Shown: positions 1 through 51,715 of the stretch, in pieces
Layout of the letters: each line of letters starts with the position of its first letter
Position numbering within the stretch: the first letter of the stretch is position 1
Source: Spongiactinospora gelatinilytica
GTDB taxonomy: Bacteria; Actinomycetota; Actinomycetes; Streptosporangiales; Streptosporangiaceae
Direction: 5' to 3'
Assembly (NCBI RefSeq): GCF_003236385.1
Contig: NZ_POUA01000008.1
Span: 1 to 51,715 of the forward strand
Length of the DNA: 51,715 bases
Translations under genes and position numbers: made by a program
Notes under the pieces: generated by a model
Told to the model about the DNA's origin: nothing
Databases searched by the model: none
What the model saw: only the letters and a program-made list of their open reading frames with translations

Positions 1-54
1 GATCAGTTCCCACTGGGCGTCGGTCAGGTCGGAGGGGTAGCGAGCGGGGGGCAT
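1..54 (-). pseudogene. IS5-family transposase, N-terminal start only (runs off window)
   Basis: The reverse strand from 54 down to 1 reads MPPARYPSDLTDAQWELI, the characteristic opening of IS5-family (IS4/IS5 superfamily) transposases. Only 18 codons lie inside the window, so whether the copy is intact cannot be judged. It lies just upstream of, and divergent from, the IS21 element. Confidence 0.6.
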
Positions 55-181
55 TGAGCCACTTTGGCGGTATCGGCATGTCTCGTCACGCCGCCACGCC
101 GGACATGAACGATCTTCTCAAACACGCACTGAGGGTTAGCGGTGCGAGTATCGAAGCGTTACTCCGTGTGAGGAGACGCTG

Positions 182-1825
182 GTGACACACCCCCAGTCCA
201 AGGTGGAGGTATTCGCGGCGATTCGCCGGGATTCTCGTGCAGGGCTGTCGGGTCGGCAGATCGCGATCAAGTATCGGGTCAGCCGGAACACGGTGGCTGA
301 GGCGTTGCGTCAGCCGTGGCCGGAGCCGAGGAAGAAGATGGCGCCGCGGGCGAGTCGGCTGGATGAGTTCAAACCATTGATCGACGAGATGCTGCGGGCC
401 GATTTGGATGCGCCGCGCAAGCAGCGGCACACGGCGAAGCGGATCTTCGCGCGACTGGTGGATGAGCACCAGGCGATGGAAATCTCGTATCAGATCGTCC
501 GCGCCTATGTCGCTCACCGGCGGGGTGAGATCCGGGTCGAGGCAGGCAGGGGTCCGCCGGAGGCGTTCATCCCGCAGTCGCATCTGCCGGGAGTCGAGGC
601 CGAGGTCGACTTCGGGGACGTGACGGTGCGGATCGCGGGCGAGCAGGTGAAGTGCTTCCTGTTCTCGTTCCGATTGTCGTATTCGGGCAAGGCGGTCCAC
701 CGGGTGCTGGCCACCGGAGGGCAGGAAGCGTTCTTCGAGGGACACGTCCACGCTTTCAGGGTGCTGGGCGGAGTTCCGACAGGCAAGGTCCGCTACGACA
801 ACCTCAAGGCCGCGGTCTCCGCGGTGCTGGGGTTCACCCGGGCCCGGACGGAGTCCGCCCGCTGGACGGCGTTTCGCGAGCACTACGGGGTCGAGGCGTT
901 CTACTGTCAGCCGGGGATCAAGGGCGCCCACGAGAAGGGTGGGGTCGAGGGCGACATCGGCTGGTTCCGCCGCAATCACCTGGTCCCGATTCCAGAGGTC
1001 GGCTCGCTGGATGAGCTGAACGAGATGATCGACCGTTGGGACGAGGCCGACGAGGGCCGGCGGATCGGGGCGCGGGCCAGGACCGTCGGCGAGTACTTCG
1101 CGATCGAGCGGCCGCTGCTGCGGACGGTCTCGCAGGAGCCGTTCGAGACCGGGCTGCTGCTCCCGGTCCGGGTCGATCGCTACAGCCAGATCACCGTCCG
1201 GACGAACCGTTACTCGGTCCCGGCCCGGTTCATCGGCCGCCAGCTGCGGGTGATGCTGCACGCCTCCCACCTGATCGTCTATGACGGGCAGCAGGTCGTG
1301 GCCGAGCACGATCGGTTGTTCGCCAAGGGCGGCCAGCGCCTGGAGCTGGACCACTATCTGGAGGTCCTGATCCGCAAGCCCGGCGCGCTGCCGGGCGCGA
1401 CCGCTCTGGAGCAGGCGCGGGCCGCGGGCAAGTTCACCCCGGTTCACGACACTTGGTGGGCGGCGGCTTGCAAGGCCCACGGCGACCGCGACGGCACCCG
1501 CGCGCTGATCGAAGTGCTGCTCCTGGCCCGTCATCTCCCCACCGAGCATCTGGTCACCGGCCTGGCCGCCGCGCTGCGGGCCGGCGCCCTCACCGCGGAC
1601 GCGGTCGCCCTGGAGGCCCGCAAGGCCGCTGAGGAAGACGAACAAGCCGCTCCCGAGCCCGCCCAGCACGACAACCACGAGGCAACGGTGACGTTCCTGA
1701 CCGAACGGCGCCTGGCCCAGCTTCCCCGCGACACCCGGCCGCTGCCGTCGGTGACGGCCTATGACCAGCTCCTCAAACGCGCCCGGCCGCCCGGCGAGCG
1801 CCCAGCCCAAGGAGAAACACCATGA
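182..1825 (+). CDS. istA: IS21-family transposase IstA
   Basis: This is the DDE transposase of an IS21-type element; it cuts and joins the element ends together with IstB. The 547-aa length is normal for the family. A helix-turn-helix lies near residues 22-45 (SGRQIAIKYRVSRNTVAEAL). The rve-type catalytic core follows, with acidic positions in VDFGDVTV, in YDNLKAAV and in EKGGVEGD, and a C-terminal beta-barrel-like part comes after. The GTG start is preceded by AGGAG with good spacing. The stop overlaps the istB start in an ATGA, the usual translational coupling in IS21. No frameshift or internal stop is seen, so the gene looks functional. Confidence 0.93.
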   Translation: MTHPQSKVEVFAAIRRDSRAGLSGRQIAIKYRVSRNTVAEALRQPWPEPRKKMAPRASRLDEFKPLIDEMLRADLDAPRKQRHTAKRIFARLVDEHQAMEISYQIVRAYVAHRRGEIRVEAGRGPPEAFIPQSHLPGVEAEVDFGDVTVRIAGEQVKCFLFSFRLSYSGKAVHRVLATGGQEAFFEGHVHAFRVLGGVPTGKVRYDNLKAAVSAVLGFTRARTESARWTAFREHYGVEAFYCQPGIKGAHEKGGVEGDIGWFRRNHLVPIPEVGSLDELNEMIDRWDEADEGRRIGARARTVGEYFAIERPLLRTVSQEPFETGLLLPVRVDRYSQITVRTNRYSVPARFIGRQLRVMLHASHLIVYDGQQVVAEHDRLFAKGGQRLELDHYLEVLIRKPGALPGATALEQARAAGKFTPVHDTWWAAACKAHGDRDGTRALIEVLLLARHLPTEHLVTGLAAALRAGALTADAVALEARKAAEEDEQAAPEPAQHDNHEATVTFLTERRLAQLPRDTRPLPSVTAYDQLLKRARPPGERPAQGETP

Positions 1826-2607
1826 GCGTCGCCCACCGCGGCATGACCGAGCAGGCCGCCCAGGCCTCCATCGACCAGGCCTGCCGGATGCTCCGCCTGC
1901 CCAGCATCCGCACCGCCTTCCCTGAATTGGCCGAGCAGGCGGCCCGCGAGCAGATGTCCTACCTGGGATTCCTCGCCGAACTCCTGCTGACCGAATGCGA
2001 CGACCGCGCTCGCCGCCGCTCTGAACGCCGCATCAAGGCGGCCCAGTTTCCCCGCGACAAGTCCCTGCGCGCCTTCGACTTCGACGCCAACCCGGGCATC
2101 GACCCCGCCACCATCCACACGCTCGCCACTTGCGAATGGGTGAAAAAGGGCCAGCCCCTCTGCCTGATCGGCGACTCCGGCACCGGCAAGTCCCACCTGC
2201 TCATCGCCCTCGGGACCGAGGCCGCGATGAAGGGCTACCGGGTCCGCTACACCCTCGCTACCAAGCTCGTGAACGAACTCGTCGAGGCCGCCGACGAGAA
2301 GGTCCTTGCCAAGACCGTCGCCCGCTACGGACGCGTCGACCTGCTCTGCATCGATGAACTCGGCTACATGGAACTCGACCGGCACGGCGCCGAGCTCCTC
2401 TTCCAGGTCCTCACCGAACGCGAAGAGAAGAACAGCGTCGCCATCGCCAGCAACGAGTCCTTCTCCGGCTGGACCCGCACCTTCACCGACCCGCGCCTCT
2501 GCGCCGCGATCGTCGACCGGCTCACCTTCGCCGGCAACATCATCGAGACCGGCACCGACTCCTACCGCCTTGCCCAGACCCGAGCCAGAGCCGAACAAGC
2601 AAGCTGA
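1822..2607 (+). CDS. istB: IS21-family helper ATPase IstB
   Basis: This is the AAA+ ATPase partner of IstA; it is DnaC-like, selects target DNA and stimulates transposition. The protein is 261 aa, the standard size. Walker A is visible as GDSGTGKSHLL (about residues 117-127) and Walker B as LLCIDELGYMELD (about 173-185), with a sensor-like stretch VAIASNESFSGW after it. It is coupled to istA by a 4-nt overlap. The terminal inverted repeats of this IS21 copy could not be fixed by eye, so the element borders are left open (roughly 60-80 to 2610-2740). Confidence 0.93.
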   Translation: MSVAHRGMTEQAAQASIDQACRMLRLPSIRTAFPELAEQAAREQMSYLGFLAELLLTECDDRARRRSERRIKAAQFPRDKSLRAFDFDANPGIDPATIHTLATCEWVKKGQPLCLIGDSGTGKSHLLIALGTEAAMKGYRVRYTLATKLVNELVEAADEKVLAKTVARYGRVDLLCIDELGYMELDRHGAELLFQVLTEREEKNSVAIASNESFSGWTRTFTDPRLCAAIVDRLTFAGNIIETGTDSYRLAQTRARAEQAS

Positions 2608-2740
2608 CCACAGTTGTCGGCGTACACCTCCATGTGCAAAGGCGCGTACGGATAGACGCGCAGAGCATGATGGTGTTGTGGTGCCTCCGCCAGGAACGGC
2701 GAGGCGAGCTCGACGGTGAGGCTTCTGATCTGCGAGGGAT

Positions 2741-3229
2741 TCAGCGCCGAGGGATGGCGCTGGGGCTGGGAGCCCTCGTGAAGCTCATGTCCATCCAGTG
2801 CCGCCAGTTCGAGCCGTTGTCAGTGCGCTCCCATTCGGCCGTCATGGAGTCGCCGTCTTCGGCGATCACCAGCGTCGCCCGCTCCGTCTCGCCGGCGAAC
2901 GTCCAGACACCCTCGTCGTCGACGCTTGCCCGCATGGTGACGAAGTTGCCGTGATTGTCGAAGGAGCGCATGGGGTAGGTCCGGCTCGCTGGATCGTAGG
3001 GCCCGATCATCTCGATGACCTCGACGTGTTCCTCATTCATGCGCACGTCCACACGGTGAATGAGGAAGTGCTCGCCCGCCAGCCACTCGTAGGTGTCCGA
3101 CCCGGCGATGCGGATCTCCGGGTCGATCGCGGTGGCCGCTATACGCCCCTGCGAACGCCAATGGCCAACCAGCGCATTCAGGCGCTGGTTCTCCGATCGC
3201 GGGGCACGGGTGTTGTCGTCTCCTGACAT
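2741..3229 (-). CDS. DUF1579-like / conserved hypothetical protein
   Basis: A 162-aa protein of the type annotated as DUF1579-containing. It begins with an acidic/polar stretch, then NALVGHWRSQGRI, repeated beta-strand-like segments (YEWLAGEHFLIHRVDV; EVIEMIGPYDP; GVWTFAGETERATLVI) and no catalytic motif. The fold is probably a lipocalin-like barrel of unknown ligand. The start at 3229 is chosen because GAGGA lies 6 nt upstream. It is divergent from the ArsR gene, about 90 bp apart, and so may share its operator. A function in the same response as the AHSA1 gene is inferred only from position. Confidence 0.7.
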   Translation of the reverse strand: MSGDDNTRAPRSENQRLNALVGHWRSQGRIAATAIDPEIRIAGSDTYEWLAGEHFLIHRVDVRMNEEHVEVIEMIGPYDPASRTYPMRSFDNHGNFVTMRASVDDEGVWTFAGETERATLVIAEDGDSMTAEWERTDNGSNWRHWMDMSFTRAPSPSAIPRR

Positions 3230-3316
3230 GGTGAATCCTCGCCATCGATAGAGTGTAAGATGTTGCTTAAACACTCACATACTGTCCCGGCAGTGCGCAA
3301 ACGAAGGCGGTGGCCC

Positions 3317-3655
3317 ATGGACGACGCGCTTCGCGCTGTGGCGGACCCGACCCGCCGCGCCATCCTCGTCCTGGTGCGGGATCGCGAGGTATCGGCAGGC
3401 GAGATCGCCGAGCGCTTTCCCGCGATCAGTCGCCCGGCGGTATCCCAGCATCTGCGAACGCTGACAGCAGCCCGCCTCGTCGACGTCCGCCGCGCAGGCA
3501 ATCGCCGCTTCTATCGGCTACGTCCGGAGGGGCTGGCCGAGGCGGTGACGTTCCTGGAGACAATGTGGTCCACCTCGCTCAGCCGCCTCCAGCACGAAGC
3601 CGAGAAAGAAGAACGCGCGCACACTGGTGCCCAGGACGTGAAGGGATCGTTGTGA
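3317..3655 (+). CDS. ArsR-family winged-helix repressor
   Basis: A 112-aa regulator. It has the ArsR-type winged helix: ALRAVADPTRRAIL, the recognition helix region SRPAVSQHLRTLTAARLVDVRR, and a wing GNRRFYRLRPEG. No metal-binding cysteine pair is present, so it belongs to the non-metal subgroup that usually accompanies AHSA1/SRPBCC genes. GAAGGCGG precedes the ATG at 3317. The stop overlaps the next start in a GTGA. It probably represses its own operon and possibly the divergent DUF1579-like gene. Confidence 0.88.
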   Translation: MDDALRAVADPTRRAILVLVRDREVSAGEIAERFPAISRPAVSQHLRTLTAARLVDVRRAGNRRFYRLRPEGLAEAVTFLETMWSTSLSRLQHEAEKEERAHTGAQDVKGSL

Positions 3656-4077
3656 GCAGGACGATTGAGCAGACATTGCACATCCGTGCGCGTCCCGAGA
3701 CGGTCTGGCGGTTCTTCACCGACCCGGCACGCCTGGCGCGATGGTGGGGAACGGCCGAGCTGGACGCCCGCCCCGGCGGCACCTTGCAGGTTGCGATGCA
3801 CGAGGGCCCACGCCCGGTGATGCGCGGACGGTTCGTGGAGTTCGTGCCGTATGAACGTCTCGTCTTCACCTTCGGCTGGGAGGCCACACCGGGAGCGCCC
3901 GACATGGCACCAGAGGCATCTCGGGTCGAAGTCACTTTGACCCCGGACGGTGACGGTACCGAGCTCACCCTGCGCCACAGCGGTCTGCCGGCCGTACTCG
4001 AAGAGGAGACCAGCGACGGCTGGGCGCACCTGCTCCATCGTCTGGGCGAAACGGCAGAACGCCAGGAACTCCGCTGA
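3652..4077 (+). CDS. SRPBCC / AHSA1-family protein
   Basis: A 141-aa START-like (Bet v1 fold) protein of the Aha1 C-terminal-like group. Typical features are the opening HIRARPETVWRFFTDP, then LARWWG, GGTLQV, FVEFVPYERLVFTF and the closing long helix GWAHLLHRLGETAE. Members bind small hydrophobic molecules or act with ArsR partners in stress responses; the ligand is unknown. The GTG start at 3652 lies within the ArsR stop (GTGA overlap), showing a two-gene operon. A strong terminator lies at 4237-4274. Confidence 0.88.
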   Translation: MSRTIEQTLHIRARPETVWRFFTDPARLARWWGTAELDARPGGTLQVAMHEGPRPVMRGRFVEFVPYERLVFTFGWEATPGAPDMAPEASRVEVTLTPDGDGTELTLRHSGLPAVLEEETSDGWAHLLHRLGETAERQELR

Positions 4078-4236
4078 ACCTGGTCGAACATGCGTACGTC
4101 GCACCCCTGCTGCCGCCTCACGCACCCTGGCCGCTGTCAAAGCCACATCACCGCCACCGGCTTACCGTCATGGGGCTGTGCACACTCGCCTCCGCAGCGG
4201 GAGGTGTGCGCCGACAACACTCACACAGCGTCACGT

Positions 4237-4274
4237 GAGCCATGCCCCAGACCCACGGGCATGGCTCTCTTTTT
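4237..4274 (+). terminator. Rho-independent terminator after the ArsR-AHSA1 operon
   Basis: A perfect 11-bp stem GAGCCATGCCC / GGGCATGGCTC with a short loop is followed by TCTTTTTC. It lies about 160 nt after the AHSA1 stop and reads in the forward direction. Confidence 0.85.
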
Positions 4275-4368
4275 CACTAACACTCCAAGGCCGTTGATCA
4301 GCAAGTGGCTCTCAAACCGACCGACACATGGCTCTCGGGTCCACCTTCATAGCCAATGCGGCGCCGTG

Positions 4369-5355
4369 ATGACCGCGAAGGTGGCGCGGGTGGCACTCCC
4401 CGACCACTCCAGCCAGAAGTACGGCCATGACCTGCTCCCCCATCTGCTGGAGCCAGGAACATACGCCGTAGACCCCGGAAACGGCCAACCCTGGCAACCA
4501 TGGGAACCCGAGCCGGAAGAACACGGCCTCCGACTGCAGATGTACCGCATCACCGGGCCCCCGAACAGGATCGGCATCGCACCGGGCGACGTCCGCGGAA
4601 CCGCCTTCATCCCCGAACGGCTGGGCGGCTGCTGCTGCGGCTGAGACGGCCAATACGGCCCCAACCTCGCCTGCGCGACATGCGGCTCCCCGGTGGCGAC
4701 CCGTGTCGACGACTGCGGGTTCTGGCAAGTGGTGTGGCTCGAACCCGACGCCGTACACCCTGTCGCCGTCGCCGGCCCCGTCCAGCAAGTGATGGACTGG
4801 GAGGAACTGTCGAGCACGCCACCCGCCGACCCACGTGATTGCTGGAGCGCCCCCTGGGAGGCGGCAGTCGCAGTGGCACTGGCGCACCTGCTGGTGGCCT
4901 CGGACGGCAAGCGCGTAACCGTCCCCGACGGACCCGTCGCACAGGCGTTCCGCCGGGCGATCGACGGCCTGCTCCCGCCGGGACCACCAGAACGACACCT
5001 CACCCTGGCCGGCCCCGGCCTATCCACCGGCATCACCGACATCGCCCTGGTACCGCAGCATCCGCAGACCGGCGAGGCATGGCCGTGCGACGCGGGAACG
5101 GTGGTGCCGCTGGCCGCGGACGTGTGGACGTACCTGGCCTACAACGATGACCGGCGACTCGTGCCGGCGACGCGCGGAATGCCTGCCGAGGTCCGCCGTG
5201 ACGATTCACCCCCGCTGCTGCCAATCGCTCCTTTTCGCCCTGATGGGCAGGTGTTCCTCCGCGCGCTGGAGCGACTGGCGCCGATTCGGCAGCCGTGGCT
5301 GCACCGCATCTACGACCGGGTCAAAGAACGTCCGTACATGCACCCGTTCTCGTAG
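4369..5355 (+). pseudogene. Hypothetical protein interrupted by an in-frame TGA
   Basis: One reading frame runs from MTAKVARVALPDHSS (4369) to ERPYMHPFS (5355) and is broken only by TGA at 4642-4644. Protein-like sequence continues on both sides: RLGGCCCG before the stop and DGQYGPNLACATCG after it, forming a cysteine-rich, zinc-ribbon-like patch (CCC, CATCG, DDC). Restored length is about 328 aa. No known family was recognised. The start is uncertain because no clear ribosome binding site precedes 4369. The simplest reading is a nonsense mutation; sequencing error or UGA recoding is less likely. Confidence 0.55.
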
Positions 5356-5455
5356 CCGTAAGGCCTCGAGCACAAACGCCTACGCCGCAAGAAGGGGATG
5401 TTCCCCCTTGAACGTGGACACCTTGGAGACTGGATCTTGAGGTCCAGGGGAAGAG

Positions 5456-5803
5456 ATGTCCCTGATGGTGATGAAGAACTACCCGCCCGAGTTCAAGTCC
5501 GACGCGGTGGCGCTGGTGCTGTCGAGACCGGATCGGACGATCACGTCGATCGCTCGGGATCTGGGGGTCAGCCGCGAGACGCTGCGGGTGTGGGTACGAG
5601 CCGCTCAAGCTCGGGGTGAGGGCGCGCAAGACGGGACCGGTGGTGCCGCTGCCGTTCGGCCGTCGTCATCCGGGCACATACCCTCGGACGACGTGCTGGA
5701 AAAGGAGAACAAGCAGCTCAAGGCGCGGATCCGGGAGCTGGAGCAAGAACGGGACATCCTGCGCAAGGCGACCAAGCTTTTCGCGGGCGAGACAAACTGG
5801 TGA
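5456..5803 (+). pseudogene. IS3-family transposase OrfA, orphaned from OrfB
   Basis: 115 aa with the IS3 OrfA layout: KNYPPEFKSDAVALV, helix-turn-helix TITSIARDLGVSRETLRVWVR, then the leucine-zipper stretch ENKQLKARIRELEQERDILRKA and the usual end KLFAGETNW. The start of OrfB (VNRFQ) appears just past the stop but breaks off at about 5812, where an IS701-type fragment begins. The copy therefore cannot transpose. A candidate left end of the element lies near 5407. Confidence 0.85.
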
Positions 5804-5809
5804 ACCGCT

Positions 5810-6125
5810 TCCAATCGCCGGGATTCGCTGGGCGGTGGAGGAGTCCTTCCAGGCGGCCAAGGGCCAGCTCGGCCTGGACCACTACCAGGTGCGCGGCTGG
5901 ACGGCCTGGCACCGGCACATGACCCTGGCCATGCTCACCCTGGCCGTGCTGACCGCCATCACCGCCGCCCAGCGGCCAGGATCACATCCCGCTGACAATG
6001 CCCGAGATCCTCTGGCTGCTCGCCGTGCTCGTGCTGACCCGCACCGTTCCGTCACGGACATTCTGCGCTGGTCATACTGGCCGATGCCAGGCCACGGCCC
6101 AGCGCTGCCACTACCAGCGCAGATC
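5810..6125 (+). pseudogene. IS701-family transposase, C-terminal remnant
   Basis: The text RWAVEESFQAAKGQLGLD-HYQVRGWTAWHRHMTLAML is the conserved C-terminal part of IS701-like DDE transposases, including the catalytic E region. The frame is lost near 5978 and the tail (PLTMPEILWLL ... CHYQRRS) continues in another frame. It abuts the truncated IS3 OrfB start, so one element was inserted into, or recombined with, the other. Confidence 0.75.
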
Positions 6126-6346
6126 CGCACCATGATCGTGAGATGTCATTGGAGTACTAGGGGTCGCAGCGGTCAGGAGCTGGTCGGGTGAGCAGGCACG
6201 GAAGAAGGCGTGGATTTGTCCGAGGCGCCCAGGCCAGAGAACGGCGGTGTTGGCGATGAACGCCTTCAGCCCGGCCCGGAGGCGTTCGACGGATCGTCTG
6301 CGCCTATTGTCACGCAGATAAGCACGGAGGAGTTCTGCCAGGCCCC
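6126..6346. other. Short stretch without a supported gene
   Basis: On the reverse strand an 79-codon frame (6350-6111) contains LAELLRAYLRD and FIANTAVLWPG, which could be another transposase scrap. It runs through the IS701 remnant and has no recognisable motif, so no gene is called. Confidence 0.3.
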
Positions 6347-7402
6347 TCAAGGTTGGAGTGTCATCTCAGCCGTTGGATCTACTGCCTCGTCTGCTTCAGA
6401 CAGCAGGACCCCTGCAAGCTGTGGGGGTACCGGTTGGTCTTGTAGTATGAAGGCCAGGGCGATGAGAGCTCGCTTGACGGCTTGACTCTTCCCCTTCCCG
6501 AGCTCAAGTAGAGCGGCATTGATTTCCTCGTTTTTTGCATCCCGGCCTATGGTATCCGAGGTTATAATTCCCATATCATACAGAGGGCGCACAAGCTCCA
6601 TAGCTGCAGCCCCGAGATCGCGCTTACGGCGTTTTTCCTCAGATCGTATGATCGCCCTGAAAAGAGTTTGAGATTTATTCGCCTCCATCCAGGCTGATAC
6701 GACAAGTGGAGGATCCTGGCCAGCCAGTCGATCGGCTTCAGAGTTTGGAGCGACCGAGTGAGTGAACATTGCTATTGCAATGAAAAGTGTGCGCGAATGC
6801 TCAAAAATTTCCCAGGACCCCATGTCGCGATGTAGCGGATGGGGGGAAGACAAGCCTTTGGTTGGTACCAGCATATTATTGGGACGCACATGCAGTCCCA
6901 TGCTATGTCCCTTATAGTCGATCGACGCCGCGTCCTCCCCAAGGTTCCCTACATCGGCTGCCTTGAGTCGCCGACGGACCTCTACGGGACTAAACTTCCT
7001 CCTCAGGGTCCTATCGTCTGCAGACAGCCACTCATCCACATGTGCAGTGCATAGCGCGAAGTCCATAAGGAAAAATTGGATCTCAAGGATGTCGCGCATC
7101 GCATCGAATGCCACTGCCCAATAGCCGGATAGCGTCACCTCGATCGCTGTTTCGAAATCCGCTATGCAACGGTCGATCAGGAAATTCAGATGCTTTAGGC
7201 TCGCCTCCACCTCGAAAGCTCTCGCAATTTGATCGAGTTGAACGAGAAGTTCGTTCGCCCCCTGAAGGCGGATGTTGTTGAGAAGCTTCGCGGACATCTC
7301 CGTTCTGCGTTCGTGGGAGCTTTGGAGTGCAACGCCGAGTCGAAGCATAGCGCTAGCCATGGCAGCAAGCGTTTCGTCGTACAGGGGCGATGGGGCCATC
7401 AT
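6347..7402 (-). CDS. Uncharacterised helical protein, possible horizontally acquired cargo
   Basis: A 351-aa protein of no recognised family. It is rich in long alpha-helices (LNFLIDRCIADFETAIEVTL; AVAFDAMRDILEIQFFLMDF) and lacks signal peptide or clear membrane spans. The helical pattern and SSPHPLHRDMGSW recall HEPN-like/DUF5677-like proteins, but no RX4-6H motif could be confirmed. Bases here are clearly more A+T rich than the neighbouring ISs. It stands alone between IS701 and IS1380 remnants. The start at 7402 (ATG-ATG) has GGAG about 8 nt upstream. Function unknown; a defence role is only a thought from context. Confidence 0.6.
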   Translation of the reverse strand: MMAPSPLYDETLAAMASAMLRLGVALQSSHERRTEMSAKLLNNIRLQGANELLVQLDQIARAFEVEASLKHLNFLIDRCIADFETAIEVTLSGYWAVAFDAMRDILEIQFFLMDFALCTAHVDEWLSADDRTLRRKFSPVEVRRRLKAADVGNLGEDAASIDYKGHSMGLHVRPNNMLVPTKGLSSPHPLHRDMGSWEIFEHSRTLFIAIAMFTHSVAPNSEADRLAGQDPPLVVSAWMEANKSQTLFRAIIRSEEKRRKRDLGAAAMELVRPLYDMGIITSDTIGRDAKNEEINAALLELGKGKSQAVKRALIALAFILQDQPVPPQLAGVLLSEADEAVDPTAEMTLQP

Positions 7403-7531
7403 GAGGAACGCTCCGCTGTCGAACCTACTGGGTGGTCTGTTCGCTGCTCTATCACAGCTACTGTGCTGCGCTTCTCTATGATGCAGGGTTCCGGGACCGC
7501 TAGAAAGCGAATTAACCTCGATCTTTCTCGA

Positions 7532-9131
7532 CCTTGAGCTGGCCGGCTGAGGGATTCGGCTGGAGGTCGATTGCCCCGCTGCGGTCAGCGTGGATGCCCG
7601 GCTGTCGCGCCGGGTGGGCGGGTTCCACAGGCCCGCGGTTTCCTTTCCTCGTCGCGGGGGCGGTTGGGTGGTGGTCAGATCGGCGTCGGCAGGGCGTGCA
7701 GGCGTGCCAGGGCGGTGATGATCGGGCGGGGGCAGGGCCATTGCGCGGGGATGCGCAGGTGCAGGCGGCGGCCCCCGTGTACCAGACGGCCGGCGACAGC
7801 GAGGAGGCGGAGCCGCAGGCGTTTGGGCTCATAGCGGCCGGCGGTGGTGCCGTGCAGGGCGAGCAGTTGCATCCAAGCGGTGAGTTCGCAGGCCAGGGCG
7901 ACGATCTCGAGCCGGATCCGATTTTGGGAGAAGTCGTGCAGGGGCAGGTTGCGCAGGCCGGTGTCTTTGGCGGCACGGATGCGATCTTCGGCGCGGGCGC
8001 GGCGGCGGTGGCGAAGCTCCAGGTCGGCGGGTTGCCCGCCTCGGGTGCCGGTGACGAAGCAGGTGAAACGGTGCCCGTCGAGGTCGGTGACGCGCAGCTG
8101 GGCGCCGGGGTGCGGGCGTTCTTTGCGGACGATGACGCGCATCCCCTTGGGCCATCCGGTCAGCTCCAGCAGGCCGGTGAGCTCGGCGACCCAGGCACCG
8201 GGCCGCGGTCGGCGGTCGGCGTTGTAGGCGGGGGTCCAGGCGGTGGCCGGGAGCTTGTCGATGGCTGCGGCGATGGTGTCGGTGATGGTGTCGGTGATGG
8301 TGAAGCCGATGGAGTACTTCAGCCAGCGTCCGGGGCGGGTGAGCCAGGCGAGGAACTCGTGGGTGCCGCCGCCGGGGTCGGTGCGGATGAGGACGTTGCG
8401 CCGCAGGTGCTTGGGAAGCTGGGCCAGGGCGAGGCGGGTGGTCTCGATGTGGTCGGCGGCGGTGTTGGATCCGGCGTTGCCGGGTCGCAGCATCAGGGCC
8501 AGGGGCTCGCCTGCGCTGTCGTCCTGGTGGTCGGCGAAGGCGGTCATCGGGTGGAAGCCGTAGCTCTTCTTCCAGGTCGGTGCCGCGTGCTGCTTGTCGG
8601 AGTGAGAGACGACGATGGTGGCATCCAGGTCGACGATCACGGGCCGGCCGTCTGTTCCGGGGGCGCGGTCGCCGGCCAGGTGCCAGGCGCGTCGCCGTGC
8701 GGTGGCGCGGGCGGCGCGGATGGCCTTCAGTGCGCGGGCCTCATCGGCGGCGAGCCGGTCGATCAAGCGCGAGACGGTCGGGTCGGAGGCGACGGTTCCG
8801 AACAGCTCGGGCTGGGAGCGCAGCAGGGCGATGTCGGCCAGGCAGTCTCCACCGAGCGCCAGGGTAAGGGCCAGATCGGTGATGATCTTCGCGGGGTCGT
8901 GTACCGCTCGGCCGGGCCGCCACCGCTCCAGCTGTTGCGACAGGGTCTTGTCCAGCCCGGTGATGCGCAGCGTCTGGGACAGCAGCAGGCCACCGGCGTG
9001 TGAGACCAGCCCGCGGCCGTCGGCGGACACGGTGATCTTGCGGGGGTGAGGCGGTAGAGTTCACTCGGAAAGTGCCTTTTGATCTGGGTTGGACGGGGCC
9101 TTAGACAAGTCCGATCCTTCCAGGTCAAGGG
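7532..9131 (-). mobile_element. IS1380-family insertion sequence
   Basis: A 1.6-kb element with one transposase gene. Imperfect terminal inverted repeats can be seen: CCTTGAGCTGG at 7532-7542 and CCAGGTCAAGG (reverse complement CCTTGACCTGG) at 9121-9131. The size fits IS1380 (about 1.6-1.7 kb). No matching target-site duplication was visible in the flanks, so the copy may sit at a recombination joint. Confidence 0.7.
7675..9030 (-). CDS. IS1380-family transposase
   Basis: 451 aa, intact. Family features: LVSHAGGLLLSQTLRITGL at the N-terminus, LTLALGGDCLADIALLRSQP, SDPTVSRLIDRL, then the DDE core with VIVDLDATIVVSHSDK and IRTDPGGGTHEFLAWL, and a late KDTGLRNLPLHDFSQN segment. The start is GTG at 9030; the frame has a TGA a few codons earlier, so no longer start exists. 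It is probably able to transpose. Confidence 0.9.
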   Translation of the reverse strand: MSADGRGLVSHAGGLLLSQTLRITGLDKTLSQQLERWRPGRAVHDPAKIITDLALTLALGGDCLADIALLRSQPELFGTVASDPTVSRLIDRLAADEARALKAIRAARATARRRAWHLAGDRAPGTDGRPVIVDLDATIVVSHSDKQHAAPTWKKSYGFHPMTAFADHQDDSAGEPLALMLRPGNAGSNTAADHIETTRLALAQLPKHLRRNVLIRTDPGGGTHEFLAWLTRPGRWLKYSIGFTITDTITDTIAAAIDKLPATAWTPAYNADRRPRPGAWVAELTGLLELTGWPKGMRVIVRKERPHPGAQLRVTDLDGHRFTCFVTGTRGGQPADLELRHRRRARAEDRIRAAKDTGLRNLPLHDFSQNRIRLEIVALACELTAWMQLLALHGTTAGRYEPKRLRLRLLAVAGRLVHGGRRLHLRIPAQWPCPRPIITALARLHALPTPI

Positions 9132-9245
9132 CACTTTTCTTATGTGAACGATCAAGTCGGCTCAAATTCGCCGTGAAAGCCGCAGGTTAACCTGCCGACA
9201 GGCCAAGGGCCGAGGGCTGGCGATCACCGAGCGAGGCCGATGGCC

Positions 9246-10157
9246 TCAGCCGCGGGCAGGTGTGCGGAACACCTGGTGGCCGTGCCAGTCGATGTGATTC
9301 TGCGCGACCGCGTCCAGGCTGGGCTGGGGAGACCGGGCGGGCCGGCCCGCCAGGCAGAGCACCATGTCCAGGGCGGACTGCGAGCGGCCGACGAATCTGG
9401 CGGAGACGGTAATGGCGCGCTCTGTGGTCAGTCCGAGGACGCCCTTGTCGAACAGTTTGTGGTGGATGGCGCACAGGCACAGGCCGTTCGTCACGTCGTC
9501 GGGCCCGTCGAAGGCCCACCAGCGTACGTGCGCGGCGTCCAGGCCCACCACCGCGCCATCTAGCCAGCCGTCGTAGGAGCAGAACGCGCAGCAGTACTCG
9601 TACGCCATGAGCACCCGGTCACGGAAACCGGGGTCACGGCGCGCGGCAGGCGGCCTCTTGGTCGTCGCGGTGGTTTCGAGGGTCTCCAGGTCCAGGCCGG
9701 CCAGCAGGCACAGGTCGGTGTGCAGGGACGGCGCGAAGTTGGCGTCCAGGAGATATCGGGCCATCCGCCCCAGCAGGCCCGGCTCCTCCGCCAGCGCGCG
9801 GGCCAGGTCGGGATGCAGACGGCCGGCGGCCTGGCTCTCGCGCAGGCGACCCAACCCCGTACCCGGGCTGCCAGGGCCGTCGCGGGTGTCGACCAGCCAC
9901 AGGCCGTCGTTGGTCAGGTAGTGAAACGGGTAGCCGGGGCTGGTGTCACGCGGCGGGCCGTACTCCTTGAGCAGTGCCTTCAGCCCCGCCTCGGCGGCGC
10001 TGAACGGGATAGGAGCGTTGCCGTGCCGTTGGAAGTTGCCCAGGGCGTAGAGGAGAAGGAGCGGCTTGTGCGGTGCGCGCTCGCCGCCTCTGCTCCAGCG
10101 CCGGATCTCAGCGACCCGCTCGATCCAATCCACGATCGGCCAGTGTAGGACGATCAT
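9246..10157 (-). CDS. Probable phosphorothioate-dependent restriction endonuclease (SBD-HNH, ScoMcrA/SprMcrA type)
   Basis: A 303-aa two-domain protein. The N-terminal half shows the DNA sulfur-binding-domain signature: GGERAPHKPLLLLYALG (residues 24-40), then a YPFHYLTNDGLWLV segment (76-89). The C-terminal half is an HNH nuclease: CAFC (190-193), DAAHVRWW (208-214) with the first His, DVTNGLCLC (221-229) with the Asn, and IHHKLFDKG (231-239) with the last His. This architecture is that of type IV enzymes such as ScoMcrA and SprMcrA, which bind phosphorothioated DNA through the SBD and cut nearby. It lies alone, ~14 kb from a full dnd cluster. The gene looks intact; no strong ribosome binding site precedes the ATG at 10157, so the start could be a little downstream. 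Confidence 0.82.
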   Translation of the reverse strand: MIVLHWPIVDWIERVAEIRRWSRGGERAPHKPLLLLYALGNFQRHGNAPIPFSAAEAGLKALLKEYGPPRDTSPGYPFHYLTNDGLWLVDTRDGPGSPGTGLGRLRESQAAGRLHPDLARALAEEPGLLGRMARYLLDANFAPSLHTDLCLLAGLDLETLETTATTKRPPAARRDPGFRDRVLMAYEYCCAFCSYDGWLDGAVVGLDAAHVRWWAFDGPDDVTNGLCLCAIHHKLFDKGVLGLTTERAITVSARFVGRSQSALDMVLCLAGRPARSPQPSLDAVAQNHIDWHGHQVFRTPARG

Positions 10158-10780
10158 TCAGTCACGGCATACGTATCTCGCGTTGGCGGGCCGTACCCTA
10201 TGGTCGCCCGGTGAGCGGTCTTCAGCCGGGCGTCTATCAACATCTGCTCACTAGTGAGCCGGCCTGCTGCGTGCGATGTCCGATCGCGGCCTGATCGACC
10301 GGCGCTCCTGGGCCTCGCCGACTCCCACGAGACCCTGGCCCGGCACCTGGGCGCGGTTACGCCGCCATGCCCTGCGTGCCGTACGGAGCGGGAACGACGC
10401 GGTGCGGCGGGCTCGGCAGGTGGAGAGTGTCAATCGGATCGCCGACCTCCTCGGGCGACCTGGTGCCCGCGGGCCGCCACTTGCTCCTTTTACACAGCCA
10501 CAACAGGTAAGGTCCGGGGCTCGCCACTTGGCGACCGGCAGTTTTCCTATCAGCGGTCGGCTTTGTCCTCGGCTCTTCCCAGCGAGTGACTTCAGAGCGC
10601 TACGACAGCGCTGCAGGATCGAAGCCCCACATCCATTGGGTCGGTAGCTGCGGACAACTCTTGGGCGCAAATGGAGAGCGCGGATGGCGTGGACCATGGG
10701 CGAACTCCCACGGGTGCTCCAGCTGGCAGGTACGGTCATGACGACGCCTCATCAGCTCATTTGATCGCCTCTATCGTCCA
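10158..10780. other. 620 bp without a recognisable gene
   Basis: Open frames exist on both strands, but none has a ribosome binding site together with protein-like composition. The next readable coding text (DNA methylase piece) begins without its natural N-terminus, so this stretch is probably eroded sequence between the HNH gene and the methylase scar. No hairpin or repeat stood out. Confidence 0.4.
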
Positions 10781-11746
10781 TTGGACTATAGCGACTCTAC
10801 ACCTCAGCGTTACACTATGCGTACGGATCGTGGTTGCCGCGTGATAAAGAAGGCCGCGACGACTGGCGGAGCCGCTCTCGTTCTCGGCAGCATCGACGGC
10901 CGCTTCGCCGAGGACCGTGCCCTGCTGCCGTACGGGCGGAATCCTCGCTACGATCGGCATGCGATCAAGACGCTGGCCAAGGACTTCGCCGCTGACCTCA
11001 CTCAGTCCTTCGACGGTACGGCTACTGCTCTCTGGGACGATATGCTCAGCATCTGGAACGCCGTAGATGCTGGCAACAGTAACTGGGACGTGCCTGCCTA
11101 CAACGGCGGCCTGTTCTCTCGTGACTCACAGTCCAATCCATCCGGCGCGGCCCTAGCCGCCATGCGCCTAACCGACGCGGAGTTCGGCCCCGCTCTACGC
11201 GCCTTGCTAGTGGACACTGGCCCCGATGGCACCCAGGGCCCGGTGGACTTCCGCTCGTTGAGCGTTCGCGAGTTCGGCACCCTCTATGAAGGGCTGCTGG
11301 AGTCCTCACTGTCGATAGCACCGGGGCCGCTCAGCCTGAACAAGGATGGAGCCTTCGTTCCGGCGAATGACGACGAGCATGTCGAGGTTCTCGCTGGACA
11401 GGTCTACTTCCACAACCGCTCCGGGAAGCGGAAGTCGACCGGCTCGTACTTCACGAAGTCATTCGCGGTCGAGCACCTGCTGGATGCCGCTCTGGAGCCG
11501 GCGCTCGCCACTCATCTTGGCCGGGTCCGCGCGCTGCTGGAGGTTGGCGACGAGGCTGCGGCGGCCGAGCTGTTCTTCGACTTCCGGGTGGCGGACTTGG
11601 CGATGGGCTCGGGGCACTTCCTGGTGGCTGCGATTGACCGGATCGAGGCCCGGTTCACCGCGTTCCTCGCCGAGTACCCGATCCCTACCGTCAGCCACGA
11701 GCGAGGCCGTGGCCCACGCCCGCGCCCACTCGCCCTACTACCGTGA
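10781..11746 (+). pseudogene. Internal fragment of an Eco57I-like (type IIG) DNA methyltransferase
   Basis: The frame contains mid-protein parts of large class I N6-adenine methylase/type IIG enzymes: ALLPYGRNPRYDRHAIKTLA, VREFGTLYEGLLESSLS, VYFHNRSGKRKSTGSYFT and SAM motif I as DLAMGSGHFLVAAIDRIEA. Such proteins exceed 1,000 aa. Here the N-terminal few hundred residues and everything after AEYPIPTVSHE are missing, including the NPPF/NPPY catalytic motif. At about 11700 the sequence switches, in another frame, into a CoA-ligase gene. It is not functional as it stands. Confidence 0.8.
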
Positions 11747-12796
11747 GTTGTACCGGGCGCTGCCCGACGACATCGACGACCCGGCGCGGCTCCCGGTCAC
11801 CGGCAAGAAGGCGCTCATGGCGCGCTTCGACGACTGGGTCACCGACCCCGATGTGACCCTGGCCAAGGCCCGGGAGTTCGTCGCCGACCCGCCCTCGTGG
11901 GCAAGCGCTTCCAGGGGCGGTACCTCGTGGCCACCACGTCCGGCACCAGCGGGCTGCGCGGCATCTTCCTGCAGGACGAACGGAGCCTGGCCGTGGGCAA
12001 CGCGGTCGGGCAGCGCGCGCGAGCCGGGCTGGGGGTCGGCGATCTCGTGCGCCTCATGCGCGGAGCCGGTCGCACCGCCATCGTCTCCGCGCCGCCCGGC
12101 CACTTCTCCACCGTCGCCGGGGCCGTGCGGTTCCGGCGCGACCACCCGCGGCTCGGCTGGATGCTGCGGGAGTTCTCCATCCACAAGCCCCTGCCGCAAC
12201 TGGCCGCCGAGCTGAACCGGTACAACCCCAGCTCGCTCACCGGCTTCTCCAGCATGCTCGGGCTGCTGGCCGCCGAGCAGGAGGCCGGCCGCCTGCGCAT
12301 CCACCCGGGGATGATCATCGCCGGCGGCGAGGCGCTGACCGCGGAGAACCGCGCCCGGATCGCCGCCGCGTTCCACGCCCAGGTCCGCTCCGCCTACGCC
12401 GCCACCGAGTGCGGCTTCCTCGCGTACGGCTGCGCGCACAACTCGCTGCACGTCGACACCGACTGGGTGGTGCTGGAGCCGGTCGACGCCGACCACCGGC
12501 CGGTCCCGCCGGGGCGCCCTCGCACACGGTCCTGCTGAGCAATCTCGCCAACCGGGTCCAGCCGATCCTCCGTTACGACCTGGGCGACAACGTCCTGGTG
12601 CGGCCCGACGCCTGCCCGTGCGGCAGCCCGCTGCCCGCCGTCCAGGTGCAGGGCCGCGCGGCGGAGATGCTCGAATTCCCCGCCGCGCCTGCTGGCCGAG
12701 CACGGGGCCGAGCACGTCGCACTGGAACACGCCGAAGAGCCTCCGGAGCGGTCGGCCGGCGGCAAGTTCCGCAGGATCATCCACCTGGCCCCCTGA
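11700..12796 (+). pseudogene. PaaK-like AMP-dependent CoA ligase, 5'-truncated and frameshifted
   Basis: Homology to the phenylacetate-CoA-ligase-like adenylate-forming family is clear in pieces: VAHARAHSPYYRELYRALP, VTGKKALMARFDDW, then VATTSGTSGLRGIFLQDE (P-loop-like motif), SSLTGFSSMLGLLAAEQEAG, YAATECGFLAYGC, ILRYDLGD and the end GGKFRRIIHLAP. The pieces occupy different frames, with shifts near 11895 (one base lost between FVADP and GKRFQG), near 12518 and near 12690. The natural 5' end is absent because the gene is joined to the methylase fragment at ~11700. Three shifts argue for true decay, though GC-run sequencing errors could explain some. Confidence 0.78.
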
Positions 12797-12946
12797 CCGC
12801 GCCACGGTCCGGGTCAGGCGAACATGTTGGATCGCCGGCGGACACTACGGCAGGGTCTTGTACTGCAACAAGAAAGCGGAAAACTCTGACATACACCCCC
12901 CAACTGGACATCCATCCGTGCGACGGTGCAGGTGGAGGTGGTGGTG

Positions 12947-14719
12947 ATGCCCACGATTCCGCAAGCGTTCGAACAGGCTGCGAGGAGACACGGCGTGCCG
13001 GAGAACATCCTGCTCGCCGTCTCGTACATGGAGTCGCGCTGGGACTGCAACGGCGGCAGGCTCAGCACGGCGGCCGGGTTCGGACCCATGCACCTCACCG
13101 ACGGCGACGCGTCGAGCACCTCGCGGCGCCACCACGCCGACGGCCTTCCCTCCTCATTGCATACCCTGGAGCGTGCCGCCGAGCTGACCGGGGAGAGCAC
13201 CGAGCGCCTGCGCATGGACCCGGCCGCCAACATCGACGGCGGCGCGGCGCTGCTCGCCGACTACCAGCGCGCCCTGGGCGCCCCGCCGAGCGCCGATCCC
13301 GCCGACTGGTACGGCGCGGTGGCGCGCTACTCGGGCGCCACGGCCGAGGAGACCGCCGCGAACTTCGCCGACGAGGTGTACGAGGTCATCCACGAGGGCG
13401 CCACCCGGATGACCGATATCGGTGCGGAGGTGACGCTGCCGCCCTCTCCGGAGGTGCGGCCGTCCCGCTCCTGGCTGGCCAGGCTGGACCTGCCCCATCT
13501 GGCCCGCGCGGATGCCGTGGAGTGCCCCGGCTCGCTGGCCTGCGAGTGGATCCCGGCGGTCTACGTCGAACTGCCGGACGGCAGCTACGTCAACCACGAC
13601 ATCGCCGAGCGCCCCGACAGCCAGACGATTCACTACATCATCATCCACGACACCGAGGAGTTCTACGACGCGACGATCGGCCTCATCCAAAACCCGACGA
13701 GACCGGCGAGCTGGCACTACACGCTGCGCTCACACGACGGCCACCTCGCCCAGCACCTGCTCACCAAGGACGTCGGCTGGCACGCCCGCAACTGGTACGT
13801 CAACGCCAAGGCGATCGGCCTGGAGCACGAGGGCTTTCTCGTCGCCGGCGGCGCCTGGTACACCGAGGCGATGTACCGCGCGTCCGCCAAGCTCGTGGGT
13901 TACCTGGCCGGCAGGTTCGGCATCCCGCTGGACCGCGCGCACATCCTCGGCCATGACAACGTGCCCGGCCTGCTGCCGGCCACGGTGGAGAAGATGCACG
14001 AGGACCCGGGCCCGTACTGGGACTGGGCCCACTACTTCGACCTGCTGGGCGCTCCACTGCGCCCCGACGGCGACTCCGGCACGGCCACGGTCATGATCCT
14101 GCCCGACTACGACCGCAACCGTCCGCACTACATCGGCTGCGACAAGAAGCACCCCGAAACCGCCTGCCCGGCGCACGGGTCGGCCTCGATCTGGCTGCAC
14201 ACCGAGCCGCGCGAGGGGGCGCCCCTCGTCAAGGACATCGGCAAGCACCCGACGGGCGAGTCCACGTTCGGCGTGAAGGACCACGCCGCTCGCGCCGTCA
14301 CCGGCCAGCGCTACGTCGTCGCCGAGCGGCGCGGCGACTGGACCGCCATCTGGTACCTGGGCCAGAAGGCGTGGTTCCACAGCCCGGCGTCCGATCCCGT
14401 GGCCGTGCCCAGCCGCACCCGGATGGCGACGCCCCGGGCCGGCCTGAACTCCGTTCCGGTGTACGGCCGCGCGTACCCGGAGGCGGCGGCGTACCCGCCG
14501 GAGGTGGAGGTGCAACCGCTGGTCCCGTTGCAGTACACGTTCCCGGCCGGGCAGTCGTACACGGTGGGCCTGACCACGACCGGCGAGTTCTACAAGGCGA
14601 CGACCTTCGACGCCACGCAGCACCGGGTGGTCCGTGGCACCCAGGAGTACCACCAGATCCAGTTCGGCCACCGCGCCATGTTCGTCAGGAGCGAGGACGT
14701 CGTGGTGACCGAGACGTGA
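12947..14719 (+). CDS. N-acetylmuramoyl-L-alanine amidase with lytic-transglycosylase-like N-terminus
   Basis: 590 aa. The N-terminal part (about residues 5-165) resembles an SLT/lysozyme-like domain: AFEQAARRHGVPENILLAVS, YMESRWDCNGG, GFGPMHLTD and WYGAVARYSG. An amidase_2 zinc domain follows (about 225-345) with IIIHDTEEFYD, HARNWYVNAKAIGLEHEGF and RAHILGHDNVPG giving the expected histidines. The C-terminal part has SH3-like repeats (GKHPTGESTFGVKDHA; WTAIWYLGQKAWFHSP). It should cleave peptidoglycan stem peptides. The start at 12947 has GGAGGT six bases upstream. No signal peptide is visible, which is unusual for this family and may mean the 5' end was lost in the rearrangement just upstream. 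It converges with lanB (11 bp gap). Confidence 0.85.
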   Translation: MPTIPQAFEQAARRHGVPENILLAVSYMESRWDCNGGRLSTAAGFGPMHLTDGDASSTSRRHHADGLPSSLHTLERAAELTGESTERLRMDPAANIDGGAALLADYQRALGAPPSADPADWYGAVARYSGATAEETAANFADEVYEVIHEGATRMTDIGAEVTLPPSPEVRPSRSWLARLDLPHLARADAVECPGSLACEWIPAVYVELPDGSYVNHDIAERPDSQTIHYIIIHDTEEFYDATIGLIQNPTRPASWHYTLRSHDGHLAQHLLTKDVGWHARNWYVNAKAIGLEHEGFLVAGGAWYTEAMYRASAKLVGYLAGRFGIPLDRAHILGHDNVPGLLPATVEKMHEDPGPYWDWAHYFDLLGAPLRPDGDSGTATVMILPDYDRNRPHYIGCDKKHPETACPAHGSASIWLHTEPREGAPLVKDIGKHPTGESTFGVKDHAARAVTGQRYVVAERRGDWTAIWYLGQKAWFHSPASDPVAVPSRTRMATPRAGLNSVPVYGRAYPEAAAYPPEVEVQPLVPLQYTFPAGQSYTVGLTTTGEFYKATTFDATQHRVVRGTQEYHQIQFGHRAMFVRSEDVVVTET

Positions 14720-14729
14720 GCGCCCGCGG

Positions 14730-17681
14730 TCACTGGTGGGCGAGACCTTCGCGGGTACGGCGAAGGAGTTCCAGAACGCGGTGTTCGAGCTCGTGGCCGG
14801 TGCCGAGCAGGCGGTTGCAGTGCAGGTGCACATGGCTGCGGCACACCGCGGGAGAGGAGTAGGCGGACGGCAGGTTCCGGCGGCGGACGGCGAGCAGGGA
14901 CGTCAGGGCCCGGTCGTGCGGTGTCGTGCCGAGCGAACCCGGATCGCGCAGGAGCCGGCGCAACTCGCGCGAGCGCCTGCGATAGTCCCGGCCGCCGCCC
15001 GGTGAGGGGGAGACGCCGTCACGGTAGAAGCGCGTGCGCTGCTCGACGTCCAGCCCGAGGGCGTCGAGCAGGTCGTCGACGCTGAGCGCGGCCACGGTGG
15101 CCCGGTCGTAGGGAAATCCGTGGCTTCTGGACAGAGCGAGCAGACCGGCCACGGCCGGGCTGTCGGCGATGAAGACGCCCTCGGCGGCCGGCATGCCGGC
15201 AAGGCCGCCGTACCGCTCGATCTCGCGCTCGTAGGTGTCGAAGGCGAAGGTCGCGCACGCGCCCGTGGAGATCAGATCGGCCGCCCAGTCGCAGACGTGG
15301 CGCATGAGCGGGCCGAGCAGCGTGGCGGGGTCGCCGTGGAAGCGGACGCGCAGGTGCGGGTCGGGATCGGTGTAACGCAGGAAGAACCAGCCGTCGGCCA
15401 GCCCCGCTCCGGTGACGAACTGCCCGAAGGGGCGCAGCGAATCGACGATCAGCTCGTCCTCGAAACGGCGGGGGCCGTACAGCTTGAGGTAGAGCCAGTC
15501 GCTGCCGGGCGGCCGTACGCGGGCCCCGGCGGGCACGACGCCGGGGCTCCGGCGCCGCGGCTGGACGGTCCGTCGCTCCCTGAGCGCGAGCGGCACCACC
15601 ACCTCGCTGAGGTGGAAGCCCTCCGGGCCCGGCAGCCAGGCGTGGTCCGGGTGGGGCAGGGCCTCCTGGAGCAGAACGGGACGTCCTGGCGGTTCCTCGC
15701 GCAGCAGTCCGGCCTGCTCGGGGTCGTCCAGGTCGAGCAGCAGCCGGTTGTCGCCACCGGCCAGGTACACATGGCGCGGCACGCGGTGCGCCTGCCGCCA
15801 GGCGGCCGGGCCGCCCGCCCCGCGCAGGTCCGCGGGATCGACTCGCCAGCGGGCCAGGGACAGGACGGCGCGGCCCCGCTGGATCCGGGGCAGAAACGGA
15901 AGACCGGCGGCCGGCCCCCAGTCGAACGACGTGAACACGCACCGGCCGTCGCGGGCGACGTCCAGCAGGAAGCGGGCCGCCGGGGGCGCGTGCGATGGGT
16001 TGAGCATGTGGCACTGGGTGGCGACGACCTCCACGTCGCGTGCGGGCCACCGGACGGTGAACAGGCCGTCGCGCAGGCCCACGACCAGCTCGTCGACCGG
16101 TACGACCCACTCCTTCGCGAGGCCGGTGGAAGGGCCGAAACGGATCTCGTGGTGGTGCCCGCACCGGCGTACGGCGACGTTGCCGGAACGCGCGCGCTCC
16201 GGCGTGTAGACCACCTCCGCGAGGAGGCGGCCGGGCGCGTGCCGGGATTCGGCCTCCGCCGCCCGCGCCAGCGCGGTGGCCGCCGGGGGGCCGAGCAGAT
16301 CGGCGAAGCGTCCGAGGGTGCGCCCGGCCGCGTTCGCGCCCAGGTTCGGACCTACGACGAGCAGGAAGTCGCCCTTGTCCACGGCCTCGGCGCTGGGGGC
16401 CGCCACCAGGACCGCGAGGTCGAGGGTCGGCGGGGCCTGTGCGGCCGCCGGGGTCCAGGTCTGGAGGCGTTCCAGCAGGTCGTCGTCGAGTTCGACAACG
16501 GTCACCCGGTCACGGCAGGCGTTCACGGCCAGGTCGGTCAGCAGCCGGTGCCGGGTGGTCGGCGCGTGGACCTGGTCACCGCCGTCAGTGGGACGGCCCA
16601 GCCCGAAGTCCGGATCGACCAACTCCAGCAGCGGGACCTCGCGGCCCGCGCCGTAGCGCCTCTCGAACGCCCGGCGGCAGGCGTCGAGGTGGGGCGGTCC
16701 CGCGGGGTGCGGGCTCAACCGGAGCAGCACCTCGGCCGCGACCGCCGCCTCCGCCCCGATCCGCCTGTTCAAGCCGGTCCCGGACAGCGTCAGCGCGAGG
16801 TCCGTCTGGAGGAGGTTGCGCGGGTCGGTGGGGGACGCGATCGTGGTGATCCGGTCGAGCAGGCCCGGCCACGTACGGGCCCGTTCGTCGAGCGGGCGGG
16901 CGTCCCACTCCTGCAGGGCCGCGCGCAACCCGGCGAGGTCTTCTGCGACGGGGTGGCCGGCGAGCCGCTCCTGCACGTGGTCGAGGGGGTCGCGGGTGAG
17001 CGGCGGATGCAGATCGTGGTGCAGGAACCCTTGCCGGAGCAGGTCCTCGATCAGCCCGTCCGCCTTCTCCGGCGTGGCACCGGGGAGCGTGATCAGCGCT
17101 TCGACGAGCTCCGCGCGCGAGACGGGCGCACGGGCCAGGGCGAGGGCCCGCCGTACCGCCGAAGTGGCCCGCACGGAGGCCGTGCCGCCCGCCGGGAACG
17201 CCCGTCCGGCGCGGACCAGCACGGACGGGTCGGCCACCAGGCGCAGCCGGGTGCGGACCTCAGGATCGGCTTCGAGGTGCGCGACCAGGTCCGTGAGCCA
17301 GCCCAGGTCCGGGCGGGTACGGGTGCGCGTGCGCGGCTCCTGCTTGGCGAGGGCCAGGTCGGTGCAGTGTCCCCAGTCCGCCAGGGCGACGCCCGCGAAG
17401 AGGCCGAACGGGGTCGGCCGCGTGCTCATGCGGATGAGGTAGCGCAGCAGCTTGCGGCCGATCCTGCGAGCCTTGGGATGCCCGGGCTGCGTTCGCGCCA
17501 GCGCGGCGGCCAGATCGCCGCTCGCCACCTGGATGGCCGCCACCACCTCCGGGGATCCGGGCAGCAGGCAGCCCGGATCCGCCGGCTCACCCGCTCGCAC
17601 GGCGGTGTCCACTGGTAGGAGCGGGGCGCGCACCAGCGCCCAGTCCATCGGCGTGTACAGGCTCCGGTTCGCGCGGGTCAT
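14730..17681 (-). CDS. lanB: Class I lanthipeptide dehydratase LanB (full length)
   Basis: 983 aa. It uses glutamyl-tRNA to activate Ser/Thr of a precursor peptide and then eliminates glutamate to give dehydroamino acids. The N-terminal glutamylation domain (about 1-650) includes SLYTPMDWALVRAPLLP, RKLLRYLIRMSTRPTPFGLFAG and NLLQTDLAL. The C-terminal SpaB_C elimination domain (about 690-960) includes SDWLYLKLYGPRRFEDELIV, DGWFFLRYTDPDPHLRVRFH and the terminal CNRLLGTGHELE. Both domains are complete. The ATG at 17681 overlaps the lanC stop (ATGA), so synthesis is coupled. Most downstream gene of the RiPP operon. Confidence 0.93.
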   Translation of the reverse strand: MTRANRSLYTPMDWALVRAPLLPVDTAVRAGEPADPGCLLPGSPEVVAAIQVASGDLAAALARTQPGHPKARRIGRKLLRYLIRMSTRPTPFGLFAGVALADWGHCTDLALAKQEPRTRTRTRPDLGWLTDLVAHLEADPEVRTRLRLVADPSVLVRAGRAFPAGGTASVRATSAVRRALALARAPVSRAELVEALITLPGATPEKADGLIEDLLRQGFLHHDLHPPLTRDPLDHVQERLAGHPVAEDLAGLRAALQEWDARPLDERARTWPGLLDRITTIASPTDPRNLLQTDLALTLSGTGLNRRIGAEAAVAAEVLLRLSPHPAGPPHLDACRRAFERRYGAGREVPLLELVDPDFGLGRPTDGGDQVHAPTTRHRLLTDLAVNACRDRVTVVELDDDLLERLQTWTPAAAQAPPTLDLAVLVAAPSAEAVDKGDFLLVVGPNLGANAAGRTLGRFADLLGPPAATALARAAEAESRHAPGRLLAEVVYTPERARSGNVAVRRCGHHHEIRFGPSTGLAKEWVVPVDELVVGLRDGLFTVRWPARDVEVVATQCHMLNPSHAPPAARFLLDVARDGRCVFTSFDWGPAAGLPFLPRIQRGRAVLSLARWRVDPADLRGAGGPAAWRQAHRVPRHVYLAGGDNRLLLDLDDPEQAGLLREEPPGRPVLLQEALPHPDHAWLPGPEGFHLSEVVVPLALRERRTVQPRRRSPGVVPAGARVRPPGSDWLYLKLYGPRRFEDELIVDSLRPFGQFVTGAGLADGWFFLRYTDPDPHLRVRFHGDPATLLGPLMRHVCDWAADLISTGACATFAFDTYEREIERYGGLAGMPAAEGVFIADSPAVAGLLALSRSHGFPYDRATVAALSVDDLLDALGLDVEQRTRFYRDGVSPSPGGGRDYRRRSRELRRLLRDPGSLGTTPHDRALTSLLAVRRRNLPSAYSSPAVCRSHVHLHCNRLLGTGHELEHRVLELLRRTREGLAHQ

Positions 17682-18700
17682 GACAGGAGGAAGAGCCGAT
17701 CCCAGGCCGGTTCGACGTCTGTCGCCGCGGCCAGCAGCACCAGGACGACGCCCGCCGCGCCGTCCAGGACCCCGGCGCGGTCCACGGAGTTGCCCTGCGG
17801 CTCCAGCGAGGCGTACGCGAGCGGCCGTTCCGGCTGGTAGGCGGCCAGCAGCTCGTCTACGAGCTCGGCCGCCGCCTGGCGGAACAGGCCGGTGTCGCCG
17901 GCGAAGCGGAGCACGATGTGCAGCAGGCCGCTGACCCCGTGGCAGAACGTGGGCGACGGGATCGCGCGCAGTTCTGCCGGGCGGCGCAGGACGGCGTCCA
18001 TCGCCTCCAGCGCCACCTCGCCCAGGAGGCCGTCGTCGAGCGCCTGGGCCGCCAGCCACAGGGCGCGGGCGACCCCGGGGGTCCCGTAGCACCACGCGCT
18101 GCGTGAGGAGGCGGACCGGCCGGGCCGCCCCTCGCCGGTCAGCGGTACGAACGCGGGCCAGTCGTCCCCGGCACGGTGGGCGACCAGCCAGTCGGCGATC
18201 CGCCTGACGGCGTCCGCCTGGCCCGGTACCTCGATGCCCGCGCGCAGGGCGAGCGACAACAGGGCGAGCGGCCCCGGGATGCCGTGCGCGAGACCGCAGT
18301 CCAGAGCGCCGTGCGGGTGCAGCCGCGACATCGTCTCGTCGCCCATCAGGTGGGCGGGCGTCATCCAGGCGGGCGGCTCCTGCTCCCGGGCGAGCGTCAC
18401 GAGCCCTGCGAGGATCTCCGGGAGGATCCCGTGCGGGTCGTGCGTCAGCAGGTGGGCGCCTACCCCGCAGGCTCCGGAGATCAGGTCGAACGCGCTCACG
18501 GGGCCCGGCTCGCGGGTTTCGCCGAGCCGCCTGCCGATCGCCGCGGCGAGGGGTGCCAGGGCGTCGTCCAGCGCGGCGAGCATCCGCCGGTAGCGTGTAC
18601 CGTCCCGGCGCAGGTGCCCGGCGTCACGCAGTCTCCGCCGCCCGCCGCCGTCGGCTCCTGGCAGTCGTGATCGCGGGTGTCGGTCAGGCCCGGGATGCAC
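17678..18700 (-). CDS. lanC: LanC-like lanthionine cyclase, apparently shortened at the N-terminus
   Basis: 340 aa. It catalyses addition of Cys thiols to dehydroamino acids. Zinc-site motifs are present: WCYGTPGVARAL (Cys) and FCHGVSGLLHI (Cys-His), along with FDLISGACGVGAHLL and GLAHGIPGPLALL. Class I LanC proteins are usually about 400-430 aa; here recognisable homology begins only at RYRRMLAALDDALAP, so roughly 80-90 N-terminal residues appear missing. The first ~40 codons (VHPGPDRHPRSRLPG...) do not look LanC-like and are read in another frame by the precursor-like gene. The GTG at 18700 does have GAGGAG six bases upstream. Activity is plausible but uncertain. Confidence 0.85.
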   Translation of the reverse strand: MHPGPDRHPRSRLPGADGGGRRRLRDAGHLRRDGTRYRRMLAALDDALAPLAAAIGRRLGETREPGPVSAFDLISGACGVGAHLLTHDPHGILPEILAGLVTLAREQEPPAWMTPAHLMGDETMSRLHPHGALDCGLAHGIPGPLALLSLALRAGIEVPGQADAVRRIADWLVAHRAGDDWPAFVPLTGEGRPGRSASSRSAWCYGTPGVARALWLAAQALDDGLLGEVALEAMDAVLRRPAELRAIPSPTFCHGVSGLLHIVLRFAGDTGLFRQAAAELVDELLAAYQPERPLAYASLEPQGNSVDRAGVLDGAAGVVLVLLAAATDVEPAWDRLFLLS

Positions 18701-19074
18701 TGACCGCTCCTCGACCGGCCGAACCGCACGTCGAGGTCGAACTCGTCGAGAGGGCGGCCCGTCCGAGTTCTGGTGAACTCCACCATCGCGTCGCGGCGCA
18801 GGGACACCTGGGTGGCCTCCTCGCCGCGGAACGGCTCCTCGTCGCGGGCGACCGTGGTCATGTCGATGACGTCGCCGGTGCTGAACTCCGCGTAGTAGTC
18901 GAGTGCGCGCGTGAAGTACAGCCGCCGGTGGTCCGGCCGGTCGCTGTCGCCTAGAAAGCCGGTCATACGCAGAACCGCCGCCGGCGCCTGCGCCGGATCG
19001 GGCCGCCCCCTCTCCACGATCGGGTCCTGCGATCTGCCGGCGCTTCCGGGTGCTGTCTCATCCTCGTCGGGCAT
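18496..19074 (-). CDS. Candidate FxLD-type lanthipeptide precursor (long leader), 3' end overlapping lanC
   Basis: The frame starts with ATG at 19074 (AAGGAG upstream). A leader-like region of about 110 residues includes LYFTRALDYYAEFSTGDVID and EEATQVSLRRDAMVEFTRT. Then comes FDLDVRF (112-118), matching the F-x-L-D motif of class I lanthipeptide leaders recognised by LanB. After it lies a Cys/Thr/Gly-rich candidate core: GQCIPGLTDTRDHDCQEP, GGGDCVTPGTCAGT (about 124-157). The frame has no stop until 18496, well inside lanC, so the true C-terminus is unclear. Either the two genes overlap by ~200 nt or a deletion fused the core region to lanC. Identity as precursor is an inference from motif, composition and position. 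Confidence 0.6.
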   Translation of the reverse strand: MPDEDETAPGSAGRSQDPIVERGRPDPAQAPAAVLRMTGFLGDSDRPDHRRLYFTRALDYYAEFSTGDVIDMTTVARDEEPFRGEEATQVSLRRDAMVEFTRTRTGRPLDEFDLDVRFGRSRSGQCIPGLTDTRDHDCQEPTAAGGGDCVTPGTCAGTVHATGGCSPRWTTPWHPSPRRSAGGSAKPASRAP

Positions 19075-19138
19075 CGCCTGCGCTCCTTGACGTCCGCGGT
19101 TACCGGGTCGCCGGGGCGTGGGCCCCGCGACCCCTTGA

Positions 19139-20701
19139 TCAGCGCTCCAGCAGGGCGCCCAGGCGGCGGCCGGACTCCTCGACCATCGCCCGTACCATCT
19201 CGGCGACGGTCTCCTCCGGCCTGTGGGGCACGGGGCTCAGGAACGCGGCGGGCGGCACCGGGCCTAGTGCCCGCAGCACCAGGTTCCTCGTCCGCAGGAA
19301 TGCCTCGGCACTGTCGCGGAACGACGCCCCCGAGGATTCGAGCTCGGTGAGCACCCTGTCCTGGTCCTGAAGCTCGTGCCCCTGACCGCTCGGCTCGCCG
19401 GTCGCGGCCAGAACGGCGAGGCAACCGCTGATCTCCTGCCTCGCGGCACTCCGCAGGTCGGCGGCGTCCTCATCGGCGCGTCCGGCGTCCGGCCGGGACA
19501 GAGCCCTCCGGATCGTGTCCGCTTCACGCTCGTACAGGTCGAGCACGAGGTGCGCGTACGCGCCCTCCGGCGCGGGCGACGGGTCGAACGCCTCGTTGAT
19601 CCCGCCCAGCCAGCGCAGGAAGAGCCGGCCACCGGCTCCGAGCCGTTCCGTATGCCGGCCGAGACGGTGAAGGAGGTACTGGGCCCGGTCGAAGGACCGC
19701 CTTGCCTGCCGGGCGGGATCCGCGCCGGTGATCGGCCCGTACCGGTCGGCCAGTTCCTCGTGCCTCGCGGCCACGGTGGAGTGGAACAGCGCCAAGGTGG
19801 TGTAGACGTGGCTGACGGTGAGGGCACGATCGAGCGGCCAGCCCTCACCCGCCTCCGGCCTGGCCCTGTTCCAGTGCGGACGGATCAGCGGCGACGCCGC
19901 CGCGTCGTAGTCCTCGTCCAGCAGGGAGTGGGTGTGCTCAAGGTCGGTGAACTTGACGTGCATCGCCTCGTGAAGGAGATACTCGGCGGCCTGCCACGCG
20001 TCGCCCAGCACGGCGGCCGACAGGAAGATCACCCCTGGAATGCGGGGATGGGTGAGCGACGCGAACCCGGGCGACGCAGGGCCGGACGACAACTCCTTGC
20101 CGGCGACGACGACCAGGTGCACGTGGCTCAGCGCGCTGGGCGCGAGCATGGGGCACAGCTCGTGCAGCAGTTCCGCACCCCGCAGGAGCGTCTCGCACAG
20201 GCGGCCCTCAGGGTTCGTTAGGGTGAGCCCCTCGAAGCTCGCGGAGAAAACACGGCGGAAGAACTCTCCCAGCGGGTCCACCTCCGCCCGAGGCTCGGAC
20301 CACACCCACGTGCCCGCGGCCTCGTGCAGCCTCACCAGGTCCGCGGCGCCCTCGGCCAGCGGCGGCACGGTCGCGCGAAGACCCTGAGCCGCCGCGGTCT
20401 CCAGAACGGTGTCCAGCTCCTCCTCGGGCCAGGGCAGCCCACGGCCGCCGCGCACGGCGCTCAGCCAGGTGTCCGTCGCCACCCGCACCGCCGGGTCGCC
20501 CAGCACCTGATGGTGCCGGTCGCCGCAGGCGTCCTCCTGTGCGGTGAGCAGCAGATGCGCGCCCTTGGAGTGCTCCTTGAGGAGGAGCAGGCGGTGGCGG
20601 TAGTGAAGGCGGGCGCGCTGACGGATGTAGTCGCAGTCGCCGAACGGGCGGTCGCCAGCGAGGATCTCCTCCATCTGCCGCCTCGCCTGAGTGGTGTTCA
20701 C
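19139..20701 (-). CDS. HExxH-motif putative peptide-modifying enzyme (aKG-HExxH-type peptide beta-hydroxylase family)
   Basis: 520 aa from the GTG at 20701 (VNTTQARRQMEEIL). The diagnostic feature is EYLLHEAMHVKFTDLEH, whose HEAMH (about residues 244-248) supplies metal ligands, followed later by LYEREADTIRR-type helices. The family was defined as a HExxH-containing putative peptide modification protein found beside RiPP precursors. Some members are iron/2-oxoglutarate-dependent beta-hydroxylases. Here it lies between a 61-aa peptide gene (8-nt gap upstream) and the FxLD precursor-like gene (~64 nt downstream), in one operon with lanC and lanB. Its substrate is presumably one of these peptides; which one cannot be told. 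Confidence 0.8.
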   Translation of the reverse strand: MNTTQARRQMEEILAGDRPFGDCDYIRQRARLHYRHRLLLLKEHSKGAHLLLTAQEDACGDRHHQVLGDPAVRVATDTWLSAVRGGRGLPWPEEELDTVLETAAAQGLRATVPPLAEGAADLVRLHEAAGTWVWSEPRAEVDPLGEFFRRVFSASFEGLTLTNPEGRLCETLLRGAELLHELCPMLAPSALSHVHLVVVAGKELSSGPASPGFASLTHPRIPGVIFLSAAVLGDAWQAAEYLLHEAMHVKFTDLEHTHSLLDEDYDAAASPLIRPHWNRARPEAGEGWPLDRALTVSHVYTTLALFHSTVAARHEELADRYGPITGADPARQARRSFDRAQYLLHRLGRHTERLGAGGRLFLRWLGGINEAFDPSPAPEGAYAHLVLDLYEREADTIRRALSRPDAGRADEDAADLRSAARQEISGCLAVLAATGEPSGQGHELQDQDRVLTELESSGASFRDSAEAFLRTRNLVLRALGPVPPAAFLSPVPHRPEETVAEMVRAMVEESGRRLGALLER

Positions 20702-20709
20702 CGGGCGCC

Positions 20710-20895
20710 TCAGCGCGGGGGCCCGGAGTCGTACATGGCGGCGCAGTACAGGACGGGGCATCTGACCCTGGCCGTGCCTGCGGCTCCCTCGTCCTTGTCG
20801 CACAACGCTCTCAGATCGTCCTCGGAGAGCTGGCTCTCGACGATCTCTGCTTCGGTGATGCGCAGGACCATCGGCCCCTTGATGTGCTGGCCCAT
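20710..20895 (-). CDS. 61-aa peptide, candidate RiPP precursor
   Basis: Starts MGQHIKGPMVLRITEAEIVE at an ATG with GGGAG six bases upstream. The N-terminal 35 residues are acidic and helical (EAEIVESQLSEDDLRALCDK), like many RiPP leaders. The C-terminal part has two more Cys and ends CPVLYCAAMYDSGPPR. It is first in the operon, immediately before the HExxH gene. Few Ser/Thr are available for lanthionine formation, so if it is a precursor it may be the hydroxylase substrate instead. A small accessory protein is the alternative. Confidence 0.5.
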   Translation of the reverse strand: MGQHIKGPMVLRITEAEIVESQLSEDDLRALCDKDEGAAGTARVRCPVLYCAAMYDSGPPR

Positions 20896-21501
20896 CGGTA
20901 CTCCCACTCAGCGGGCTCATCGGATCGATGCTTGTCCTGCTCGAAGTCGGGCAAGCGAGAACCATCGGCTTCTCCAAGGTTCTTCCACCCGGACGCGGGC
21001 CATCATGGCTGCTTGCCGGTGATCAGGCAGAGACGTTGCGCGGTGGCGAGGGAAGGAGACGGCCAGGATCGCCGTCACATCCGAACGGGAGCCGGGCCGC
21101 GGGTTTCGACCGTGTCAACGCGGTCGACCTGCCCGGCATCTTGACGTGCCAAAAGCACGAACTGCGGGTGCCTTCAACGGACGTGTCACCAGCCGCAAAC
21201 GAGGGCTACAGGCGCGGTCACCGGACGATCCGACCCGCCGGGGCGTTGAGTAACGTGTTGCAAAGTCGAGTGTTCAACAACTCCGACAGCACCCGTTTCT
21301 CTACGCCGAGAGGATGAACGCGGCTCCCGAACCTGCGCCCGGACGGCGTCTCGCCCGGGGCTTTGCTCACGGTCACCCTCCCCCCGCTGCGCCCCGACGG
21401 CCGGTCATGCCCCTGGTGCAGCCGGGGGAGAAGCCGCCGGTGAGTTCACCGCGTTCCCTGGTGGGACGCCGCTTCAAGGCTCGCTCGGCGAGGACCCGCC
21501 G
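20896..21501. other. 600-bp upstream region of the RiPP operon
   Basis: No convincing gene on either strand. The leader and promoter of the RiPP operon should lie in the first few hundred bases (reverse strand); TTGAAC near 21275 could be a -35 element but no matching -10 was clear. The stretch 21320-21500 is GC-rich, low-complexity coding-like debris preceding the resolvase fragment. Confidence 0.4.
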
Positions 21502-21615
21502 GTGCCCGAACCCGCCCCCAGCGGCGCGCTGATCGGATACGCCCGCGTGTCCACCCGTGACCAGCGCCCAGACCGCCAGTTGGCCGCGCTCATCGCAGCG
21601 GACTGCACCCGCATC
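21502..21615 (+). pseudogene. Serine recombinase (resolvase) N-terminal fragment
   Basis: About 38 codons starting at GTG 21502 read GALIGYARVSTRDQRPDRQL, including the catalytic serine of the YARVST motif, then AALIAADCTRIW. After that the homology ends and the frame runs into unrelated Ser/Arg-rich text. This is a scrap of a Tn3-resolvase/invertase-type gene and cannot be active. Confidence 0.7.
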
Positions 21616-21817
21616 TGGGTCACCCCCGCGGCGGCCCGTGAGCGTTCGACCGCCGCAGCGAACTCGCGCTCGGGCGCGCTCGATTCCCGACGTACCGACT
21701 CCACCCGCGCTCCTCACCCTGCGGCCCCGAAGTCCCGTCCCCCCGATGTTCCCACCCTTGTCCCACCTCTGGCGGGAACATCGGAGGCGATCCCAGGCTG
21801 TGGGCATGGAGGTAGTG

Positions 21818-22075
21818 ATGTTCGATCCCCTGTTCATGATCCCGATCGCCCTCACCCTGCCCGGAACGGTCTACCGATCGCACCGGCCAGCACGCCGTGC
21901 CACGATCGGCGGCGGCCAGACGTTGACCGCCTTGGTGGTGCTCCTGATCACTCTTCGCGGCACCACCCCGGCGCAGCGGGTCAAGCTCATCGCGTACCTG
22001 CCCGACTTGCCCGCCGCCCTGAGCACGCCCACCACGCTTCCCTCCGGGTCGCGAGCACGGTCAACCGAGCCTTAA
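21818..22075 (+). CDS. Small putative membrane protein
   Basis: 85 aa starting MFDPLFMIPIALTLPG, with a ribosome binding site GGAGGT before the ATG. Two hydrophobic stretches (PLFMIPIALTL and TALVVLLITL) are followed by RGTTPAQRVKLIAYLPDLPAAL, a pattern seen in small actinobacterial membrane proteins of unknown role. No partner gene is obvious. Confidence 0.4.
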   Translation: MFDPLFMIPIALTLPGTVYRSHRPARRATIGGGQTLTALVVLLITLRGTTPAQRVKLIAYLPDLPAALSTPTTLPSGSRARSTEP

Positions 22076-22202
22076 TGCAGGAGCTCATCGGCACAAGCGG
22101 GCGCTGGAGAACCTTCCCAGGCGGGGCTGAGGGGGCCGCCTTCGCTCACCGGGCCCAAGGGGCGACAGGTCCGAGCGAATGCCGGCCAGAGGTGGCAAGG
22201 AT

Positions 22203-22337
22203 ATGGAACCGCCCTACCAGGAGAGCCGGAAGGGGCATCGTAAGGGAGCTTCCAAATCGAGGAGCGACAAGCACCAGAAGGTCGACCGCCACGGCGGGCG
22301 ACGCAGAAATCCCAATTTCAACAAGCGGCAGAATTAA
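22203..22337 (+). CDS. Very basic 44-aa protein
   Basis: ATG at 22203 with AAGGAT just before it; reads MEPPYQESRKGHRKGASKSR and ends NPNFNKRQN before TAA. Lys/Arg/His make up about 40% of residues, suggesting nucleic-acid binding. It precedes the Sel1/TPR-like gene by 47 nt and may be co-transcribed. No family recognised; the start signal, composition and clean stop are the only support. Confidence 0.45.
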   Translation: MEPPYQESRKGHRKGASKSRSDKHQKVDRHGGRRRNPNFNKRQN

Positions 22338-22384
22338 CCCCGTATGCGCTAGATCTCAAAGATCCATAAGGGGAGGGTGGCCGG

Positions 22385-23122
22385 ATGGACACCGACGATC
22401 TGATGGACCCTGCCGACCGGTTCGCCGAGGAGGAGCGATACGAAGAGGCCGCCGAGCTCTACGCGCTGGCCGCACGCGCGGGCGAGGTCGGCGCGGAGGT
22501 GAAGCATGCCTCGGCGCTGTTCTTCCTGGAGGACTACCCGGCGGCCGAGAGGATCCTGCGCGAGGCCATGGCCCACCAGGATCCGGACGCCTTTGACTGG
22601 CTCGCCGACGTCCTGGTACGGACCGGCCGTGCGGCGGAGGCGGCGCAGGTCATGGCGCAGGCGGCCGAGCTAGGGTTGCCGGGAGCAGTGCTGCGGGTGG
22701 GGGCGATCTGGGCCGACTCGGTGGGCGACCGCGCGACCGCCGAGCAGTGGTACCGCAGGGCCCTCGATCAGGGGGTGCCGGGGGCCAGGAACGACTACGG
22801 GGCTTTCCTGTCCGATGACGAGTCGCGCTGGGCTGAGGCCGAGCGGATGTTCCTGGAGGCGGTCGAGGAGGGCGACGACCTCGCCTTGGGCAATCTCGGC
22901 GGGTTGGAACTGGACCGGGGGAACCTGGAAGCGGCGATCGGCTGGCTGGAGCGCGGCGTGGCGGCCGGAGCGGACCGATCCTCGGCGCTGTTGAAGCTCG
23001 CCGAGGCTCAGGAGCAGCTCGGCCGTGATGACGAGGCACGGCAGAACTACGAAGGGTCAGCCTCAAGGAGGAACACTTCCTGCCTCTGCAACTTCATCAG
23101 CAGCAGCAGTCGTTCCCGATAG
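22385..23122 (+). CDS. Sel1/TPR-repeat protein, 3' end altered at the IS110 junction
   Basis: Reads MDTDDLMDPADRFAEEERYE and consists of tandem ~35-residue helical repeats: AAELYALAARAGEVGAEV, AAERILREAMAHQDPDAF, AAEQWYRRALDQGVPGA, AERMFLEAVEEGDDLAL, AAIGWLERGVAAGADRS. This is a Sel1/TPR solenoid, normally a protein-protein scaffold. GGAGGG precedes the ATG. The repeat pattern stops at DDEARQNYE (about 23053), exactly where the first 86-bp direct repeat begins; the last ~20 residues (GSASRRNTSC...) are therefore probably not original. The repeat read one base over gives VSLKEEHFLPLQLHQQQQ, which could be the displaced natural end. Confidence 0.75.
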   Translation: MDTDDLMDPADRFAEEERYEEAAELYALAARAGEVGAEVKHASALFFLEDYPAAERILREAMAHQDPDAFDWLADVLVRTGRAAEAAQVMAQAAELGLPGAVLRVGAIWADSVGDRATAEQWYRRALDQGVPGARNDYGAFLSDDESRWAEAERMFLEAVEEGDDLALGNLGGLELDRGNLEAAIGWLERGVAAGADRSSALLKLAEAQEQLGRDDEARQNYEGSASRRNTSCLCNFISSSSRSR

Positions 23123-23137
23123 CACAGTCTCACTGAT
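23052..23137. repeat. 86-bp direct repeat, copy 1 (flanks IS110 remnant)
   Basis: Begins AAGGGTCAGCCTCAAGGAGG and ends AGTCTCACTGAT. It matches 24080-24166 apart from an A/G change, a CG/GA change and one inserted base. The two copies bracket the rearranged IS110 transposase. Confidence 0.9.
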
Positions 23138-23306
23138 GCTTCTATGGCTTGTCAAGAGAGCACGGGCGATTCGGCTGCTGGTGCCTGAGGGCGGACGATG
23201 ACCTTGTAGAGCTGGCGGGCGACGTATCGCTTCAGACAGCGGATGATCTCTCTCTTGGAGAGCCCCTCGGCGGTCCTGCGCTCGACATAGGCGCGGGTGG
23301 GTGGGC

Positions 23307-23403
23307 CGCAGGACATGCGTGACAGCACGACGACGTACAGAGCTCGATTGGCCTGCCGGTCGCCGCCATGGTTGAGCCGGTGGCGCCGCGTTCTGCCGCT
23401 GGA
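23307..23403. repeat. 97-bp perfect direct repeat inside IS110 transposase, copy 1
   Basis: Runs from CGCAGGACATGCGTGACAGC to TTCTGCCGCTGGA and is identical to 23553-23649. This is the natural position in the C-terminal domain. Confidence 0.93.
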
Positions 23404-23552
23404 AGCAGGGACGGGCGACACCCCGCACAGGGCCGCGAACGACCCCTCCGAGCTCAGCCGCTCCGGATTGTCACCACATGTGACCGGTAGTTGTGCAGCG
23501 GTCTCAACACCCACGCCCTTGATGGCCGGCAACTCGGGCCGGGCCTGCTCAT

Positions 23553-23649
23553 CGCAGGACATGCGTGACAGCACGACGACGTACAGAGCTCGATTGGCCT
23601 GCCGGTCGCCGCCATGGTTGAGCCGGTGGCGCCGCGTTCTGCCGCTGGA
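23553..23649. repeat. 97-bp perfect direct repeat inside IS110 transposase, copy 2
   Basis: Second identical copy, 246 bp from the first and in the same reading frame. It occupies the place where the central region of the transposase should be. Confidence 0.93.
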
Positions 23650-24079
23650 TAGGGCGGCACCGTAGGAGCCGGTACCCTCCACCCCCACCGCCTGTAGCCG
23701 GCCGAAGGAACGCATCCACTCCAGTAGGTCCGCATATCCCGCTCGGGTCGCTGAAAACTCGCGATCGGCGACCCTGCGCCCGTTCATCAGCACCACTGCG
23801 GCGTGGTGCGTGTCGGCATGGGTGTCGACCCCGCCCACGATCCGTCGCGCCTTGGGCTTCTTGAACTCCGTCATGTGCACCCTTATCGGCTGGGCGATAT
23901 CCGAAGGCGGTGCGCGCCGGGGTGGCCGAGCAGGCAGACCAGTGACGGGACGGGTTCTCTCGTCGAGGTTTCTATCAAGCCATACACCGGCCGGCCCGAC
24001 ACACACCTTCGGGAGTGCTCCCCCGGGAAGAGGCGACAGATCGTGCCGATGGCACCAGGATGCCCGGGCCAGGTAGAAC

Positions 24080-24166
24080 AAGGGTCAGCCTCAGGGAGGA
24101 ACACTTCCTGCCTCTGCAACTTCATCAGCAGCAGCAGTGATTCCCGATAGCACCAGTCTCACTGAT
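24080..24166. repeat. 87-bp direct repeat, copy 2 (flanks IS110 remnant)
   Basis: Matches 23052-23137 almost perfectly. Read forward it gives VSLREEHFLPLQLHQQQQ and a stop, so the repeat may be a duplicated gene end. Confidence 0.9.
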
Positions 24167-24181
24167 AGAACAGCATCCAAG

Positions 24182-24231
24182 GCCCCTGGTTGTACTGGTT
24201 GATCTTGGTCGACAACCCTTCTACCAGGGGC
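24182..24231. repeat. Inverted repeat GCCCCTGGT...ACCAGGGGC
   Basis: Nine-base arms at 24182-24190 and 24223-24231 enclose about 32 nt (which include GGTTG/CAACC). It lies between the IS110 repeat and the dnd terminator. It could be the end of another element or a structured RNA; there is no T-run. Confidence 0.6.
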
Positions 24232-24310
24232 TATCTGCGTTGTGGATCAAGAGCCATCATCCGTTGCGAGCCTGTGACCTGCGGCGCCACGGTGAAAAAG
24301 GCTCCGTGAC

Positions 24311-24345
24311 GCCTCTTGCCTTCCCGTCGAAACGAAGGCAAGAGG
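24311..24345 (-). terminator. Terminator hairpin at the end of the dndBCDE operon
   Basis: A perfect 13-bp stem GCCTCTTGCCTTC / GAAGGCAAGAGGC with a 9-nt loop lies 23 nt past the dndE stop. It lacks a strong T-run on the reverse strand but is the only strong hairpin there. It may also insulate the island from forward read-through. Confidence 0.7.
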
Positions 24346-24367
24346 CGCAAATCTCCAGCCTTAGGAT

Positions 24368-24745
24368 CTAAACAACAACAATCTTTATCAGATCATCCAC
24401 GGAATTAAGGTCACGTCGTCCCGCCAGATACCCAATGCCGCGATGCAAATGCGTGATGAGAGTCCTCCCGCAAGCTTCTTCGGTTGGTTCGCTGCCATCA
24501 CGCAGACACCGGGATCTGATCAACGCCACATATATGTCTCCGCAAGCTCCAGCGAAGGTTCGCCAAGACATCTCGATGTTGGAATCGGTAACAACGTCGC
24601 GCACCAGCGGGGGCGTTTCGTCCTGCAAAGATACAGCTAGAGCCCAGCGGCACAGGACGTTCCAGTTCTTTATGCCAGTGACTCGTTTGAGCTTGATCAG
24701 CTGATCCTTTGCCGGTTGGGACAACCGGATTGTATCAAGCGACAT
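24368..24745 (-). CDS. dndE: DNA phosphorothioation protein DndE
   Basis: 125 aa starting MSLDTIRLSQPAKDQLIKLK, the typical DndE opening, followed by TGIKNWNVLCRWALAVSLQD and a C-terminal TLITHLHRGIGYLAGR. DndE is a small DNA-binding member of the sulfur-modification complex with DndC and DndD. It overlaps the end of dndD by 11 nt and is the last gene of the operon, with a hairpin just behind. The length is normal. Confidence 0.88.
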   Translation of the reverse strand: MSLDTIRLSQPAKDQLIKLKRVTGIKNWNVLCRWALAVSLQDETPPLVRDVVTDSNIEMSWRTFAGACGDIYVALIRSRCLRDGSEPTEEACGRTLITHLHRGIGYLAGRRDLNSVDDLIKIVVV

Positions 24746-26723
24746 ACCGAGTCTTCCCCCATCCGTATCCGCGTTCGATCGTGGTTGTGAACGTCGAGTC
24801 GTGGTAGACCAATGTGTACGTCTGGGCGATCGACGGAATGAGGCGCTGCAGCAGCTCATCGTCGATTTCCTCGTCTGTCGACAGCAGAAGCACTTGGTGG
24901 CTCGCTTGCGGGAAGTAACGCTCAACAAGATTCTGTCTGTGCCGACTATCCAGTCGACCCAGCGGAGTATCGATGACGCTCGGGAGCCTGTTGCCCGCTA
25001 CGCGAGCTAGACCCCAGAGGAGAGATACCGCCAAGAGCTGACGCTCGCCGGCGCTCAGGCGTGCAGGATTGAGGTCATCGCCGTCCGCGCCAATCAAGGT
25101 CAAGGTGAACTTGCTAGTGTCGATACGTAGGTCCCTGACCAGGCCGTCCTTGCGCATTAGGCGGTTGAAGCTGTCTAGTACAGCAACCTCCAACCGACTG
25201 ATATGACGTTGCAGCAGGAGCTCTCCGAATTTGTCCAAAGTGTTACGAGCGCGGCCGGAGTATGAAACCAAACGGGCACGGTGCTCGATCTCGGCTAGTC
25301 CCTTGGCTCGTTTGGCATATGCCTTCTCGCGGGCTGCCTGGAGCTGCGTGTGTTCCCGGCCGCGTGCGGCGTGAGCCTCCTCCGTGGCGTGCAGTTCCCT
25401 CTCGAGGTCTTCCACGCGCTGACGAACCTTGTCCTGTCGGGCGATCAGGTCGGCGATCGTATCTTCTGCTGGAACGCCGGCCAACTGCCGATCTAGCGCG
25501 TCGAGCTGCGCTCTGAGCTCTCCAGACTCAGTGAGCAGCTCTTCCGCATGCAGTGATTCGCTTTCAAGAACTTGGTCAAGCGAGTTGAGTTGCTGAATGC
25601 CTGTCGCCGACATCCGGATCACTCTAGGAACGCCTGCATCAGCCGCGCGCTGGGCACGGTCCTCTTCCATGAACTGGGCGATCTGCTCAAGCTGAACATC
25701 CGGTATGCCGTTGCCGAGTAGCGAGAGAATCTCATGGTCCCGCTTGTGCAGGGCGTCGAGTAGCTGCTCCGCGCGGACCGCATCTTCCTCTCGAGCTACC
25801 TGTGCACGCAGAGCCTCCAGCTGACCCTTGAGGAGGAGGAGTGGGAGCGGTCCTGCTGCAATGGTGTTGGCAAGAGTCGCGCTTACAGCTTCGAGCCGGC
25901 CTTTCGCGTGGGCACTCTCTGCTTCTAGCTCCGCCCGACGGCGGAAGAGGTCTCCCCCTTCCTTAGCGAAGGCGGCCTCGACGGCCTTCAGCTCCTTCTT
26001 TTCATGTAGGAGACCAGCTTTTGCGGAAGCGACTCGCTGAAGCGCATCTGCTCTGGCCACCTCGTTTTCCTCAAGCTGAGCTTCGATGGTAGCGATCAGC
26101 TCCAGGGCTACCTTGTCCTCTCGGCTCACCTTCTGGCGTCGTTGAAGAGCTAGCAGGTCGGTCCGCAGCTGTTCGACTGTGCTGACTCCTAGAAGCGATT
26201 GAACCGCCGACTCGATGACTGGAGCAGCCCGCTCAGGATCCGCAAGCGATTCGATCTTCTCGCCATCAAAGAAGAAGAGAGATGCGACTTCCAGCGGTAG
26301 GAGATCCTCTACATAGTCCGCCCATGTGTCACTGACGGCCTTATCGTGTTCGCCGTTGACGAAGACCGCAAGCGACTCCCGGAGGGTCTTTCCCGAGATC
26401 GACCAGTTTCGCTCAATACGGTAATGACGTTGCTCCCCTTCAATCGTGGTCGAGAACCATAGTTTCACACCTGCCTGCTTAGGCATGGCCTGACGGTTCA
26501 CGCTGTCACGGAGGAACGCGTCGTAGGAGCGATTTCCCCTACCGCTGCACCGTGCCCGGGAGCCGTACAACGCCAGTTGGATAGCATCTAGCAGCGTCGT
26601 CTTCCCGCAGCCGTTGAGACCTCCGATCAGGATGATCGGCTTGCCCGGCTTGGGATTCAGAGAGAGGACCTGCTTGCCGAGGTACGCTCCGAAGTTCTCG
26701 AGAGTGATCTCATGCAGGAGCAT
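24735..26723 (-). CDS. dndD: DNA phosphorothioation ATPase DndD
   Basis: 662 aa, SMC/Rad50-like ATPase of the sulfur-modification complex. Begins MLLHEITLENFGAYLGKQVL. Walker A is GGLNGCGKTTLL (about 34-45), a DGEKIESLADP segment follows, then a long coiled coil (about 190-470). The ABC signature is RLSAGERQLLAVSLLWG and Walker B is LPSVIDTPLGRLD near the C-terminus. An ATG 15 nt upstream (26738) is also in frame; 26723 is preferred because GAAGAGAG precedes it and the family starts this way. It overlaps dndC by 14 nt. Confidence 0.92.
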   Translation of the reverse strand: MLLHEITLENFGAYLGKQVLSLNPKPGKPIILIGGLNGCGKTTLLDAIQLALYGSRARCSGRGNRSYDAFLRDSVNRQAMPKQAGVKLWFSTTIEGEQRHYRIERNWSISGKTLRESLAVFVNGEHDKAVSDTWADYVEDLLPLEVASLFFFDGEKIESLADPERAAPVIESAVQSLLGVSTVEQLRTDLLALQRRQKVSREDKVALELIATIEAQLEENEVARADALQRVASAKAGLLHEKKELKAVEAAFAKEGGDLFRRRAELEAESAHAKGRLEAVSATLANTIAAGPLPLLLLKGQLEALRAQVAREEDAVRAEQLLDALHKRDHEILSLLGNGIPDVQLEQIAQFMEEDRAQRAADAGVPRVIRMSATGIQQLNSLDQVLESESLHAEELLTESGELRAQLDALDRQLAGVPAEDTIADLIARQDKVRQRVEDLERELHATEEAHAARGREHTQLQAAREKAYAKRAKGLAEIEHRARLVSYSGRARNTLDKFGELLLQRHISRLEVAVLDSFNRLMRKDGLVRDLRIDTSKFTLTLIGADGDDLNPARLSAGERQLLAVSLLWGLARVAGNRLPSVIDTPLGRLDSRHRQNLVERYFPQASHQVLLLSTDEEIDDELLQRLIPSIAQTYTLVYHDSTFTTTIERGYGWGKTRYVA

Positions 26724-28233
26724 CGGTGCTCTCTTCATCCAATCCGATCAGGGTGGGGGCGACCTTGTTCTGCTGATTGCGTTTGGCTAGCTCGACCGCA
26801 TCCTCCGCATCCGTGTAGTAACCCTTCTTGATCGCCTTCTCAAGTGCTTCGAACAGTCCGGAGCGACGAGTCATCGTGCGGAATTTCCGTTCAACCGCAA
26901 GTAGCTCACGCATCGTCTCGAAGTGCAGGTCGTCTCCGTCGCAGACCTCACGAAGCAGCTCCACCTCGTCCGCGGCCACTGCAAGGTGCTGGTCGAGCGG
27001 ACTGCCGGGGAACTCCTCGCCCGTCTCCTGCTTGTAGATCTGGGGCAGCGAATCCTCGACCTCATGCTTCTCGAAGACCCAGATGCGTCGGATCTCATGC
27101 AGCTCGTCCATGGTGATTAGCTCGATACCCCGCACATGCTCTGGAGCGTTCTGTCGGATCCAGGTCTGCGCGTTAAGGAGTTTGCGGAGCCACTCCTCAC
27201 GGGCCTTCTGTGTGTACGGTCCAGGAACGTTGCGATCGTGGAAGAGCTGAATCGTGCCGTTCATCTTCCGGAAGTCACGCAGGTGGCTGTCGTCGGGAGC
27301 GTCGAGCTCGTCCCGTAGCTCCAGGAGGGGAAGCATCCACTCCTTCTCCTCGTCGTTCTGGATCATCGCCGACATGGACTTGTCCTTGTCGACGAGGGTG
27401 CACGTCCAGCAGCCGAAGCGGCTGTCACCACAGGAAGGAGTGGTGTTATCCACCACGAGTGGACATTCTCCATCGCTCGAGGCTCCTTGATACATGGTGA
27501 GGAGATCCTTGTTCGGATGCCCCCAGGGGTTGGGCTGCTGCATCAAGAACGTCCAGACCTCGTCGTTGCTCCATGCCTCGACGGGGCTGTAGACGAGGGA
27601 GTTGGGAAGGTTGCCGTTGGGCGAGAGACGGTCACGGACACGGCGCTTCTCGTGGCGCTCCATCACTCGGGCGCGAGCCTGGCTCTCGGCCTTGCGGATG
27701 CCCAGCACCAAGATCGCCTCACCGTGGTCATGCACGACTCGGCGAATGAACGAATTAGAAGGCTTGATCTTCAAGCGTTCGGTGCACCAGCGGAACTTCG
27801 GCTTCGGAGCGGGGTATCCCTTGCCGATCAAGCCGACCCAGAAGGTGTCCTTCACATCAGGCACCAGCCGGTTTGGTTGGATCGGGAGCTGCTGCTTCTC
27901 TGCAGCCTTGCGCATGGTCTCCAGTGATTGGGTCACCCAAGCAGCGACTACCGGATTCTCAACCAGGGTGTCCGTGCTGATGACATAGACCGGCTTGGTG
28001 CGCTGATCGGGCTCTAGGCCTTGTAGCGCCAGCCACACGAGTTGCAGTACCGCAGTGGAATCTTTGCCGCCGCTGTAGCCCACGACCCAAGGAACCTGAT
28101 CGGCCAGGTACAGCTCACGGATCTCTGCGGTCAGCTCGTTCACCACCGCGGCGAGACCGCCTTGACTCTCAAAGGGGACAGCGCGCCGGATGGGGGTGTT
28201 CAGCATGACGGCACTGCGCGTCGGGGTGCTCAT
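26710..28233 (-). CDS. dndC: DNA phosphorothioation sulfurtransferase DndC
   Basis: 507 aa, PAPS-reductase-like. The PP-loop VGYSGGKDSTAV (about 51-62) binds and splits ATP to activate the DNA backbone. A cysteine cluster for the iron-sulfur centre lies at SCGDSRFGCWTC (267-278), with C257 nearby. FRWCTERLKIKP (148-159) is the conserved PAPS-reductase-type segment. DndC works with DndA, D and E to put sulfur in place of a non-bridging phosphate oxygen. The ATG overlaps the dndB stop (ATGA). Confidence 0.95.
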   Translation of the reverse strand: MSTPTRSAVMLNTPIRRAVPFESQGGLAAVVNELTAEIRELYLADQVPWVVGYSGGKDSTAVLQLVWLALQGLEPDQRTKPVYVISTDTLVENPVVAAWVTQSLETMRKAAEKQQLPIQPNRLVPDVKDTFWVGLIGKGYPAPKPKFRWCTERLKIKPSNSFIRRVVHDHGEAILVLGIRKAESQARARVMERHEKRRVRDRLSPNGNLPNSLVYSPVEAWSNDEVWTFLMQQPNPWGHPNKDLLTMYQGASSDGECPLVVDNTTPSCGDSRFGCWTCTLVDKDKSMSAMIQNDEEKEWMLPLLELRDELDAPDDSHLRDFRKMNGTIQLFHDRNVPGPYTQKAREEWLRKLLNAQTWIRQNAPEHVRGIELITMDELHEIRRIWVFEKHEVEDSLPQIYKQETGEEFPGSPLDQHLAVAADEVELLREVCDGDDLHFETMRELLAVERKFRTMTRRSGLFEALEKAIKKGYYTDAEDAVELAKRNQQNKVAPTLIGLDEESTDAPA

Positions 28234-29372
28234 CGCTCTCCTCGCTGGTAGGCGTCTTCTGCCTGCTGCTCATCGGCAGTCAGTTCGAGACCGAGCTGCT
28301 TGCGTAGATAATTCACGGTAAGTACGACGTTTTGGTGATTCTTCGAGACACGGCCACCGATGATCGCACGTCCCTCCCAGTCAGGATTGGTCCGCGACCA
28401 GTCCACATCTCGAAGCGGCGCCAGCCGCGGCTTCCACGCCTCTGGATCAAGGGAACCGCGAAGTAGTGTGTTTCCGAGCAGCCCTAGCGCGTGAAGGGCG
28501 ATCCCATGCGTGTGTAGGTACTGCTTGCGGATCTCGGAGGCGGAGAGAGATCGTCTCCGCACTTCTCCCCAGTCCGGGATGAGTGCATCTATAGCTTCCC
28601 AGTAGTCCCACGGCAGGCGTTCCCCGTCCTTGCCGCTAGTCAGCTCCAGCCCTTGTAGAAGGGCACTCATCGCCGAGTACAGGGCGCTGAGCGTGAAGAG
28701 CTTGCGCGATCGAGCTGAGAGGTTGCTGCTCTCCATTTCAACGAAGTTGCGGAACACCGGGCACTTCAGCGCAAGGAGCCGCGTCAGCTGTGAGAGCTCA
28801 TCCCGATGGTCGTAGAGGACTCCAATGGAACGGGCCGGCCGCACAGCATGGCGGTTCAGGTCAGCGAACATCTGCTGGCTGCGCTCGAGGCCCGCGTCGT
28901 GGAAGAAGACGACAGCGATGGTCTCATCACCGAGTGATGGGTTCTCTTTGAGTGCCGCCTCGATAGCTGCACGTCGGTGCTGGCCGTCATTGATCAAGAA
29001 GCGCGAGGCCATCGGGATGTGCAGCTGACCGACCCGCAACCCTGGGCCTTGGTCCGCCACGCCCACGAAGCGCATGGAGCCATCGACGGAGGCGGTTAGC
29101 GCAGAAAAGACGTAATCGTCAGGGTTCTCCAGGATGTACTGCGCGAGTGCTGGAACTCGTCCCTTGTTCAGGACTCGCTGCGCTCGAACCTCCGGCGCTA
29201 GCTCATCCTCATCGAACAAAAAGATCTTGGGGATGAGGCGCAACGGACACATCGATACGTAGTACTCACGTCCTGCCTGCAAACCGCGGATAGCCGGGAA
29301 GATGTACTCGAAGCCCGCAGTGGTGGCGCCCCCACCTTGCTGCACCAGCGCATGTGATCCCACGTAGTCCAC
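28230..29372 (-). CDS. dndB: Dnd regulator DndB
   Basis: 380 aa from a GTG at 29372 (VDYVGSHALVQQGGGATTAG). DGQHRRAAIEAAL and FADLNRHAVRPARSIGVLYDHRD are hallmarks of the DndB/DGQHR-domain family. In Salmonella DndB represses the dnd promoter by binding inverted repeats; a similar role is likely here. The gene diverges from dndA with ~45 bp between starts, the place for shared control. Upstream in-frame extension exists but would run through dndA, so the GTG is chosen. It is first of the dndBCDE operon. Confidence 0.9.
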   Translation of the reverse strand: MDYVGSHALVQQGGGATTAGFEYIFPAIRGLQAGREYYVSMCPLRLIPKIFLFDEDELAPEVRAQRVLNKGRVPALAQYILENPDDYVFSALTASVDGSMRFVGVADQGPGLRVGQLHIPMASRFLINDGQHRRAAIEAALKENPSLGDETIAVVFFHDAGLERSQQMFADLNRHAVRPARSIGVLYDHRDELSQLTRLLALKCPVFRNFVEMESSNLSARSRKLFTLSALYSAMSALLQGLELTSGKDGERLPWDYWEAIDALIPDWGEVRRRSLSASEIRKQYLHTHGIALHALGLLGNTLLRGSLDPEAWKPRLAPLRDVDWSRTNPDWEGRAIIGGRVSKNHQNVVLTVNYLRKQLGLELTADEQQAEDAYQRGER

Positions 29373-29416
29373 GGTACCGTAGGTACGTGTGCGTTTTAAC
29401 GTACACACGTGATGTG
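29370..29416. promoter_or_regulatory. Divergent dndA/dndB control region with inverted repeats
   Basis: The ~45-bp gap holds ACGGTACCGT (29371-29380, perfect palindrome), TACG-N12-CGTA (29384-29403) and ACGTGTG...CACACGT (29385-29410). The Salmonella DndB site has been described as TACG-N10-CGTA; the spacing here is two bases longer. Likely operator for DndB; -10/-35 elements are not clear. Confidence 0.55.
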
Positions 29417-30604
29417 ATGCCAACAATGATGAGAGCTGGGGTGCATGTGGTCGCCTACCTGGATGCTGCGGCAACGACGAGGGTGCTCCCGGAGGTCGCC
29501 GAGGTCGTCCTGCACTGGATGTCCCAAGATTTCGGCAATGCGGGCTCGCGTACCCATGAGTATGGAACTCGCGCCAAGAAGGCAGTAGCCCGCGCTCGTG
29601 AAGGCATCGCAGCCCACCTCTGCGCACGCCCGGATGAGTTGATCTTCACCAGCGGTGCAACCGAGAGCAACAACATCGCCATCCTGGGGCTGGCTCCTTT
29701 CGGCGCTAAGGCTGAACGCCGTCACATCATCAGCACCGCAATTGAGCACAAGGCTGTGCTGGAGCCACTGGAGCACCTACAGTCACAGAGTTTCGAGGTC
29801 GAGCTGATCGAACCGGGCTCCTCCGGCCGCGTGAGCGCGGAAGCCGTACTGGAACGGCTACGTCCTGACACGCTGCTTGTATCTGTCATGCAGGTCAACA
29901 ACGAGACTGGTGTCATCCAGCCCGTCGCCGCGCTGGCCGAGCATCTCCGCTCCACTTCCACGTATCTTCACGTTGACGCGGCCCAGGGCTTCGGCAAGCT
30001 GCCAGACGACCTTCGTGCACCAATCGATCTCATCAGCTTCAGCGGGCACAAGATTGGAGCGCCCAAGGGAGTGGGCGGCCTGCTCATCAGACGCCGCGGG
30101 CGGGACTCCGTGCCGCTGACCCCGCTGATGTACGGAGGCGGCCAGGAACGCAAGCTCCGCCCCGGCACACTTCCGGTTCCCCTCATCATGGGTCTGTCCA
30201 AAGCTCTTGAGGTGTTCGAAAGCGAACGTACACAGTGGCTGCAAGCGGCCAGCGAGTTCCGCGCCCGTCTGCTGAAGGGACTCGACAAGACCCGCTTCAA
30301 CCTCCATGGCGACCAAGAGCACGTGGTCCCGCACATCCTCAACCTGTCGTTCGCGGGCGTGGACACTGAGGCCTTGATCTTGCAGCTGAAGAACTACGCC
30401 GCGGTGGCCACCGGATCCGCCTGTACAAGTGCGTCGTACACCCCAAGCCATGTTCTCGCAGCGATGGGACTGCCCGAAGAACAGGCCAGCAACGGGCTGC
30501 GCCTCTCTTGGTTCCCCGACCAGGCTCAGGCACTGGACGTCGACGAGTTCGCAAGTATCATCGCCGAGTACCAATCCGGCATCGCACCGGTCACTTCCTC
30601 TTGA
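29417..30604 (+). CDS. dndA: Cysteine desulfurase DndA (IscS-like)
   Basis: About 395 aa, PLP-dependent class V enzyme that delivers sulfur from L-cysteine to DndC. VAYLDAAATTRVLPEVAE is the family opening. GATESNNIAILGLA, HVDAAQGFGKLP and the PLP-lysine motif SFSGHKIGAPKG (Lys near 212) follow. The catalytic cysteine lies in TGSACTSASYTPSHVLAAMG (near 335). The start could be the ATG at 29417, the ATGs at 29426/29429, or a GTG near 29447 just before the conserved part. It ends 14 nt inside the convergent methyltransferase gene. Confidence 0.92.
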   Translation: MPTMMRAGVHVVAYLDAAATTRVLPEVAEVVLHWMSQDFGNAGSRTHEYGTRAKKAVARAREGIAAHLCARPDELIFTSGATESNNIAILGLAPFGAKAERRHIISTAIEHKAVLEPLEHLQSQSFEVELIEPGSSGRVSAEAVLERLRPDTLLVSVMQVNNETGVIQPVAALAEHLRSTSTYLHVDAAQGFGKLPDDLRAPIDLISFSGHKIGAPKGVGGLLIRRRGRDSVPLTPLMYGGGQERKLRPGTLPVPLIMGLSKALEVFESERTQWLQAASEFRARLLKGLDKTRFNLHGDQEHVVPHILNLSFAGVDTEALILQLKNYAAVATGSACTSASYTPSHVLAAMGLPEEQASNGLRLSWFPDQAQALDVDEFASIIAEYQSGIAPVTSS

Positions 30605-32039
30605 TCAGTCGGTGACCACGGAGCTGGCGGCCGCAGCGGACTAGCTCGGCCTCCCAGCCCTGCTCCGTCCTAATGAGATGGGGATTGGCGTATAGGCCGG
30701 CTCGCAGCTCGCTCTCGGTTAGTCGCCGATACTTCGGAACACTGGGGTCATCCGGGTGAAGAAACTCATGCTTGCGATGGAGTAGAGGTCTGTTCTCCGA
30801 CTGCTCGTAGGGCATGTGTGAGGTCTTGAATGTGGTGAGATCGACCATGTAGGACGATCGCAGCCGCGGATGCGGATCCGTGTCGAACTCGGGATAGTCC
30901 AGCCAACTCACTCCCCTACCCTGATGGCGCAGCTTGGCCAGGGTCCACTCCTGCGGACGTCCTGCCGCGAGCGAAGCGCAGTGCTCATACAGGCGTAGCA
31001 CAACGGGCATGTGATCAATTGCCCGGCGATGCACGTACAGGGCTGTTGGCGTGAGCTTGCCAGCCTTTGACCCGTTCATCGCACCACGGACATAGGCATC
31101 ATCGCGCAGCTTGAGCAGCAGACGATCGGACCGCATGCATGCTTCCCTGTAGGAGTTGAAGAACGCTCTCACGTCGAGCTGCACGGGAAGGGGGAGGCAT
31201 CCGAAGGGGGCACGCCCATTGAACAGCTCCACACCTAGGAACAGCAGCGTGGTCAAGGTGGATCTCTTCGCACCTTCCACGACCTTGTCTGGATCGGCCG
31301 ACACCCGGACGATCCGCTGCAGTTCTGCGGTGTTCAAATGGGCTAGGAGCTCCGCCATCTGCGCCGGCATCTCCTCTACACGCGGCACCCGCCCGCGTCG
31401 CTCTGTGTAGTCGACTACCGAGGCTATCGCCGATGCCGCGTCGTCAGAGGCCAGCCAAATGGCCGCGGGTGCGATCCGACGAGCCAGATAGCCCAGGCGC
31501 GCTTCATCACGCTTGAAGGCATAGACGATTCCGGGAGCCGCAGAGACGCACCGGACGCCTGTGGCATCCTCAACGCAACTTCGGAGCTCTCCAGCACTGA
31601 ACAGGTGCTGAAACGTCCGCCGGCTGGTAAGGACTCCGTCGCCGAAACCCGTGCCCTTGATCTTGGACTTCTCCCAGGTGAGACGAGCGGAGACCACCAA
31701 GATCCCCTTAGCAAGCCCCCACGCCTTGACGAGCGTACGACGCCGTTCCTCCGGGTCCTCGATGATGTTGAGGACATAAGTCAGCAGCACGACATCCGAT
31801 GGGTTGAGGCTGCCTTCGGGGTGATAGTGGGGGTCCCAGCCGACCGCTCTCATGGCGACCCCCTGTAGAGCCCGGACATCATCCCCTCGTCCGCAGCCAT
31901 AGTCCAGGACTGACGAGTCAGACGTGATCTGCTGGTCCACCACAGCCTGACGCGCGGGTACGGAAAGTCCCGTTCTGCCGATGGCGGTCAGGCGACGCTC
32001 GGTTTCCCAAGCGCCGCCCATCTGCTCTGCGAGAGTCAC
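30591..32039 (-). CDS. DNA phosphorothioation-associated putative methyltransferase
   Basis: 482 aa. A class I SAM-binding motif VLDYGCGRGDDVRAL (44-58) is followed by VGWDPHYHPEG and VVLLTYVLNIIEDPEERR, the arrangement of the Dnd-associated methyltransferase family detected by profiling with dnd genes. The C-terminal half (LPVQLDVRAFFNSY...; LDYPEFDTDPHPRLRSSYMVD) is family specific. The substrate is unknown. GTG start at 32039, 16 nt after the preceding gene. It is last in the second operon and its end overlaps that of dndA. Confidence 0.85.
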   Translation of the reverse strand: MTLAEQMGGAWETERRLTAIGRTGLSVPARQAVVDQQITSDSSVLDYGCGRGDDVRALQGVAMRAVGWDPHYHPEGSLNPSDVVLLTYVLNIIEDPEERRRTLVKAWGLAKGILVVSARLTWEKSKIKGTGFGDGVLTSRRTFQHLFSAGELRSCVEDATGVRCVSAAPGIVYAFKRDEARLGYLARRIAPAAIWLASDDAASAIASVVDYTERRGRVPRVEEMPAQMAELLAHLNTAELQRIVRVSADPDKVVEGAKRSTLTTLLFLGVELFNGRAPFGCLPLPVQLDVRAFFNSYREACMRSDRLLLKLRDDAYVRGAMNGSKAGKLTPTALYVHRRAIDHMPVVLRLYEHCASLAAGRPQEWTLAKLRHQGRGVSWLDYPEFDTDPHPRLRSSYMVDLTTFKTSHMPYEQSENRPLLHRKHEFLHPDDPSVPKYRRLTESELRAGLYANPHLIRTEQGWEAELVRCGRQLRGHRLIKRK

Positions 32040-32055
32040 ATGCCCATCATGGGGT

Positions 32056-32532
32056 TCAGAACTCCGGAGGGCTGAAGAATTGGCCTAGCTCTGGGGGAAG
32101 CCCTCCGGACCTCTGATCCCGGCCAGCTCGTCGTACCATCTCCAACAACACGTCCATGACCCGCGACTTGCTCGCGTTGATCTCGCCTTGGATGTAGTTG
32201 AGACCACCGTTTGCATACTCTTCGAAGATTGTGACCCGCTCCCCGAGGCGCTCCTCACTCAGGATGGAAGCGTCGCCAGGGTGCTCCAGTACCCCGAGGG
32301 AGTCGATGAATGCCTCGGCAGTCGGAGAGCGGCGCAAGACTTCGTACCGAATGGGTTCGCCGGTCTCGCTGAACTCCTCCCTACGCTCATGGGCGTAGCC
32401 GACGGACGCTGCAAAAAGTAAGGTCGCGGCCATACTGGTGAATGGACCATCGCCGTCCTTGCTCAGCTGCTGGATCAGACTCTCGTGCCCCTTGGGCCGA
32501 CGAACTCGCTGCTCACTGGGGCTCGTCATCAT
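32056..32532 (-). CDS. Dnd system-associated protein 4
   Basis: 158 aa. RRPKGHESLIQQLS, GPFTSMAATLLFAASVGYAH and GGLNYIQGEINASKSRVMDV match the family called DNA phosphorothioation-associated protein 4. The function is not known; it is usually encoded next to the Dnd restriction-type genes. The start codon overlaps the stop of the DndD-like ATPase gene (ATGA), suggesting a fixed stoichiometry with it. Confidence 0.8.
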   Translation of the reverse strand: MMTSPSEQRVRRPKGHESLIQQLSKDGDGPFTSMAATLLFAASVGYAHERREEFSETGEPIRYEVLRRSPTAEAFIDSLGVLEHPGDASILSEERLGERVTIFEEYANGGLNYIQGEINASKSRVMDVLLEMVRRAGRDQRSGGLPPELGQFFSPPEF

Positions 32533-34598
32533 TGCGCCACCTCAGTGAACTCTGCGCCGTCGAAGGAAGATCCCAGTACCTGGTACGGGTACTCTCTCCC
32601 GTTCACAGCGATCTTCTTCGTAACGTCCTGCAGGTCACTTTTCGTCGTATGGGTCGTAATCACATACTGCTTGCCCACGCGCGGGTGCAGCGAGTTCTCG
32701 GCGACCCCTTCGGCTTGGGCCTTGCTGGACAGGACCACCACCTGAGAGGTCATCTCTGGGAGAAACCTGGCGATCTGCCGACGGTAGTCATCGTCTAGGT
32801 TGCCGAACACCGCGTCCATGACAATCGGATACTCGCCGCCGACGCCTCCGAAGAAGGGGTTCGGATTCGTGGCAGCGTCGCGGCACTCTTGCGCGATGGC
32901 GCCGACGAAGGAGAGTGAGAGCAGCATGTTCTCACCAGTGGACTTGGGGGCCGGGACCTTCTCATCGCCTATCCGCTCCCAGTACTCCAGCTGGAATCCC
33001 GGCGTAAGCTCCGGCTCGTAGTTCTTCAGCGACGCCTGTTTGAACAGGGTTCGGATGCGGGTGTCCAGACGGCGGCGGATGCTGTCGGACAAGAGCTCAA
33101 GGATCTGCCGGAGCGCGGTCTCGGTCTCTCGGATCACGGCGATCCGGCGCTGGATCCGCTGGTTGTTCTCGTCCTTGACCTGAATCTTGTCGACCTGCTC
33201 CTCTTTCTGCCTTTTCTGGTTGGCCAGGAAGTCGAGGTGCTCGTCGATTGTGCCGAGGCGTCTGCTCGTCTCGCTCAACTTGTCGATCATCTTGCTGCGT
33301 CGCACTTCGATTGCACTGATGTCTTCCGCCGGCAGCTTCTTGATCTCAATGGAAACCTCGTTGAGCTGCTCAACCAGCGTGCGCTCTTTGTCTGATGCCT
33401 CACCGATCAGCCGATCCGTCTCCGCCAACCGATCCATCGTGCCACGACGCCGCTCCTCCAAGCCGGCTACAGCGCCGCGAAGTTGATTCCATGCCGCTTC
33501 CACGTCGGCAAGGCCAGCACGCGCACGCCACATTTCCAATGCTGCTCGCTCGGGCGAGCCTTCGGTGAGATGGGTACCGCAGATGCACTCGCCCTCTACG
33601 AGAAGGTCGTCGATGAACGTGCGCTTTAATGGTGCGGGCAGCTCACCGCGCTCGCGAAGTGCATCACAGGCAGCGATGATCTCCTCAGGCAGATCAGGAA
33701 GGAAGGCTAGATAACCTGAATCTGCGAGCACCCGAGAGCGCTCGTCTTCGAGCTTGCGCAGTGACTCATGGGCGCTCTCACGTTCCCGTTCCAGGCGCTC
33801 ACGCTCAAGCTGAAGTTGCTTGGCACCGTCCAGGGACTTGAGACGTGCCGCGAGTAGCTCAATCTCATCCTTGAGGTGCTGAACTTCAGTGTTAAGAGAC
33901 TCCTTCTCCTGCTTCTTCTCTTCCGTCTCCTTGAAGATGGCATCGATCTCAGCAGTCAGGCGCTCGGCGAGCTCACTGTTAGCCCCCTCGGACTTCAGCT
34001 GGTGACGCAGCTTGTTCGCCGCCGTAGGTAGGTGCTTGAGGGCTCGCTCGAGCTGCTCTAGGCCGAGGAGTGTCTTGATCGCATGCTGGATCTCCGCGTA
34101 GGCCTCCTTGCGGACCAACTGCTCGATGCGCTCACCGTTGACGAAGAAGAACTTGCTGAGGCGCTCGGGAAGAATCTTGTCTATGTGTCCCTGAGCGCTC
34201 TTGAGCTCTTTGGTGACGCCCCTGTCGTCACGCTCGAGGAGGAGCAGCTGTGCCTTGGGCAAACGCTGGTCTGAACTCTGCTTCTCCGCTGTGAGAAACC
34301 GGCGTGCAGTGTAGGTGCGGCCTTCGTGTTCGAACTCAATGGTCACCGACATGTCCACCGACGAACCGACGCGTGCTTCCTGCCAGATCCCGTTGTTGAT
34401 CAATCTGTCTTGCTGCTCGACATCTGCGCTGAGATGCCCGTAGAGGGCCCAGGTGAAGGCGTTGAGCAGGGTCGTCTTACCGCCACCGTTGGTGCCGTAT
34501 ACCAGCGTGACGTTGTGCCCCGGCTCCTGGGCGAACGAGATGCTGCTACGTCCGCCGTACGGTCTGAAGTTCTCAAGCTCGATCGACAGCAGCTTCAC
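32529..34598 (-). CDS. Second DndD/SMC-like ATPase of the Dnd restriction-type operon
   Basis: 689 aa. Starts MKLLSIELENFRPYGGRSSI, Walker A YGTNGGGKTTLLNAF (34-48), FFVNGERIEQLVRKEA, two long coiled-coil arms (about 190-310 and 360-500) separated by a hook-like GECICGTHL (near 335). The ABC signature region is STGENMLLSLSFVGAIAQE and Walker B is PIVMDAVFGNLDDDYR. It resembles DndD and Rad50 but is a distinct paralogue of the dndD gene in this window. It probably powers a DNA-sensing or loading step together with the helicase. GTG start overlaps the preceding stop (GTGA). Confidence 0.85.
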   Translation of the reverse strand: MKLLSIELENFRPYGGRSSISFAQEPGHNVTLVYGTNGGGKTTLLNAFTWALYGHLSADVEQQDRLINNGIWQEARVGSSVDMSVTIEFEHEGRTYTARRFLTAEKQSSDQRLPKAQLLLLERDDRGVTKELKSAQGHIDKILPERLSKFFFVNGERIEQLVRKEAYAEIQHAIKTLLGLEQLERALKHLPTAANKLRHQLKSEGANSELAERLTAEIDAIFKETEEKKQEKESLNTEVQHLKDEIELLAARLKSLDGAKQLQLERERLERERESAHESLRKLEDERSRVLADSGYLAFLPDLPEEIIAACDALRERGELPAPLKRTFIDDLLVEGECICGTHLTEGSPERAALEMWRARAGLADVEAAWNQLRGAVAGLEERRRGTMDRLAETDRLIGEASDKERTLVEQLNEVSIEIKKLPAEDISAIEVRRSKMIDKLSETSRRLGTIDEHLDFLANQKRQKEEQVDKIQVKDENNQRIQRRIAVIRETETALRQILELLSDSIRRRLDTRIRTLFKQASLKNYEPELTPGFQLEYWERIGDEKVPAPKSTGENMLLSLSFVGAIAQECRDAATNPNPFFGGVGGEYPIVMDAVFGNLDDDYRRQIARFLPEMTSQVVVLSSKAQAEGVAENSLHPRVGKQYVITTHTTKSDLQDVTKKIAVNGREYPYQVLGSSFDGAEFTEVAQ

Positions 34599-34780
34599 TT
34601 GATGATGCCCTCAACCCTCCGGATGATCTGGTCGCTCACGTTGCGCGTCACCGTCGCGGTGTCTCCCAGATGCAGGTTCTCCTTCTCCAAAGTCAGAACG
34701 TCCACGATAAGCTTCTTCGCCTCATCGCTTAGCTCCGCATAGATACGACCGACGATCTCGCGCTCGTTCTGGTCGCTCAC
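34595..34780 (-). CDS. 61-aa protein between helicase and ATPase genes
   Basis: Reads MSDQNEREIVGRIYAELSDE, then KKLIVDVLTLEKENLH and ends RNVSDQIIRRVEGIIK. Predominantly helical, no Cys. GTG start with GGAG upstream, 17 nt after the helicase gene. Its stop overlaps the ATPase start (GTGA). Tight coupling on both sides supports a real gene, perhaps a small subunit of the ATPase. No family recognised. Confidence 0.65.
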   Translation of the reverse strand: MSDQNEREIVGRIYAELSDEAKKLIVDVLTLEKENLHLGDTATVTRNVSDQIIRRVEGIIK

Positions 34781-34797
34781 TGTCTATTCTCCACCCT

Positions 34798-36930
34798 TCA
34801 CACATCAAGAAGTTGGTAATAATCGCGCAATTCCCTCAGTTTGGCGAGGGCTTCGCCGTGATTCTCCGCGTACCCGGCAAATTCGACGCATCGAGCCAGC
34901 TCTCGCCGGAAGAGCCGGCGCTCGATTTCGAACAGGGCAGGGTCCTGTGGGGGCGTCACCACGAAGTCGATAACCTCCGCGAAGCTCTTCCCTGGCGCCC
35001 TTCGAAGGATCCGACCACGGCGCTGAATGAATTGTCGAGGGTTGGTGCTACTCGCGAGCATGTACGCCACGCGAGCATCCGGGAGGTCGACCCCCTCGTC
35101 CAGACAGCGCATGGACACAAGAACTTGTAGGTCACGCCCAGTCGCGAACGATCGGAGCAGATCCCTGCGTTGCCGCTTGTGCTCTCTGGAGGTGAACGTA
35201 TGAGCTCTGAGACCCAACTCCTTGCCCACCAGCTCGATGACTTGCTCGACCTGACGTGGCCCGGTTCCGCCGTCAATCAGCGGTGTGCCGCCCTCAGCGC
35301 AGTAGATCAACTGGAAGAAACTGTGCCTGTGTCCTTCCAGTGCCTCCCGAAGGGCTGGCACCTTGGCTCGAGCGTGCCCGAGGACCTTAGACCGCATCCC
35401 TAGCAGCATTCCGAGCGGTGAGTTTTCATCCTCGCTCACCGACTCCGGCTCCTGCGATCTCATAAGCGCGCCGATCTTCACGGTGAGCTCGGTGTACTGC
35501 TCTGCCTCGTCGTCGCCCAGGGGGACGAGGACTGGGTGGTATCTGTATCTCGTCAGCGCCCCTAGGTCGATCGCCTCCTTGAGACCAAGTTCGATGAGAA
35601 TGTCCCCGAAGTAGTCCTTGAGGGCGTCGGTGCCCGTCGGGTCGAACCATCGCTCCGGTGTGGCGGAAAGGGCGAGGCGGAACTGGGCATGTGCCGGGAG
35701 AGCCGTCAGCAGATGTTCTGCCCCCAGATGGTGCGCCTCATCGGCGACGATCAGCAGAGGCAGATCGACGGCGGCAAGGAGCCCCTGGAAGGATGCCGCG
35801 CGGAAGGTTGCATTGGTGACCACCAATGTGATGCTCCCTTCTCGGCGCGCCCGAAGAGCGGCTATCGCATTGCGCGCCGCCGGCTCCCACGACGCGACCA
35901 AGTCACGGCACTTGATCGGCACAACGCCGAAGTTGCGAAGCTTTGCGGACCACTGCTCGACAAGGTCCAGGAGCGGGACGACAACCACCGTGACCAAGGA
36001 CAGATCACGAGCGTGAAGCTGTCGCCCCATCTGGTCGAGCGCCGCCAATGCGGTGATCGTCTTTCCAGTGCCGGTAGCCATCTGGAGCATGCCACGGCCA
36101 TTGGCGCTCAGCCACTTCGCTACCGCAGTCTTCTGGTAGTCCCGCAGCTCCACATCATGCGGCACTCGCACCCATCCCATGGTCGTGAGATCGGTGGACA
36201 CGACCAGTGGCTCAGGACTTTCGGTCCCGGTCGGCAACTCGCCGGCACGTTCGCCCAATGCGATGAACCGCTCCTTCGCGACAGCGGGAAAGTGGAGGAT
36301 CTCCAGCCGTGGCGTGCGTCCGGCCCACAGCTCATCGAAGTCGTATCGGAGGATGTCCACCCGGCCCTTGTCGTTCTCTTCCCACGATCTGAAGACCTGG
36401 ATCGATTCGAAGTTGTCAAGGAAGGCGGAGCTGGTCTCGTTCATCGAACCGGTGAATGCGACGGTGTCCCCATACTTGTCGGAGATGAGGCCAATCTTCT
36501 CGTGGTAGAGCGCAAGGCCTTCCCTGCCGTGGACGATAGCGATCTTCACATCCAGCACGCCTTGAGCAATGAGATGGCCGAGGAGCCCAAGCCCGGCGAG
36601 TTCTTTCCGAGGACGCTCGGTGTCTAGGTCCAGCTCACGGAGCACTGCCTTGGCGATGATCTCTCGGTACGCATACCCAGCCCGCATCTCCTCGATGTCG
36701 CTGTCCGTTAGGTGCGGACTGGCTATGAGGCGAATACGACCTCCGTTACGTCTAAAGCCTTCCAACCCGCGAGCGACCAGTGCGAGAGACTTGCTGGTGA
36801 AGTATCCGACTGCTCGGTCGTATCGGTTCGCGAGCGAGAGGCAGGGGACATAGAACTCGCCCACGGCGTTGCTACGGTCGCTCCTGTAACTGTCCTCGAT
36901 GGTCAAGGCGCGCAGCATTTCAGCCATCAC
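34798..36930 (-). CDS. Dnd restriction-type PLD-like/SF2 helicase protein
   Basis: 710 aa. N-terminal phospholipase D-like domain with LYHEKIGLISDKYGDTVAFT followed by GSMNETSSAFLDNFES (about 141-176), the HxK...GSxN pattern of PLD nucleases. Then an SF2 helicase: RDYQKTAVAKWL, Walker A MATGTGKT (284-291), DEAH (397-400), LSATPERW and motif VI QFIQRRGRILRR. This is the layout of the family named DNA phosphorothioation system restriction enzyme. It likely attacks unmodified DNA. It overlaps the upstream gene by 4 nt (ATGA). Confidence 0.88.
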   Translation of the reverse strand: MMAEMLRALTIEDSYRSDRSNAVGEFYVPCLSLANRYDRAVGYFTSKSLALVARGLEGFRRNGGRIRLIASPHLTDSDIEEMRAGYAYREIIAKAVLRELDLDTERPRKELAGLGLLGHLIAQGVLDVKIAIVHGREGLALYHEKIGLISDKYGDTVAFTGSMNETSSAFLDNFESIQVFRSWEENDKGRVDILRYDFDELWAGRTPRLEILHFPAVAKERFIALGERAGELPTGTESPEPLVVSTDLTTMGWVRVPHDVELRDYQKTAVAKWLSANGRGMLQMATGTGKTITALAALDQMGRQLHARDLSLVTVVVVPLLDLVEQWSAKLRNFGVVPIKCRDLVASWEPAARNAIAALRARREGSITLVVTNATFRAASFQGLLAAVDLPLLIVADEAHHLGAEHLLTALPAHAQFRLALSATPERWFDPTGTDALKDYFGDILIELGLKEAIDLGALTRYRYHPVLVPLGDDEAEQYTELTVKIGALMRSQEPESVSEDENSPLGMLLGMRSKVLGHARAKVPALREALEGHRHSFFQLIYCAEGGTPLIDGGTGPRQVEQVIELVGKELGLRAHTFTSREHKRQRRDLLRSFATGRDLQVLVSMRCLDEGVDLPDARVAYMLASSTNPRQFIQRRGRILRRAPGKSFAEVIDFVVTPPQDPALFEIERRLFRRELARCVEFAGYAENHGEALAKLRELRDYYQLLDV

Positions 36931-38855
36931 TGGCCACCAAGCGCAGCGAAGAAGTCATCGAGATCAGGAACAGAATCGTGTGCTCGAAAAGACTCACTCA
37001 GGGTGTAGCTCTCTAAGATTTCGGCGAGGTTAAGGTCGCCGCGAGCACGCAAGGCCATCACGAGAGCAGCCCAGGAGGTTTGCGCAGAGAGTGCAAGGGC
37101 GCCGGCTATGGCGGATCGCAGGTCCTCTCCACTCAATCCCCGTGGGGCACCGGCGCGAAGCGCGATCTCGTCATCCTCGGTCTTACTCCAGGCCCGAACC
37201 AGCCGGGCACGAACCGTGCCATGGTCGGTCGGTGCGAGCCAGAGCACATCACCGATCTTGGCCTGAAGCTCTGTGGCCAGTGAACGGATGCTTCCGAATT
37301 GCGGCTGGGGTGCTGCCCAGGAGATGCGGATCTCCTGGGCCAGAGCAGCGAAGACGCGTTCAGTCCCCTCCGCGACTTGGAACAAGGCCATTACGCCACG
37401 TGGCGCCGTAAAGCCCGACCCGCGCAGAACCTCCTTGTTGATGTCTACACGGAACCACCACTGTCCCCTGAGGAAGAAGCACCTACGGGTCTCTCCAGGG
37501 GTGGGCATTCTGCGTGGTGCCTGGCTTGGCCCGTCATCTCCATTCCCTGCCAAACTGATCCACCCATCCCTACGAGAGAACTCCCGCCGCGCCGCGTAGG
37601 CGCGAACACTGGCCGGCGAGACGCCAAACTGTTCGACGAGTTCATCAACCACGTCAGACAGCCATGCCCTGCCGCCGCCGCGTTCGATGCGTTGAACAAT
37701 CTCCTCGCGGATGCCCTCGTACGTCTCAAGGTCCCACTCGGGCAACCCATATGAGTTGGGGCCCACCCTTGAAATCCGATCGTCCTCCTGCAGTCGATTG
37801 CGTAGCGATCTGATCGTATCGACCTGAATCCGCTCTGCGATCTCTTCTACGCTCAAGGGACGTCCTTCCGCTCTGAGGACAGCGACCGTCAGCTCAGGCT
37901 GGGACGCACCCTTGCGAACCACCAGATCCCCAAGCGAACGAAGCCCGCAGTAATTCAGCCAGGCAGCCCAGTCCGCAGCGTCCAGCAGCAGCTCAGCGCG
38001 AATCTGGTCCAGGGTTGCACATTGCCCCTCGACCAAATCACAACAGACGGCTGCATGGAAGGTTGCATCACGGAGATCCGACAGCGATGTCATCGCCAGC
38101 CAAGGTTCGTCGATGTCAAGATCGGGCAGTAGCACCCCGAGGAAGGCGGACAGCTCGAGACTGAACGAATAAATTTCAGCGGAAAGCTCGGCGATCCTCG
38201 CAATCGCTTGCTCAATCGTCATGAGCGGGGATGCGTGTACGCGGACTGCATCGCTCAGCTCTGAGACACGCTCCGCAACCGCTGTCGTTTCGCGCCAACC
38301 GGCGAAGTCTTCAGCCACTTTCTTTTCGAGCTGGCGAATCCGCTCACGACTCACACCCAGCTCGTTGCCCAAGTAATCAAGGTTCCGATCTCTGCGGACC
38401 ACCCGATGGCGAAAGATCAGCCGCCGTCGCTCATCTAGCGAGGCCGCCCATCGTTCCAATAGATCGCCTAGGGTCGCATCAATCCTGAGGCGAGACGTCT
38501 GTTCGCCGTCGTTTTGATCCCCGGTATTACCATCCACCAGCGAGATAAGCAGGGCGCTCAAGATATCAACAAGTGACTGCCTACCGCAGGTGCGGAGGTG
38601 CCGAATGTCAGAGACGACCCAGCGCAGCAAGTCCCTCGAATCACCAATGGCGTTGTTGATCAGGATATTGCGCGCTCGCACAGTCTTACAACGCCGCGCC
38701 ACATCGCTCGCCGCCGGATCCGGCACACCCAGGAGTTGCCCTAGGGACTCGGAGCCCTCGTATGACGCCAACTGCCCAGCATAGGCGGAAACCAGTCCTT
38801 GACGCGCATCCGGAGCTGCGGCGTTTAACGCTTCCAGCATGCCATTGAGAGTCAT
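36927..38855 (-). CDS. Large protein with sigma-70 region 4-like helix-turn-helix, first gene of the Dnd-associated operon
   Basis: 642 aa. A sigma region 4-type HTH is plain: DERRRLIFRHRVVRRDRNLD, YLGNELGVSRERIRQLEKKV (141-180). Later parts look like further winged-helix domains: PLSVEEIAERIQVDTIRSLR, then WLSDVVDELVEQFGVSPASV and a C-terminal region with WAAPQPQFGSIRSL. No sigma region 2 is visible, so it is not an ordinary sigma factor. It may bind DNA as part of the restriction complex or regulate the operon. Strong ribosome binding site AGGAGGT precedes the ATG. The next gene overlaps by 4 nt. Confidence 0.8.
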   Translation of the reverse strand: MTLNGMLEALNAAAPDARQGLVSAYAGQLASYEGSESLGQLLGVPDPAASDVARRCKTVRARNILINNAIGDSRDLLRWVVSDIRHLRTCGRQSLVDILSALLISLVDGNTGDQNDGEQTSRLRIDATLGDLLERWAASLDERRRLIFRHRVVRRDRNLDYLGNELGVSRERIRQLEKKVAEDFAGWRETTAVAERVSELSDAVRVHASPLMTIEQAIARIAELSAEIYSFSLELSAFLGVLLPDLDIDEPWLAMTSLSDLRDATFHAAVCCDLVEGQCATLDQIRAELLLDAADWAAWLNYCGLRSLGDLVVRKGASQPELTVAVLRAEGRPLSVEEIAERIQVDTIRSLRNRLQEDDRISRVGPNSYGLPEWDLETYEGIREEIVQRIERGGGRAWLSDVVDELVEQFGVSPASVRAYAARREFSRRDGWISLAGNGDDGPSQAPRRMPTPGETRRCFFLRGQWWFRVDINKEVLRGSGFTAPRGVMALFQVAEGTERVFAALAQEIRISWAAPQPQFGSIRSLATELQAKIGDVLWLAPTDHGTVRARLVRAWSKTEDDEIALRAGAPRGLSGEDLRSAIAGALALSAQTSWAALVMALRARGDLNLAEILESYTLSESFRAHDSVPDLDDFFAALGGQ

Positions 38856-39534
38856 GATCTACCTCCTCAACAACTAGGCACGGCGGCATGTCTAGTAGAG
38901 CGCACCGACAGTTTCCGGAGTGCGCCTCCTCTACAAGCGGAGGCTACCCTCACTGTATACAACAGGGTCACCTGCTGCAGATCGATTGATAGGACTGAAT
39001 AGAAGCTGATCCTAAGCGAGGCCGATCCACCAAGAATCTGCACACAATATCTTGTTTTCTACATCCTCTTGGAGAAGTCCAAATCAGCGAGACCGGCGAT
39101 TGGCGATCGTCGTGGCGATGGTTGGGCAGACCGTTGCCAGCAGTCAGCGCTGGCCACGACTTCCTCATCGATGACCTGGCCAGCAATGGAGCGTCACAGG
39201 TGATGCCGAGAGCGGGGACTCGTTCGTTCATAACCCTGCAATTCAACACGAACCTAGCCTCGCACACCGCATCCCTGGACGCGGTCGCCAGCCTGCCAGC
39301 CGGATACCCGACATCCGAGACACAGAGCGGCATGCCAGCATGGATTAGCATACTTAATCTCGACTAGATCGCCGCCAAAGTGGACCCTATGCACTAAATA
39401 TCCCCTTTGTCACACTACCTTCCTATTGGGTCAGCATTGCCGCATGTGAGAGTCGCCGACAAGCCGGACTGTGAGCGAGCGACGTACTGCCCGCCCCCTG
39501 AGCAACCGCCGCGATCGACCAGGAGCGCCCCTGC
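38856..39534. other. 680-bp non-coding region upstream of the Dnd-associated operon
   Basis: No supported gene. Two opposed frames of about 80 and 127 codons (39122-39367 forward, 39351-38968 reverse) lack ribosome binding sites and family features. The operon promoter is expected at 38880-38980 on the reverse strand; a short inverted repeat CTGTATACAACAG (38953-38965) could be an operator. Confidence 0.4.
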
Positions 39535-39804
39535 ATGTCACAGATTCCCCTCTGGGAGGAACCACCCTCACGCGCGGACCGCGGAGCCGAAGTGCCTTCG
39601 GTGGATGAGTTTCTCGACCTCCTGATACGCCCAAGGCCCAAGATATCTGGCGTTAAGATCCCTGCTGAGAAAATCCAGCACGACGCCAGGACCGTCCGGC
39701 AGTGGGCACTCGGACACGGCATTGATCTTGTCGTTCACGAGCCGATCCCTGACTACGTCCTTACCGCTTACGAGCGGGCATGCGTAGACCCGCCGCCCTC
39801 CTGA
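39535..39804 (+). CDS. Small Lsr2-C-terminal-like DNA-binding protein
   Basis: 89 aa starting MSQIPLWEEPPSRADRGAEV, with AGGAG 9 nt upstream. The C-terminal 35 residues (DARTVRQWALGHGIDLVVHE, then PIPDYVLTAYERA) match the Lsr2 DNA-binding domain pattern (x-R-x-W-A-x-x-x-G ... I-P-x-x-V-x-x-A-Y). The N-terminal dimerisation domain of Lsr2 is absent. It may bind AT-rich DNA of the island edge. Domain assignment is by pattern only. Confidence 0.6.
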   Translation: MSQIPLWEEPPSRADRGAEVPSVDEFLDLLIRPRPKISGVKIPAEKIQHDARTVRQWALGHGIDLVVHEPIPDYVLTAYERACVDPPPS

Positions 39805-39932
39805 CTGTCTGGTGCGGATGCCCAGCTCTCCCCAGGCGCTTCGAGAACCTCCGAGGCACTGCCTTCGACGTGGCCATGACCGATAGGCCGGTTCCGGCTG
39901 CCCGACCAGCCAGAACCGGCTCGCCCACCTAG

Positions 39933-40178
39933 CTAGTTGTGCCCGCGCCACCACGCGCGCAGGACGATCGCCACAAACTCGGCGACAGCAAGGATCACGG
40001 CCACGCTCGCCTGCCCCACCCACACCAGGAGGACCGGGGCAGCTACGACCACGACGAGCGCGGCCAAATCCACGAACGACTTGGCCCGAGCGCTCATGTG
40101 GCTGTGTGCGGATGATGCCTTCTTGGCCTTTGGCCTGCCTTCTTCAGGCATGATGGTATGCGGACGGAGTTCGGTCAT
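39933..40178 (-). CDS. Small membrane protein with two hydrophobic helices
   Basis: 81 aa starting MTELRPHTIMPEEGRPKAKK. The cytosolic basic start is followed by SFVDLAALVVVVAAPVLLVW and ASVAVILAVAEFVAIVL, two membrane spans joined by a short turn, and the basic end RAWWRGHN. AAGGAG lies just before the ATG at 40178. Function unknown; the regulator gene next to it is divergent, so they may share control. Confidence 0.6.
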   Translation of the reverse strand: MTELRPHTIMPEEGRPKAKKASSAHSHMSARAKSFVDLAALVVVVAAPVLLVWVGQASVAVILAVAEFVAIVLRAWWRGHN

Positions 40179-40412
40179 CGTGCTCCTTCGTCTTGAGAGG
40201 GCCCGTGTGACGCGCCGGTCAGGTTGGCCGCCAGCGTCGGCGTGACACACGGGTCCTCATGCTGTCTATGGAAATTCAGTCTTGCACACACACAAACCCC
40301 CAGGTCACACGTCTCATGCATTCTGATATTTAACGTCCATAAGGTTGATATGAAGATGAGGTCGTAGGAGTAGCACCGAACTCGCTACGATGTTCGCCGA
40401 GGTGAATGAGTC

Positions 40413-40982
40413 ATGGCGAAGAAGCGGCTCCGTCTCCCATCCCTTCCTGAAGGGAGACAGCTTGACTTCTTTAGGTCTATGCAGAAGCTTGTCCTAGAGA
40501 ACGGTGACCTATCCGTTGCCGCTATTGCCAAGATGGTTCCCTGCTCTCATCAAGCTGTCTATAAGGCTCTGACCGGCCCAAACTTACCGAGTCACGCCAT
40601 CACGGAGACTCTTGCGGAGGCACTCGCGGGACAGGAAGCGGCGAAGGAGCTTCTTCGCCTCTGGACAGATGCAGTCGATGAGTCACGGAGCGTAGATTCC
40701 AGCCTCCCCGATAAGAAACATCAGAAACCTGGCCCGGCTCACCAGCAACTCCTGAACATGCTGGACGAACTTCGCAACGGGTCGCCGTGGAAAGTGGAGT
40801 TACATGCGTTCCGGGCACGAATGGGGCGATCGACGGCGTATGCGATCTTTGCTGGACGCTATCTGCCTAGCTGGCCAACCCTTGAGCGACTGGTGAGTCA
40901 GCTTGGTGGCGATCCTGCGCAGTTTCGACAACCATGGGAACTAGCGTTCAACGAACGTCAAACAAGGCGCCGCGTTCAGTAG
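40413..40982 (+). CDS. Helix-turn-helix regulator-like protein
   Basis: 189 aa starting MAKKRLRLPSLPEGRQLDFF. Two HTH-like units are seen: DLSVAAIAKMVPCSHQAVYK (about 31-50) and MGRSTAYAIFAGRYLPSWPT (about 142-161) followed by LERLVSQLGGDPAQF, as in XRE/Cro-type helices. No ligand domain. Bases are less GC-rich than the catabolic region that follows. Likely an accessory regulator of the island edge. Confidence 0.65.
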   Translation: MAKKRLRLPSLPEGRQLDFFRSMQKLVLENGDLSVAAIAKMVPCSHQAVYKALTGPNLPSHAITETLAEALAGQEAAKELLRLWTDAVDESRSVDSSLPDKKHQKPGPAHQQLLNMLDELRNGSPWKVELHAFRARMGRSTAYAIFAGRYLPSWPTLERLVSQLGGDPAQFRQPWELAFNERQTRRRVQ

Positions 40983-41085
40983 CAACTCCTGCCTCAATCG
41001 CATGGTCCTTCTCGATCGTCATCGTGAGGTTGGCTTGCCCTCACGATCCAGAGCTGGGGATATTCGAGGGGTGATCTTGCGCAAC

Positions 41086-41760
41086 CTACGCGACGCATGG
41101 GCTATTTGCCCAGCTCAAGCCACCTGAGGGCGCGGATTGGCCTCCGCTTGAGGGGCCCCGGTGGTTCCAGACAGCGTCCGGTGTGAACCAGTCGTCGCGA
41201 GGGCCCGGGACGATCTCCAGAGTGGGTGATTGGACGATCGCGCCGACGGGTGCGACATCGACGCCGGGCAGCCGGCCGGACGGACGCCCGAGCGGGAGCC
41301 GCCGGTCGCGGCGCAGCGGGGCGGGGCCAAGGCCCGACATCAGGTCCGCCGATCTGCTGCCCAGTGCCGCGGGCACCTCGATACCGCCGGAGATCGCGAG
41401 GTAGGCCCGCACACCACGCCCCCGGCGGCCCCCCAGGCGCAGCACCTGCCCCGGTGCGGCGTAGTAGGGCACGTTGGGGGTCAGCGGGGTCTCGTGGAGC
41501 CGGGCGTCGAGATCGGCGCCGGTCACGGCGAACCATCGGCCGTCGGAGAACTCGCCGATCAGGTGCCCGAAGGCGATTTCGAGACCCGCGGCGCCTTCGG
41601 GGTTTCCGACCAGGCGGTTGGCGAGTTTCAGCGCGGGCGCGTCGAGCGCTCCCGACGGCGGGACGCCGAGGGCGGCGTGGCCGGGACGGCCGAGATCCTC
41701 CACCAGGGTGAGCGGTCCCGGTTCTCGGACCAGGAAGTACGGTACGTCGATGGTTCTCAT
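41086..41760 (-). pseudogene. pxpC: 5-oxoprolinase subunit C, C-terminally truncated
   Basis: The protein opens MRTIDVPYFLVREPGPLTLV and continues EDLGRPGHAALGVPPSGALD, PGQVLRLGGRRGRGVRAYLA and GGIEVPAALGSRSADLMSGL, the PxpC/KipA (biotin-dependent-carboxyltransferase-like) family. Homology ends at FTPDAVWN (about 41160); the last ~25 codons are unrelated and the usual final 60-80 residues are gone. PxpC works with PxpA and PxpB to hydrolyse 5-oxoproline with ATP, so the complex is probably dead here. ATG overlaps the pxpB stop (ATGA). Confidence 0.85.
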
Positions 41761-42395
41761 GCGATCGGCTCGAAACGCACGGCGACCCCGGCCGTGATCA
41801 GTGCCGGGGGGTCGCGATCGAGATCCCACAGGCGTTCCTCCACGGTGCCGAGCAGGTGCCAGCCGCCCGGTGACGACCTCGGATAGACGCCCGTGAACTC
41901 ACTGGCCATGGCGACCGCGCCGGCGGGTACCGAGGTCCGGGGGGTGTCTCGCCGCGGTAGCCGCAGGACCGGATCCAGGCCGACGAGATAGGCGAACCCA
42001 GGCGACAGTCCGAGGAAGGCGGCGGTGTACCTGGGACGGCTGTGCCGCTCGATCACCTCCGCGACGGTGATCCCGCAACGTCTCGCCACGTCCGCGAGGT
42101 CCGCGCCGTCGTACCGGATGGGGAGCCGCACGGTCGCCGGCGGCGCCGTCCCGCCGGACGGGGCCGCCGGTCCGCGGGCGAGGCGTACGGCGGCGGCCAG
42201 GGCGGTGCCGTGCGGCCGGTCCGCGATCACGAGGAGCGTGCGAGCCCCGGGGACGATGTCGGCCACGCCTGTGATGTGGGCCCGCGACAGTTCCTCGTGC
42301 AGCCGCCGCACGCTGTCCAGGTCGTCCAGCTCGATCAGGACCGCCCGGTCGCCGGCCGGGCGGATTCCGGCGACCCTGCCCGCACCGCTGGTCAC
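41757..42395 (-). CDS. pxpB: 5-oxoprolinase subunit B (PxpB/KipI-like)
   Basis: 212 aa from a GTG at 42395 that overlaps the previous stop (GTGA). Family motifs: RPAGDRAVLIELDDLDSVRR, GVADIVPGARTLLVI, LPIRYDGADLADVARRCGIT and FLGLSPGFAYLVGLDP, then RLPRRDTPRTSVPAGAVAMA with GWHLLG near the end. It is half of the ATP-dependent 5-oxoproline-opening enzyme together with PxpC. Confidence 0.9.
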   Translation of the reverse strand: MTSGAGRVAGIRPAGDRAVLIELDDLDSVRRLHEELSRAHITGVADIVPGARTLLVIADRPHGTALAAAVRLARGPAAPSGGTAPPATVRLPIRYDGADLADVARRCGITVAEVIERHSRPRYTAAFLGLSPGFAYLVGLDPVLRLPRRDTPRTSVPAGAVAMASEFTGVYPRSSPGGWHLLGTVEERLWDLDRDPPALITAGVAVRFEPIA

Positions 42396-43789
42396 CGCAG
42401 CTCGCCGGGACTCGCGAGTTCGTCCCACAGGTACGCGACCGCCTCCGCGCCCTTGAGCAGCAACGGCATCTCCACCTTCTCATTCGGCCCGTGGTAGGCG
42501 TCGTCGGGCACCGTCATCACGACGAACACGACGGGGGCTCCGAGCACATCGCGAAGGACGGCCGAGGGGCCCGATCCCCCCTCGCGGGTGTAGAGCACCT
42601 CACGGTCGAAGGCGCGCTCCAGGGCACGGGTCACCGCCCCGAGGGCCGGATGGCCGAGCGGCGTGAGGATGGGCCGGACGCCATCGGCGTAGAACTCGAC
42701 CTGAGCCTCGATGCCGGGGGGCGTCAGGTCCTCCACCCACCGCCGGACGGCGTGCTGGATCTCCAGGGGTTCCTGGTGGGCCACGAGCCGGAAGGTGACC
42801 GTGGCCCCGGCCTCGCTGGGGATGATGGTGTTGAGCCCGGGGCCCCGGTGCCCGCCCCAGATGCCGTTCAGCTCGGCGGTGGGCCGGGCCCAAACGCGTT
42901 CCAGCGTGGTGTAGCCCTGCTCGCCGTACGCGACCCGCGACCGCGCCTTGGCCAGCCACTCCCGTTCGTCGAACGGCAGCCGCCCGAACAGGTCCCGTTC
43001 GGCCTCGGTGATCTCGGCCACGCGATCGTAGAAGCCGGGGATGGCGACCCGGGCCTGGTCGTCGTGCAGGCGGGCGAGCACCCGGCACAGCTCGGTCAGA
43101 GGGTTGCGCACGGCACCGCCGAAGGACCCGGAGTGCACGTCGCTCGACGGCCCGCGGAACACGATCCGCGCTCCGACGACGCCGCGCATCCCGGTGCACG
43201 TGGTGGGGACGTCCTTGGACCACATGCTGGCGTCGGAGTTGACGACGACGTCGCAGGCGAGGCGATCGGCGTGCCCGCGCACGAGCGAGTCGAGGTTGGG
43301 CGACCCGGCCTCTTCCTCGCCTTCGATGAGGAGCTTGAGGTGGATCGCGGGTGCGGACCTGCCCGTGACCGCGAGGTGCGCGCGTACGGCGAGGGCGTGG
43401 AAGAGCATCTGTCCCTTGTCGTCCGATGCGCCCCGCGCGTACAGCCGCTCGCCGCGTACCGTCGGCTCGAAGGGCGGCGTGTCCCACAGTTCGACCGGAT
43501 CGACCGGCTGGACGTCGTGGTGCCCGTACACGAGCACGGTGGTGGCGTCCGGCTCCGCGGCGGGCCACTCCGCGAACACCGCGGGATGGCCTGCCGTCGG
43601 CCACACCTCCACCGCCGGGAAGCCCGCCCGCCGGAGGGCGCCGGCGATCCAGTCCGCGGATCGCCGGACGTCGTCGGCTCGGTCAGGGTCGATGGAGATC
43701 GAGGGGATGGCCAGCCATTCGGCGAGGTCGGCGAAGAACGCATCGCCGTTCGCCTGGATGAAGGCCCTGACGTCGGCTTCCACGGTCAT
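42392..43789 (-). CDS. M20-family dipeptidase/peptidase
   Basis: 465 aa metallopeptidase. TVLVYGHHDVQPVDP holds the first zinc His and the catalytic Asp, LYARGASDDKGQMLFHALAV the bridging Asp, LLIEGEEEAGSPNL the catalytic Glu pair. NTIIPSEAGATVTFRLV belongs to the dimerisation domain and PVVFVVMTVPDDAYHGPNEK carries the last His. This fits the M20C/CNDP-type dipeptidase group. It sits between pxpA and pxpB with 4-nt overlaps on both sides, suggesting that it releases a 5-oxoproline- or amino-acid-containing substrate for the Pxp enzyme. Confidence 0.9.
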   Translation of the reverse strand: MTVEADVRAFIQANGDAFFADLAEWLAIPSISIDPDRADDVRRSADWIAGALRRAGFPAVEVWPTAGHPAVFAEWPAAEPDATTVLVYGHHDVQPVDPVELWDTPPFEPTVRGERLYARGASDDKGQMLFHALAVRAHLAVTGRSAPAIHLKLLIEGEEEAGSPNLDSLVRGHADRLACDVVVNSDASMWSKDVPTTCTGMRGVVGARIVFRGPSSDVHSGSFGGAVRNPLTELCRVLARLHDDQARVAIPGFYDRVAEITEAERDLFGRLPFDEREWLAKARSRVAYGEQGYTTLERVWARPTAELNGIWGGHRGPGLNTIIPSEAGATVTFRLVAHQEPLEIQHAVRRWVEDLTPPGIEAQVEFYADGVRPILTPLGHPALGAVTRALERAFDREVLYTREGGSGPSAVLRDVLGAPVVFVVMTVPDDAYHGPNEKVEMPLLLKGAEAVAYLWDELASPGELR

Positions 43790-44613
43790 CGGCGGGTGCT
43801 CCTCGGGGCGGGGTGGGCGGTTCGCGGGAGATCAGCGGGGTCACCGAAGGCGCGCAGCGCCACCCCCTCGGACTCCAGCGCGGTCCGTACGGCGGAGAGG
43901 AGGGGAGCGGCCATGTCGGTGTCGCCGTGCAGGCACAGGGTGTCGGGGCCGACGTCGAGCACGGTGCCATCGACGGCCCGTACGGTTCCGTGCCGGACGA
44001 GTTCCAGAGCCCGCTCGACGATCGCGTGCTCGTCGTGCAGCACCGCGCCGGGCTCCGCGCGCGGCACGAGTGTCCCGTCGGCGCGGTAGGCCCGGTCCAG
44101 GTACGCCTCCCTGGCCACGGGCAGCCCGGCCGCGCGGGCGCGGCTCTCCAGCGCGGAGCCGCTGATCGCCAGCACGGCCAGCTCAGGATCGACGGACGCC
44201 ACCGCGGCCACGACGGCGTCGGCCACGGAGGGGTCCTGCCATGCCAGGTTGCCGAGCGCGCCGTGCGGCTTGACGTGCCGGAGCCTGACCCCGTGCCGCC
44301 GGCAGAACGCGTCCACCGCGCCGATCTGGTACACCAGGTCGGTGGTGATCTCATGGGTTCCGAGCGCCATCATCCGGCGGCCGAAGCCGACCAGATCGGG
44401 GAACCCGGGGTGCGCCCCGACGCGCACCCCGTGCCGCTTGGCGGCGGACACCGCCGCGTCGATGGTCCTGGGGTCGCCCGCGTGGAACCCGCAGGCGATG
44501 TTGGCCGAGTCGACCAGGGGCATGACCGCGATGTCGCCCTCCAGCGCGTAGCGGCCGAACCCCTCGGCGAGGTCGGCGTTGAGGTCGATGGCCGGCCGGG
44601 CGCGCTCGGACAC
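43786..44613 (-). CDS. pxpA: 5-oxoprolinase subunit A (LamB/YcsF family)
   Basis: 275 aa, complete. The family start IDLNADLAEGFGRYALEGDI, SANIACGFHAGDPRTIDAAV, HGVRVGAHPGFPDLVGFGRR, RLRHVKPHGALGNLAWQDPS and LCLHGDTDMAAPL are all present. GTG start one base after the DUF1989 gene stop. It overlaps the M20 gene by 4 nt. First of the pyroglutamate-hydrolysis group. Confidence 0.93.
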   Translation of the reverse strand: MSERARPAIDLNADLAEGFGRYALEGDIAVMPLVDSANIACGFHAGDPRTIDAAVSAAKRHGVRVGAHPGFPDLVGFGRRMMALGTHEITTDLVYQIGAVDAFCRRHGVRLRHVKPHGALGNLAWQDPSVADAVVAAVASVDPELAVLAISGSALESRARAAGLPVAREAYLDRAYRADGTLVPRAEPGAVLHDEHAIVERALELVRHGTVRAVDGTVLDVGPDTLCLHGDTDMAAPLLSAVRTALESEGVALRAFGDPADLPRTAHPAPRSTRR

Positions 44614-44614
44614 A

Positions 44615-45367
44615 TCAGCCCCCGTTCACAGACCAGACCGGTGCACGGAGGCCGTGCACGCCCTGATACGACGCCGGGGGCGTCGGAGACCAGCCATCGA
44701 TCAGACCGGCGGCCGGGCGGTGGACCTCGACCGCCAGCGGCCTGCACACCTCCAGAGGATCGCGGGCCTCCGGACCCCAGAACGGCAGGGAGAGGTCGCC
44801 CGCCGGGCACGTGGACAGCGCGCACAGCAGGTCCTGTTCGGCGAAGAACTCGAAGAAGTCCCCTGGCTTGGCGGGCGACGCCTTCATGAAGTAGCGGTCC
44901 TCGTCGTTCAGGCCGGTGCACTGGAAGATGTTGAGCACGTCGTGGACGTCCGACTCGGTCAGGCCGTACGGCAGCACGGCGCGGACCAGGTTGGAGTGGC
45001 AGTGGAAGTCGAAGTCCTCGCCGGTGAGGATGCGGTTGACGTAGGGGTCGCAGCGTGAGCCGAGCAGGTCGTGCACCCGTCCGCCGTCGCCGTCCACCCC
45101 GTAGGACTCCAGGGAGTCGCCGGTGACCGTCAACAGCGGTCGCAGGTAGGGAAGTGTGGACCAAAGCCGGTCGTAACGGCTCACGTGAGCGCGTTGGAGC
45201 TGGCGGGTCCGCGCGGCCCAGAGGCGTTCCCTGGGGTTGTGGCGGTTCCAGACGTTGAAGTCGCCGACCTGTGGCCCCTCGTCCGTCGTGATGATCCGGC
45301 ACAGATGTCCCGCGGGGACCTCCCATGCCCGGCCGGACCGGATCGGGATGACGAACGATTCGGTCAT
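44615..45367 (-). CDS. DUF1989 (urea carboxylase-associated) protein
   Basis: About 250 aa counted from MTESFVIPIRSGRAWEVPAG. RIITTDEGPQVGDFNVWNRH, YLRPLLTVTGDSLESYGVDG, LLGSRCDPYVNRILTGEDFD and GLTESDVHDVLNIFQCTGLN are hallmarks of DUF1989, with conserved Cys/His that may bind a metal. Family members accompany urea carboxylase and related amide-degrading genes. Family-like text already begins upstream of this ATG (DTEAGLNFYDRLAERTG), where the gene is fused out of frame to a dioxygenase fragment. The original start was probably lost and this internal ATG, with a weak GAG box, may be used now. Confidence 0.72.
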   Translation of the reverse strand: MTESFVIPIRSGRAWEVPAGHLCRIITTDEGPQVGDFNVWNRHNPRERLWAARTRQLQRAHVSRYDRLWSTLPYLRPLLTVTGDSLESYGVDGDGGRVHDLLGSRCDPYVNRILTGEDFDFHCHSNLVRAVLPYGLTESDVHDVLNIFQCTGLNDEDRYFMKASPAKPGDFFEFFAEQDLLCALSTCPAGDLSLPFWGPEARDPLEVCRPLAVEVHRPAAGLIDGWSPTPPASYQGVHGLRAPVWSVNGG

Positions 45368-45420
45368 CTCGCGCTCGCCGGTGCGCTCGGCCAGCCGATC
45401 GTAGAAGTTGAGCCCGGCCT

Positions 45421-45947
45421 CCGTATCGCTCGTCAGCGTATTGCACGTCGTAGAAGCCGTCCTCGTCGGCCTCCCAGATCTCGATCCGGGCGCCGGCCAC
45501 CGGCCGTCCATCGGTGCCGGTGACCCGCCCCTGCACGTAACACGGTGTGCCCTGGAGGTCACCGGCGATGCTGCCGCCGAGCGGGACCTCGGGGCTGCCT
45601 TCCACGAAGAAGGGCCCGAACACGGTGGACTGCGTGGCGGCTCCCTGCACCGGGGAGTTGATCCCGACGGTCAGCGTGGACAGGCCCAGGACGTCGGACA
45701 GCAGGATGAACTCCTGCCGGGTGTCGGTGCAGATCCGGCCGGTCTCGGTGAGGTACCGGATCGCGTACCGCCACTCGTCCTCGGTCAGTCGCACGTCTCG
45801 CGCGAAAGCGTGCAGGTGCCGCACGAGGGACGCCATGAGCTGGCGGAGACGCTCGGACTCCGTCCGGTCGAAGCTGCGGACGACCTCCTCGGTAACCGCC
45901 CGCTCTCGTGCCGCCTGCTCGATCTGGTCGGTCGGACTCGTCCTCAT
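45421..45947 (-). pseudogene. Intradiol ring-cleavage dioxygenase, N-terminal fragment
   Basis: About 175 residues starting MRTSPTDQIEQAARERAVTE, with the N-terminal dimerisation domain (MASLVRHLHAFARDVRLTED; FILLSDVLGLSTLTVGINSP) and the start of the catalytic barrel (TVFGPFFVEGSPEVPLGGSI; GARIEIWEADEDGFYDVQYA). It matches hydroxyquinol/chlorocatechol 1,2-dioxygenases. After YADERYG the homology ends and the DUF1989 gene takes over in another frame, so most iron ligands (second Tyr, both His) are lost. ATG at 45947 overlaps the maleylacetate reductase stop (ATGA). Confidence 0.83.
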
Positions 45948-47032
45948 GTACGCCTCCTTCCCGCGAATGCCGACTCAAGAATCGCGCGCACGTCTGCTCG
46001 CGAGACGGCCCGGACGTTGTCGAGCGGCAAGACCCCGGCCACCGCGTCCACCGCCGCCTCGAAGTCGGCCGGGTGCAGACCTGCCGACTCCAGCGTGGGG
46101 TTCAGGCGCAGCCGGTCGTAGAGGGCCCGCAGCCCCACCCCGGCATCCGCGGCGGCGAGACTCGCCGCCAGGTCCGCCATCCGGGCCGGCAACGCGGGGG
46201 CGTTGAACTCGATCACCGCCGGCAGGATCGCCGCGTGCAGCTCCGCATGCGCGAGGTCGAATCTGCCGCCCAGCACGTGACAGATCTTGTGGTGCAGGCC
46301 CGAACCCGCGACGCCGAAGGCCGTCCCGGCGACGTGCGCCCCGTAGAGCAGCTCGTCCGGTCGGCGGGTCGCACCGGCCGCCATCTTGTCGAGTCCTTCG
46401 CGAAGTGCCTTGACCCCCTCCAACGCGACGATACGGATGAGCGGGCTGCTCGCCGGCGCGGACAGCGCCTCGACGCAGTGGGCCATCGCGTTCAGCGATG
46501 AGGTCGCCGCGAGACGGGCCGGCAACCCGTCGAGGAGGCCGGGGTCGTAGACCACGGTCCTGGGCAGCACGTCGAGGGACCGGCCGGTCCGCTTTGTGGA
46601 CCCGCTCGTGATTCCCCACACCGGGGTCATCTCTGATCCGGCATAGGTCGTGGGCACGGCCAGCACCGGCAGCCGGGAGGTCAGCGCGACGGCCTTCGCG
46701 GTGCCGGTCGTCGAGCCTCCGCCGATGGCCAGCAGGCCGTCGGCTCTCGCGTCGGCCGCTAGCTCGCGCGCCCGCGTGGCCATCTCCGCCGGGACGTGTG
46801 GTCGAACACCGTCGAAGCTCGCCGCGACGCGCCCGCCGAGCGGTGCGATCAAGTTCGATGCGACCTCGGCCGCGCCGGCGTCCGCGATCACGACGATCCT
46901 CTCCAGGCCCAGTCGCTCGACCTCTGGCAGCAGGTCCGCCGCGGAGCCCCTGCCGAAGACGACCCGAGTCGACGGCAGCTCCTGGACGAACGAGAGCCGG
47001 GTGGCCGATGCCGGCAGGGCGTCGCCGGTCAC
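45944..47032 (-). CDS. Maleylacetate reductase (iron-type alcohol dehydrogenase family)
   Basis: 362 aa. Reduces maleylacetate to 3-oxoadipate with NAD(P)H, the step after hydroxyquinol or chlorocatechol ring cleavage. VVFGRGSAADLLPEVERLGL, LAIGGGSTTGTAKAVALTSR (nucleotide loop), LAVPTTYAGSEMTPVWGITS and SGLHHKICHVLGGRFDLAHA (metal His region) are diagnostic. GTG at 47032 overlaps the previous stop (GTGA). Its neighbouring dioxygenase gene is broken, so the pathway may depend on a copy elsewhere. Confidence 0.9.
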   Translation of the reverse strand: MTGDALPASATRLSFVQELPSTRVVFGRGSAADLLPEVERLGLERIVVIADAGAAEVASNLIAPLGGRVAASFDGVRPHVPAEMATRARELAADARADGLLAIGGGSTTGTAKAVALTSRLPVLAVPTTYAGSEMTPVWGITSGSTKRTGRSLDVLPRTVVYDPGLLDGLPARLAATSSLNAMAHCVEALSAPASSPLIRIVALEGVKALREGLDKMAAGATRRPDELLYGAHVAGTAFGVAGSGLHHKICHVLGGRFDLAHAELHAAILPAVIEFNAPALPARMADLAASLAAADAGVGLRALYDRLRLNPTLESAGLHPADFEAAVDAVAGVLPLDNVRAVSRADVRAILESAFAGRRRT

Positions 47033-47673
47033 AGCGGGACGCCTGGACGGTCCGACCCCTGCAGCCAGGCTTCACCCTCGGCGTAGAGCCTGGTCACCGC
47101 GCTGCCGGTCAAGCCGGGCAGTCCGGGCTTCACCGTGAACCCGGCCTCGGACTGCATGTAGGCCAGGTGCCGGTAGCCGACCGGGAACCGGCTCAGGCGG
47201 GTCGGGTCCAGATCCAGGGTCGCGGCGGGATCCAGTGGGTCGATGCGGTCATGTTCGTAGATCGGCTGCCGGCGCACGATCTTCCACGCGTCGCCCAGGC
47301 GTGCCATGAAGTCGTAGAAGCGCCCGTGGCACACCACGTCCGCCTCGACCTCGTGCACGTACGCCCGCTGAGTGATCGTCATCTTGGTCTGCGCGATCGC
47401 GCGCCCCCCGACGACGTCCACGGAGCTGCCGCCCAGGAAGTGACTGATCCGCACTCCCTTCTCGAAGCCTGTCCGGCTGACCTCGATGAACTCTCGTGCC
47501 GGCCCCTGGAACCACGTCGCCGTCATGTAGCCGTCGGGGTGCCACAGCGTCCCGAACCGCTCCCAGTCTCCGGCGTCGCGCCAGACCGCCCAGCGAGCGA
47601 TGACCTGCTCGATGGCCAGTACGTCCTGGAGGTCGGACGACTCGACCGCCCGCTCCCGCATCTCACGCGCCAT
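47029..47673 (-). CDS. NTF2/SnoaL-like protein
   Basis: 214 aa. EQVIARWAVWRDAGDWERFG, TLWHPDGYMTATWFQGPARE and CHGRFYDFMARLGDAWKIVR show the SnoaL-like cone fold seen in small hydratases, isomerases and dioxygenase beta subunits. It extends ~60 residues past the domain. GGAAAGAG precedes the ATG at 47673. First gene of the catabolic operon and divergent from the IclR gene. The reaction is unknown. Confidence 0.75.
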   Translation of the reverse strand: MAREMRERAVESSDLQDVLAIEQVIARWAVWRDAGDWERFGTLWHPDGYMTATWFQGPAREFIEVSRTGFEKGVRISHFLGGSSVDVVGGRAIAQTKMTITQRAYVHEVEADVVCHGRFYDFMARLGDAWKIVRRQPIYEHDRIDPLDPAATLDLDPTRLSRFPVGYRHLAYMQSEAGFTVKPGLPGLTGSAVTRLYAEGEAWLQGSDRPGVPL

Positions 47674-47829
47674 GTTCTCTTTCCGCCTCTGACCGACGAC
47701 ACATTCGCCTGTGCTCACAGCAGCGGATCGATCCATCCGCCCGCTCAGCCAGCGAAGTTACGCGACCGGCCGGCTCACCGCCCACCCTTTGGTGCCGCTC
47801 AGTGGCAAGATGCGTAAGATGGCCCGACA

Positions 47830-47844
47830 TTGTCCGCCGGACAA
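47830..47844. promoter_or_regulatory. Palindromic operator candidate TTGTCCGCCGGACAA
   Basis: A perfect 15-bp inverted repeat in the divergent gap between the catabolic operon and the IclR gene, ending at the iclR-like ribosome binding site. Its place and symmetry fit an autoregulatory IclR-type site. Confidence 0.6.
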
Positions 47845-47855
47845 AGGAGCGAGCC

Positions 47856-48605
47856 ATGGCCGGCAACACCGGCTCACCCGGAGCCTCGCTGGCGGGCCGG
47901 CTGTTCGCGGTCCTCGGGAGCTTCACGATGGCGCGGCCGGACCTGAGCCTGACCGAGATCGCGCGAGCCACGGGACTGCCGATCAGCACGACTCGCCGCC
48001 TCATCGGAGAGCTCGTCGCGTGGGGCGCCCTGGAGCGGACGCCCGAGGACCGCTACCGGATCGGGATGCGCCTGTGGGCGGTCGGCACCCTGGCCCCGCA
48101 ACGGCGAGGGCTGTCCGACTCGGCGCTGCCGTACATGAACGACCTGTTCCTCGCCACGCGCGAGGCCGTCCAGTTGGTCGTCCTGGACGGCACTGAGGCG
48201 CTGTGCGTCGAGAAGGTGTCGGGGACCACCGCGGTACGGAACGAGACCCAGGTGGGCGGTCGCCTGCCTCTTCACGCCACGGCGGTCGGCAAGTGCCTGC
48301 TCGCGTGGTCTCCGCCCGACCTGCTGGCCCGGGTCATCGAGGGAGGCCTGGACCGGCGCACGATGTACACCATCACCGAGCCCGGCAGGCTGCACCGCCA
48401 CCTCCGCCAGGTGCGCGCCCGGGGAGTGGCGTACTCACGCGAGGAGATGACCCTGGGAGCGGTGTCCGTGGCCGCGCCCATCCTCACCGGGCAGGGGCGC
48501 CTGCACGGGGCCCTGGGCATTGTGGTCCGCTCCGCGAAGCGGCTCGACAACCTCGCCGCTGCGGTCCTGACCTCAAGCGTGACCATCTCGCGCCAGATCG
48601 CTTGA
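47856..48605 (+). CDS. IclR-family transcriptional regulator
   Basis: 249 aa from the ATG at 47856 (AAAGGAG upstream). N-terminal winged HTH: SLTEIARATGLPISTTRRLI (about 29-48) and a wing TPEDRYRIGMRLW. C-terminal IclR effector domain: ALCVEKVSGTTAVRNETQVG, LPLHATAVGKCLLAWSPPDL, TEPGRLHRHLRQVRARGVAY and SVAAPILTGQGRLHGALGIV. It probably controls the divergent operon in response to an aromatic or amide catabolite. Confidence 0.92.
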   Translation: MAGNTGSPGASLAGRLFAVLGSFTMARPDLSLTEIARATGLPISTTRRLIGELVAWGALERTPEDRYRIGMRLWAVGTLAPQRRGLSDSALPYMNDLFLATREAVQLVVLDGTEALCVEKVSGTTAVRNETQVGGRLPLHATAVGKCLLAWSPPDLLARVIEGGLDRRTMYTITEPGRLHRHLRQVRARGVAYSREEMTLGAVSVAAPILTGQGRLHGALGIVVRSAKRLDNLAAAVLTSSVTISRQIA

Positions 48606-48643
48606 CATCGCTTTGACGCGGTCACCACTGCGGTCTCCGAGCC

Positions 48644-50119
48644 TCAGTGGCCTGATCGGCCGGCCGCGTCGCTCTGCGTGATGTGCTTGGCCTCCAGGAA
48701 ATCGTCCATGCCGGAGAAGCCGTTGAGACGCTCGAGGCCGCTTTGCTTGTACCCGCCCTCTTCGAACTCGTCGTGAACCACCGCCCACTCGTTGATCCAC
48801 ACGGTCCCGACCCGGAGCTTTCGAGCCACCCGCAGCGGCTGGTCCAGGTCGCGCGACCACACGCTCGCGGCGAGACCGTAGTCGGAGTCGTTCGCGAGCC
48901 TGACGGCCTCGTCCTCGGTGGAGAAGGTCTGCAGCGTGAGGACCGGACCGAACGTCTCTTCCTGAACGATCGGTAGCTTGGGGTCGTCGATTTCGAGCAG
49001 CGTCGGCCGGTAGAACGCCCCGCGGGACAGGGGACCTTCGGTCACCGGACCCCCGCGCACGAGGACCCGCGCGCCCGAGTCGATCGCCTCGCGCACGACC
49101 GCGTCGACCCGTTCGACGTCCTGCGGCTTCATCAGCGGTCCCATGCTGCTGGACGGATCGGCGGCGGGACCGACCTCGACCTTGCCGAGCCTGGCCGTCA
49201 TGCGCTCGCGGACCTGGTCGGCGATGCTTTCATGGACCAGCAGTCGCGAGCCCGCCATGCAGAACTGACCCGCGAACGTGGTGATCGCCTTCTCCAGGAC
49301 GGGCTCGGCGGCGTCCAGATCGGCGGTCTCGAACAGGATCATCGGGCTCTTGCCGCCCAGTTCGAGAGAGCAGCGCTTGAGGCGCTCGGCCGCGGCCGTC
49401 GCGATGGCCCGCCCGGTCCGCGTGCCACCGGTGAAGCTGATGACGGGAACCTGCGGCGAGTCGACCAGCGCGGCCCCTCCCTCGCGGTCGCTGTTCACAG
49501 CGTTGAAGACGCCGTCCGGGAGCCCGTCGGCCCGGTGCAGTACCTCCGCGAAGAACGAGTTGACCAGCGCGGTCTCCTCGGGGAACTTCACCACCACCGT
49601 CGTGCCGGCCGCCAACGCCGGCCCCAGCGAGCGAACGGACAGAATGAGGGGTGAATTGAACGGCACGATGACGCCCGCCACGCCGACCGGTTCGCGCAGC
49701 AGGATCGAAGTGCGCCCCTCGCCCATGTCCGCCGACCGGCCCTGGGCGGTGAGGGCCATGGCCGCCCACCAGCGCAGTTTGGGCGGGATCATGCCCACCT
49801 CGAAGGCGGCCTCGCCCCGGACCTTGCCGTTCTCCAGCGCCAGCATCTCGATGAGCTGCGAGCTGTGCTGTTCCACGAGGTCAGCCATGCTGTTCAGCAC
49901 TCTGTGGCGGAGCCGGCGGTTCTGCTTCCAGTCCGATTCCTCGAACGCCCGCGCCGCGGCGTCGATCGCCGTCTGCGTGAGGACCTTGTCGGCGTAGGCG
50001 AAGTGCCCCAGCTCACCGCCTGTTGCGGGGTCGTGGCTCGGACGGTGGTCGGGAGAGTCGACCCACTGGCCGTCGATCAGGTTGAGGGCCACTGGGCGCG
50101 GCCGGATTACCCCGGACAT
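48644..50119 (-). CDS. Aldehyde dehydrogenase (NAD(P)-dependent)
   Basis: 491 aa, ALDH superfamily. VGVAGVIVPFNSPLILSVRS, TVVVKFPEETALVN, SFTGGTRTGRAIATAAAERL, then the catalytic Glu in LELGGKSPMILF and the catalytic Cys in TFAGQFCMAGSRLLV, and PIVQEETFGPVLTLQTF. AAGGAG lies before the ATG at 50119. Only 20 bp separate it from the alcohol dehydrogenase gene, so the pair likely converts an alcohol to an acid. The closest subfamily (betaine- or vanillin-type) cannot be told. Confidence 0.92.
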   Translation of the reverse strand: MSGVIRPRPVALNLIDGQWVDSPDHRPSHDPATGGELGHFAYADKVLTQTAIDAAARAFEESDWKQNRRLRHRVLNSMADLVEQHSSQLIEMLALENGKVRGEAAFEVGMIPPKLRWWAAMALTAQGRSADMGEGRTSILLREPVGVAGVIVPFNSPLILSVRSLGPALAAGTTVVVKFPEETALVNSFFAEVLHRADGLPDGVFNAVNSDREGGAALVDSPQVPVISFTGGTRTGRAIATAAAERLKRCSLELGGKSPMILFETADLDAAEPVLEKAITTFAGQFCMAGSRLLVHESIADQVRERMTARLGKVEVGPAADPSSSMGPLMKPQDVERVDAVVREAIDSGARVLVRGGPVTEGPLSRGAFYRPTLLEIDDPKLPIVQEETFGPVLTLQTFSTEDEAVRLANDSDYGLAASVWSRDLDQPLRVARKLRVGTVWINEWAVVHDEFEEGGYKQSGLERLNGFSGMDDFLEAKHITQSDAAGRSGH

Positions 50120-50139
50120 TCGTGTGCTCCTTGGTCGTT

Positions 50140-51255
50140 TCACGAGTGCTGCTCGGGCATGCGCAGCACCGGCTTGATCGTCGATCCGCTCTCCATGTCG
50201 GCGGCCGCCTGGTTGATCTGGTCGAAGTCGTAGTAGGTCACGATGCGATCCATTGGGAACAGACCGCGACGGTGCAGCTCGATCAAGGACGGGATGAAGA
50301 GCTGCGGGACGGCGTCTCCCTGGATGACGCCACGTATGGTCCGTCCGTTCAGGATCGTGTTGAGATCCACCGATGCGGTGGTCCCCGTCGGCGGTGCCCC
50401 GAGCAGGACGAGGGTGCCGTCCATGGCGAGGGCCGCGACCGCGCCGGAGATGGCATCGGGAGACGCGCTTGTGTCTATGGCGTAGGACACGCCATCAGGA
50501 CAGATGTCCGCAATCTGGTCATACACGGCGCCGTCGCGAGGGTCCAATGCGCAGGTCGCCCCGAGTTCGCGCGCCAGACGCAGGCGGCCGGGGTCGGGAT
50601 CCACGACGATCAGGTGGCTGAGTCCGAGTCGCGCGGCGATCATGAGGGCGGCGAATCCGACGCTTCCACAGCCGACGATGAGCAGGGACGAACCGGGAGC
50701 CGGGCGCAGCACGTTCACGACCGCCCCTGCCCCCGTCTGCATGCCGCAGGCGAGGGGCGCCATTGCCTCAAGAGGCACACCGTCAGGGACGGGGACCAGG
50801 TTGGAGGGCCACGTGAGTGCGTGACTAGCGAACGACGACTGCTGGAAGATGTGTCCGTGGACCGGGCCGGCCGATCGCGGGTCCCGCAGGGCGGTGCTCC
50901 CGTCTCGTCGCGAGCCGCCGAAGGACAGCGCGAAGCCGTGCGCGCAGTACTGAGGCCGCGCCGCCAGGCACGCCGCGCACTGGTCGCAGCGCGGGTAGGA
51001 CAAGATGACCCGCTGGCCGGGCCGAAAGGACGAGATCGCCGATCCCACCTCTTCAACGACTCCCACGCCCTCGTGCCCGGCAACGACCGGGAGCGGTACG
51101 GGGTACGTCTGGTCGCGGATGTGCAGGTCGGTCCTGCACATCCCCGAGGCCGTGATTCGCACGAGCACCTCGTCATGGCGCGGCGCTTCCATGTCGAGGC
51201 TCTCGATGACGAAAGCGCCGCCGGGTCGGGCGACGACCGCCGCACGCACCTGCAT
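50140..51255 (-). CDS. Zinc-dependent alcohol dehydrogenase (MDR, aryl-alcohol type)
   Basis: 371 aa. Catalytic zinc ligands lie in ASGMCRTDLHIRD (Cys), VVAGHEGVGVVEEVG (His-Glu) and LACGMQTGAGAV (Cys). The structural zinc lobe has four Cys in CDQCAACLAARPQYC. The Rossmann loop is VGCGSVGFAAL, followed by VVDPDPGRL, which favours NAD. It resembles NAD/NDMA-type and aryl-alcohol dehydrogenases. ATG at 51255 is taken because the AAAGGGGG box lies about 11 nt before it; a GTG four codons earlier (51267) is too close to that box. Probably co-transcribed with the aldehyde dehydrogenase. Confidence 0.9.
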   Translation of the reverse strand: MQVRAAVVARPGGAFVIESLDMEAPRHDEVLVRITASGMCRTDLHIRDQTYPVPLPVVAGHEGVGVVEEVGSAISSFRPGQRVILSYPRCDQCAACLAARPQYCAHGFALSFGGSRRDGSTALRDPRSAGPVHGHIFQQSSFASHALTWPSNLVPVPDGVPLEAMAPLACGMQTGAGAVVNVLRPAPGSSLLIVGCGSVGFAALMIAARLGLSHLIVVDPDPGRLRLARELGATCALDPRDGAVYDQIADICPDGVSYAIDTSASPDAISGAVAALAMDGTLVLLGAPPTGTTASVDLNTILNGRTIRGVIQGDAVPQLFIPSLIELHRRGLFPMDRIVTYYDFDQINQAAADMESGSTIKPVLRMPEQHS

Positions 51256-51519
51256 GGCGTTGCCCACCCCCCTTTCTGCCTTCCTGCCGGATGCCGCAGA
51301 CAGCGCGGCGAAAGCAAAAGGCTATGCCGAGCGCGTGCGCTTGCCCACGGACGGTTGCTGCTCAGTGGCAGAGGCACGCGTCCTCTACCGGTGGCGATAC
51401 CCAATCGATGTCGATCTCAGCAAAGATGCACATGGCCTACATCTGGATCAATCCGACGTCGGAGCGGGTGCACTGGGTGAACGACCACGAGCACGCTTAC
51501 GACCCACAGCCGAAAAGCC
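51256..51519. other. Upstream region of the alcohol dehydrogenase, no supported gene
   Basis: A forward frame reading MAYIWINPTSERVHWVNDHE (from 51429) is protein-like but has no ribosome binding site and runs through the terminator, so it is not called. The promoter of the ADH-ALDH pair is expected near 51280-51350 on the reverse strand. Confidence 0.35.
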
Positions 51520-51557
51520 GCGGGCCGGACGGAACCACAGTCCGTCCGGCCCGGTTT
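51520..51557. terminator. Bidirectional Rho-independent terminator
   Basis: Stem GGGCCGGACGGA / TCCGTCCGGCCC (12 bp) with a short loop, followed by GGTTTT forward and, on the other strand, GCGGCTTTTC. It lies 8 bases after the stop of the reverse-strand aldo/keto reductase gene. Confidence 0.85.
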
Positions 51558-51564
51558 TGCGGTG

Positions 51565-51714
51565 TTAGGGCGTCAGGGGGCCGTGGCCGGCGGCGGTTTT
51601 GTGGAGGGCTGTGGCGATTTCTTGTAGGTCGGCGGGGGTGAGGTGGAGGGTGGAGGCGTAGAGCCAGCCGGTGACCTGGGCCGGGGTGCGAGCGCCGGTG
51701 ATGGCGGCGGTGAC
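51565..51714 (-). CDS. Aldo/keto reductase, C-terminal end (runs off window)
   Basis: The last 49 codons read VTAAITGARTPAQVTGWLYA, STLHLTPADLQEIATAL and end GHGPLTP. The pattern I-x-G-A-R-T-P-x-Q plus LTPADLxEI is the C-terminal NADPH-binding and tail part of aldo/keto reductases. The rest of the gene is beyond the window edge. Confidence 0.75.
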   Translation of the reverse strand, partial: VTAAITGARTPAQVTGWLYASTLHLTPADLQEIATALHKTAAGHGPLTP

Positions 51715-51715
51715 T

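Follow-up and report, generated by a model that had tools for sequence, protein, structure and literature searches.

The 51,715-nucleotide stretch of Spongiactinospora gelatinilytica DNA analysed here (the window) carries the gene of a compact phosphorothioate (PT)-dependent nuclease, built from a sulfur-binding domain (SBD) and an HNH domain, together with a complete dnd modification cluster. The nuclease belongs, as a typical member, to the known EcoWI/SprMcrA-type family, and from its sequence and predicted fold we infer that it binds and cleaves PT-DNA. Its coexistence with dnd genes is about as frequent as expected by chance across the genomes surveyed. In the laboratory, a PT reader and a PT writer together kill the cell; genomes combine the two about as often as chance would, across several genera of actinobacteria, including cases in which specificity residues suggest a shared GGCC context. 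There is perhaps an even chance that the window protein is a stand-alone PT-dependent enzyme, gained separately from a Nonomuraea-like donor and tolerated through weak or rare activity at the sparse PT sites of its host. Natural strains that hold both systems make the escape of a host from self-cutting directly testable.

Identity and predicted fold of the nuclease

The SBD-HNH gene is an open reading frame of 303 amino acids with an ATG start at 9246–10157 on the reverse strand (window numbering), and its GC content at the three codon positions (0.71/0.51/0.88) is that of coding genes of this DNA. The NCBIfam model NF045808, 'phosphorothioated DNA-binding restriction endonuclease', matches residues 10–298 over profile positions 2–284 of 284 with 327.9 bits (cut-off 180, E=4.4e-98). 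A Pfam search found HNH_2 (39.5 bits, cut-off 21) and no SBD match at E≤0.01; the SBD assignment is based on the NCBIfam match, on PDB profile matches and on the predicted fold. Profile searches of solved structures returned TagI as well as the ScoMcrA and SprMcrA SBDs.

An AlphaFold2 model was built from 25 homologues (mean pLDDT 79); in a model from 22 close homologues the HNH half had stayed unresolved, which the wider alignment cured. In the fold comparison, where unrelated structures begin near Z 8, the N-terminal half of the model superimposes on the ScoMcrA SBD (5zmo) with a Z of 17.5 and an r.m.s.d. of 2.8 Å over 151 residues, and on the SprMcrA SBD with a Z of 16.8. The second half matches the HNH domain of TagI (6ghs; Z 14.1) and has a beta-beta-alpha arrangement. 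The layout is an SBD (residues ~8–162), a linker (~163–173) and a zinc-ligated beta-beta-alpha HNH domain (174–300). An SRA domain is absent, since a protein of 303 amino acids whose SBD and HNH lie about 10 residues apart leaves no room for one, and Pfam gives no match to it. The DUF262 NTPase and DUF1524 HNH domains of SspE/DndI-type proteins were likewise looked for; Pfam shows HNH_2 only and the N terminus has the SBD fold.

The SBD signature, GGERAPHKPLLLLYALG, spans residues 24–40. The sulfur cavity of ScoMcrA, formed by H116, R117, Y164 and P165, is represented by H30, K31, Y76 and P77, and R117K ScoMcrA still binds (PMC6224610). The HNH active site is intact (H210, N224 and H232/H233), and a C190-x-x-C193 motif supplies two cysteines that are probable zinc ligands of the domain. 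Cavity and HNH residues are kept in ~95% or more of 111 homologues, and the HNH residues with C190-x-x-C193 in nearly all of them. The initial annotation had read a sulfur-binding-domain signature and this HNH site from the letters alone and had proposed structure prediction against the ScoMcrA and SprMcrA SBDs as a check; the profile and fold matches bear out the signature, and the catalytic positions are as it gave them.

Two outlying groups of relatives were encountered. In a divergent subgroup (L026, L027, L028 and L106; 47–49% identical to the window protein), an HNH histidine is replaced by arginine and three of the four members also have substituted cavity residues; these proteins are perhaps no longer PT-dependent nucleases. 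EcoWI-like SBD-HNH genes also lie on viral or proviral contigs (L251–L268), their products mostly 32–42% identical and with Met before the cavity proline. To judge from these contigs, PT-dependent nucleases also travel with phages.

The dnd-Pbe cluster and the DNA between the loci

The dnd cluster comprises DndE, DndD, DndC and DndB with a divergent DndA, all in open frames. On the reverse strand, dndE (24368–24748; TIGR03184, E=5.5e-32) occupies part of a listed reading frame that runs to 24928, its family match starting at about residue 67. There follow dndD (24735–26738; PADLOC DndD, E=5e-217, matched also by PbeC-like models, E=1.8e-241), dndC (26710–28233; TIGR03183, E=4.3e-210), with the specificity loop GYPAP-KPK-FRW of predicted GPSGCC-like type, and dndB (28230–29627; TIGR03233, E=7.3e-160). 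The true start of dndB probably lies downstream of the annotated one, because the TIGR03233 match begins only at residue 106. The divergent cysteine desulfurase gene dndA is on the forward strand (29354–30604; PADLOC SspA, E=1.3e-130, and DndA, E=5e-124). Beyond it, again on the reverse strand, lie a dnd-associated putative methyltransferase (30591–32039; TIGR04096, E=1.9e-148), dnd-associated protein 4 (32056–32532; TIGR04062, E=1.3e-26), which from its position is possibly a PbeD/DndE-like member, a PbeC-type (CxC) ABC ATPase (32529–34598; PADLOC PbeC, E=2.5e-182) and PbeA, a fusion of HKD/PLD nuclease and SF2 helicase (34798–36930; PADLOC PbeA, E=1.6e-240; PLDc_2, ResIII). A 642-amino-acid protein of the Pbe operon (36927–38855, reverse strand) matches Sigma70_r4 (E=1.6e-8) and, below cut-off, HARE-HTH (E=1.3e-4). 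PADLOC gave no match to this sigma-like protein; it has a relative in G327 and weaker relatives in Streptomyces. The arrangement of DndA–E with PbeABCD, or CxC ABC ATPases, has been described (PMC6459918, PMC10853773).

Position 10157 of the nuclease reading frame lies 14.2 kb from the dndE reading frame at 24368, and an operon or tandem link between it and the dnd genes was rejected. Between the two loci lies a stretch of genus backbone (11702–21110) with 94–97% nucleotide identity to a congeneric genome (G001:C7:55725–65855). The tracts to its left, with the nuclease, and to its right, with dnd, do not align to that genome, and neither SBD-HNH nor dndC was found in the congeneric genomes G001 and G002. 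Since genus backbone separates the loci and congeneric genomes carry neither, the simplest and likeliest reading of the sequence is that nuclease and dnd cluster were probably gained in two separate events, although G001 could instead have lost or rearranged both. The initial annotation had placed the nuclease in the same region as an intact dnd cluster, some 14 kb from active-looking modification genes. Distance and completeness hold, and the dnd genes appear both intact and subject to selection (dN/dS 0.04 for DndC, 0.08 for DndD); 'same region' stands only as proximity, as genus backbone divides two apparently independent acquisitions. Within the backbone, a full-length LanB-type dehydratase (14730–18095, reverse strand; Lant_dehydr_N, E=2.6e-160) suggests a lanthipeptide or thiopeptide cluster.

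The closest relatives of the nuclease (82–88%) occur in Nonomuraea, mostly in genomes without DndC, and the genomes with the closest dnd relatives (G178, G181 and G192) lack the nuclease. Values of dN to Nonomuraea are 0.013 for DndC, 0.057–0.097 for SBD-HNH and 0.094–0.100 for gyrB. DndC is thus nearer the Nonomuraea copies than gyrB predicts; SBD-HNH diverges faster than gyrB within Nonomuraea, so that the low dN of the window copy stands out. Conservation continues upstream of the nuclease gene, where a tract that includes the truncated start of a divergent gene (10158–10478, reverse strand; blastn) is 80–86% identical to N. turkmeniaca, Nonomuraea sp. PA05, Nonomuraea sp. NEAU-A123 and N. 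jabiensis and ends at 10478. Several Nonomuraea carry, divergently oriented to SBD-HNH, a gene for a PLD-SF2 helicase-DUF3427 type IV enzyme of SauUSI-like architecture, which is full length in Nonomuraea sp. NEAU-A123 (L113:6860–9925, reverse strand; PADLOC mREase_IV); the window retains only its start, at ~10270–10478. In L112, the PLD part of the divergent neighbour runs into TniQ-like sequence.

Mobile elements and remnants lie in or beside these tracts. An IS1380-like transposase gene (7675–9030, reverse strand; Pfam DDE_Tnp_1_4, E=1.5e-82) adjoins the nuclease gene, a type IIG restriction-modification fragment (10781–11746, forward strand; PADLOC REase_MTase_IIG, E=9.2e-73, profile 376–642 of 1378) sits beside the backbone junction, and a partial match to an IS110-like transposase (23152–24081, reverse strand; NF033542, 110 bits, cut-off 140) borders the dnd tract on the left. 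The source genome is a draft of 957 contigs with 4% contamination, of which the window is one whole contig, and this, with the IS elements close to the junctions, would suit an assembly artefact that joined DNA from different organisms. We nevertheless consider such an artefact highly improbable: the 9.4-kb stretch between the loci is 94–97% identical to the congeneric genome, no second full copy of the IS-bearing stretches occurs in the assembly, and the same combination recurs in other assemblies, in G270 on a single 9.6-Mb contig. A contaminant contig is also less likely because the same contig holds the congeneric backbone.

Coexistence and tolerance

Among 341 genomes of the host family, DndC was above cut-off in 24, SBD-HNH in 102 and both in 10; SBD-HNH was present in 10/24 genomes with DndC versus 92/317 without. 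Among 392 Streptomyces genomes (the genus of Streptomyces violascens JCM 4424), 18 had DndC above cut-off. Thirteen of these were counted as dndA–E clusters, 11 seen directly and two (G634 and G578) by DndC subtype, and SBD-HNH was found in 2/13 of them versus 116/379 others. Treating every DndC match as a PT system was rejected: the other five Streptomyces genomes encode DndC-like proteins (>600 bits) without a GYPAP loop (L236, L238, L246, L247 and L248), no homologues of dndA, B, D or E were found within ~10 kb of these genes, and the five were excluded from the 37 dnd-cluster genomes. They possibly belong to a different DndC-containing system.

Pooled, NF045808 proteins occur in 12/37 dnd-cluster genomes versus 208/696 others (odds ratio 1.13, 95% CI 0.56–2.28; raw counts, kinship ignored). 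Coexistence is therefore close to the chance expectation; strong avoidance is excluded and mild avoidance lies within the confidence interval. The pairs spread over at least seven genera of the family and Streptomyces, and include Nonomuraea turkmeniaca DSM 43926, Planobispora siamensis NBRC 107568 and Actinoallomurus purpureus KCTC 19541. Cavity and HNH residues are intact in 9/10 family genomes with both systems, the exception being G342, in which the cavity proline has become Ala and H210 Arg. Among the Streptomyces copies, that of G636 is of a divergent Met-Pro type. As assembled, frames are broken in two genomes, in dndD of G198 (L099:6816–8781) and dndC of G070 (L109:13090–14254), both with the nuclease; the dndD break belongs to N. 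dietziae DSM 44320. Broken dnd frames in 2/10 genomes with the nuclease versus 0/14 without (p=0.16) are a weak hint that coexistence carries a cost.

In the window and G270 the two loci lie <25 kb apart, beyond chance by position (P ~0.001), as expected from the clustering of defence genes. A survey of ~3000 neighbourhoods found a dnd gene no more than four genes away in <3.6%, and its authors had in 2020 already raised coexistence with dnd of another context and listed the same explanations (PMC7461809); the genome-wide count and the loop comparison below are additions to the published accounts that we found.

The initial annotation had posed keeping both systems as self-toxic unless the enzyme's sequence context differed from the host motif or the gene was silenced. 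The question of toxicity is a real one, as ScoMcrA co-expressed with S. lividans dndA–E kills the host (PMC3009677). The implied rarity disappears in the counts above. The specificity loop of DndC reads as TRS for GAAC/GTTC, TQN or NQT for GATC and R-x-K/R for GGCC (PMC12193691). The K-P-K of the window DndC fits R-x-K/R except for Lys in place of Arg at the first position, and all 37 DndC proteins of the dnd clusters examined have R/K-x-K/R, GPSGCC-type loops. The host motif is accordingly predicted to be GPSGCC, with the first-place Lys outside the published pattern. On the reader side, the window SBD has a Tyr-Pro cavity like those of the GPSGCC-binding ScoMcrA and SprMcrA, and Y76 is equivalent to the ScoMcrA tyrosine that makes base contacts in the complex with GPSGCC. 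Loop 34 of the SBD is basic, a feature that accompanies broad PT recognition and is shared with the broad SprMcrA, and an SBD homologue of S. gancidicus binds all three contexts. These known specificity residues give no sign of a different context, although the base-contact loop does differ.

In characterized enzymes (ScoMcrA, SprMcrA and EcoWI) the SBD captures the Rp sulfur and the HNH domain cuts nearby, and PT fills a small share of its sites, 10–15% in S. enterica. The window protein would likewise be a PT-dependent restriction enzyme of type IV (type IIM-like) that works alone. Its SBD, at the N terminus, would take the Rp sulfur into the H30/K31/Y76/P77 cavity, and the C-terminal HNH domain, with H210, N224, H232/H233 and the probably zinc-binding C190 and C193, would cut some bases away. 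The enzyme may guard against incoming PT-marked DNA and newly arriving dnd islands. Horizontal transfer from a donor akin to Nonomuraea would have brought it in, independently of the dnd-Pbe cluster, and its activity at the host's sparse PT sites would be too weak or too rarely expressed to kill, by way of base-contact-loop preference, affinity or expression level, with neither gene damaged. Tolerance is the least certain part of this account; our preferred explanation is that the sparse host sites are cut weakly or conditionally, with context mismatch and regulation as close rivals that overlap with it. The KPK loop, the Tyr-Pro cavity and basic loop 34, with the broad binding of the S. gancidicus homologue, speak for a clash and not for an escape, as do the lethality of ScoMcrA with a GPSGCC-type dnd system in vivo and the hint of cost in the broken frames.

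A context mismatch, by which the host's PT sites would be invisible to the enzyme, is a tentative alternative. The characterized compact SBD-HNH enzymes EcoWI, Ksp11411I, Bsp305I, Mae9806I and Sau43800I favour GPSAAC/GPSTTC, and EcoWI restricts GPSGCC plasmids only weakly. All 37 DndC loops are GPSGCC-type, and an enzyme that reads GAAC could therefore coexist safely with any of them; the KPK loop is itself a variant, and the base contacts differ from those of SprMcrA (HGD versus T100-G101-L102). Yet Y76 matches the base-contacting tyrosine of ScoMcrA, where enterobacterial EcoWI-like proteins have Met, and basic loop 34 predicts broad affinity. No loop 34 or base-contact residue separated dnd-coexisting copies from others (9 versus 38, low power). 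It is unlikely that actinobacterial SBD-HNH nucleases read the very context that their own Dnd writes and survive by some self-protection; if they do, a PT-dependent enzyme can coexist with the mark that it targets, contrary to the incompatibility of ScoMcrA.

Equally tentative is the alternative that the nuclease is intact but off, or that dnd is off through DndB repression, except under phage attack. The cluster does carry DndB, which is known to repress dnd operons, the nuclease gene has a truncated divergent neighbour and an adjoining IS element, and tight regulation has been invoked for Bsp48385I, the one enzyme found beside dnd genes by the authors of PMC7461809. Silencing by damage was not seen in the SBD-HNH gene: the open reading frame, its start and ~320 bp upstream are conserved with the Nonomuraea copies, and purifying selection persists, dN/dS versus those copies (0.18–0.24) being as among them (0.13–0.24), most of which live without dnd. 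A functional partnership, in which SBD-HNH would be a PT-sensing effector of Dnd-Pbe that takes PT as 'self', in the manner of SspE or DndI, seems very improbable. PT-sensing HNH nucleases that live with PT do exist (SspE and DndI), dnd neighbourhoods are reported to include SRA-HNH proteins that have a PT-reading domain (PMC10853773), and the loci are close in the window and G270; but the protein has no NTPase or DUF262 domain, its presence is independent of dnd, its closest relatives live mostly in genomes without dnd, genus backbone divides the loci, and defence-gene clustering accounts for their proximity.

Relation to known systems

The closest counterparts are the compact SBD-HNH enzymes of NF045808 (EcoWI, Ksp11411I and Bsp305I; PMC7461809), which have the same SBD-HNH order and a length of ~300 amino acids, and which share with the window protein the KPxxLL and PF-L-W signature, the CxxC zinc motif and HNH. 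Identity to enterobacterial EcoWI-like proteins is 33–36%, and Tyr precedes the cavity proline where those have Met. SprMcrA of Streptomyces pristinaespiralis (PDB 7cc9/7ccd/7ccj) has the SBD fold, Tyr-Pro cavity and basic loop 34 of the window protein; its Tyr31/Gln32 are replaced by His/Lys, its base-contacting HGD by TGL (near T100-G101-L102, by alignment), and its catalytic residues are reportedly H-N-R rather than H-N-H. ScoMcrA (PDB 5zmm/5zmn/5zmo) likewise shares the SBD fold, an equivalent cavity and an HNH domain, whereas its SRA domain and acidic loop 34 set it apart from the window protein, in which SRA is missing and loop 34 basic. As for the writer, the contig holds full DndA–E and homologues of PbeA and PbeC, which ally the cluster with DndABCDE plus PbeABCD (CxC ABC-ATPase) systems. 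The window's version is bacterial and includes DndB, the TIGR04096 methyltransferase-like gene and the sigma-like/HARE-HTH gene, and the SBD-HNH gene stands outside its operon.

Follow-up and report, generated by a model that had tools for sequence, protein, structure and literature searches.

The island examined here (positions 24368 to 38855 of the window, i.e., the whole 51,715-nt stretch of DNA analyzed, in whose positions all coordinates are given) combines dndABCDE with PbeABCD, and the sigma-like gene that opens the pbe operon has, judging from sequence and gene neighborhood, about an even chance of encoding a fifth Pbe component that would guide or license PbeA. This first gene, which the preliminary description had listed without comment, is the unusual part of the island and may be new.

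Organization of the island

The transcription order on the minus strand was a 642-aa HTH protein gene, pbeA, pbeB, pbeC, pbeD, a TIGR04096 methyltransferase gene, dndB, dndC, dndD, and dndE, with dndA divergent. The features are as follows.

36927..38855, minus strand: opening gene of the pbe operon, encoding a 642-aa sigma-like DNA-binding protein (Pfam Sigma70_r4, E 1.6e-8)
34798..36927, minus strand: pbeA, 709 aa when counted from the ATG at 36927, an SF2 helicase with a PLD (HxK) nuclease domain (PADLOC PbeA, 1.6e-240)
34595..34780, minus strand: pbeB, 61 aa (position and motif shared with the small ORFs that relatives carry between pbeA and pbeC)
32529..34598, minus strand: pbeC, CxC-clade ABC ATPase, 689 aa (PADLOC PbeC, 2.5e-182)
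32056..32532, minus strand: pbeD, DNA phosphorothioation-associated protein 4, 158 aa (TIGR04062, E 1.3e-26, above cutoff)
30591..32039, minus strand: Dnd-associated putative methyltransferase, 482 aa (TIGR04096, E 1.9e-148, above cutoff)
29429..30604, plus strand: dndA, cysteine desulfurase, divergent (TIGR03235, 5.9e-152, 506 bits, above cutoff)
29384..29403, no strand: palindrome TACG-N12-CGTA between dndA and dndB, possible DndB operator
28230..29312, minus strand: dndB, start codon slightly upstream of these coordinates (PF14072, 9.8e-136; TIGR03233, above cutoff; DndB, 1.4e-163)
26710..28233, minus strand: dndC, sulfurtransferase, 507 aa (TIGR03183, 4.3e-210; DndC, 3.9e-202)
24735..26738, minus strand: dndD, ABC ATPase without CxC, 667 aa (TIGR03185, 3.9e-205; DndD, 5.1e-217)
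24368..24745, minus strand: dndE, 125 aa (PF08870, 6.5e-37)

All genes named in the preliminary description were intact ORFs at their given places, and the assignments were far beyond chance. The HTH gene overlaps pbeA (TGATG, with the likely pbeA ATG at 36927; the ORF at full extent, 34798-36930, has a GTG start), a 17-nt gap separates pbeA from pbeB, 4-nt overlaps occur at pbeB/pbeC and pbeC/pbeD, and 16 nt lie between pbeD and the methyltransferase gene. The GC content of the island was about 59 to 62%, compared with 67 to 75% in the flanks (∼10 points lower). Transposase genes at 182-1822, 7678-9030, and 23155-24081 (the last of IS110 type, directly past dndE) place the island in a mobile-element-rich stretch. 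Elsewhere in the window, a 303-aa HNH_2 endonuclease protein is encoded at 9249-10157 and a full-length lantibiotic dehydratase at 14733-18095, and therefore a lanthipeptide-type cluster is close by.

Modification module and PbeABCD cassette

By homology, DndABCDE is a complete phosphorothioation (PT) module: dndB, dndC, dndD, dndE, and the divergent dndA were all present and intact, as previously described, and the expected catalytic motifs were kept in all five genes (e.g., SGHK and GSAC in DndA, SGGKDST and the Cys motifs in DndC). Between the divergent dndA and dndB, the sequence TACGTGTGCGTTTTAACGTA occupies 29384-29403. The DndB binding site of Salmonella is TACG-N10-CGTA (PMC4507180), and the window palindrome, TACG-N12-CGTA, is a possible candidate for a DndB operator, taken here as a lead because its N12 spacer is unlike the N10 of Salmonella. 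Two other genomes (G188 and G134) carry TTGTACGGA-N8-TCCGTACAA in the corresponding dndA-dndB place. The earlier statement that no DndF/G/H-type gene could be recognized was borne out, as the main proteins of the island had no match to these families in PADLOC, Pfam, and TIGR profile searches, which excludes a DndFGH-like identity for any operon protein; a whole-genome search with TIGR03237 and TIGR03238 also gave zero matches, and no positive control matched either.

The neighboring operon is indeed a separate, effector-type cassette, but it is not a new "alternative effector arm": by homology, the helicase, 61-aa protein, ATPase, and protein-4 genes are PbeABCD, reported in 2019 (PMC6459918) and earlier mentioned only as a set to compare, in the published order. 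The gene order is A-B-C-D, encoding in turn a PLD-SF2 helicase, a small protein, an ATPase, and a protein of about 150 aa; PbeC is a CxC-type ABC ATPase, and the PT-modification genes dndA-E are adjacent. When the proteins were compared with the Dnd and Pbe profile sets, PbeA, PbeC, and PbeD were matched, but none of the PADLOC models scanned matched the first-gene product. PbeA (numbered from the GTG) has H143xK145, GSMN, GTGKT, DEAH, SAT, and QRRGRILR motifs. Its score against TIGR04095 is 542 bits, under the 600-bit cutoff, which was also passed by none of 297 actinomycete genomes, so NCBI naming may miss PbeA of the window type. PbeB shares the motif ELSxE...LxxVLxxE...LH with ORFs of 53 to 63 aa that occupy the pbeA-pbeC interval in relatives, PbeC has a Walker A motif (GTNGGGKT) and CIC at 338, and TIGR04062 is the protein-4 family to which genes following pbeC are also assigned elsewhere. 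Cyanobacterial PbeA proteins (L068-L078, L082, and L106) are mostly short, consisting of a helicase part of about 490 aa, and a separate ∼200-aa gene upstream in the same loci is perhaps a split PLD part.

The DndCDEA-PbeABCD of Haloterrigena jeotgali A29 (PMC6459918) shares all four pbe genes and their order, also beside PT-modification genes, with a PbeB of 66 aa and a PbeD of 152 aa (61 and 158 aa in the window), whereas the window adds dndB, the sigma-like gene upstream of pbeA, and the TIGR04096 methyltransferase gene between pbeD and dndA. In the haloarchaeal system, PT-marked virus escapes PbeABCD, every pbe gene matters (pbeA partly), PbeABCD is inactive in a host without PT, and no visible cutting of viral DNA occurs (PMC6459918). 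A PT-dependent block of viruses is predicted by homology for the window cassette. The earlier idea that the operon senses sulfur-free DNA agrees with the escape of PT-marked virus, but the absence of sulfur alone is no trigger, because PbeABCD needs PT in the host to be active (PMC6459918). PMC10853773 recasts PbeABCD as a CxC ATPase-DndE system and argues for cutting or suicide; like the systems treated there, the window has an SF2 helicase carrying a fused HKD nuclease, a CxC hook in PbeC, and a small protein.

Linkage of pbe, dnd, and the methyltransferase gene

DndB and the high-scoring pbeA type were screened in 297 genomes drawn from the class (actinomycetes). Only high-scoring TIGR04095 matches were counted, because at E 0.001 ordinary helicases match in every genome. 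DndB exceeded the cutoff in seven genomes and the pbeA type was found in four, all DndB positive (hypergeometric P of about 1e-7) and with the dnd and pbe gene sets close together, which agrees with the co-occurrence expected in the preliminary description. In other loci (L174 and L176), pbe adjoins DUF4007, PAPS-reductase, and desulfurase genes (BREX type 4-like PT modules) in place of dnd, with pbeA placed after pbeD in L174.

The methyltransferase had been counted as the sixth gene of one coupled operon. It is co-directional with the other five, but one locus (L169) has dnd and the methyltransferase gene in the order dndB-dndA-methyltransferase, as in the window, with pbe absent, and in Arthrobacter (L041) and another genome (G134; L171) the gene follows dndE. 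These arrangements indicate that the methyltransferase travels with dnd rather than with pbe, and membership in pbe was ruled out accordingly. The protein belongs to TIGR04096 (495 bits against a cutoff of 150), and a motif scan detected neither the DNA-methylase motif IV, (D/N/S)PPY, nor PCQ; any DNA methylase role is putative. The effector unit is best read as a five-gene operon, HTH-pbeA-B-C-D.

Recurrence of the sigma-like gene beside pbe

Sixty pbeA loci from many phyla were drawn from GTDB genomes by PbeA alignment, some on short contigs. Sigma-region-4 genes were found in 11 of the 60, all immediately ahead of pbeA or right behind pbeD, by a model that was built partly from these partners and hence was not blind, although Pfam finds the domain in nearly all of them. 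One partner is convergent, and one is separated by a small gene. Away from pbe, no sigma-region-4 gene occurred in 1.07 Mb of these loci, nor did any in 20 control helicase loci (0.3 Mb). About four-fifths of the pbeA loci have no adjacent sigma-4 gene.

The window and six actinobacterial loci showed the most regular arrangement, usually with a stop/start overlap with pbeA. In all six of the other actinobacterial TIGR04095-type pbe loci (L034, L035, L036, L041, L048, and L049), a relative of the first gene immediately precedes pbeA; the upstream genes of L034 and L049 keep the winged-helix part, region 4 is absent from both, and that of L049 has an Lsr2 DNA-binding domain in its place. With more distant actinobacterial pbeA types, the gene is convergent with pbeD (G109) or none was recognized (G145). 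The G188 partner (L036:4087-5766) has an extra N-terminal half of repeated cysteine-rich (HNH zinc-loop-like) units. In several phyla the sigma-4 gene is at the 3' end of pbe; in L053, L054, and L057, the partner encoded past pbeD has sigma region 2 as well as region 4. The L054 locus comes from a Methanobrevibacter bin and, provided that the binning is right, would perhaps place a sigma-like partner in an archaeon. Partners range from 350 to 1308 aa. On a PbeA tree of 66 rows, the starred branches call for a minimum of two changes for the upstream arrangement and likewise for the downstream one; given this tree and the two positions, the pairing probably has more than one origin.

Family members also occur without pbe in Actinobacteria, near UvrD-type helicase genes (L166), an MmeI-like enzyme plus helicase (L164), REase-ARP (L167), and GmrSD (L161). 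In L166, L168, and L044 (from the window's taxonomic family and Nonomuraea), two members of the protein family flank a gene of about 600 to 700 aa, which is a UvrD-type helicase gene in L166; by gene lengths, paralogues in the window's own genome (C67 and C523) look like the L166 array. Such neighborhoods fit, without proving, a general DNA-reading partner of DNA-attacking systems. Among viruses, single-protein and A2 scans gave only three short sigma-4 matches, and phage records gave none.

Domains and fold of the first-gene product

The 642-aa protein has a weak alphaCTD-like HhH at about 58-102, sigma-70 region 4 at 123-199, winged helices at about 262-440 (HARE-like at 323-371), and a C-terminal beta barrel at about 456-560. 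The family profile matches sigma region 4 of SigA/RpoD with E down to 1e-13, and the RERIRQ helix is kept. The alphaCTD match is at E 0.24 in the window protein versus 2.3e-11 to 3e-4 in relatives (profile search), and the HARE-HTH Pfam score is 22.8 bits against a cutoff of 25.9. In a full-length AlphaFold2 model that is weak overall (pLDDT 57), fold matches were sigma region 4 (Z 9.8, 1.7 Å over 62), a winged helix (Z 9.3), and B3 barrels (Z up to 9.5, 2.6 Å over 95). The best match of a barrel-only model, also weak, was again B3, at Z 3.8; by sequence profile, the best match of the barrel was the PEX1 barrel (E 0.022), with none to B3. The barrel is thus of uncertain kind. Two other identities were rejected, namely a true sigma-70 factor (region 4 is present, but region 2 is absent at E up to 1) and a hidden nuclease, for which Pfam, PADLOC, and the fold matches gave no candidate. 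Bacterial proteins mixing RNAP alpha and sigma features with HARE-HTH, a domain mix said to be similar, were reportedly described by Aravind and Iyer in 2012. The pbeABCD link of such proteins is what our analysis adds, unless it was already made there.

In the open-access main texts covered, the sigma-like protein is not mentioned as a Pbe component. The main text of PMC10853773 describes HARE-HTH-REase fusions and a sigma-HTH inside DndH, but no sigma/HARE protein beside Pbe. In CglI/NgoAVII, a B3-type DNA reader cooperates with a PLD nuclease and an SF2 helicase (PMC4267653). The PLD and helicase parts also occur in the window, along with a possible B3 reader, a likeness that depends on the unsettled fold; in CglI/NgoAVII, PLD and B3 form one chain and the helicase is separate, whereas in the window PLD is fused to the helicase and the merely possible B3 is in another protein. 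The cassette was rejected as a CglI/NgoAVII system on the grounds that PLD is on the helicase chain and the methyltransferase has no PCQ motif (m5C).

Proposed role and alternative explanations

In the proposed scheme, DndABCDE would place sulfur in host DNA, and, by analogy with the haloarchaeal system, the PbeC ATPase and PbeD would scan DNA, while PbeA (PLD nuclease-helicase) and PbeB would act on unmarked DNA, with PT needed in the host. The first-gene product, with DNA-reading modules and no recognizable enzyme, would be a fifth component, acting alongside PbeA as a subunit for DNA recognition or licensing, and would steer the helicase/nuclease to, e.g., promoter-like or actively transcribed invader DNA. 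This fifth-component reading is favored by the place upstream of pbeA, the overlaps, the 11 of 60 loci against none of 20 controls, the occurrence in several PbeA clades and in two positions, and the family relatives near other DNA-attack genes. It is weakened by the haloarchaeal PbeABCD, which works without such a protein (PMC6459918), by the ∼4/5 of pbeA loci without an adjacent sigma-4 gene, and by the unsettled fold of the C-terminal barrel. Moreover, a transcription regulator could also consist of DNA-binding modules alone. The main rival is an ordinary dndABCDE-pbeABCD whose sigma-like gene encodes an autoregulator, which would use sigma region 4 and the winged helices to bind its own promoter and would set only the amount of PbeABCD. 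We regard this as a serious though somewhat doubtful possibility: the recognized domains are all of DNA-binding type, the gene opens the operon both in the window and in Actinobacteria, and some partners elsewhere have sigma regions 2 and 4, but in several phyla the gene is at the 3' end of pbe, and the protein is unusually large (350 to 1308 aa among partners). A consensus scan upstream of the operon detected no sigma-70-like promoter, which speaks weakly against autoregulation, as other promoter types were outside the scan.

That the sigma-like gene is a separate, co-transferred defense or regulatory gene, adjacent through defense-island clustering, is quite improbable; the family does occur without pbe in Actinobacteria, but nearly all cases show the same strand with tight overlap or short spacing, nonadjacent sigma-4 genes are absent from the 1.07 Mb, and the PbeA tree points to several origins. 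A further rival concerns the action of Pbe rather than the identity of the first gene: PbeA would cut host DNA upon phage inhibition of PbeB, making the cassette a suicide device. The HxK nuclease and helicase motifs kept in PbeA and the model proposed for CxC systems in PMC10853773 are in its favor, but PbeB in the window's group keeps the common motif and is not freely diverging, and in the archaeal study viral DNA was intact and pbe without PT was nontoxic (PMC6459918), which makes suicide unlikely here.

The two published views of Pbe action disagree, one finding no cutting and the other arguing for nuclease attack or suicide. Against this background, a recurrent, translationally coupled DNA-reading partner is a concrete candidate for the recognition or control step of PbeABCD, and the four-gene Pbe annotation overlooks a frequent neighbor. 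More tentatively, many Pbe systems might have a fifth core protein that would read DNA by sigma region 4 and other modules and recruit the PLD-helicase to particular invader DNA, thereby joining sulfur-based self/non-self marking to promoter or transcription recognition.
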